From Sipunculus nudus (taxonomy: Eukaryota > Annelida > Sipuncula > Golfingiida > Sipunculidae), in contig CM049306.1 of assembly GCA_026874595.1 (NCBI GenBank), forward strand, positions 84,532,142-84,596,141: a stretch of 64,000 nucleotides of DNA, written 5' to 3'. Below, piece after piece: positions 1-64,000 of the stretch. The notes under the pieces are model-generated. The model was given only the letters and a program-made list of their open reading frames with translations. It was not told the origin of the DNA and searched no databases. Made by a program: the position numbers and the translations under genes. Every line of letters begins with the position of its first letter. The stretch's first letter is position 1.

Positions 1-53
1 TCTAGAATCATTGTTTTGCATATTTTTACCCCTAATGTTTTCTGATGACCCAT

Positions 54-69
54 GGGGGGGGGGGGGGGG
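54..69 (+). repeat. G16 homopolymer
   Basis: Sixteen consecutive G in the intron upstream of the TRPV pore exon. Confidence 0.95.
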
Positions 70-339
70 AGACATATATCTGTTTAGCCCTTCTAGTTGA
101 TTCTGTTAAACTATTTTGACTTGAAAAACTTATCTTTAGGTTATTTGTTACAGTTTTGAACAAAACCTTGTTTTTAGCTTTAAATAGAATTTAAATTCTA
201 TTGTTAATAATTTCCATAATGTTAAAATAAATTCATTTTTGTACTATTTTAATCTTAGATTTGGTAAAGTTTGGCAAACTCTGAGGTAATGAAGCACTAT
301 TCTGACAGTGTCATGTACATCTTTGTTATTTTTTTTCAG

Positions 340-446
340 CTTTTTATTTCCTGTTCAGACATATAGAAGAAAAAAGCATACAAACTTTTGCTACACCAGG
401 AGATACTTTCATGCAGATGTTTCAAATGACTTTAGGAGAGTTCAAA
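340..446 (+). CDS. TRPV exon: end of S5 and pore loop
   Basis: The acceptor is a T-rich tract ending in CAG at 339; the donor is AAA|GTAAGT at 447. The exon has 107 nt: two bases finish a codon begun upstream, then 35 codons beginning [12 protein letters not shown] and ending TLGEFK, leaving phase 0. TLGE sits where the TRPV selectivity filter is expected. A second AG at 357-358 is a possible but weaker acceptor; it would drop the end of S5. Confidence 0.88.
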
Positions 447-3400
447 GTAAGTTGTTATATTGACTGTCTTTAAAAGTTTAAATTACAGCCTGCAGATAAA
501 TGTCATTTTAGAAATTGTCTTGACTTTATTAGGGATATCAAGGGCCCAGAAATATTAACATTTTGCATGGTGTATCATGAATATAAACATTTTGTTACAT
601 CATATATGTTAATAGTTTGGGACTTCGTATATCACATTTTTCAGACACTTGGAGCCCCTGAATATCAGTATTTCTTTACACTTTTCATTTCAGGGACAAG
701 ATCCTGTTTTACATGCAAACTAGCAGATAGTGTCATTGATTGATTAGCTAAATACATAAAAAGAATCCCAGGCAAATATATTAAGTTGTGCCTGGTCATT
801 TGATGAGAAGGATTACCTCAGGGCATCAATTTTTTTATGATAGCGCCAGTACTTATGCTCATAAATATATACAAAAAATGGTAATATGTGCAAAAATTAA
901 TATTCATGAACCTTTTATTTTTTAATTGAAATGTATGATATAAAAACAATTTAAAGAACAATATTCATGAGTCCTTACAAGTCTTCTGCACTGTGATAAC
1001 AGTTCATGATGGATTTCACATAAACACTTATAAATGAGGTTTCCCTTTAAATTGACATGCCATATATGTCAAAATAAAAAACTCCAGAATCAAAGCTATG
1101 GTAAGTGTCCTAAAAATTACAAAACCAGATACCAGATATATTCTTTAATGTAGTGTTTTCACCAACAGACATTAACTACTCATTTTAGGGAGTATAGGTA
1201 GAAACATCTTAATCACATAATATTGATACTGAGTATGATTTACTTAATGTGATTCCTATGCACAATATATGATTTTCCATGACTTAAGATATAGGTCTGT
1301 GTTATTAAAAGGGAAAGCCCTGGCAGCCAGTTACTTATTCTGAGTTATATACAAATAAAAGGTTTGTGAGGAATAGCTATTTTCCCACAGTGTAACTCTG
1401 TCATTTCAAACTGCAGTTCTGTTGCATATATGTAGTATTGTTCCCTTCAAACATAACTACTGAATCTGATTAACTGTTAATCAAAGTCTCGTTGTACACC
1501 AGTTCATAAACAAAACTATTTCGACATTTAATATATAAACATATTTTTGTATGAAATTGCAGTATTCATTTCATATCATTGTTTTATTATGAGCATAATC
1601 AGAAAAAAATGACATCATAAGTGCCCTTCTGAATTATAGTATTAAAATATAGAGACATTGTAATGATAGGTTAAATTGAGATGGGAAGACCAAAATTGCA
1701 GAGGTGAAATTTCAGAGTAATCTTGGTTTTAATTACTTTCAGACACCCTAAGTATGTATATCTATTTGTTTTTTAACATGTAACTTCAGATAGGGAAAAA
1801 TTAATTGATTGAAGTATGAAAGTTTTATGTTCACTTGTAAAAAGTCAACAAGTCATGTAAAAACAAAAAAAATGGTGTTTTTGACTTTCTTCCTTTCATG
1901 TAAGACAACCACGATTGAAACCCATGAAATATAGCCAGACAAGGTTGCAGTTATTGATTTTTGGTGCGGCTTTTGCTGCAAGAAATATTAGTTTGCTGTG
2001 AGTGTAGAGCTTTCGGTCTTTCTGCTTGTCTTATGAACACGGCAGATTGATTTTGGCCAGGAAAATATACACAGTGATTGATGTGGGTGAACAACTTAAC
2101 ATTAACATTGCCTGGTGTGTATACGAAGAAAACTGAAGCCTGGGTGGGTTAATCAATGGCTATGTTGGCTTTGCTTCCACACATTGACATAGGGTAGATT
2201 GGTCAATAGTGTAACCATAGTGATATGGTTGAGAAACAAAGCAAGCAGAGTTATTCAGAGCTGCTCTTATGGGATATTTGGTTCTTAAATATAACTTTAT
2301 ATTTTTTTATATAATATAATATTTTATCAACTAAGATTAAGTAAAAAAAAATACTTTTTTTTTAATTTACAAGATGACTCATCAGAACTTATTGTAATAT
2401 AGGCTTCCCATATCAGTATTAGATAAAACATTTATGAACATTTGCCTTTAAGTAATCATATTTTGGATATGTGACCAGTAAAGACATTATGGATATATAT
2501 TATTAACTGTCCTTGCCTGGCTGTAAAGACATTTAGAGTTAATTGATGAATTTGTCTCTTCATTTGTATGCTTAAAATTTAATTTGATTACATTCAGCCA
2601 AGCTCATTATTTGCAGTGGAATTGTACTTTCACTGTGTGCAAAACTGTGCTCAATTTTCTATTTGCAGCATGCAGACATGGGCACTTCCAACTTTAGTTT
2701 CACATTTAGAAATTTTTATCCATTTATTTAGTCTGCATAATTATTACTTGTATAAAAACCATCTAAATATGTATAAATGTTCTCTTCTGTGAACATTAGA
2801 AATATTTATATATTTATCTAAACTTTTTTCCATCATCCTTGTCCAACTGATTTTATGAGATACATCTTTCAAATGTATTTGTTAGCTACAAAGCTTCAAA
2901 TTTTATCACTCGAGTAAATATGGTGATCTATGACAATTTAAAGTGCCAAAAAAAATATGTTTACTTTGTTAAGTGGGGCAACGTTGAATAGTCTTAAAGG
3001 AGCTGCAAAAATGATGGTTTGATTAGAAGTGGCCATACCTGTTTCTCAATGGCATGTAATATGAGAGACGTATGTGTGACATCACAAGTGTTACATTACC
3101 CCTGAGAATCATAAATGTATAGGTTAAAATCTTCAGCTTATGCCATAAAATACATATGTCAAAATACTGTATATCTGTTTATGGTCACATTGCATATTGA
3201 AGTAATATCACATGGAATCCATACATGGGAGAGTATTATTTTGCTGTCAGATAATACTTTTTTTACATTTTTCTGACTTGCCTTTTAGGCAGATAAATGA
3301 AAACCTCGAGAACATTTAACAAAAAATATTGCTAAAAAGGGTGGATAGGTTAAATTGAATGGAGTATATAATTATATACCTACTTTCCTGTGATAACTTC

Positions 3401-4617
3401 ATCCAAGATTTGATGCCGCACTAAACAGTACATTCAGACATTGAAGGACAGCAAGTAAACTGTACTGTGATATAAAAAAGGTGTTGTGTGAAATCTCCCA
3501 GTAAATGCTCCTACATTTCTGTATGCTGTCAGTCAAATGCAGGTCATACAACAGATTGAACTGCTTCATGTAATAATGCTGAAAGATCATAGGTTCATTG
3601 TTTCTCATCTTGCAGTAGAATGAAACCCTCAAGGTTTCATAATGTGTATGAAGATAAGAATATATGACATCCCCCTCCCCCAAGGATGAAACATAATGCA
3701 GTGATTTGATAAGTCAGAAATATTAGGATTTACAGTGATACCTCATATTCTTATCAATGACATCTGGTGGTCATGCTTTGAATTTCTCTCTAGATCTATG
3801 CTATTCATCTGATCAAAATTGGTTCGATCATGACCTTATCTTCATTGCAAGATCAATGAATCATTAATAAATTGTCATGCAGTAAAATTAATTCAGTGTG
3901 TCCATTTTGCCGGAGTATCATTTGATGTGAAATTGATTTGAAGGACAATGCCCTACTTTTTTTTCTATTGTCTCTTAAAAGTTGATAAAAAATTTATACT
4001 GCATTATGCTTCATGTGTATGGAAATTTCAGGAAACAAAAATTAAACTTCAGCCATTACCAGCATTAGGGTTGTGCCATTATGGACACTGTATTTCTATA
4101 AGTGTTCTTTTATCACCTTTTTACACTTTTCTTACTGAGATAAATTGTACTTATTAGTGTACTTATGATGAATTAGATTCAATCATTTTGTAAATAATTA
4201 TAAAATAACTTAAAACAATTCAGGTAAGTTTCAATATGTATACTTTAGGACATTTAATAGGGGATCAGTGACAGCTGTATGAAGTGTAGCTTGTGCAGCC
4301 AGTTTTACCCCATTTAGCTACCCTGTAGAACTCACCCTACCCCATTGTTGCTTGCATGGAATCAACCAATCACTATATGGAACACCTGGTGTACACATTA
4401 TCTTTATATATTGATACCGATGTGTGTATAGTCCATTCCAACACTTGGCATCCACAGGCTTTCAGCAGAAATACAATATGCCTTGGGCAATCATGCAGGT
4501 TAGACTTATTTGTGATCTGTTTAGTCTTTAATATGAAATACAGTGACTATTTTAATATAAGTTTATGCAAGTCATGCCAGGAGTTTGAATGCCCTGAAAA
4601 GACAAATTGTGGAGAAA

Positions 4618-4681
<64 letters not shown>

Positions 4682-5992
4682 TCCATTATGATAACAAAGG
4701 TATCCCAAATCACACAATTATGAACACTTCTAGTTCACTTCAAAATTTTTGTAATAGATAAAGAATTGGAAAAAAATACTGAAATCTGTGGATTCCTGGT
4801 GATGGTTTGAACAAAAGACCACAATATACCTACCAGTATGATTTCATAATGACTAACATAATAACCCACATGTACTAATCAGCTCACTGTGGTTTGGTAT
4901 ATCATTTTAATTGTTCAGATGTCCAAAGGAGAGTTATCAGTTCAGGTGATTTGTACAACTGATTGAATCTTTATTCTTTATTCTTTTCTCAACTGTCCTG
5001 TGACATGATAAGCTTCAGTGGACAGAAAAACAACAATAGCAGTTTGTGTCTCTTTTTGTGACAGCGGTATTCCAGCATATTGGGCATACATCTTATTCTG
5101 GGTAATGTTGGAATAATTTCCTAAATAGTTTAATAAAGTTGAAAAACATAAATTTTGAATGAAAGTTGCACTGCTTTTTGTATTATTTGCCTCATCCCTT
5201 GTAGAATTTTATTTTGTATGAATACTTATGGTAGTAGTAGTCACATTGTAGATCTTTATGGTAGCAGAAGTCACATGACCCAAGTTGTCTCCAAGCAGTT
5301 TTCAAAAGCAGCCAGATTTGAACACCAATTGCATGGTCATATCCCTAGTTCTTGTGAATATGACTGAATTTATCTGTTGGTACTATGGAAAAAGTTTCAT
5401 TTCTGTGCATATTTTCAGATAAACTCTAATTGTAATTTGTCACTAATGTAGATGTGATTAGACTAGTTTTCCATAGAAATATGTTTGCATTACATAGATT
5501 GTTTTCTTCTTAACCTTTTTTTGTTATCCCCTCATTCTCTTTTTGTTAGATTCTGTTTGCTGTTAGTGTGAAATTAAAGTGTTCACTTTCATTTTAATGT
5601 ACAAATTACTTGAATCTGAATGGTAACCAGTGACTTATATTGTATGTAAACTGGCTGCACAAACTCTACATTAAATGTGCAATTTGTTTTGTGAAATAAG
5701 TAGCATGCATGATTCTCTCCACTCTTGCTAGAAATTTTGGGGATTCTAACATAGGCAAACCTTTGTTTTCAATTATATACTCAGGTGTACAAACTGAGAA
5801 ATACCTGGAATTTTCATCACAATCTGTATGTCCAGTATGCTGGAAATGTGCTCCTTATTGTGATATTTAATATATCAACTACTCACATTTTGTTCTAATT
5901 GAGCTATATGTGTGAATGAGTGTGTACTTTTGAAATCTTTTAATTCCTTTTCATAACAATGGGTATCATTTAATATTCTATAATCAGTACAA

Positions 5993-6048
<56 letters not shown>

Positions 6049-9000
6049 TTAACACAGTGTTTAACTCTCTGTACTGTTAAAATTTAACTTCTAAAATTCT
6101 TCAAAAAGAAGCTTTTTTAGGTTTATATTTTATTTGTGAATTTTAACTGGTCTTTTTAGCAGACCTGTGAGCATATGCGATAGTGTGCCATTCACCGTCC
6201 TTACATTAACCCATATTATCTCAAAAACAGCAAGAGCTATAGCATCACCAAATTTTATGAAAAAAAATCAGTCATCTAAAAAACTCTCAGATTTTGCTTA
6301 TTTTTCGTTATCTGCATTAACTTGGTAGATTTTAAAGACAAAAAGCTAAAAAAAACTTTTAAAATCTTCTAATTAAAAAAATGTCCAGACAAATCGTTAA
6401 ATATTTCACAGAAATAAATTCTGAAAAAATCTCTCTTAAGTTTGTTCAAATGGTTCCAGTTCGTTGAATTTAGGGTGAGTTTTGGGAAGCTGAACTGAGT
6501 CATTTGGCCAAAAAAGGATATTAAAATTACAATATCAGAAACAGTTAGAGCATCACAAAATTTTTGGCAGATTTTGTCACATGACTCATATTTGAAATTG
6601 AGGTATTGGTGGCACCATTTGCATCAACCTTTTTTGAATGAGGGATCATCAGTCGTCAGTACATTAACCCATAATTTCTCAAGAATAGCGTAAGCTAGCA
6701 TCCCCAAATTTCATGCAAAAACCTGTCACATATCAAATGTTGTGGTATTGAGCTTTTTGTGGTGCCAACTGCTTTAACTTGCATTTATGGGAAAAAGCTA
6801 AAAATCTTTTAAAAATCTTCTTCTCTGAAATCATTCAGTGTTCAATATTTCACTGAAATGATCCCAATTAAAGACCAGCTCTCTCAAGTTTGTTCAAATA
6901 TTTTGGGTTTGATTAATTTTGGCCAAGTTACAGGAATTTGAACGGAGTCATATGGGCAAGTGAGCATACTAACAAAACAATATAGGAAACTACACAAACT
7001 ACAAACAAAGTTTTGTGCAGATGTTAGTCACATAATGATTCATATTTGAAATTGCAGTTTTTGTGGTGCAACCTACATTGACCTTTGTTTTATGGGCAAA
7101 AACCTCATAATTTTAGTCTCTTTCAGCTTAAAAATGACTATGATGAAATTGTCAAGCTGAATCATTTAATTTTTCACAAGAATACTGTGGTTGGCTTTAT
7201 ATTCGCGAGGCTGAAATTTCGCGATTTCTTCATTTTGAGCGTTTCGCGAGGGTTTCATTTTCGCGATTGTAGCAGAACATATACCATCTAAGCACAGCAG
7301 TATACATATACATTGAATTTGTATTTATTTTAGTTTAGAACAAATCCTACAATAGCTCACTAATTTCAGGTTCTGTCATTCACTTATGACTTGTGTAACA
7401 GTTTATATATTTCATGTGATTACCGCGTGTTTCAGTACTGATTTGTTTTCTGATTATATTGTTTCTGTATGTGGGATAACTCTTCCCTTCCCCTCTTGTT
7501 CATCTTGGTTGATCAGGCTTTTTATTCCCGAGGGTTTAATATTCGCGATTATTTAATATTCGCGAATATCGTGAAAATAAAACCCTCGCGATTAAAAAGG
7601 CAACCACAGTAATCCTAGGGTAAGGTAGAAGTGTATATCCCTGCTTATGTTTTATGAGATTTTTGACATATCAGCTAGAAATTGGGCATATTTATACATC
7701 TCAGATAGCTTTGTCATATAGAAGACTTGTGGCACCACCTACAGTTGTTTTTGGTTTCATACATCTGTGCCTATGGTTCAAGAGTGTTTTGAAGTATCTT
7801 CCTGGAATTTTACATGTTCATACATCTTCGATGACTTTCTCATACACAAGACATATAGTGACACCTATTATCATTTTTCTGTTGTTCAGGTTTGCATTAA
7901 GCCTGTAAGCCTTGGTTTTAATATCAGGGTTTTCTGACTTATCTACTGTGGTTATCACATTCAGATATTTCCTACACCTCTCCCTAAAAGTGAAGGGTAA
8001 TGATAAAATTAACAACAGATATGAAATTATTCAAAGTCAAACTCATTCCAACAAATATGTAACAATTAATTATTAATATCAGTATTATATTAAACTTGTG
8101 ATTAATTTTTTTCTTCATTTGTCATAATCTGATTGATAGTTAAGATTTTATTTTCAAGAAAGCAGGTATTTAATATTGTATCAATAAAATGTATCTATTA
8201 AGGGGCATTGCATTCTGCTGTCTTGCAAATGTAACAAGAATCTGTATCTGGTACTAATAATAATTAACTGCATCATGAAACCATAAGCACCAAAGAGATA
8301 CTTAATACTTAAGCATTGGGATACAGGTTAGTTCTAAATTAGTAATGTGGAATTTCTGTTCAGTTTTACTAAGCCTAAGTCAGTAAACTTGATCATGAAC
8401 TGGAGTATTAGTAAATTTAGTTGTTTGGCATTAGCATATTTGAGACTGGTCTTATTTTACACTGGATGAATGATTTTTTTTACTTAGATTCTGTGAAACT
8501 TTTCCATGTATTGTGGTTAACATGTATATTTTGTTTTTATAAATGTTCCCTTCAGTTGGTAAGTAGGTGATTTGAAATAAGCTAAAATTGACCCAGATTC
8601 CTACATGCTTACCTGCCAAACATCATGTGATCATTTGTTGTTGATCTGATTGGTCATATCTACATTTCTGAAATAAAGATGCCTGTTAAAACAATAATTA
8701 AATTGTAGCACCATTAACATATCCGCCTTTTGATAGAGATTCTGATTTGATATGTCAAGAGATTGAAATGATTTTAGTTTTTAGCGAACCTGTGAGCTTA
8801 TGCGATGGTGCGTCGTCGTGCTTCGTGTGTCGTCTGTCGTGCGTGGTGCATTGTCCGTACGTTAACCATAGCTATCTCAAAATTGGCAGAAGCTAGCATC
8901 ACCAAATTTTTTGCAAATATTCATTCATCTGAAAAACTCTATTGGATTTTGTTTTTCTAACTGCATTTTCTTAGATTTTATAGGGAAAAAGCTAAAAAAG

Positions 9001-12000
9001 CTTTAAAAATCTTCTTCTCCAAAACTGTCCAGCCAAATTGTCCAATATTTCACAGAAATGATCCCTGGAACAATCTTTCTCAAGTTTGTTCAAATGGTTC
9101 CAGTTCGTAGATTTTTGGTCGAGTTACAGGAGGTTGAACTTAGTCATCTGTCCAAAAAAGCACACTAAAATTAAAATCTCAGAAACGGCTAGAGCTATAT
9201 TGACCCAATTTTATACCAATGTTTGTCACATATGTCATATCTGAAATTGAGGTATTGATGGCGCCACCTACATTGATGTGTTTTTTACAAGCGAAAATGT
9301 AATTTTAAACTCTTCTAGCTAATACACTGATTTATGATGAAACTGTTAAGCTGATTGGTTTAAACTTTACAAGAATTATTCTATGGTAGGGTTCTGCCGG
9401 TTTTATAAGAATAGATTGGGTAAATACAGCTTTAAAATAAAGCATTGTAGTCAATTAAAAAAGGCTTTTTGTGTTTGAAAACAGATTTGACAACATGCTG
9501 ATTTTCAGCAGCCAAGTCAAGAGGTCACTCAGTACAAACAGGTGGGGTCCAGACCTCACCATGGCAACTGACCTGGCTCTGGCGGGTGTCTAGACAATGT
9601 GTCTAGAAGTCTAGACACAGCTTCTAGGTGTCTAGACACGATGTCTAGATGCTGAATTCCTAGATTATTGGAACTATATCTTTCAACTGTTTGAAAAAAC
9701 TTGGTTTGCATTTTAAGCGAATCAGGTTTATTATTAGGTCACACGTGAACTGCTGCGCCCTCATTTTTGGTTGACCTCTGACCTTTCATTGCTGCCCAGT
9801 GTCCATTTGTACGTCTGTTTCCACACATAAACCCACATATCTCAGGAACCGTTTGACCAATCAGGCTAACAATTTTGCACAAATGTAGCCCTTTGATAGC
9901 TTTATAACATACATTAAAAATGACCTGCAACCATTTTTGCACAGCATCCATCTGTTCATCTGCCTTGGGATAAAATCACTCATATCTCAGCAGTGGTTTG
10001 ACTTTTCCACCTGAAGTTTTGCAGGTTTATACATCCTGGACAGCTTTCTCGATTTCATGACAGGTGGCGCCACCTACATTCAGGTTTACTCTGCAGACAT
10101 CCAAGCTCATATCTCAGGAACCGTTTGACCGTTTGGGCCAGAATTTTGCATGTGTATGGATCTCACATAGCTCTTCATCATAGGCAAAACTGGTGGCGCC
10201 ACCTGCAACCATTTATGCACAGCGTCCATATGATCATCTGCCTTGGGATAAAATCACTCATATCTCAGCAGTGGTTTGACTTATCCACCAGAAAATTTGC
10301 AGGTTTATACATCCTTGACAGCTCTCTCGATTTTATGACAGGTGGCATCACCTACATTCAGGTTTACTCTGCAGACATCCAAGCCCATATCTCGGGAACA
10401 GTTTTTAGCTCAGCTGACTATAAGTCATCTGAGCTATAGTCGTGGTCCATTGTCCGTCGTCCGTCCGTCTGTCCGTCCGTCTGTCCGTCCGTCCGTCCGT
10501 CCGTCCGTCCGTAGATGTGGCACGTTTTGAAACCATAAGACCTAGGAATCCAAAATTCAGCATAATGTTAGATGTCCCCAAGATCTCCTACCAAGCCGAA
10601 AAATGGGTCTTTGCGACTTCGTTCCTTTGAGAAATTAAGGAAAAACCTCAATTTTTTATTAAAATCCTATTTTCACACTTCAGGACTGCCTAATATAAAA
10701 ACCACTCATCTGTTTTTCCTCATATTTACCATAAATATTCCTCTATATACTTCCTATGAACATGCCAGAAATTAAGTCTGTAATGTATAAATTCTTTAAG
10801 TTATGGGCCCAAACAAAATGGACTTTGTAAAAAATCAGGAAAAATAATAACTCACTTAACATGAAAAATTTTGAAACTAGAGTCTATTTTCTCAAGTATA
10901 TAACTATGTTTAATTAAGATTCAATTGTTAACCCAAAATTAGATCTGAATTTTGTAAATTTTTTAAGTTATTAGCATAAAAAATAAATCAGTACCTTAAA
11001 TTTTGCCCATCTTTGACCATGGCACGTTTTTTACCTGTAAGCACCATTGATTTAATTTTCACAGCATATTAACATAAATATTTAGTGTGTCTAAATCTGA
11101 AATTTGAAAATAAAAGCTTAAAAAATTAAGTTAGTTATTGATTTTTTTTCTGTAGTCACTTGCTTTGATTACAGATGCAGGGTCCCACTCCAGGTCACTG
11201 GAAGTCAGCTATGCCAGGGTTTCTGATTTGTTACAGTCACTGGGGGAGATCCCCTGCTGTGACAGGTGTACAGTTATTCTCATATCACCACCCCAATCAC
11301 ACCCCCACCCCCCACCCCCCACGCAAACCCAACCCACCAAGTGTTATGCGGTAATTGTTATTGTTTTCACTGTATCTCCTTAATTGTAATGCTGTTTCCA
11401 CTCCGATATGCAAAAACTTTCCTTGAAAAAATAATGCAAGGTGTAATCCAGAAGATGCAATGTTGTGTAATGTAGCATTTTTAAAGAAATCAATGATTTT
11501 AACAAATATAATTGAACCCATCAGTATGCTTAAATTATTATAAAATATGAAGCACATTATGGATAAATAAAGACACAATTAAAAATTGTGAAATCTAAAT
11601 CAAGTATTATTTTTAGATATTTATTGTTTTGCAGATTTAAAAGATATATTTTTGTGGTAAAAAATAAATGAACATTTGTATGCATGATGTGGTGTTATCT
11701 GACAAGATTGAGATTTATGATGATGCAATTGAGAATTATGAATCAACTTTTATATTCAGATATATATGTTAAATTTGAAATGTATAGAAATTTAAACTTA
11801 AATTAGAAAATAATTGATGTGATAAAAAAATCAGGATTTAATACAAACATTTGTTCATTATTTTCCTGCCTCAGCAGAATTTGAGATCAGGCTTTGTTTG
11901 CCCTGTTTTATGTTGTTAATTAGCTATATTTCAACTGTATACATTTCATAAAAAAATACATATATATTTAATAATATATATTATACAAAAAAATAGATTC

Positions 12001-14720
12001 AATTGAACAAATGTGTAAACTACTGAAATGTCAACAGGTAATCGAAAAACCAACTAATGATCATGTTAATAGTACAGATCATTTGTTCACAAACTGCTCA
12101 CATGCTTTAGTTTCAACAGTAGAAAACACATGGTCAGGTCACAAAATATTTTTTGCAACAATTTCTTGCTCATCAATACAAACCAATCATATAAACCAAC
12201 CATGGCCTTTATTACTCTTCCTCTTACACTTTGTCTCCATTTGATATTATTTTAGATTTTTACCTTCAAGGTTAACGTCAGCTGAGCACAGTGACCCATA
12301 GGTCCCTTGTTTACGATTGGGCGAAATTTTTGCATGTGTATAGATCTCACATAGCTCTTCATCTTTGGCAAAACTGGTGGTGCCACCTGCAACCATGTAT
12401 GCACAGCGTCCATCAGTTCATCTGCCTTGGGATAAAATCACTCATATCTCAGCAATGGTTTGACTTATCCACCTGAAATTTTGCAGGTTTATACATCCTG
12501 GACAATTTTCTCGATTTTATGACAGGTGGCACCACCTACATTCAGGTTTACTCTGCAGACATCCAAGCTCATATCTCGGGAACTGTTTGACCAATTGGGC
12601 CAAAATTTTGCATGTGTATAGATCTCACATAGCTTTTCATCATAAGCAAAACTGGTGGCGCCACCTGTTAACCACTTATGCACAGTGTCAACCTGTTCAT
12701 CTGCCTTGGTATAAAATCACTCATATCTCAGCAGTGGTTTGACTTATCCACCTAAAATTTTGCAGGTTTATACATCCTGGACAGCTTTCTCGATTTTATG
12801 AAGGTGGTGCCACCTACATTCAGGTTTACTCTGCTGACATCCAAGCTCATATCTCAAGAACCAGTTGACTGATTTGGCCAAAATTTTGCTTGTGTATAGA
12901 TCTCACATAGCTCTTCATCATAGGCAAAACTGGTGGCACCACCTGCAACCACTTATGCACAGAGTCCATCTGTTCATCTGCCTTGGGATAAAATCACTCA
13001 TATCTCAGCAGTGGTTTGACTTATCCACCTGAAATTTTGCAAGTTTATACATCCTGAACAATTTTCTTGATTTTATGACAGGTGGCACCACCTACATTCA
13101 GGTTTACTCTGCAGACATCCAAGCTCATATCTTGGGAACTGTTTGACCAATTGGGCCAAAATTTTGCATGTGTATAGATCTCACATAGCTCTTCATCATA
13201 AGCAAAACTGGTGGCGCCACCTGTTAACCACTTATGCACAGTGTCAACCTGTTCATCTGCCTTGGTATAAAATCACTCATATCTCAGCAGTGGTTTGACA
13301 TATCCACCTAAAATTTTGCAGGTTTATACATCCTGGACAGCTTTCTCGATTTTATGAAGGTGGTGCCACCTACATTCAGGTTTACTCTGCTGACATCCAA
13401 GCTCATATCTCAAGAACCAGTTGACTGATTTGGCCAAAATTTTGCTTGTGTATAGATCTCACATAGCTCTTCATCATAGGCAAAACTGGTGGCACCACCT
13501 GCAACCACTTATGCACAGAGTCCATCTGTTCATCTGCCTTGGGATAAAATCACTCATATCTCAGCAGTGGTTTGACTTATCCACCTGAAATTTTGCAAGT
13601 TTATACATCCTGGACAATTTTCTTGATTTTATGACAGGTGGCACCACCTACATTCACGTTTACGCTGCAGACATCCATGCTGATATGCAACACACCTCAC
13701 TCTATTCCCCTTGGCACTTAATCCATGCCTCACTTCACCCATCCCACTCTGATTTCTGCGGATACACATAGTCGCTTGTTGACTACCCATATTCTAGTTT
13801 TAAAATGTCCTAGACTGAAACTTTCAGGTCCGAAACATCCATTTTGCTGAAATCATAATGACTAAGGTAGATATGCAAGACTTAAGAGGATCAATATTAA
13901 ATTTAAAAAATAAACCTCCATTCATACTCCCAAACTTTGCACAGGTTTGCATTAGGCCTGTAGGCCTTGTTTGGAATTTACATAAAAAAATCACCACCAG
14001 TTGTCTCCAGTGCAGTCTTATTTCTAATTTTTTTTTTTGCTCCTTAATCATAAGAAAAAGTTTTAGGTATAAAGTAGTATATATTTACCCATTATACATC
14101 CTAGAAGAGCAGTGTATTAATGACCTAAATGCAAGACTAAACTTGCAAACTGGTCTGTATAATATATCTTAATAGGATGACCTCTGGTGGTGATCACATG
14201 AACTTGAAAATGAAGAATGTAGTGTTGTGGAAGCTGAACCTGATTAGTGGAAATATTTTTTAACCATAAAAAAAAAATAAGTTGAAAAATAGTTTAATTG
14301 TATCCAATCGATATTAACAGAAATATCTAATTTTTCCATTTTGTCAGGGAATAGACATTTTAATGAATACTTAACATTTTTACACTTATATATTATCATT
14401 AACTTAATGACATCGCACTCTTAAAAATTACTTTTTTACTAAACATTCAGAGAAAATGTGTATGTATGTGACTGGTATTCAGTATTTATTTGCAAGGGTT
14501 TGAATGAATCAGTGAGAATACAGTTTGTGTGATCAACAGTTAACCAACAGTTTTTTGTATACTCTTCATAAGAATATATTGAATTACGCTTTTATGTTCT
14601 CTCTCTGTATTATACTATGTTATAGCCTGTGTTATTTCCATGATATAATCGCTTACTCTTCCCCTCTGATTCTGTTCTTCAGTGCTTGTACTGTCCTCAG
14701 TTTCCACTCCTCTGTGCTTT

Positions 14721-14756
<36 letters not shown>

Positions 14757-15452
14757 ATTATTGTTGTGTTTTTGGTATTTTACTTGTTGTAGTATGTTGC
14801 AATAAGAAATTAAGCATTAATGAAAAACATTGCAGTATCTACATTACAGTGGACTTTACCTGGTTCCAGTGATTTTAGTGGTGACTTGATCAGCTCTGAG
14901 CTACTTGATTTTGCTGTTTTTACAGTCAAATACTAATTTTATGTTTGTTCAATCTGTACAGTGGTACCATTAAACATTGTAAGATGATGCTTAATTGGTT
15001 GGCAGATCTTGTGATGGTAGTTACTCCCTCCCCTCTCTCTTCCCCTTTTCCCATTTTATAGGGGCTTGGGGGGTGCAAGTGTGTGCCTTTTGTGGGGGGG
15101 GGGGCTTTTAAGACTTTAATTTAGTCTGGTATCAGGTCTTGATTACTTCAACTGGTAATGTAATTTGGTTAACAAGTCATTAAAACAATAAACAAATGCA
15201 GTCTGATTACAAAATGTTCAGAAATTTCAGGGCTCATGCAGTTATTTATGTAACAACAGTTGGTGTCACTACTTCTTTGATAGTGTTTTCAAGTTGCATT
15301 ATTAACCTATGGCCAGAGGCCAACATCTTTACACAGGTAATATTAATATTTTGGAGTGCTTTAAAGTAAGCAAATGTTCAGTTTCTTTTAATAGAATAGA
15401 AATGATGGCTTCCCTTTGCATGTATATTTTAATACAAATGAAGATTATGTAC

Positions 15453-15530
<78 letters not shown>

Positions 15531-18500
15531 TATTGGTGTGTACCTTAGGACATATTTTGATACTTGTGTTCAAGTCAGGTAGCACTTAAAAAGTACTCAA
15601 GCCCTAAATTTACTACCCATTTAGCCATGCAAAGTAACATTGATTCCACATGCTTGGTTCACGTGGACTTTTTATTTACCCAACAGTGTCAGCTACCATA
15701 AAAAATCATTGTTATATCGACCATGCCTGGGGGTGTCTCATGTTAACATCCTTTAACAGCTTCAATGTGAAGGGGTGTCTGTTTTTTGTAACAAACTCAC
15801 ACATCCAGCACCACCCTGTTTGCTATTATGGGTGTAAAAAAAATACAGTTCTGGCACTAAACTCCATTTGATAGCCCTACTCTATATGTACAGGAGTTAT
15901 AACAAAACGAAAATCATTACACATAAAGTGATACCCATTTTTGCATTCAGAACATCAGGCATAGCCGTTTGGTGATCAGTGACGGACTTTAGTAGGTAAA
16001 ACACAGGGTACATTCATTTGCTGGAAAGTACTTATACTGTGTTTACTCAAAACAAAAAGTGGTTCTTAGTTTTGAGTGGTGCTACATGTACACTTTTTCT
16101 GGCTAAACTATCGGTTACAGAGGCATTGTCAGACAAAAGGAATAGTAAGAGTGCCCAGTTATTGTTGTGTCATTGATTGGCACTCATGAATGGCCAACTC
16201 TGTTTGGTAGCAGAATGGTGGGCATGGAAGCCTGAACCACAATAGTCCTAGAGCCCTTGTACCTACAGTCACCCTCAATGCATGGTTGCTATGGAATATT
16301 TATCCTTTCTTAAGATCTCTTACAGTGATTGACACACTCCATACGTCATTGGTTTGTTTAATTCTTTACCTTGACATCAGCATAAGAAATTTTAATGTGA
16401 TTCCTGCAGAGTCAATAACAGGATAAATATTTACTGTTGATTTTCAAAAAAGAGACATATATATACTTATGATTATAATCAGACAAAGCAGATTCTTAAA
16501 TTAACTTCACTTAAACCCAAAGTATCTCACCTGTAAAAGTATGAGATCTATAATAATAGGTAACCCACAGCATACACTTTTAAATGAAAAGAAAACTGTA
16601 GAAAACAATAAAATATTGCCTATCCAATCCTTACTTTATGTATCAGATATCCAGAAATACTAGTAAACATTATTGTACTTCATTTAAGGGTTTCTAATTA
16701 TGCTTTGTTATTGTTTTCTTACAGTATGATGATTTTAACTACACGAGACACCCTGTGTTGACAAAAGCTGTGTTTGCTGTGTTTGCAATACTTGTGCCCA
16801 TTCTGCTGTTGAACATGCTGATTGCTATGATGGGAAACACATATCAACAGATCATATCCAGATCAGCCAAAGAGTGGAGGAGACAGGTAGGTTGAAGGCT
16901 ATGATGATACATAGCACATATCAACAAACTGTATTCAGACCAGCTAAAGAGTGGAGAAGACAGGTAGGTTGAAGGCTATGATGATAAATAGCACATATCA
17001 ACAAACTGTATTCAGACCAGCTAAAGAGTGGAGAAGACAGGTAGGTTGAAGGCTATGATGATACATAGCACATATCAACAAACTGTATTCAGACCAGCTA
17101 AAGAGTGGAGAAGACAGGTAGGTTGAAGGCTATGATGATACATAGCACATATCAACAAACTGTATTCAGACCAGCTAAAGAGTGGAGGAGACAGGTAGGT
17201 TGAAGGCTATGATGATACATAGCACATATCAACAAACTGTATTCAGACCAGCTAAAGAGTGGAGGAGACAGGTAGGTTGAAGGCTAAGATGATACATAGC
17301 ACATATCAACAAACTGTATTCAGACCAGCTAAAGAGTGGAGGAGACAGGTAGGTTGAAGGCTATGATGATACATAGCACATATCAACAAACTGTATTCAG
17401 ACCAGCTAAAGAGTGGAGGAGACAGGTAGGTTGAAGGCTATGATGATACATAGCACATATCAACAAACTGTATTCAGACCAGCTAAAGAGTGGAGGAGAC
17501 AGGTAGGCTGATGGCTATGATGATACATAGCACATATCAACAAACTGTATTCAGACCAGCTAAAGAGTGGAGATTCGAAGACAGATAGGTTGATGGCTGT
17601 GATGGGTAACGCATATCAACAAATCATATCCAGATCAACTGAAACTTGTTTTATTTACACCTTGTGTGTTTTAAGAAGCAAGATTACTGTGCTTGCCGTG
17701 TTATTTTAATATTAGGCAAACTTAAAATCAACAATGAACTTAATTATTGAAATTTATATCATCCACATTAGTTATAGAGGTCACATTAAATATTAATTCA
17801 GTAATATCAAGATCAGAATTCATATTTATTCAGCGTATTTTCTTTATGCACTGTGTTTTGATTTATGAACATACCAGGTTATATTAATCAGTCATTTCAA
17901 AATATGTATTTTTTAATCATAGCATTGTCTAAAATGAAACAATAATGTGTCTGATTAATCTCATGAGAGATATTGTGTGTAAATTATTTTTCCAGTGGGC
18001 AAAAATTGTGATAGTTCTGGAGAGGACATTTTCTAGACAGCAGCTACTTAAGTACCAGGAAGAATACTCGGTTAAGCTCCTTGGGCGGGAAAATGACAGA
18101 GGTCTTATGGTGATCAAAACATCTGCAAAGACCAAAGCACGGCAACGTAAAGGGGCAATCTCTAACTGGAAGGTAAGTCACCAAGTTATCTTCACACTTG
18201 TAAGTGGATTTGTATATTTCTATTTAGAATGTTCATTACATGAGCTTGATATTTGGTATATTAGGAAAATAATCAACTTGGCTATATGTTCCTGTTTAAA
18301 TGCATGATACCATGACATGTTGTAAGAACAGTGAAACAAAAGAGCCTCTAGTGCCTTATCAAGAGAAAGAAAATTGCACCAGTCAAAAACTTCTTGTAAA
18401 GCAACCATGTAGGTTTGTGTAATTTAAATTTATTCTGGGTTTTGTTTCAGAAATTGGTTAAAGAGATAAAGGATCTGATCAAAGACCAGAAGAAGAAAGG

Positions 18501-19212
18501 TCGTGCAGGTCCTATAGATCTGACATCACAGGAGGTGGCTCTACACCAGCAGCGCAAACGTCAGTCCAAGATGGACCGCCAGTTGCTGGGGGCAGGGAGT
18601 GATGACTTATCAGCTTCAGCGGACGGGCTTTTATCGGCGATGACCCAGCTGGCATGGGAGAAAGACATCGATTTGATGAAAGCACCAAAGAAGGAAATTC
18701 CAGAGGAAGAGATAGCTGAATTAGAACAATCAATTCTAAAAGAGGATACAAGGACTGAATCTGTAAAATGTTTACCTAGCCCTCCGTCATCTAAGCTGGG
18801 CAAAGCTAGTTTGTCACAGGATAGTTCTCCTCTTAAGTCAGACAATACAAAACATGAGCAGGTCGGGATGAAGGAACTCCGAGGAGGTCATAGGTCAAAT
18901 AAAGTTGCACCGCAAGAGAAAGTGTCCTCAAAGAGTCCTACATCAGCTGATTCAGCATCACCAGTACCAGGTGATAATCCGCCACAAAAACACAATGCTT
19001 CCAATGTGATTGTCCCCAAGAAAAAGAAACCTCTTTTGCCGAAGAGTGCCAAACAAAGAAGTGGTTCAGGAGAATCCAAAGACTCTGCATTTTCAGAAGG
19101 AAAGCCAAAACCTTTGAAAGCTATGGATTCTAGAACAAGTTCTAATTCAGCATCTTCTCTGACTTCTTTGTTAAATGCGTGGGATGATAAACCACAAAAC
19201 AGCGATGTATGA
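340..19212 (+). CDS. TRPV-family cation channel (Nanchung/Inactive-like), C-terminal part, 4 exons
   Basis: Exons 340-446, 16725-16886, 17996-18172 and 18451-19212 join in phase into about 401 residues. In order these give the end of S5, a pore loop ([13 protein letters not shown]), S6 ([20 protein letters not shown]), the MGNTYQQII segment, the post-S6 helix ([16 protein letters not shown]), the block [20 protein letters not shown], and a long Lys/Ser-rich cytosolic tail. TRPV channels are tetrameric plasma-membrane cation channels; the invertebrate Nanchung/Inactive and OSM-9/OCR members act in mechano- and chemosensation. The S6 and post-S6 blocks are diagnostic of TRPV. Choosing between the Inactive/OSM-9 and Nanchung/OCR branches needs a tree; I lean to Inactive/OSM-9. 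The ankyrin repeats and S1-S4 must lie upstream of position 1. Vertebrate TRPV5/6-like is the likely automated label. Confidence 0.93.
4622..4676. repeat. (TA)n microsatellite
   Basis: About 27 uninterrupted TA units inside the long TRPV intron. Confidence 0.97.
5995..6044. repeat. (TA)n microsatellite
   Basis: About 25 TA units roughly 110 bp before the start of an R1 element. Confidence 0.97.
6153..7920 (+). mobile_element. R1 element, near full-length copy a
   Basis: Starts TTTTTAGCAGACCTGTGAGC and ends at a near-palindrome, AAGCCTGTAAGCCTT, followed by T-rich sequence; those ends recur in the copies at 25522-30260 and 36201-38688. The interior repeats monomers with the phrases ATTTCACAGAAATGATCC, CAAGTTTGTTCAAATGG and GTGGCGCCACCT or variants. 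It has no coding capacity, so it is a non-autonomous element. A 425 bp MITE sits inside it at 7185-7609. The family name is mine. Confidence 0.75.
7185..7609. mobile_element. TA-flanked MITE (Tc1/mariner-like ends) inside R1 copy a
   Basis: Terminal inverted repeats of about 27 bp begin CTGTGGTTG at the left and end CAACCACAG at the right, with TA on both outer sides (7183-7184 and 7610-7611). The interior repeats TTCGCGA-type motifs. The other R1 copies read straight through this point (around 27700 and, in reverse, 37790), so they supply the empty site. TA duplication and short inverted repeats with no ORF fit a non-autonomous Tc1/mariner-type MITE. Confidence 0.85.
7921..8777. other. TRPV intron spacer between R1 copies
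   Basis: AT-rich intron sequence; no exon or recognisable element seen. Confidence 0.6.
8778..9405 (+). mobile_element. R1 element copy b, 3'-truncated
   Basis: Begins TTTAGCGAACCTGTGAGC and follows R1 through its GTCGTC-rich stretch and the first monomers, then loses similarity near 9400 without the AAGGCCT hairpin end. Confidence 0.7.
9587..9649. repeat. Cluster of five TCTAGA palindromes
   Basis: TCTAGA occurs at 9589, 9602, 9610, 9631 and 9644. Two copies sit inside the perfect 10-bp palindrome TGTCTAGACA (9587-9596 and 9629-9638). The surrounding 250 bp matches none of the repeat families here. Confidence 0.9.
10405..12310 (+). mobile_element. R3 element copy a, nested in R2 copy a
   Basis: Starts TTAGCTCAGCTGACTATAAG, which folds with the following CTGAGCT into a terminal hairpin, then a GTCC tract (10451-10513), then long AT-rich unique sequence, and ends GTCAGCTGAGC ... 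GGTCCCTTGTTT. GCTCAGCTGAC at the start and GTCAGCTGAGC near the end are inverted. R2 sequence (GGGAACAGTTT | ACGATTGGGC) resumes across the junction, so the insertion fell in a T-tract. There is no coding capacity. Confidence 0.78.
10451..10513 (+). repeat. (GTCC)n tetranucleotide tract
   Basis: About 15 GTCC units with a few GTCT variants, directly after the terminal hairpin of R3 copy a. The repeat gives Ser/Val/Arg/Pro peptides in all frames; these are not genes. Confidence 0.93.
12418..13531. repeat. Tandem 556 bp duplication of R2 dimers
   Basis: The segments 12418-12974 and 12975-13531 are nearly identical over 556 bp, which is two R2 dimer units of about 278 bp. Few differences between them imply a recent unequal exchange. 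Confidence 0.82.
14722..14753 (+). repeat. (CT)n microsatellite
   Basis: About 16 CT units; they account for the Ser-Leu run in the 115-codon frame across this point. Confidence 0.95.
15456..15532. repeat. (TA)n microsatellite
   Basis: About 38 TA units with one CA interruption near the 3' end. Confidence 0.97.
16725..16886 (+). CDS. TRPV exon: S6 and start of the C-terminus
   Basis: Acceptor TTTTCTTACAG at 16724, donor CAG|GTAGGT at 16887. The 162 nt are phase 0 at both ends and encode 54 residues from [10 protein letters not shown] through the hydrophobic S6 to RSAKEWRRQ. The last 63 bases of this exon are the source of the downstream 77 bp tandem repeat, so the authentic donor is the first of nine near-identical donors. 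Confidence 0.93.
16824..17640 (+). repeat. 77 bp minisatellite derived from the exon 3' end plus donor site
   Basis: Starting with the exon end itself, GTAGGT donor copies recur exactly every 77 bp at 16887, 16964, 17041, 17118, 17195, 17272, 17349, 17426 and 17503, then a degenerate ATAGGT near 17583. Each unit is 66 bp resembling the exon 3' end (still readable as [20 protein letters not shown]) followed by 11 intron bases. Repeat units share differences from the exon, including a 3-nt insertion. The outermost partial copy (about 17590-17640) lacks that insertion and is closer to the exon, which suggests an early duplication followed by homogenised amplification. Confidence 0.95.
17996..18172 (+). 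CDS. TRPV exon: post-S6 cytosolic region
   Basis: Acceptor TTTTTCCAG at 17995, donor AAG|GTAAGT at 18173. It has 177 nt in phase 0: 59 residues starting [18 protein letters not shown] and ending [11 protein letters not shown]. The [10 protein letters not shown] and MVIK...KARQRKGA blocks are hallmark invertebrate TRPV C-terminal sequence. Confidence 0.92.
18451..19212 (+). CDS. TRPV terminal exon: charged cytosolic tail and stop
   Basis: Acceptor TTTGTTTCAG at 18450; 253 codons and a TGA at 19210-19212. It starts [20 protein letters not shown], a basic amphipathic stretch, then an acidic helix ([13 protein letters not shown]), then a Ser/Pro/Lys-rich low-complexity tail ending [13 protein letters not shown]. 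The frame continues open upstream to 18415, but the phase and acceptor set the exon start at 18451. Tail sequence of this kind is poorly conserved, so the assignment rests on phase and on the exon before it. Confidence 0.88.
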   Translation, partial: KLVKEIKDLIKDQKKKGRAGPIDLTSQEVALHQQRKRQSKMDRQLLGAGSDDLSASADGLLSAMTQLAWEKDIDLMKAPKKEIPEEEIAELEQSILKEDTRTESVKCLPSPPSSKLGKASLSQDSSPLKSDNTKHEQVGMKELRGGHRSNKVAPQEKVSSKSPTSADSASPVPGDNPPQKHNASNVIVPKKKKPLLPKSAKQRSGSGESKDSAFSEGKPKPLKAMDSRTSSNSASSLTSLLNAWDDKPQNSDV

Positions 19213-19845
19213 AACAGTGTTTCATTGATACTTGATATTTTGTATGCAAAGCAACTGTACCTTCATTCATGTATTTTTGGTCATACACATACTGATATTT
19301 TTGACTACTTCCTAAGAATCAGGAAAATAATTTTGTGATATTTTCATTTCTAGTTGTGTATTGGAGACATTCCAACTGTATATTCAGTATATCAAGAGAA
19401 GTCCTTCTTGTGGTCAATCCATGCATGTATTTTTTGCTAGAGAGGTATGGTAGTTACTTTAGAAGTTTTTATGTGTGCAAGATGGCTTGACCTAAGGTCA
19501 TAGTCTCAGTGCCAAATATTTAAACAGACACCAAACCAAGTTACTTTGTATTTTTCAGCTTTAATGTTGATAACATGTCCTTTTTTTCATCTGATAATCA
19601 TAACCTTGTACCCCTACATTAACAGAAAGTTGTTTTATTCTGGCTATGGGGGCCATATTATACTATATCATTGACTGTGATATTACCCATATAATAAACT
19701 TAAGTGTATCCTGCTGATTGGCTGTATATAATATAATTTGTTTTAATTAGTTTTTGTTTAAGCTCTTGTGAAAATAATGCAGTTAATGCCAAATATATGT
19801 GTGTATAATGAAACTGATTGCTAATAAATACTCGAACAATAATTC
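19213..19845 (+). other. TRPV 3' UTR (inferred)
   Basis: Non-coding AT-rich sequence after the stop, with AATAAA at 19693-19698 and again at 19823-19828. The exact cleavage site is unknown. Confidence 0.55.
19823..19828 (+). promoter_or_regulatory. Candidate poly(A) signal of the TRPV gene
   Basis: AATAAA about 610 bases after the stop codon; an alternative at 19693-19698 would give a shorter UTR. Confidence 0.45.
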
Positions 19846-20650
19846 AGGTTTGAGTCCATATTTTTTCAGTCTTGCTACTTATTGTATTATCTCTCTTTTT
19901 CTTGAAGAATGCTTCCATCATATAATTTTGCAAATGTTCAGCTGAACTGGTAAAATAATTTTCACAACTACCCAATTTATTTTCGTTCGTAACTAAAAAA
20001 GCATCATTTCTCCATGTTTTTATGTCCTCATAAATGCGGTTGAACATGTTATTTATTGCCAAGGTCCAGTTTTCACAAATTTTTGCAATAAAAAAATCAA
20101 ACAAAACTTTACATGAACAAGAGTCAACATTGGTCATGGCTGAATGCCCAACCTGTAGTGCATTTTATTTTGCTGACGCAGGTCCGTTGTATCATACTAT
20201 AATTACTGTGCAAACAATGCCCTTGCAAAAACAACCCTCAGAGAGGCATTAATCAAACATATCTTCTGTACTTGTCGAAGTGGTAATTCTCTGAACATTC
20301 TCAAAATGACCATTTCTAAAAATAATCATGAGACCTGCTTGAAATTAAAAACAAAAGACCCATGGGTCATGAAGCTCAGCTGACCAGCATGAGATTTTAG
20401 CCTAACATTCACAACAGGCATTTTTTCATCTGAAAGCCCAATAGAGATTAACCTCGGAAGCATTGACCTTTGACCTTCTGGCACTTAAGGTCTCATGATC
20501 GTCAAACAACCAGGTTTCTTGCTTAAGTGATGGGTCAGACTGAATCCAGTCATGGATGGTCTATACAGGTTGTAAAAGAGAAGAATAAGATCTGGGTCAA
20601 CGTCACCTATTTTCAAACTTCTCTGAACTCGAATGAAACAAAACTGCTTT
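19846..20650. other. Intergenic sequence after TRPV
   Basis: No gene recognised. Overlapping frames on both strands (19844-20137 minus, 20034-20252 plus) have no recognisable domain. An inverted R3-type end fragment (GACCCATGGGTC...CTCAGCTGAC) lies near 20355-20395. Confidence 0.5.
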
Positions 20651-20850
20651 TTTTTTTTAGCTCAGCTGACTATAATTCATCTGGGCTACAGTCATGGTCC
20701 TGAATCTAAAATTAAACATAAAATGAGATGTCCCTATGTTCTCTACCACACTGACAATCAGGACAATGCAACTTTATTCCTTCGAGAAATTGGGGGGGGG
20801 GGGGGAGGGGGGGGGGGGGTGTCCTCCTTTAACCAACGACCTTTTTTTTT
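20651..20850 (+). mobile_element. R3 element fragment with poly-G
   Basis: Begins in a T-run followed by AGCTCAGCTGACTATAA and an ATGAGATGTCCC stretch seen in R3 copy a, then breaks off in a G-rich run (20792-20819). Confidence 0.6.
20792..20819 (+). repeat. Poly-G run
   Basis: Twenty-eight bases that are all G except one A. Confidence 0.95.
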
Positions 20851-22714
20851 ATGCCCCCGCCACAAAGTGGCCGGGGCATATAGTTTTACCCATGTCCGTC
20901 ATTCCGTCCTTCCTTCATTCCAAAATCAAACAGTTGAACGGACTTTTTTCGCAATGCCTGCAGATATTGGCCTGATTTTTTATGTGTTGGCAGATAATGA
21001 CCAGTTACAGATCGAGTTCACGTTTTGTCCCATTTGACCTTTTTACAGCTCCGAAACTTAGAAAATTTCATGAAAAATAGAAATTTTCATGACAAATACA
21101 CATGTACGGACTTTATTTCGCAATGCCTGAAGATATTGGCCTGATTTTTGGTGTGTGTGCAGATATTGACCAGTTACAGATCGAGTTTGCGTTTCGTCCC
21201 GGTTGACCTACTTTTGACCATTAACAGCTCCTTAATGTAGAAAATTTCATGAAAAATATATATTTTCATGACAAATACACATGTATGGACTTTTTTCGCA
21301 ATGCCTGCAGATATTGGCCTGATTTTTGATGTGTATTCAGATAATGACTAGTTACACATCGAGTTCGCATTTTGTCCCAGTTGACCTACTTTTGACCGTT
21401 TTACAGCTCCTAAACATAGAAAATTTCATGAAAAATAGAAATTTTCATGACAAATACACATGTACGGACTTTTTTTCGCAATGTCTGCAGATATTGGCCC
21501 GATTTTTGGTGTGTGGACAGATAATGACCAGTTACAGATCGAGTTCGCGTTTCGTCGCGGTTGACCTACTTTTGATTGTTTTACGGCTCCTAAACATAGA
21601 AATTTTCATGAAAAATATAAATTTTCACGACAAATGTATATGTACAGCCGTTTTTAGCCCTCAGCTCATAGGCTGATGGGCTATTGTCGTCACCCAAGAT
21701 GTCCGTCTATCCGTCCGTCCATCTGTCTGTCGGGTGCATGTCCGTCCGTCCGTCCGTTCCGCATCTGTTAACTTTTACCTTGTGAGCGGGATATCTCTAA
21801 AAGGATTCACCGTTGGAATTTTATTTCATCAGTGAAGATGTATATCGATAAAATCTCGGTCAAGTTCGAAGATGGGTGACCTTGACCCATTTATCTACAT
21901 TTTAGAGCTGATTATAGAAAAACACTCAGAAGCTTATATCTCAGGAACCATTGTGTGGATTTTCACAAAACTTACTATGATCATTGGGACTGATGGTCTG
22001 TACGTGCTACACAATTTTGGTGGCGTCACCTGCAATTTCTGATTTTTTAATGAAATTTTATCGGATTTTTCAATTTTGGCCTTTTGTGCAGGATATCTCC
22101 AAAGGTATTCAACTAAGGAACTTCATAACCTCAGTGCTTTTGCATCATATTTACAAAATCTTGGTCAAGTTCAAAGATGGGTGGTCTTGACCTACTTTTC
22201 AAGGTCACAGAGCTTAGTATAGAAAAAAACTTAGGGGGATATTTCTCAGGAAGCATTTGATGGATTGTTATAAAACATGGTACATACCTCTCCAATTTAA
22301 ATTTATAGCTGATTATTAGCTTTTGCTAATATTCTAGTTTCGCAATGCAATGCTTACAGATACTGGCCCAATGTTTGGTCTGTGGGCGCATAATGACCAC
22401 TTACAGATCAAGTCTGCGTTTCGTCCCAGTTAACCTATTTTTGACCATATGACAGATCCTGAACATAGAAAATTTCATGAAAGACAGAAATTTTTATGAA
22501 AAATGCACATGTATGGACTTTTTTTCACAATGCCTGCATACTGGCCTGATTTTTGGTGTGTTGCTTGATAATGATCCGTTACAGATCGAGTTTCATTTTG
22601 CCCTTCTTGACCTACTTTTGACCATACAACACCTGAACATAAAAAAATTTACAAAATTTAACAAATATTTCTAATTTGCCCCAGGCGGGGGCATTCGTGT
22701 CGTTCCGACACATT
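20851..22714 (+). mobile_element. ATGCCCCCGCC element with 179 bp tandem core
   Basis: The left end folds: ATGCCCCCGCCAC, loop AAA, GTGGCCGGGGCAT. The right end has GCGGGGGC and the hairpin GTGTCG-TTC-CGACAC. The interior is a tandem array with GGACTTTTTTCGCAATGCC starting at 20939, 21108, 21287 and 21466 (steps of 169-179 bp). A second element is nested at 21655-22337. There is no ORF of note; the frames at 21326-21676 and 22477-22674 are repeat shadows. ATGCCCC-ended repeats with TCCG-rich starts are common in molluscan genomes. Confidence 0.75.
21655..22337 (+). mobile_element. TTTTTAGCCC element nested in the ATGCCCC element
   Basis: Starts TTTTTAGCCCTCAGC and folds with GGCTGATGGGCT, followed by a GTCC-rich stretch (near 21700-21760), and ends ATTAGCTTTTGCTAATATTC. 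Neighbouring 179 bp monomers read GGACTTTTTTTCGCAATG at the equivalent place, giving the empty site and showing insertion in a T-tract. Confidence 0.7.
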
Positions 22715-22959
22715 TGTTTTAGACAAATCTTATGCATGACACCCGTTGAACCCTCCCTGCAAAAAATCCTGGATCTGCCGCTAGGTTAGGCCCACTGCCT
22801 CCCCAACCTATTACATAACCCACTTCACTCCTGGCTCCCTTAGCCCAGCTGAGTCTAGGTTCCCCTCAGTTGCACATTTTTGCCTGTAAGCTCTGTTGGT
22901 TTAACTTCATAGGATGCACTTATATGGATTTAAGTTTTTAAGATCTTAAATTTGAAAGC

Positions 22960-23440
22960 AAATGATAAAAATTGGAGCTTTTATCCAAGTTTTTAGAAGA
23001 CCATGTCATAAAAATAACTGCTGTTTACATCAGGCATAGCAGCAGCATAGAAGTTAATGCTCATCGAGCAGCTACAGGTTGCTGTGGTCAAGACCTCAAC
23101 CCTGCGTGCTCCCTAAGCATGTTCTCTGAGCCAACAGCCCTTTTATACTTGCAGTTTCGGCCATTTAGAAGGGCAATCCGTCTCGAAACACTGTCGTTCA
23201 CAAGATAGGGTTCGGCTTTCGAATGGCATGGCTGGGTCTCCGCTGCTGGGATCGGTAGAGGGAATGTAGGTTGCTTCTGCCTTTGCGGCTGTGGATGCTG
23301 TAGCTTTCCTACAAAATCACCGGTTCGGGATGTACGGTAGCCTATGCCAGAGGTGGTGTACGTGGTCACCTTGGATTGTTTAGGTAACAGTTGACAGGTC
23401 GAATAAGCAAGATGAATCATAATTTCAATGTTAAGTTTTT
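22960..23440. other. GC-richer low-repeat patch, identity unknown
   Basis: This patch stands out from the AT-rich surroundings and matches none of the families here. It carries a 110-codon minus frame (23088-23420) and an overlapping 78-codon plus frame. I recognise no domain in either and see no splice or promoter context that favours one. Confidence 0.4.
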
Positions 23441-23449
23441 TGCTTTTTT

Positions 23450-24082
23450 AGCTCAGCTGACTGTAAGTCATCCGAGCTATAGCGATCACTCTTTGTCCGT
23501 CGTCCGTCCGACCGTCTGTCCATTAACAGGGCACAAATCGTAACCACTGGACTTGGAATCTTCTAACTTTAAATCGAGAGAGATTCATGAAAAATCTCCT
23601 TGGAAACCTGGAATTAGGTCTCTGTTACTCATATCCTTCAAGCTATGGGGCTCCAAAGTACCCCCAAGAATAATGAAAAATTTGATACAAAATCTCAAGT
23701 ATCTGAACAACTAATGCATTGATCACCATGATTCTTTGCATGCATATTGATCATGGAGTGTTCCATCAGTTTCTGCAGACTGTTGGCGCCACCTGTATTT
23801 TTCGATTTTTTACGATATTTTCCCCTCTTTTTTGAGACCTTTAAAGATGTGACATTTGTTCACAGGGCACAAATTATAACCGCTGGACCTGGAATCTTCT
23901 CACTTTAAATCCTGAGAGGTCCATGAAAAGTCTCCTTGGAAATCTGGAAAATAATGCAATGATCATCATGATTCTTTGCATGGATATTGATCATGGAGTG
24001 TTTCATCAGTTTTTCCAGACTGGAAGGACTTATTGTCAACATGTCAGTCGGCTGAGCGTCATGAATCCTGGGTCACTTGTTT
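23450..24082 (+). mobile_element. R3 element copy c, short
   Basis: Begins AGCTCAGCTGACTGTAAGTC after a T-run, with a GTCCGTCC tract, monomers containing TTGGCGCCACCTGTATTTTT, and an end with GTCGGCTGAGCGTC ... GGGTCACTTGTTT. Two partial monomers are visible, repeating GGACCTGGAATCTTCT-type sequence. Confidence 0.72.
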
Positions 24083-24450
24083 AAAACAAAGTAAATTTCA
24101 GGATTTGAATCCTAAGCCTGAAATATTGCAAATTTATTTTATTAATTATTTATGTAATATTCAGATGTGATTGAATATGTAATATATGTGCTAATTGACA
24201 CGTTTAAAATATAATAATTATGGTGTAACTAGTCTACTAAGTAGCATTTCATTCTTATCTCTTAAAGTTTGTTAGACTTTGCTACGAATAACACTGGTAC
24301 ACTCAATCATGAATATAGGGCAAAGTTCATGGGATTTAATTTTTAGCTCACAAGACCATATATTTAACTGTTGAGAACTATTAAAGTTACACATTTTTTG
24401 TTTTTGAAATGTATTTTTTTCATATAACACTTGGGCCCATTTCTATTTTT

Positions 24451-24757
24451 AGCTCAGCTAACTATAAGTTACAGGGCCCGTTTTGAAACCGTTAGACCTA
24501 TGAGACCTACCTAAGTTTTCTTACCAAACCTGAAGCAATTTGTGTGTAAAAATGATAGGGGGTATGCAATACCTCCAAAATAATCATGTTCACAAGATAT
24601 CCGAAAAATTATGTATTATAATTCGGCTGATTTTACCTTTGGTGACAGAAATGCACGCCAGATGAAACCACAGTTGTAAAACTGATACCGTCAATGTAAT
24701 TTGGCAGTCATAAAGAAAGAAAAACAAGGGACCAATGGGTCACAGCGCTCAGCTGTT
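24451..24757. mobile_element. R3 element fragments, rearranged
   Basis: A plus-oriented R3 start (AGCTCAGCTAACTATAAG at 24451) is followed within 300 bp by a minus-oriented R3 end (AACAAGGGACCAATGGGTC then CGCTCAGCTG). Two truncated copies are therefore joined. Confidence 0.55.
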
Positions 24758-25521
24758 ATTTATCATCACAAAATTTGATTTGGAAGAGGAGGTAGGCAAA
24801 GGCTGGTTTTTAAGCTCTATTATGAGTTGATGGTGTTTAACTCAAGTTATGTAAGATTTTGATTATATCCGTTGAGACAGGGAAGAGGATTGATGTCATT
24901 GATATTATTTACAGTTGGAAATGGTATCCTTTCATCACAAAGGTTTTGACTTGGCCATAAAACTTTACCTACATTGCAGAATTATTTGAAAAGTTAAACT
25001 ATTGATTAAAATTAATAACAAGTATTGTGTCAAGTATAATTTAAATTAAAAATGATAACAGTATCACCTGTTTTTTTCATCAAAGATTTTTTTATGGTAT
25101 TGTCGAAATAAATGATTATTAAAATAATATTACAGAATATATTCATGAATGCATTAGTATTCAAATACTTACATTTTTACCTGTATTCCTATCCTTATAC
25201 ATGAAATTATGGAGTACATATTCATATTTGCATTCAAATACATTTGCAAAGTACTGCACCATGTCTGGTATTTATTCAGTTTCAGCCAAACAAAGTTCTT
25301 GAGAATCCAGAATAAATAAATATAACAAATTTAAATAATGATCATAAGTACCTGGTTTTATGAATTTTATTTATATTAAAAAAATAAAACTATAATATTC
25401 ACTTTGGACCACCTTTACATCAATCTACACTCTAGACATAGCAAGAGTCTTATGACAATTATTAACATTACAGAAATCATAATGAGAACTTGTCTCAGAT
25501 CTGATTTTTTATCATATTCAA
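24758..25521. other. AT-rich spacer
   Basis: Nothing recognised. Confidence 0.55.
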
Positions 25522-28500
25522 TTTTTTAGCGAACCTGTGAGCTTATGCGACGGTGTGGCGTCGGCCGTCGTCTGTCGTCTGTACGTTTACCCATACTATC
25601 TTGAAAACGGCAAGAGTTAGCATCAAGAAATTTTCTGCAAAAAATTAGTCATCTAAAAAACTCTCTATCGGATTTTGCTTATTTTTTGGCTAACTGCATT
25701 TTCTTAGATTTTATAGAGAAAAAGCTATAAAAACTTTTAAAATCTTCTTCTCCGAAAGTGTACACCTGAATTGTCCAATATTTCACAGAAATGATCCCTG
25801 GAACAATCTCTCTCAAGTTTGTTCGAATGGTTTAAGTTTGGTGATTTTTGGCCGAGTTACAGCTAGTTGAACTTAGTCATCTGTCCAAAAAAGCATACTA
25901 AAATTACAATCTTAGAAACGGTTGGAGCTGTCATCACCAAATTTTATGCCAATGTTGGTCACATGAGTCATATCTGAAATTCAGGTATTGGTGGCGCCAC
26001 CTGCATCGGCCTTTTTCTGAACGGATCATCAGTGCCAGTATCGTACTGACAGCTACAAAAAACTTCTTCTCTGAAACCATTTGGCCATAATATCGCACAG
26101 AAATGATCCTAGGGTAGTGCGTTCTGAAGTTTGTTCAAATGTTCTCAGTTCAGTGACTTTGGGCTGAGTTATGAGAAGCTGAATTTAGTCAAATGCTATA
26201 ACAGCCCATTTTAGCTCAGTTGCTACAAAGATCTTCTTCTCAAAAACCACTGGGCCAAATTCTTAAATCTCACACATTAATTATCCTTAGATGTTGATAT
26301 TTCAAGTTTGTTCAAATGGTTTTGGTTCAGTGATTTTTGGCTGAGTTATTGGAAGCTTAACTTAGCCATTTTGCTTTATTTTCTCCTATGAATTATAAAC
26401 CTGCAAAACGTTTTTTAACTGACGCCACTGAGGCAAATTTGTTTAAAATTTTACAAGAATAATCCCCTGAATAATTCTGATAATAATTGTGTTTTATGGT
26501 TCCAAAGAATGAATTTTGGCTGAATAATAAAGATTGAATTGAGTCATTTTACCATATATGTTAGCTGTGTGAAAAAGATACATCTAGCCTGGAACCAGTT
26601 TATCAGCATCCTTTACATCATGCCTCGATCCAGACATTTAGATTTCAGGTTATCTTTGGTTAATATTGATAAGAATGTTTTTTAAAAAACTTTTTTAAAA
26701 ATGTAGATTTATGATTTTAGATATTCCTAATGCCAGGCAATGTTTACAATCACAGGTATACGTTAACCTATACTATTTCGAAAAGGACTTGAGCTAGCAT
26801 CATGAAATTTAATGCAAAGAATTAGCCATCTGAAAAAAATCTGCATTTTCTTAGATTTATAGAGAAAAAGCTAAAAACCTTTAAAATCTTCTCCTCTGAA
26901 ACGGTCAAGCCAGTTTGTTCAATATTTCACAGAAATAATCTTTTATACTATCTCTCTCAAGTTTGTTCAAATGGTTCAAGTTCTGTGAATTTTGGCCGAA
27001 TTACAGGAAGTTGAACCTAGTCATCAGTCCAAAAAATCATACTAAAATGACAATCTCAGAAACGGCTAGAGTTATCGACAACAAATTTTATGCCAGTGTT
27101 GGTCACATGAGTCATATATGAAATTCAGGTATTGGTGGTGCCACCTGCATTGACCTTTTTTTGTACAGGGGTCATTGGTCATCTGTATATCAACCATAAT
27201 TTCTCAGGAATTGCAGGAGCTACCATACCCAGATTTTATTCAATTATCTGTCACATATCAAATGTTATGGGATTCAGCTTATGTTTTTTGCTATCTGCAT
27301 TTACTTAGATTTTATAGGGGAAAAGCTGAAAAACCTTTAAAAGTCTTCTTGTAAACGGTCCAGCCAAATTGTTCAATATTTTACAGAAATGATTCGAGAG
27401 GCAAGCACTCTCAAGTTTGTTCAAATGGTTTGCATTTGATGAATTTTAGTGGAGTTAAATGAATTTGAACGGTCATTTGGCCAAGTAAGCATACTGACAT
27501 AGTTATCTCAGAAATGACAGAAGCTATCATTACCAAGTATTGTGCAATTGTTGGTCACAGGACTCGTATTTGAAGTTGCAGATTTTGATGTGCCACCTAC
27601 ATTGACTTGTTTTTATGGGCTGAAACCTCATAATTTTAGCCTCTTTCAGCTTAATATTTTTATGATGAAACTGTCAAGTTGAATTGTTCAATTTTTCAAA
27701 AGAATTATCGTAGGACATGGTTCTTTCAATAATATCAGAAAAACTTAAGTTGGTCTTATGGCCATTATTATGTCTAACTCAAACTGAGGACTGCAAAACT
27801 GTTCTACAAAATTATTGTTTCAATTATAACTTTTGTTACATGGCACAAAAATTATTCTTAGGTGGCCTTTGTTCAAGTTTACTTGAATGATTTTTGGCAG
27901 AATTATTGGACCTTTAACAATGAAAGAACTGAATCTTTTATTTTTCTAGATATTTTGATAAAAAGTTTATGAATATTTCAGCTTGAAAAAAAAGCATTTT
28001 AGCCAAAGTCTTTCAGTATGTGTAAACAGATTTGCCAACAGGCCAGATTGTGTCTGTATATTTACATAAGTTAAGAAACTGCCAACTGTTTCAGATTTGG
28101 CAAGAGATCAAGAGTTCATTCCGTGCAGCCAGATATAGGTCAAGAGTTCAGTCAGTGCAGCCAAGCACAAGGCATGTGATCCCCTCATGGGTGGCATGTG
28201 AACACCTCATGGGCACCATGTGATCACCTCATGGGTGTCATGCCCCTCAGGGCTGCATGTGGAGCCAATCTCTTTATAGCTTTGGCAGACTGCCAACTGT
28301 ATCAGATTAGGCAACAGGTCAAGAGTTCACTCAGTGCAGCCAGGTACAGGTCAAAAGTTCACCCAGTCTAGCCAGGTGCAGGTCATGAGTTCAATCAGTG
28401 CAGTAGCCTGAGCTAGCATATGTGTCACAGTTCACTCGGGGCAACTGCCTTTCTCACCTGAGCGTGGTCAGCCACATGCATCAGACGTGAGGTATGTTTG

Positions 28501-30260
28501 ATGTATTGGCCTAATATTTTGACCTGTCTATGTGTCTTTGATGTGTTTCTCGTTCACAAGACAGGTGTCACCACCTACAATGACATTTGCACAATGTGTG
28601 ACTTTTGTGCCTGCTTATTTCTATAAAGGAATTTGATATATCATCCTGAAATTGGGCATATTTATACCTATCGTATTTTAATTATTGTATACTTGTCGTA
28701 TGCAAGACTGCTGGTGCCACCTACAACATTTTTTGCACAGTATGTGTCCCTGCTTATTTCTCAGGAGGGGTTTGATATATCGGTCTGAACTTGGGCATAT
28801 GTATATATCTCTGAAACCTTTTTGTATACAAGACTGGTGGTGCCAGCTACAATCATTTTTAGCTCAGCTGACTGTAAGTCAACTGAGGTATAGGAATGGT
28901 GCTTTGTCCGTCGTCCGTCTGGACGTCCGGCCGTCCGTTAGCAGGGCACAAATCAACATCCAGGGAGGTCAATTAAAAATTTCCTTGGAAACCTGAAATT
29001 AGTTATGGGGCTTGAAAGTACCCCCCAGAATAGTAAAAAAATTTTAATGCAGAACCTCCAATATCTTGATAATTAATGCATGGTTTGTCATGAATCTTGC
29101 CTTGAATATAGACCATGACTAGTTTTGTCAGTTCCTGAAACGTGGTGATTTTCTTATTTTAACAAATATTTTTCTATTTATTTACTATAAAATGACAACA
29201 ATCATGTCAGTTTCTCAGCTGTCATTACATCTGGTGTCCCAAAACCTGGTGTGTTTATTGATCACAAGTGGATGTCCTATACTAATCACCCTGTCTGTCA
29301 GTCTGTCTGTTTGTATGTCTGTCTGTCTGTCAATCCGTCCATCCACACTAATTAGTTTCCAGATGATAACTCCAGTTAAGTTTGATATATTAGTTTCAAA
29401 CTTAACTTATAAATGGCCCACCACTAAAGTAAGAACCATGTTGATTTTGCGGTCCAACGGTCAAAGGTCAAGGCCACAGGACCCAAAACTTAAAAAGGAA
29501 TGTGTATGCATTTGAAGCCTAACTTTTCATCGCAAACCTTCCATCTTCAAGGTATTGCTAACCTGCCACTAGGGGAAGATTGTTTGATTTTTGGGTCATA
29601 GGTCAAAGGTCAAGGTCACAGGGCCCATCCATTCACAAATAAGTTTATGGATGATAATTCTGCTTTGGATAAACAGACTGGCTTCAAACTTGATTTAATA
29701 ATGACCAACCACATATGTAAATTCATTTTGATTTTCAGGGTCCAGTAATCTAAGTTGAAGGTCACAGAAGCCACATCTTTAAAAAGATTGTGGATGCACT
29801 GTAGATCAAACTTTTCATCCTGAACTTTCCAACGTTCACACATGGCTTACTTGCCCAAAGTGAGAAAACCTGTAGAGGTTATCTGGTCAGAGGTCAAGGT
29901 CACTTTTTAAAAGATTGTTACAATAATCCTAATGCTGCAAGTTCAAGGATATTAAGTTCTATGATTTTATGGTTACAAGGTCATTGGTTAAGGTCACAGG
30001 ACTGTCATTCTGAAAAATTTCTTCCAAAATATCCTTATAGACAAATTCAACTGAGCGTTGAGACCCATGGGTCCCTAGTTGTGTTGTGTGCACCCATGGC
30101 AGAATTTCAGCAGTGATGTTTGTGTAATTGTTTCTTATTCAAAATGTTAAGTACTTGCATTGTTCATATACATGAGAAGTCATGGTCCAGCATTAGAGCA
30201 TTATACCTGGTGTATTTTACAATGAACAGGTTTGCATAAGGCCTGTAGGCCTTGTTTTAA
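25522..30260 (+). mobile_element. R1 element copy c, longest, with nested R3
   Basis: Starts TTTTTTAGCGAACCTGTGAG and ends GCATAAGGCCTGTAGGCCTT followed by GTTTTA. It contains several long monomers (CAAGTTTGTTCAAATGG at 25817, 26945 and 27413), a 28100-28400 block repeating TCAAGAGTTCA and CACCTCATGGG, and a 3' block with GTGGTGCCACCTACAA. R3 copy e (28856-30082) interrupts it. The minus copy at 36201-38688 mirrors it without that insertion. Confidence 0.77.
28856..30082 (+). mobile_element. R3-type element copy e nested in R1 copy c
   Basis: Starts AGCTCAGCTGACTGTAAGTC after TTTTT, with GTCC/GTCT tracts near 28905 and 29290-29340, and AGGTCAAAGGTCAAGG-type motifs (29460, 29590, 29885). It ends near GAGACCCATGGGTCCCTAG. 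R1 copy d reads GCTACAATGTTGTGTGCACC across the equivalent point, so it is the empty site. Two repeat types (R3 ends, DR1-rich middle) seem to be combined here. Confidence 0.65.
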
Positions 30261-30840
30261 TTTTAAAAAATGTATAAAAAAAATTGAAGTATCTCAGCTA
30301 TGAAACCATTATATGTGTAAAAAAAAATAACCCTATAAGAACACCCTATAAATTAAACAAGGTGAAAACTAGAGATGGGCAAGTATAATTTTATTAACTG
30401 AAATATAGGAACCAGTAATATAAATTTTGATTATTTACATAGTCTTGTGACAGCTGTTACAGCCACGTGTCTGAATGTCATAAGTGAAACATATTGACAT
30501 CTTTAATCAATTTGTCTGAGTAAAATTTAAAAATTTTCACATTTTAATTTTTTTTTTTAAATTTTGAAATAAATATAAATAAACAAGCTGAAAAACTTGG
30601 AAAAGACCTGGGAATTTAGATTTATATTATAAACTGCATCTTTGTAAATCATATAATTTTCTTCATATAATCCCTAACCGTACATAACAATATAATTTAA
30701 TTATTTTTTTTCCGTTATTAAAACTGAAGCTGGGTTGGACACCTGGATCAGCTGTGGGGAGCAATAAGTATATGCCACACATCATGCGTGCATAATTGGC
30801 AGGAAAGGTCAAGTAGAAGACATACAGGTGACTGAATAGG
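30261..30840. other. AT-rich spacer
   Basis: Nothing recognised; one T-run and no open frame of interest. Confidence 0.55.
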
Positions 30841-32296
30841 GCCTGGGTAGAGCATGGATCTGACATGGTGTCAGAAAAATTTTAATAAAAGCTACAGTTT
30901 TTGGCCAATTTCTTTCAACTTTCAAAACTAAAAAGCTGAAATCCTTATGTGTGCATGATATGAAAATTATATAATTATTATAACAGTGCTCACGGGAAAC
31001 AAACGTGCCATGGTCACAGTTGGGCAAAATTTAAGGTACTAATTTTATATTTATACTAATAACTTATAAAATTTGAAAAATTCAGAACTAATTTTGGGTA
31101 TTCAATTGAATCTTGATTAAATAATGTTATATCCCTGACAAAAAAAAATCTCTGGCTTCAGCAATTTTCATGTTAAGGGAGTAAACATATTTCTTGTTTA
31201 CAAAGTGCATAATGTTTGGGCCCATAACTTAAAACAATTTCGCAATACTCACATCCTTTCTGACATGTGCATAGCGTATAAATAGTAGAACTTGTATATT
31301 TTATATGATCAAAGTCAGATCAGTGGTTTTGATATTAGGCAGTCTTGTGTAACAATGGGTTTTTAATTGAAAATTAAAGTTTTTTTCTTAATATCTCTAA
31401 GGAATGAAGTTCTAGTGACCAAACTTTTGGAATGGTAGGGGGGTTTGGGGGACATCTAACTGTATGCCAAATTTTGGGAGCTGAGAGGTGGCCTGGGAAG
31501 CTGGGGAGCTGAGCTCTAGCAGACTGCATAACATTTGCTTGTTCTAGACAATACTATACATGGTGCTTGAAAACTTGAATAAAATCTACAGTTTTTGATC
31601 AACTGGTTTCAAATTTCAGATGTTTAGAGATGAAATGCTTATGGTAGCATGCTGTGAAAATTAAATCCACAGCAGTTACAGGAAAAAATGTGCCATGGTC
31701 AAATCTGGGCAAAATTTAAGTTACTGATTTTATATTTATGCTAATAACTTATAAAATTTGAAAAATTTAGATCTTATTTTGGGTATACAATTGATCTTGA
31801 TTAAATATAGTTATATACCTGAATGAAAGTCTCTAGCTTCAGCAATTCTCAAGTTAAAGGAGTAAATATATTTCATGAATTTTTTCAAAGTGCATTATAT
31901 TTGGGCCCATTACTTCAAGTATTTAAAAAATATTGAAGTAATTTCTGGTATGTATATAGGAAATATAAAGAGAAATTAATATATTAAAAATGGTCAATAT
32001 CAGGTGAGTGGTTTTGATATTAGGCAGTCTTGAAGTGTAACAATGGGTTTTAAATGGAAAACGGAAGTTTTTCTTTAATAATTCGAAAGAACGAAGTCCT
32101 AGCGACCCAATTTTCGGTATGGTAGAAGATAGTGGAGACATCTAAAGGTATGCCGAATTTTAGATTCGTAGGTCCAATGGTTTCAAAACGTGCCAGTTTA
32201 ACGGACAGACGGGCAGACGGACGGCAGGACGGACGGGCAGCGGACGGACAAAGGACCACGACTATAGCTCAGATGACTTATAGTCAGCTGAGCTAA
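30841..32296 (-). mobile_element. R3 element (long AT-rich type), minus, with internal 680 bp duplication
   Basis: Its minus-strand start at 32296 has the AGCTCAGCTGACTATAAG hairpin and a GTCC tract (32195-32255), then the same unique sequence as R3 copy a. The block around 31006-31140 is repeated around 31691-31825 (CTAATAACTTATAAAATTTG in both), so about 680 bp is duplicated within the element. Confidence 0.7.
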
Positions 32297-33540
32297 AAAT
32301 TGCATAAAAAAATACAGGTTGCGCCTCCAGTCTTCAGGAACTGGCTAGGATCAATAAGTGTGCAAGGTTTCAGAACACTAGGTGAACAACAGCTGAGAAA
32401 ATGATACGACAGTGGTCATTATAAGGTCTAAGGAATAAGAGGGGAAAATGGATTTTAAAAAATCAGGTGGCGACACCAATCTGCAGCAACCGATGTAACT
32501 AGTCATGATCATTCAACATATCAGGTTTAAGGACACTAAATGAAAACCACAAGTGAGAAACAGGTACCACTTACGTTATTTGGCAGTCTAAAATAAAAGA
32601 AAAATGAGTTAAAGTTGAAAAAATTACAGGTGGCACCAGCAGCCTTCAGGAACTGATTAAACTTATCATGATCAGTATATAAACCAGGTTTAAGGACACT
32701 AGATGATACCACAGCTGAGAAACGGATAGTATTACTGCCATATGACGGTCTCACAAAAAGAAAGTAGGGACCCATGGATCTCGACGCTCGGCCGAATTTG
32801 TAAAAAAGGGATATATTAATGAGCTCTTTCAAAATATGGGTCCTGTGATCAGTTCGAAGCCAACCTGTTTTCCCAAACTGGAGTTGTCATCCATAAACTA
32901 ATTTTTGAATGGATGGGCCTTGGTTACTTTGACCTAGTGACCCCAAAATCATCAAAGGGAACCTTCGCCTATTGGGAGATGAGCAATATCTGGAAGACGG
33001 AAGGTTTGGGATGGATTGGGTAATTACTTAAGGGCATCCACTTATGATCAATAAGCACACCAGGTTTCAGGACACCACATCTGAGAAACTGACATGATTG
33101 CTGTCATTTTATAGTCTAAAATATAGAAATAATCGTAAAAAATTAGAAAAAAATACAGGTGGCGCCACCAGTTTTTGGGAATTGACAAAACTAGTCATAC
33201 TCGATATTCAAGGCATGATTCATGACAGCCCATGCATAATTATCGAGATACTGGAGGTTATGTATCATTTTTTTTTAAAATTATTCTGGGAGAACTTAAA
33301 TTGCTCAAAGGATATAGGTCACAGTGGCCTAATTCTGGGGGTACTTACAAAGTTCGAAGGATATAGGTCGCAAGACTTAATTTCAGGTTTCCAAGGAAAT
33401 TTTATATTGATCTTCATTGGTTTTAACTTTGAAGCTTCTATGGTCAGCGATTACGTTTTGTGCCTGGCTAACGGACCAGACGGACGACGGACAAAGCACC
33501 ATACCTATACCTTCGTTGACATTCAGTCAGCTCAGCTAAA
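32297..33540 (-). mobile_element. R3 element (tandem-core type), minus
   Basis: The right end at 33540 is TCAGTCAGCTCAGCTAAAAA, next to a GACGGACGACGGAC stretch. The core is a tandem array of about 155 bp units, each with AAAATACAGGTGGCGCCACC or a variant, at about 32310, 32462, 32623, 33152 and 33560, followed by AACTGA...ATGATCAAT and AGGTTTCAGGACACTAGATG. At 32757 AGGGACCCATGGATC marks an internal R3 end. A DR1-family fragment lies at 32830-33010. Confidence 0.65.
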
Positions 33541-33734
33541 AACGAGTTTAATTGAAAAAAAATGCAGGTGGCGCCACCAGTCTGCTCATATGGATATGTC
33601 TCTGATCAATAAATGAAGCAAGAATCATGATATTCCATGCGTTAATTATTGAGATACTTGAGCTTTTTATATTGTTTAACAATTATAATTGGATGTACAA
33701 CCAAACTCCCAATAGGCAGATGATATAAGATAGC

Positions 33735-34590
33735 AAGAATACGGGTAGTCAACAAGCGACTACGTGTATCCGCCAAAATCAGAGTCGGACGGGTGAAGTG
33801 AGGCATGGATTGAGTGGCAAGGGGAAAGTTAGAAGTGTTACATATTAGCATGGATGTCTGCCAACTAAACATGATTGAAGGTGGTGCCACCTCTTATTTG
33901 AACGAGAAACTATCCAACATGTATAAACATGCAAAATTTCAGGTGGAAAAGTCAAACCACTGCCGCGATATGAGTGATTTCATCCCACAGCAGCATAGCA
34001 GATAGACTCAAAAATGGTTGCAGGTTGCGCCACCAGTATCTTATAGCTATGTGAAATCCAAACACATGCATAAATTCAGCTAGGTAAGTCAAACTGTTCT
34101 GGAAATATTGGCATGGATGTCTGCAGCATGAACGTGAAAGTAGGTGGCACCACATGTCATCAAATCAATTTAGCTATCTAGGATGTATACGCATGCCAAA
34201 TTTTAGGTGAATATCCACTGCAGAGATATGAGTGATTTTAACCCAAGGCAGACGAACAGATGGACGCTGTGCAAAAATGGCTGCATGTGGCGCCACCATT
34301 TCTGTGTATGTTATAAAGCTATCCAAAGGCTACATTTTTGTAAAAAAAAAAATTCCTGATTGGTCAAACGAGTCCGATGATATGCAGGTTAATGTGTCAA
34401 ATCAGACGCACAAATGGACGCACTGATGAGAGGAAAGGTCAGAGGTAAACGCCGAATGGTTAGGCACCGGTTCACATGTGACCCGATAATTGGTGTAAGT
34501 TTCAGAAAATTGGTCCAGTAGTCTCAGGAAAGTTTTCCGGAAACGAACGCGGCGGCGGCGGAACCCGGTCAAAACATAGTATCCGTAATG
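33735..34590 (+). mobile_element. R2 element copy b, short
   Basis: Left end: AGAATACGGGTAGTCAAC, where GTAGTC pairs with GACTAC, then GTATCCGCCAAAATCAGAGT. The interior holds about three R2 half-units (GGTGGTGCCACC, GGTTGCGCCACC, GTGGCGCCACC). The right end is a decayed ACATAGTATCCG. Confidence 0.75.
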
Positions 34591-34639
34591 ATTCTGGGGT
34601 GCAAAAACAAGCCCGGATAAGGCAGAGGATATTGTGACC

Positions 34640-34920
34640 TAATTTCATGTTTCCAAGGAGATTTTTATGGGCCTTCATTGATGGTTAGTAAGAGTCCAGC
34701 AGTTATGATTTGTGCCCTGCTAACGGACTGACAGGCGGCACAACGGATGGAAGGATGACGGACAAAGTGATAAAGTGATCGCTACAGCCCCCCCCCCCCC
34801 CCATGACTGAAAGAAAAGATAACAGATGACGCCACCAGTCTCACGTACAAGATATTCGGTCGACCTGATTTTGGACGAGTCAATTAAAAAGTTTTTGTGA
34901 TTTTCTCCAAAAATGAGACC
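34640..34920 (-). mobile_element. R3 fragment with poly-C
   Basis: A minus-oriented R3 start region (GACGGACAAAGTGAT) breaks at a C-run (34788-34802) where the terminal hairpin should be. A partial core unit (GATGACGCCACCAGTC) follows. Confidence 0.5.
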
Positions 34921-35170
34921 CATTTAACGTGACAGTCACTCTTTCAGTAAAGGTTATGGCCCCAGTTTGATTAAGCTTCGTCCTCTTATCCATATCTATA
35001 CACATGTCACGTTTGATAAAGATCAGTGAAATGTTTCTCGTGCTAAACCATAGTGTCTCCGGTTTTTGTCTGGGGATACAATAATTATTTGTGAAGCTGT
35101 GCCATGTCAGATGTTAAACCTTCACAAAGCCAACATATCAGGTTATATGGTTCATTTTAGTTCAAGGTCC

Positions 35171-35175
<5 letters not shown>

Positions 35176-35224
<49 letters not shown>
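35176..35224. repeat. (TA)n microsatellite
   Basis: About 25 TA units. Confidence 0.97.
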
Positions 35225-35226
<2 letters not shown>

Positions 35227-35269
35227 TTCAGTCAACAGTCATTTGAGCAGAACCACTTGAACTATCCGT

Positions 35270-36150
35270 AACAAAGACAGCCTACGAATATTTTTTGTGC
35301 AAAATGAAAGAATGCAGTTTTGCAGTAGCCCTCAGTCTGACAAAGCTTACTCGGCGACAAGACACAGTTCAGCACTCCATGACGCTACGTTACCATAAGG
35401 CGTAAAACAAGGCGAACGTTGCAAACCGTTCCCCGGCGTGTTTCCAAATAAGTGTGATGCGACACAGGATTAATAGTCCTTTATGCACAATTACGTAACA
35501 GAAATGTTGGTTTCATGTGGTGAATTTTGTATAAGATAACAAAGATGTATTGCAGAATTGAGGCATGTTCGAATGTATTTATTTGAAAATGAAGAATATG
35601 TCCCTCGACATACTTAATGTTAATTTCCCACTACGTCCCGCATTTCCATTGTCACACGTTGCTAATAAATTAAACGTCCTTGAGATAGAGAACGGTGACA
35701 TCGTATAAACAGTGCCTTTCATTTATATATTCCACCTATGTCTCCACATCACCATCACTGGCCACCGTCTGTGTCTTCAGCAAGAGGACTTTGCTTAAGG
35801 TACGTGATTTAAATACAGGGCTTCCCTCCCTTCCTTTTTGTTATTTTAGGTATGTCTACGTGAATGCCGCGCCACAGAACCCTGAATCGCCACCCGAGCG
35901 ATTAAGAAAATCGCGCTCACGCATTTGGAAATACTATAGTGAATAAAACCCTCTCATATAATCAATTTTTAACCCGCACATGTTTGCTCTCGCGCTTATC
36001 GAAACGCGGCTTAACCAAAAATCGCCAAACCAAGGACCCTTCCTTAACACTTAAAAGCACTACCCTAAGATCGTTCTTGGAAAATCAGTATTTAACAATT
36101 TTACTTAAAAGTTAAAAGTTAAAATCAATGGTTGAAAGAGAACAAAATTG
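35270..36150. other. CpG-containing low-repeat patch, exon-like piece inside
   Basis: This patch differs from the flanking repeats in having many CpG. On the plus strand 35695-35946 is open for 83 codons and ends SPPERLRKSRSRIWKYYSE, faintly like the start of a BED-type zinc finger, but no Cys/His residues follow before the stop. AAG|GTACGT at 35800 and TTTTAG at 35849 could bound a 50-nt intron, yet splicing it leads quickly to a stop. I cannot assign a gene. Confidence 0.3.
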
Positions 36151-36200
36151 TTAGTCTTACTTGCTAATGCTCGTTTCTGGGATAAGTTCTGTGACATTTT

Positions 36201-38688
36201 AAAAAAGGCCTGCAGGCCTTATGCGAACCTGTGCAATGAAGGATACACCAGGTATAATGCTTCAATGCTGGACCATTACTTTTCAAGTACAGGTAAAATG
36301 TATACGAACAATGCAAGTACTAAACATTTTGAATAAGAAACAATTGCACAAATATCACTGCTGAAATTCTGGCTTGGGTGCACACAACATTGTAGCGGGC
36401 ACCACCAGTCTTGTATACAATGAAGCTATCTTAGATATATACATATGTCTAATCTGACAATGATATATGAAACAACTCCTGAGAAATAAGCAGGGCTATA
36501 CACTGTGAAAAAAATTATTGTACGTGGCAACACCAGTCTTGTATATGACAAAGCTATCCGATATGTATAAATATGCCCAATTTCAGGCTGATATATCAAA
36601 TACCTCTGTAGAAATAAGCAGGCACATACAATGTGCAAAAGTCATTGTAGGTGGTGACACCTGTCTTGTGAACGAGACATCAAAGACACATAGACAGGTC
36701 AAAATATCAGGCCAATACAACAAACTTACCTTGAGTCTGATGCACTAGGCTGCCCAAGCTAAGGTGAGAAAGGCAGTTGCCCCGAGTGAACTGTGACAAA
36801 TTGCTGACTCAAGCTACTGCATTGAGTGAACTCTTGACCTGCACCTGGCTAGACTGAGTGACATTTTGACCTGTATCTGACTGCACAGAGTGAACTCTTG
36901 ACCTGTTGCATAATCTGACACAGTTGGCAGTCTGTCAAAGCTATAAATAGATCCAGGCTGAACTTTGGTGCCATATCTGATTCAGTGGACAGTCTGCCAA
37001 AGCTATAAATAGAATGCAGCTACTGCACTGAGTGAACTCTTAATCTATACCTGGCTGCACTGAGTGAACTCTAGACCTGTTGCCTAATCTGATACAATTG
37101 GCAGTCTTCCAAAGCTATAAATAGATCCAGACTGACCTTTGGCCTGTTGCCAAATCTGAAATAGCAGTCACACCATTGCATAAGCTCACAGATTGGCTCC
37201 GCGTGCAGCCCTGAAGAGCATGACACCTATGAGGTAATCAGATGCTACCCATGAGGTGATCACAAGGTGCCCATGAGATGTTCACATGACACCCATGAGG
37301 TGATCACATGCCTTGTGTCTGTCTGCACTGATTGAAATCTTGACATATATCTGGCTGCACTGAATGAAATATGTTGACCTGTTGCCAAATCTGAAACAGT
37401 TGGCAGTTTCTCAACCTATTTAAAGATACAGATCTCAATCTTGGCCTGTTGGTAAAATCTGTTTACACACACTGAAAGACTTTGGCTAAAATGCTTTTTT
37501 TTCAAGCTAACATATTCATAAGACTTTTTATCAAAATATCTTGAATAATAAGATGAGTCCTTTCATTGTTAAAGGTCCAATAATTCTTCCGAAAATCATT
37601 TAACAAAGGCCACCTAAGAATAATTTTGGGCTATGTTACAGAAGTTATAATTGAAGCAACAATTTTGTAGAAGAACACTATTGCAGTCCTCAGTGTGAAA
37701 TAGACTTAATAATGGCCATAATAGCAACTTTTTTTACGACTCAACAAAAAATCAACACACTCAATCTTACATGATTGAAAGAACCATGTCTTAGGATAAT
37801 TCTTGTGAAAAATTGAACGATTCAAATTGACAGTTTCATCATTAACATTTTTCAGCTGAAAGAGGCTAAAATTATGAGGTTTTTGCCCATAAAAAACAGC
37901 TCTATGTAGGTGGCGCCACAAAATCTGCAATTTCAAATATGAGTCATGTGACCACCATTGGCACAATCCTTGGTGATGCTAGCTCCAGTCATTTCTGAGA
38001 TTGCTGTGTCAGTATGCTTACTTGGCAAAATGACTTAGTTCAAATTCGCTTTACTCCGCCAAAATTCATGAAACGCAAACCATTTTACTTGAGAGGGCTC
38101 GCCTCTGGGATCATTTCTCTAAAATATTGAACAATTTGGCTGGACTGTTTACAAGATGAAGACTTTAAAAGGCTTTTCAGCTTTTCCTGTACAAAAAAAG
38201 GTCAATGCAGGTGGCGCTACCAATACCTGAATTTCATATATGACTCATGTGACCAACACAGGCATAAAATTTGGTGATGATAGCTCTGGCCTTTTCTGAG
38301 ATTGTCATGTTAGTATGGACAGATGACAAAGTTCAACTTTCTGTAACTCGGCCAAAAATTCACGGAACTTGACCCATTCGAACAAACTTGAGAAAGAAGG
38401 TATGAGAGATAATTTCTGTGAAATGTTGAACAATTTGGCTAAACCGTTTCGGAAAAAGAGATTTTTGAAGTTTTTTTTAGCTTTTTCTCTATAAAATCTA
38501 AGAAAATGCAGTCAGCCAAAAAATAAGCAAAATCCGATAGAGTTTTTCAGATGGCTAATTTTTTGCATAAAATTTCGTGATGCTAGTTCCTGTCGTTTTC
38601 GAGATAGTATGGGTTGACATATAGACGACAGACGATGGGCGACAGACGACGCCACACCATCGCATTAACTCACAGGTTCGAGAATAAT
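36201..38688 (-). mobile_element. R1 element copy d (minus)
   Basis: Read on the minus strand it begins at 38688 with CGAACCTGTGAGTTAATGCG and GTCGTC-rich sequence, passes the same monomers and the CACCTCATGGG block (37200-37310) as copy c, and ends at 36201 in the AAGGCCTGCAGGCCTT hairpin. It lacks the R3 insertion found in copy c and so documents the empty site. The 86-codon minus frame at 37706-37966 is a repeat shadow. Confidence 0.75.
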
Positions 38689-38779
38689 GTGGCGCGAGTG
38701 TAAGACTAGGGTTACTAGGCTTTGCCGTTAAATGAAAGTTAATGCATGGAAGACACAAAACCCTTAATCCCACACCGTT

Positions 38780-38912
38780 TGACATGCGACTGCTTTTCTT
38801 GTATAAGATTAAAAATTGCTAGCTCCTGCCATTCCTAGATTAATCAGGGATAATAAACGGTCAACAGACAATCCCGCACCATCACATAAGCTCACAGGTT
38901 CGCTAAAAATGC
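38780..38912 (-). mobile_element. R1 element 5' fragment (minus)
   Basis: A second R1 start, TTTTTAGCGAACCTGTGAGC on the minus strand at 38912, extends only about 130 bp. Confidence 0.55.
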
Positions 38913-40233
38913 ATACAAAAGGCTGGATTTCTCGAGAACTGCTCTATTTGTGACTGTCATGAAATTTGGTGCGCTAACTGAATTTGACTTAGAAGACATT
39001 CACCAAGTGCCACATACAATTCCCATGTTATTAATTTTTACTTATTTTTGAAAATGGTAGATTTCAACCATTGGTTTCTCCATCAACAGGTCACAAATGG
39101 TACAGTTAGCGCCTAGGCAGTTTAGTTTGACATATTGATAGATACTTCAACATATTTGTGCTATAGCTTTGTAGTATACAAGACTTTAGGGCCACCTACA
39201 ATTAGTTTTGCATTGCTTGCTGAATACTCATGGTTTTACGTATAGCCTATGCCTTGAAATTTTGAATGTCCATGCTTACATCTTCGATGGCTTTCTTGTA
39301 CACAAAGACGAGTGGTGCCACCCAACAATCATTTTTGCATAGTGAATATCCATGCTAATATCTCAAGAGTGATGTTTGTGTAACCGGAGCTTGTTCTAAT
39401 GTTCAAAATTTTTAGTACTTGCTTTATTCATGTACATGTCACACGTTCTTATACATGTCGCACACATGGAAACGTAATCAATTACTTTTCAAATAGACGA
39501 CCAGAGGTCGAGGGCTTGCCAGAAATGATTTGGAAACATTCATATGAATAAGCCATGATGAAGAAGAAGAAAAGGAGCCATAGTTTGTGAAGATAGGACC
39601 AAAATTGACAAATTTATGAGGAAAATAAGATTTTGACGTGTTTTGATGACCTTGACCTTTAATCTATTACAAAAATATACATACAGCTTCTAGAAACGTC
39701 CCAATATAAATGTTTCCTTACAAAGTGATTCCTGCAGAAGTATGGCCTATACAATGCTATGTCATGCGCAAGAACCAGCAAAATGGCAAAACTGAGGACA
39801 ACTGACAAAAGGGCAGACATATCAAGTGACACAAAGTCGTGGCCAGTTGACTAGACCATTTCATGAAGAAGACAAAGAGGAAGAAAATGAGCCAGGACTT
39901 CTGGTTGTCAATCAACTGTGAAATTTAAGTGATTGCTGCAAATTTTGGCCTGTAGAGTGGACACAAACAGATATAGAACCAACCAACATGCTGATTTCCG
40001 GCAAGCAATAATGGTCATGTTTGTTATTAGGGAAGGATATACCAGATGTTTATCCAATCGCACAGGTTCACATTCGGCCAATATGCCTCATTTTTTTACC
40101 CTATGAACGGATGGACATGTATGATATCACAGTAATACTGGACTATATATCCCCCCTTTTTCTGGAGCCTTTGTATAATTATGTATATATTTTCATTTAT
40201 TTTACAGGTGTTCCAAGTTGCCGACATAAAGAA
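38913..40233. other. Intergenic spacer with decayed repeats
   Basis: Weak R1-like monomer remnants occur at 39060-39400 (GTGGTGCCACC near 39312). The rest (39480-40230) is unremarkable and I see no gene. Confidence 0.5.
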
Positions 40234-41023
40234 CTAGAATATGGGTAGTCAACAAGCGACGTGTATCCGCCAAAATCAGAGTGGAACAGTTGAAGTGAGG
40301 CATGGATTGAGTGGCAAGGGGAAACAGGGTGAGGTGTGTTGCATATTAGCATGGATGTCTGCAGCCGAAATGTGTATGTAGGTTGCACCACCTACCACAG
40401 AATCCAGAAAGTTGTATACATATGGATAATTTTAGGGAGATAAGTCAAACCACTACATGTATATGAGTAGATATATATATACAGAAGGACTTGTGCAAAA
40501 ATGGTAGCAGGTGGCCCCACCAATTTTGTGTATGATTAAGAGCTATGTGAGATCTATACAAATGCAAAATCTCAGGGGGATATGTCCAACCTGTCCTAAA
40601 ATGTCTGCAGCATTAATGTATAAACCTGCAAAATTTTAGGCAGATATGTCAAACCACTGCCCAGATACAAGTGACTTTTTCCCACAGCAGAAAAGCAGAC
40701 GCTATGCAAAAATGATTGCAGGTGGCATCACCATTTTTTTGTGTATGTTATAAAGTTATCCAAGAGCTACATTTGTACAAATTTTTTTCCTGATCAGTCA
40801 AACGGTTCCTGAGATATGTGTGGAAACAGATGCACAAATGGATTCTGTGCAGAGAGAAAAGGTCAGAGGTTAACGCCAATTGGTTAGGCATCAGTTCACA
40901 TGTGACCCGATAATTTGTTGCAATCAATCCAGTAGTCTCAGAGGAGTTCTCCAGAAACGAATACTGCGGCGCCGGAACCCGGTCAAAAACATAGTATCCG
41001 CAAAACTTCGTTTTGGCAAATAC
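40234..41023 (+). mobile_element. R2 element copy c, short, both ends present
   Basis: Left end AGAATATGGGTAGTCAAC then GTATCCGCCAAAATCAGAGT. The right end is a hairpin, GTATCCGCAAAAC, loop TTC, GTTTTGGCAAATAC. Interior half-units carry degenerate GGTGGCGCCACC (GGTTGCACCACC, GGTGGCCCCACC, GGTGGCATCACC). Confidence 0.77.
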
Positions 41024-41739
41024 AAATAACTGCACCATAATATTACAGTTGGGAAGAGTTTGAACACATTGTCATGGACCAGTGAAACTTGACGTTAACA
41101 ATCACCATGCAATCAGGTTTGCCAAGTAGTTTTTAAGTTTAATTACTTAAAAATTTTTTTTCGTGACTCTACGTATTTTTACAAATGTAACTGAAGAGTG
41201 TGAAAGCATGCCTTAAGCTCCATATTCTTGGAGAAAAGTCAACCCTATTGGTCTTTTCTTGAGTGTGTTCAAAGTAAGCCTGTAAACCAGTCCAAAGAAG
41301 GTGGAAGGTCACAGACTTGTGTAAAATAGCAAGACCAGATATTTTGAAATTAAATAGTAAAATAGAATGTTTATACTTTAAGCAATTCCTGAGGCTTTAC
41401 CATATCAGTAGGCATCTATATGTCAATATTTTTTTCATAGAACATAAAATTGGACCATATCAAGTCACACAACAAGATCAAGATTGTGAAAGCAAATGCG
41501 GCACTTGTTTTTTGTGAAGGTTAAAACCTTTAGTTACCCTAAATGTTTTTATTTACTCTGACACTAAATCACAAACTTGTTCTTTCAACTGTTATGTTAT
41601 GAAAAATATATTTATATACAATTTGTATGAAGTATTGTCATGGCCCATGGACCACTAGTTGTATAAGCCAATCATGAGGCTGACTTCCCAAGAACCCACT
41701 TGGCAGCCAATAAAACAAGTGAATAAGTGAAATTTAAGT
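41024..41739. other. Spacer downstream of MCM2
   Basis: Nothing recognised on either strand. Confidence 0.5.
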
Positions 41740-42034
41740 GTGAGACATTTATTTCAGTATTACATCAGAATACAAATAATATATATTTATATATTATATA
41801 CATTTTACTAGAAACAAAAAAGTCTTTAGATCCAAATTACTTGACCTCTTTGATCAGTGAACAGGAGCATCACACTATAGAGTTCTAGGACATATATACA
41901 TTTTACAGTTTGATCACTCTGTCAACCACACAGATTTCCTGGAGTACAGATGTAGAGAAATCAAATCCAGGCCAAGGCTTTTGTTTCCTTGATACAGAGT
42001 TAACACAGCTGTCGGTGATTCTTTGTTTGCAGTC
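41740..42034 (-). other. MCM2: MCM2 3' UTR (inferred)
   Basis: Non-coding sequence from the stop to the AATAAA on the minus strand. The 64-codon minus frame here (41914-42108) overlaps the terminal exon out of frame. Confidence 0.5.
41748..41753 (-). promoter_or_regulatory. Candidate poly(A) signal of MCM2
   Basis: AATAAA on the minus strand (TTTATT on plus), about 282 bases after the MCM2 stop. Confidence 0.5.
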
Positions 42035-56206
<14,172 letters not shown>

Positions 56207-56244
56207 CTGAAAAAATTACAATTCAGTGAACTTAAACGGAAACT

Positions 56245-56990
56245 CACCACAAGAACAACAAGGGACCCGTGGGTCATGAGGATCATATGAAACTGATTGT
56301 GAGAATATTTTTTTTTTAAAAACCTAACCTATGGAAATGTGGCAACAGCTAGCCTCCCCATGATTACATATTTGTATTTGTATCTGAACTAAGTGACTGT
56401 AATATGCATGTAAATTATAACAAGTGACCCAGGGGTAATGAAGTTCAGTTGACTAGGAAGACATTAAAAAAAGAAATTTTATCATCTGAATGCAAAATTT
56501 TGTAGGTGGTATTCCCATTCAACTGAAACACAGCTCAGAGGATATGGGTAACAGACCGCCAGGTTTCCAAGGAGATTTTTCATGGACCTCCCTGGATGTC
56601 AATCAAGAAGATTCTAGGTGAATGGCTATGATTTGTGCCCTGTTAACCGACGACCGCATCTTTGAAGGTCTAAAAATTCTTCAAAAAGTTGAAAGAAAAT
56701 GCGTAAAATTTGAAAATGTAGGGGGGGGGGGGCCACCAGTCTGCAGGAACTGATGAATCACTCCATGATGAATGTGCATGCAAAGAATCATGGTGATGAA
56801 TGCATTATTTGGTTAGTAACTGGAGGTTTTGTATCAAAATTTTTATTATACTGAGGCATACGTACAAGCTCTACAGCTCCAAGCATATGAGTAACAGAAA
56901 CCTAACTTTAGGTTTCCAAGGAGATATTTCATGGACCTCCATGCATGTTAAATTTGATACTGGAGCTTTTATCTGTAAAAAAAATCTCTA
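56245..56990 (-). mobile_element. R3 fragments (minus) in the upstream MCM2 intron
   Basis: AACAAGGGACCCGTGGGTC near 56257 and AACAAGTGACCCAGGGGT near 56419 mark R3 ends. Core-like phrases (CACCAGTCTGCAGGAACTGATG, here split by a G-run at 56719-56732, and GTTTCCAAGGAGAT) follow. The ends are eroded. Confidence 0.5.
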
Positions 56991-57235
56991 GTAACAACAA
57001 AATTTCTCAAGTTAAAGGCCCAGTTCCGGTATAAAAGGAGAAGTGGAGCCACAGCCGAGCCAGTATACAACCTGTCACCGCAGTGCTCGAACAAACCTGG
57101 CTTCAGGAGCTTTACTGTGGATTTTATCAAAAATTACTAACCTGTTTGTCCCCAAAAATGTCTGTGAGAAACATCTCTTGGAAAGATATCATTTTATTCC
57201 TTCCTTAAGCACAAAGGATTAATATAAGGCTGTTG

Positions 57236-58105
57236 CTATTGGTCCGGGCCCGGACCCATTATGCAGCCGGCTATTCGTCCGGCACTTCCTGTGCACATGC
57301 GCAGTGAGCAGTTGCACCGTAATGCAGAAGTGCCGGGCGCAGACTACGCGAAGCTAATGGTCCGGCACTCTTAGAATCTGGCTCAGTACCGGTACTTCAT
57401 ATGATATACGCACGGCACGGCAGTGAGTGCCGGACCCGCAACAATTGAGCTATTGTCCGGCAGTTTTATTTTATGTCACTTATAAAGCAAAAAAGACACT
57501 GCCGGATCCGCATCAATTGAGCTATTCGTCCGGCAGTTTTATTTTATGTCACTTAAATAGTAAAAGAGACGGTGCCAGACCCGCAACAACTGAGCTATTC
57601 GTCCGGCAGTTTCATTTTATGTCACTTATAAAGCAAAGAAAACACTGCCAGATCCGCATCAATTGAGCTATTCGTCCGGCAGTTTTATTTTATGTCCCTT
57701 AAATAGTAAAAGAGACGGTGCCAGACCCGCTACAACTGAGCTATTCGTCCGGCAGTTTTATTTTATGTCACTTATATAGTAAAAATAGTCAGTGCCGGAC
57801 AGGTCACCAACCACGACGGCAGCCATAGCGTTTGAAACGTTTTGTCATTCTCGATGCTGGATGCTGTTTCTGCAATGCCGTACGCAGAAATGGAGGCTGC
57901 TTTTTGAGGCCTAATTTAACAGCTTATTCACAGCCATTTTTGCGGGAGAACGCCGTCGCTGGCACAGCACGGCTCAGTTTGGCTGTACCAGTCAAAACAA
58001 GATGCCCGTTTCCGGTTATCTGCGCAGTACGCCACTGCGCATGTAAACCGGAACTAGTACGGAATAATAGCTGCACGGCAGTATTCACGGGTCCGGAGCT
58101 CTAGA
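57236..58105. mobile_element. GC-rich TIR element with 73 bp ABAB core
   Basis: The left end has the perfect 16-bp palindrome GGTCCGGGCCCGGACC (57241-57256), then CATTATGCAGC and CATGCGCAGTG. The right end carries the inverted counterparts (ACTGCGCATG near 58034, GGGTCCGG near 58090), so the ends are imperfect inverted repeats of about 65-70 bp. Between them GAGCTATT recurs at 57447, 57519, 57592, 57665 and 57739: five 73 bp units of two alternating kinds. There is no transposase; the 90-codon frame at 57832-58104 shows no domain. A non-autonomous DNA transposon fits best. Confidence 0.7.
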
Positions 58106-58441
58106 CACTTCGTTAATTTAAAGTGAAAATTCCTAAGTTTTGTACACAGCAGCCAACACAAATTTGAATTTACCGGTCCTAACTTTGGGGTATCCAGTAT
58201 CACAACAGAGGCACACATGTGACAGCTTGGAAACCCCCTTTCCCTTGCTTACTGCACAAACCACATGCCAGACACTAAGACAGGCCTTGCTCTGACCCAG
58301 CCATCATCTTATCACAACAGAAGCTCAGCTGCTGATAAGGCTGGCTACTACAGTTTATATAACAGTCATAATGGCATGATAATGCAGACAGAGTAGTACT
58401 TGATGAATTAATGTGTTACTATGTAAAACATATGTCTTTGA

Positions 58442-58923
58442 TATTGGCAGTTTTATTATTCTGTATTAGATCCATTTGTGACCCATGTCCCTACTCATAT
58501 ACACTGGAGCATGAAGCACTGTGATTGTTCAGCTGACAAACTGAGGGCAAACATGGGAGGCCTTGTAGAACATTATAAGGGGAACCATGCTAACTGCTTT
58601 CCATCTACTAGATGCAAGGAAGAAGGTGCCCTTTATGAAACAAAATGTTTGATTACAGATCAAAAAGCAGAGCAGATGCTAATGAAAGCCATCACAGGCC
58701 TCAGGGTGTACAAGAATGCTGAAGACTTTATATTGTGCCAGAACACCCATTATGTTGAGTCCTTTAACAATGCATGCTTAATTTAACATGATAAAATAAT
58801 AAGGATCTCATTTGGCTATGATGAGTATCAACGCCGCAGCAACATGTCAGTAATTGAGTGGAATGAAAACATGGACAGAGAAAGTACATCAGTGTCTAAC
58901 AGAATGTCTGTTAAAAACCCATG
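58442..58923 (+). pseudogene. Decayed transposon-like protein fragment
   Basis: One frame reads from about 58442 through HVPTHIHWSMKHCDCSADKL, a NHANC region and HYVESFNNACLI. It meets a TAA at 58783-58785 and continues in the same frame with SFGYDEYQRRSNMSVIEWNE to a stop at 58923. The pattern (Cys/His-rich stretch, HxVESFNN, then a YxxRSxxxxxxWNEN segment) resembles uncharacterised transposon-derived proteins common in invertebrate genomes; I name no superfamily. A single premature stop and no clear start suggest a truncated, non-functional copy. No MCM2 similarity. Confidence 0.5.
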
Positions 58924-59369
58924 AAGACAACAGGGACAGAAAATTTTAAAAGAAAAACAATTAACTTGCATTCTTTGACACAATTTGGGAACATGTGATA
59001 ATGTAAACACACTTATTATGACAGTTATATGCATAAACAATGAAGTTTTACACTTGGAATATATTTGTATAAAATGTTAAAAAATGTCCACACATTAAAT
59101 CCACATGGTACAGGTACATGATTATTTTTACTTTTTTTAAACAGCTTGCAAACAAAGCAAACAATATCCCCTTCATTAGCTTTCTATCCCTGGTCCTCAG
59201 TTTTACACTGATACACAGAGGTGACATTGATATACCCAATGCAGCCAGGCTGGGAAATTCCCTAAGCTGCCCCAAGGCACACTGGATCATTAATCACATG
59301 GTCAGCCTCAACCAGCTTCACTTGGGATGGGATCACTTGGGAATTGGGCCTGTAAGTGAGCAAACATCT

Positions 59370-59782
59370 TTCCTGTATTTTTACAAAGTGCATTATAATC
59401 TGGCCGACAACTTCAAGAAGTTACACAATACTAACCTAATTTCTGGTATGTACATAGGAAATATATAGAGGAATGGTTATGTTAGCCATGATGAATATCA
59501 GGTCAGTGGTTTTTGATATTATGCAGTCTTGATGTGTAACAATGGGTTTTTAATGTAAAATTGAAGTTTATCCTTAATATCTCAAAGGAACTAAGTTGTA
59601 GTGACCCAATTTTTGGTATGGTAGGAGATTTTGGGGTCATCTAACTCTACATTAATTTTAGATTTGTAGGTCTAACAGATTCAAAAGTGCCCTATTAACT
59701 GATGTCCAGAAAGACAAAGTACAAAGAAACATGACTATAGCTCAGATGACTTACAATAAGTTATATTCAGCTGAGCTAACCA
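59370..59782 (-). mobile_element. R3 element fragment (minus)
   Basis: The right end has the TCAGCTGAGCTAA hairpin region and CATGACTATAGCTCAGATGAC. Leftward it follows the R3 copy a unique sequence (CAATGGGTTTTTAATG, GGTATGGTAGGAGAT). The GTCC tract is reduced to AGACAAAGTACAAAG. Confidence 0.65.
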
Positions 59783-61600
59783 ACAAATTTCAGGGAAGGG
59801 GGAAAGCAAAATCTAACCTGGTTGAAAAGAAGTTGAAGTGCCAGAAATCCAACTTTGTATATTGTTAACAGTAGATAACCACAAAAATGTTCAGTGGAAT
59901 TATCAATATTGTGAGAGTCATAACTTCAAATATATCTCAAAAGTCTGGCCATCATTATCATCAGCAAGTGGTATTTCATAAAACCACATTAATTAATGTC
60001 ACAATTTTATAAATTTATGGCTCACTTTGGATAATTTCTAGAAATGCTAACACTGTGTTAGGCACAGGTTATGTACACTGTGTGCAGTTGCTGCCCACAT
60101 ATGGCATAAAACAAGAACCAAATCAAGGTCCTTCCTATGCTTAAAGCAATTTCCTGTAATCCTATCTTTTCTATTTCCTACATTACTGTATGTCATCATA
60201 TCATTCTTGAAAAGTTTATCAACAACAAAATATGACATTAAGACCTTTAAATGGGTATTAAAACTCAAATTTGTTTATAAAAAAAAGGTGATATTAAGAC
60301 CTATTCATTGGTAAAAACCCAGTCCAAGGACACTAACATTACATATGTTGTAAAGTATAGTATCTATATTCAACTGAATAGCTACCTATACACCAGCGGA
60401 TATCCATGCAGCCTATCTGTATGCGAGTCCTCTGATTTATAATGTTTCCTTCTCCTGCCTGTTTAATTAAGAATGACCTTCCTGTGGTTAAGGAAGCTGT
60501 AAAAACACAGCATTGAAGTTCTGCTATAAAAAACTCTGAACTGCCACAGGGCTAATTAAATTATTAAGGAGCCATTGTAAAATTCTAGATTGGCTTTTAC
60601 AGGCTGAAAAAAAGAGATGCCCCTAATGTGCTTGACATTTCATGTCTGTTCTATTTTGGCTTTCACCAGAACATGCACTATAATGACATGCACTAGAATG
60701 GCATGCATATAATGAGCTTTCACCATGTTGACTAATCAGAATGAGAATATTTCATATGTACTTCAGATAGTGTTCAAAAGCAAAATAGGGAACATTTAAT
60801 AAAGAACAAACACCCTTTACAAGGTGAATGTTCAATTCAACATAAATCTCAGTTTTTTGTAAATCATGGAAAGTGTAAAATAGTCGAAGTAAAAATTTAA
60901 CATATTATGTCAGATTAAAGATACATTGTGGCTGTGCATGAAAACATTGATATGTGATCATATATTGCACATTGGATATTCAGAGGCAGTGGGTGTAAGT
61001 AAACTGATTAACCAAATCAATTAAAACAGCTGCCACTAACAGATGAATGAACTGCCCCTATCAAGACAACCAGCTTATAATATCATGTTTTCAGTTTCCC
61101 TATAACTCACACAAGACTATTGAGCATCGATTGCCAGGGTATAAGGGTCTGATAGATATAATCAGCTCATGCTCAAAAAATTATTTCTCACCATGCAGAA
61201 TGTTGCAAATGACTTTGTAAATTTCCTGACAACAAGAGCCAATTATACATCAGTTAGTGGGCATTCTTGTGGTCATTTTACAATACCTGGAAAGTCAGTT
61301 GCACGATCATAGTATTTAGTGTGACATTAGAAATATAAAGATCCTTAAGAGGCATCTCCAGATGGTTACAACATCCGTAAATATAGATTTACTATCAGAG
61401 TTAAATGACTTCAAAGATTGAATATGTACCTCATATCTGACATGTGATGAGGTTAAAATACTCATTAATTTATTATATATACTGACTTTGCAATAAGTAA
61501 AGATGTGAACTTTGAATTTTTCCTTATTTCTGCATACTTTTATTCATTTCATGTTTCAATTCATTTTGAGTTGTACTGTGCTTTATTGTACAAATAACTA
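59783..61600 (-). other. Upstream MCM2 intron, AT-rich
   Basis: Nothing recognised; no sequence resembling the missing MCM2 N-terminal exons. Confidence 0.55.
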
Positions 61601-61739
61601 GACATTTCTTGGCACCGCAGGTGCCAGAGTATCCCCAGACATAGTAGGCCCCCCTTCTTCAAGAACAGACCCCCATTTTTAGCAGCATATACTGACACTT
61701 GGCATATTTATTGTTTATTCCATCTAACGATCCACAATC

Positions 61740-64000
61740 TTGTTGAAGATGTTGGTCCTGTGACCTTGATCTTTTAAAAGATGTGTCCTGTGACCTTGAC
61801 CTTTGATCTCATAACCCCAAAATCAATTTGGGTCTTGCTTTTCCAATGGGACATATGCAAGTCAAGTTTGAAATCTATATATCAATAAAGCAGGAATTAT
61901 CATCCAGAAACTTATTTTTGGATAGATGGCTCCTGTGACCTTCACCTTTGACCTCAAAATTGATAGTGTTCTTCCTCTCTTGGCAGGAGAACTATATGTG
62001 CAAGATGAAAGATATGAGATAAAATGTTTGGCTGAAAATGCATCCACATCTTTTTAAAGATGTGTCCTGTGACCTTGACCTTTGACCTCATGACCCCAAA
62101 ATCAATTTTGGTCTTACTTTTCCAATGGGACATATACAAGTCAAGTTTGAAATCCATACATCAATAAAAGCAGGAATTATCATCCAGAAACTAATTTTTG
62201 GACATATGGCTCCTGTGACCTTCATCTTTGACCTTGTGACCTCAAAATTGATAGGGGTCTTCCACTCTTGGCAGGTGAACTATATGTGCAAGAGGAAGGA
62301 TCTGAGATGAATTGTTTGGCTAAAAATGCATCCACAATCTTTTTAAAGAGGTTTCCTGTGACCTTGACCTTTGACCTTATGACCCCAAAATCAATTTGGG
62401 TCTTGCTTTTCTAATGGGTCAATAACAAAGCCAAGTTTGAAATCCATACATCAGTAAAAGATGGAATTAAAATCCAGAAACTAATTTTTGGACAGATGGC
62501 TCCTGTGACCTTCACCTTTGACCTTGTGACCTCAAAACTGATAGGGTTCTTCCTCTCTTGGCAGGTGAACTATATGTGCAAGATGAAAGATCTGAGATGA
62601 AATGTTTGGCTGAAAATGCATCCACATCTTTTTAAAAGATGTGACCTTGACCTTTGACCTCATGACCCCAAAATCAATTTGGGTCTTGCTTTTCCAATGG
62701 GACATATATAAGTCAAGTTTGAAATCCATACATCAATAAAAGCAGGAATTATCATCCAGAAACTAATTTTTGGACATATGGCTCCTGTGACCTTCACCTT
62801 TGACCTTGTGACCTCAAAATTGATAGGGGTCTTCCACTCTTGGCAGGTGAACTATATGTGCAAGATGAAAGATCTGAGATGAATTGTTTGGCTGAAAATG
62901 CATCCACAATCTTTTTATAGAGGTTTCCTGTGACCTTGACCTTTGACCTTATGACCCCAAATTCAATTCCGGTCTTGCTTTTCCAATGGGTCAAATACAA
63001 GTCAAGTTTGAAATCCAAACATCAATAAAAGAAGGAATTATCATCCAGAAACTAATTTTTGGACAGATGGCTCCTGTGACCTTCACCTTTGACCTTGTGA
63101 CCTCAAAACTGATAGGGTTCTTCCTCTCTTGGCAGGTGAACTATATGTGCAAGATGAAAGATCTGAGATGAAATGTTTGGCTGAAAATGCATCCACATCT
63201 TTTTAAAGATGTGACCTTGACCTTTGACCTCATGACCCCAAAATCAATTTGGGTCTTGCTTTTCCAATGGGACATATATAAGTCAAGTTTGAAATCCATA
63301 CATCAATAAAAGCAGGAATTATCATCCAGAAACTAATTTTTGGACATATGGCTCCTGTGACCTTCACCTTTGACCTTGTGACCTCAAAATTGATAGGGGT
63401 CTTCCACTCTTGACAGGTGAACTATATGTGCAAGATGAAAGATCTGAGATGAATTTTTTGGCTGAAAATGCATCCACAATCTTTTTAAAGAGGTTTCCTG
63501 TGACCTTGACCTTTGACCTCATGACCCCAAAATCAATTTGGGTCTTGCTTTTCCAATGGGACATATATAAGTCAAGTTTGAAATCCATACATCAATAAAA
63601 GCAGGAATTATCATCCAGAAACTAATTTTTGGACAGATAGCTCCTGTGGCCTTGACCTTTGACCTTGTGACCCCAAAATTTATATGGATCATCCATTATT
63701 GGCAAGTGAGCTATATATTCAAGATGGTAGACCTGGGATGAAAGTTTGGCTTAAAATGCATCCACAGTATCTTTTAAAATGCCAGTCCAGTGACCTTGAC
63801 CTTTGACCTCATGACCCTAGAACCTATAGGGTTCTTACTTTAGTGGTTGGCCATACATAAGTCATGTTTGAAATCCATATGGCTATCAACACTGGAGATA
63901 TCATAAAAGGTGTGTGATATTCACCATATATGGCAATATTCAAGGTCAAGGCAACTATCATAGGAAAGGTCATGACCCCAATTTAAATAAGCATCATCCC
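61740..64000. repeat. Two-monomer satellite rich in TGACCTTTGACCT, runs off the window
   Basis: CATCCAGAAAC (or a close variant) marks units at about 61902, 62181, 62471, 62753, 63042, 63323 and 63612. Steps after the first alternate near 290 and 282 bp, giving a higher-order unit of about 571 bp made of two diverged monomers; the two are told apart by ATCTTTTTAAAGATGTG versus ATCTTTTTAAAGAGGTTTCC. Perfect TGACCTTTGACCT occurs at 62076, 62365, 62648, 62937, 63218, 63507, 63653 and 63797. The last 350 bp are more diverged. The 61-74-codon frames in both directions are repeat shadows. Confidence 0.9.

Follow-up and report, generated by a model that had tools for sequence, protein, structure and literature searches.

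The TRPV channel gene

The 64-kb window (the whole stretch of DNA that was analysed) contains the last exons of a TRPV channel gene of the Inactive/OSM-9 type, and a 77-bp tandem array at 16818-17640 starts inside its S6 exon. The exons and introns concerned are as follows.

340-446, + strand: pore exon of the TRPV gene, ending TLGEFK, phase 0 (paralogue profile with i-E 2.4, weak alone, with splice sites, phase and an open joined frame)
447-16724, + strand: predicted 16,278-nt intron upstream of the S6 exon
16725-16886, + strand: S6 exon, 162 nt, phase 0 at both ends, YDDFNYTRH...SAKEWRRQ, ending AGACAG
16887-17995, + strand: predicted 1,109-nt intron holding the array
17996-18172, + strand: next exon, ...ISNWK, remainder of the TRP helix and proximal tail (PDB match, frame)
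18451-19212, + strand: last coding exon, with the stop codon (open reading frame, frame)

When the S6 exon joined to 17996-18172 is compared with the PDB, Inactive (9nvn_B) matches at E 1e-37 without a gap across the junction, confirming the TRPV identity that the earlier note had given this gene. Among the best 60 of 116 matches the same query finds solved structures of Nanchung at 1.4e-15 and TRPV4 at 3e-09. As judged from Inactive being the best match among solved structures over S6, TRP helix and tail, the gene belongs to the Inactive/OSM-9 group of TRPV channels. In the genome (1.43 Gb, 153 contigs), a search with 187 aa encoded by the last three exons matches 14 places; three are strong, one per exon and all at this locus. 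Of the other 11, four are TRPV-like below E 0.01 (33-46% identical), six are weaker (28-47%), and one is the array itself, matched at 57% over 23 residues with E 6.4.

A single gene appears to carry ankyrin repeats, transmembrane helices and pore, with S1, S4, S5, pore and S6 exons in order: the ankyrin exons lie 23.6-26.8 kb upstream of the window and are followed by S1, S4, two S5 exons and the pore exon. The profile used to find exons was made from six TRPV paralogue fragments of the same genome, taken from nine paralogue loci fetched, and its scores are weak alone (i-E 0.074 for S1, 1.9 for S4 and 2.4 for the pore exon). The S4, S5 and pore exons were accepted on consistent splice sites and phases and on a frame that stays open when they are joined; order and the look of the splice sites suggest the S1 assignment, weakly. 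A PDB search of 1721-16722 in the three + strand frames gave no match at E 1, a control indicating power for a strongly conserved exon only, and no upstream exon was recognised from the open reading frame list, the end motif or hydropathy, although the pore exon stood in that list. We rejected a partial gene copy or pseudogene, as the upstream loci and the paralogue profile show the gene continuing.

Within the same gene there are tandem 110-nt exons for the S4-S5 linker and S5 (L017:4227-4336 and L017:6437-6546), with the same phases, at 5.8-5.7 and 3.6-3.5 kb before the first base of the window. Either one gives an open joined protein and both together give a frameshift and a stop, such that mutually exclusive use in an Inactive-type TRPV is probable. 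We make no claim of novelty for this pair, as the phrase mutually exclusive exons occurs with TRPV in two titles of the literature.

The 77-bp array and its donors

The array and its parts are arranged as follows.

16818-16886, + strand: exonic copy 0 of the repeat unit, 69 bp (alignment of copies)
16884-16892, + strand: donor 1, CAG/GTAGGT, the only donor that keeps the frame
16887-17502, + strand: eight inner 77-bp copies, each ending ACAG before a new GTAGG (TRF, alignment)
16893-16895, + strand: in-frame TGA, reached via any of donors 2-9 or by intron retention
17503-17584, + strand: ninth intronic copy, 82 bp with a 5-nt insertion, donor 9 (GTAGGC) at its start and a GACAG end before the dead AT at 17585
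17585-17640, + strand: distal truncated copy without the 3-nt insertion, nearer to the exon than the inner consensus is

TRF reports 16838-17572 with a period of 77, 9.5 copies, 97% matches and a score of 1372, and this together with the alignment of the copies to the exon bears out the earlier proposal of a minisatellite made from an exon end. That proposal divided the unit into 66 exon bases and 11 intron bases; the alignment gives instead 69 exon bases (16818-16886), the five intron bases GTAGG and a 3-nt insertion, the duplicated piece being 74 bp (69 exon bases plus GTAGG) and the three extra bases being present in all nine full intronic copies. The unit starts in the exon alignment with CTGATTGC at 16818, copy 9 retains the leading C and reads CTGATGGC, and the distal copy reads TTGATGGC; the 5′ starts are CTGATGG in copy 9 and TTGATGG in the distal copy, compared with CTGATTG in the exon. 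Both the exon and the distal copy lack the 3-nt insertion, and the order of events can be read from the copies much as the earlier note had suggested. The end of the distal copy, the presumed site of the original donor, is gone. The array from 16892 to 17640 takes up 68% of the 1,109-nt intron.

The copies are not all alike, as u2 and u6 differ, there is a G/A difference in u1-u3 and u9 has the 5-nt insertion; there is no difference among u4, u5, u7 and u8, nor between u1 and u3. Between 0 and 3 of the 77 columns differ among the eight inner copies, and 3-5 differ between these and u9, in addition to the insertion. Over 54 columns the distal copy has 9 differences from the exon, the inner consensus (u4) has 15 from the exon, and the distal copy and the inner consensus differ at 14; for the whole unit, 15 of 74 columns differ between the exon and the inner consensus. 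This divergence between distal copy, exon and inner consensus, set against the near-identity of the inner copies, suggests an old first duplication followed by recent amplification of one inner unit. Of the nine differences between the distal copy (17585-17640) and the exon, five are at first codon positions, none at second and four at third, a slight hint from avoidance of the second position that this copy may once have been coding, in counts too few to use.

There are nine CAG/GTAGG donors, at 16887, 16964, 17041, 17118, 17195, 17272, 17349, 17426 and 17503, so that the 5′ splice site is multiplied ninefold as had been claimed. The further claim that each unit recreates CAG/GTAGGT is correct for eight of the nine; the ninth reads GTAGGC, and loss of the GT has left a tenth copy, ATAGGT at 17585, dead. 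In the 64-kb window CAGGTAGG is found nine times on the + strand, always within the array, and not on the - strand. Donors were scored by base-pairing to a presumed U1 5′ end sequence in place of the species' own; eight of them reach -11.4 kcal/mol, and donor 9 has -10.7. Among 3,469 GT sites scanned on the + strand, 11 reach -11.4 and 13 reach -10.7, and since all nine array donors are among these best 13, strength does not single out donor 1. Within the TRPV gene, donor 1 scores best of the ten inferred donors (-11.4, the others -5.2 to -11.0). Concealment of the internal donors by RNA structure was rejected because local folding does not separate donor 1: the chance of a fully open 9-mer is low for all nine donors (0.003-0.015), donor 1 having narrowly the highest (0.0151, compared with 0.0146 at 17272) and the lowest mean single-base openness.

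The last 23 unit columns on the donor side, donor included, are identical between the exon and the inner consensus (P 0.0017 for that end and 0.027 for a run that long anywhere, noticed after the fact), with changes inside this stretch consisting of one in u1-u3 and an insertion in u9. This identity could be a sign that the donors are under selection and not neutral; gene conversion by the end of the exon, or unequal exchange with it, would produce it equally, and the decay of the outer donors (C at +6 of 17503, GT to AT at 17585) counts against selection.

The array sequence is confined to this locus in its own genome (1.43-Gb assembly), and a 33-base array probe had no exact match in collections of prokaryote and viral sequences, an outcome expected of animal DNA. 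Genome-wide, three strong donor motifs in a row at the array spacing are matched 1,060 + 876 times, compared with 267 + 124 for the reversed pattern. The matches listed, all within the first 62 Mb of contig C1, lie in five places, and all but 11 of the listed rows belong to one satellite block at 61.73-61.75 Mb; the one locus inspected in each of the five places is an array of another period, from 17 to 371 bp (motifs counted on one strand). Units of the satellite block (G000:C1:61733683-61749781) repeat CAGGTAGGTC, a strong donor motif, many times.

The window itself has seven tandem arrays with a period over 60 bp, the TRPV array included. Two satellite-like arrays of 278-280 bp (12314-13686 and 49109-50508) are mutually inverted with 82% identity, both of their consensus units contain GGTGGCGCCACC, and further pieces of this satellite lie near 7.5, 10, 28.5, 34, 36.5 and 40.5 kb. 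Inverted composite elements at 28027-28853 and 36389-37158 are 78% identical, have matching 22-bp and 32-bp tandem arrays inside or beside them, and look like a mobile element family. On the - strand, 44650-54225 has open frames resembling, by their motifs, exons of a putative MCM replicative helicase.

Predicted outcome of splicing at each donor

With donor 1 joined to 17996 the tail stays open for 366 codons and its protein is collinear with Inactive through the junction, whereas each of donors 2-9 leads, directly after RRQ-VG, to a stop at codon 57 as counted from the start of the exon. The frame logic of the earlier note thus stands, donor 1 alone being open. Its inference that the array could set a ratio of full to truncated channel is unsupported in that form. 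A stop more than 50-55 nt upstream of a junction usually triggers NMD, and for donors 2-9 the stop lies 68, 145, 222, 299, 376, 453, 530 and 607 nt before the next junction, such that NMD, and hence less mRNA, is likelier than a truncated channel; by the usual rule all products of donors 2-9 would be NMD targets. The cut, between RRQ and WAKIV, presumably lies inside the TRP helix, and a protein ending at this stop would lose part of that helix together with the tail and probably would not work.

Recursive or mini-intron splicing of single 77-nt units is unlikely, as the pyrimidine tract is lacking: 4 of the 20 bases preceding the CAG of the unit are pyrimidines, compared with 13-15 of 20 at three inferred acceptors. 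We also rejected a short coding unit, since 77 is not a multiple of three and three joined units have six stops per frame.

Donor choice, precedents and alternatives

The published rules for choosing between donors point in different directions depending on gene architecture. By an older one, the intron-proximal of two comparable donors is said to be favoured (PMC6002489), a rule that would predict use of donor 9 and damage to the gene. In exon-defined minigenes with two identical CAG/guaagu donors, in contrast, the upstream donor was used exclusively in all tested; for natural exons flanked on either side by introns above 250 nt the upstream preference is a bias and not absolute, and exons preceded by a long intron and followed by a short one prefer the downstream donor (all PMC9225289). 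At this locus neither flanking intron is as short as 250 nt with any of the donors, the downstream intron ranging from 493 to 1,109 nt, and donor choice would be set by this architecture, not by strength or local structure.

We consider it likely that the array is an old duplication across the exon end, recently amplified, and now a functionally silent minisatellite tolerated because it is masked by cross-exon proximity. A tandem duplication of ~74 bp across the exon-intron boundary would have placed a second exon end and donor inside the intron; the outer copy would then have decayed, and one inner copy with the 3-nt insertion would recently have been amplified to about nine. Situated between introns of 16.3 kb and 1.1 kb, the S6 exon would be recognised across the exon, with donor 1, the nearest to the upstream acceptor, paired and used in vivo, and any other U1-bound sites removed with the intron. 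Tolerance through first-donor preference had been the second option in the earlier note, and it is better supported than the ratio reading because the exon sits between predicted introns of 16,278 and 1,109 nt. A genome rich in tandem arrays, with donor-motif runs common elsewhere, was also counted in favour of a silent array.

This kind of array is already known, the donor-carrying minisatellite of human IFI6/G1P3 being the precedent. Turri et al. (1995) reportedly described in human IFI6 (G1P3, 6-16) a minisatellite with multiple splice donor sites; the IFI6 repeat units are short, at 12 nt. Two downstream minisatellite units of IFI6 serve as donors and yield isoforms (PMC4526556). As in the TRPV gene, the units carry 5′ splice sites, and the TRPV array has the form that marks this type, starting at an exon end and repeating a good 5′ splice site; in IFI6, however, some downstream donors are used, whereas here the 77-bp unit also copies 69 bp of exon and the internal donors lead to a stop. 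A second likeness, to accounts of intron gain through tandem AGGT duplication (the Rogers model, ATP2A1, potato RdRp and the 24-bp repeats of fission yeast, where one intron spans several repeat copies; PMC4974935), lies in the tandem copying of a segment containing AG/GT. Here it would be an existing donor that was multiplied and an existing intron that was lengthened, with no likely new acceptor: judged by sequence, the 4 of 20 pyrimidines give no usable 3′ splice site for a new intron between copies. The minigenes of PMC9225289 likewise have a single acceptor followed by a tandem of strong donors of the same sequence, and flanking introns longer than 250 nt, but those were engineered with two donors and transfected into cells of another host, whereas the TRPV array is natural and has nine, whose copied upstream context is similar (15 of 74 columns differ from the exon). 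No report of the TRPV array was found among the top-ranked titles in the open-licence literature searched.

The main alternative to a tolerated minisatellite is a splicing rheostat, in which internal donors would be used some of the time, each use sending the transcript through a premature stop to NMD, and the amount of channel mRNA that survives would depend on copy number or on the levels of splicing factors. The eight equally strong donors and one slightly weaker, all within the best 13 of 3,469 GT sites, the identical stop given by every internal donor 68-607 nt before the junction, the 23 unchanged donor-side columns and the use of downstream units as donors in IFI6 (PMC4526556) are all consistent with it, but cross-exon proximity predicts donor 1 (PMC9225289) and the outermost donors are decaying. 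We regard this as unlikely. Its length-variable form, with copy number setting the fraction of Inactive-type transcripts that leak to internal donors and are destroyed, seems decidedly unlikely. The extra donors might instead be U1 landing pads that aid exon recognition or shield the transcript from early polyadenylation while remaining unspliced. Nine strong U1 sites spaced 77 nt apart, wider than the 35-nt U1 footprint obtained by summing figures in PMC6002489, would suit such a role, as would the increased U2AF and U2 recruitment seen with an appended 5′ splice site (PMC8724738). However, the intron offers a single AATAAA/ATTAAA hexamer (17785) to shield, donor 1 is already strong and nothing links the array to expression, and this proposal is very improbable. 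That the array is an assembly artefact, or is much longer or shorter in the animal, is the least credible. The identity of u4, u5, u7 and u8 and of u1 and u3 points that way and makes the exact copy number dependent on the assembly, but the copies carry private variants, their differences argue against a plain assembly duplication, the copies at its edges have diverged in the way expected of a genuine array, and the assembly is long, with 153 contigs and a contig here of 110.9 Mb.

The choice among equal 5′ splice sites is an old question, for which the test in PMC9225289 used two sites in minigenes. Nine near-equal donors in one gene with an all-or-none read-out, the full channel or an immediate stop, make a good natural test. 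Strict use of the first donor would be evidence for cross-exon proximity in a natural nine-site gene, and any leak would give copy-number-dependent control of a sensory channel. If the length-variable rheostat were true, minisatellite length by itself would create heritable differences between individuals in a sensory channel.
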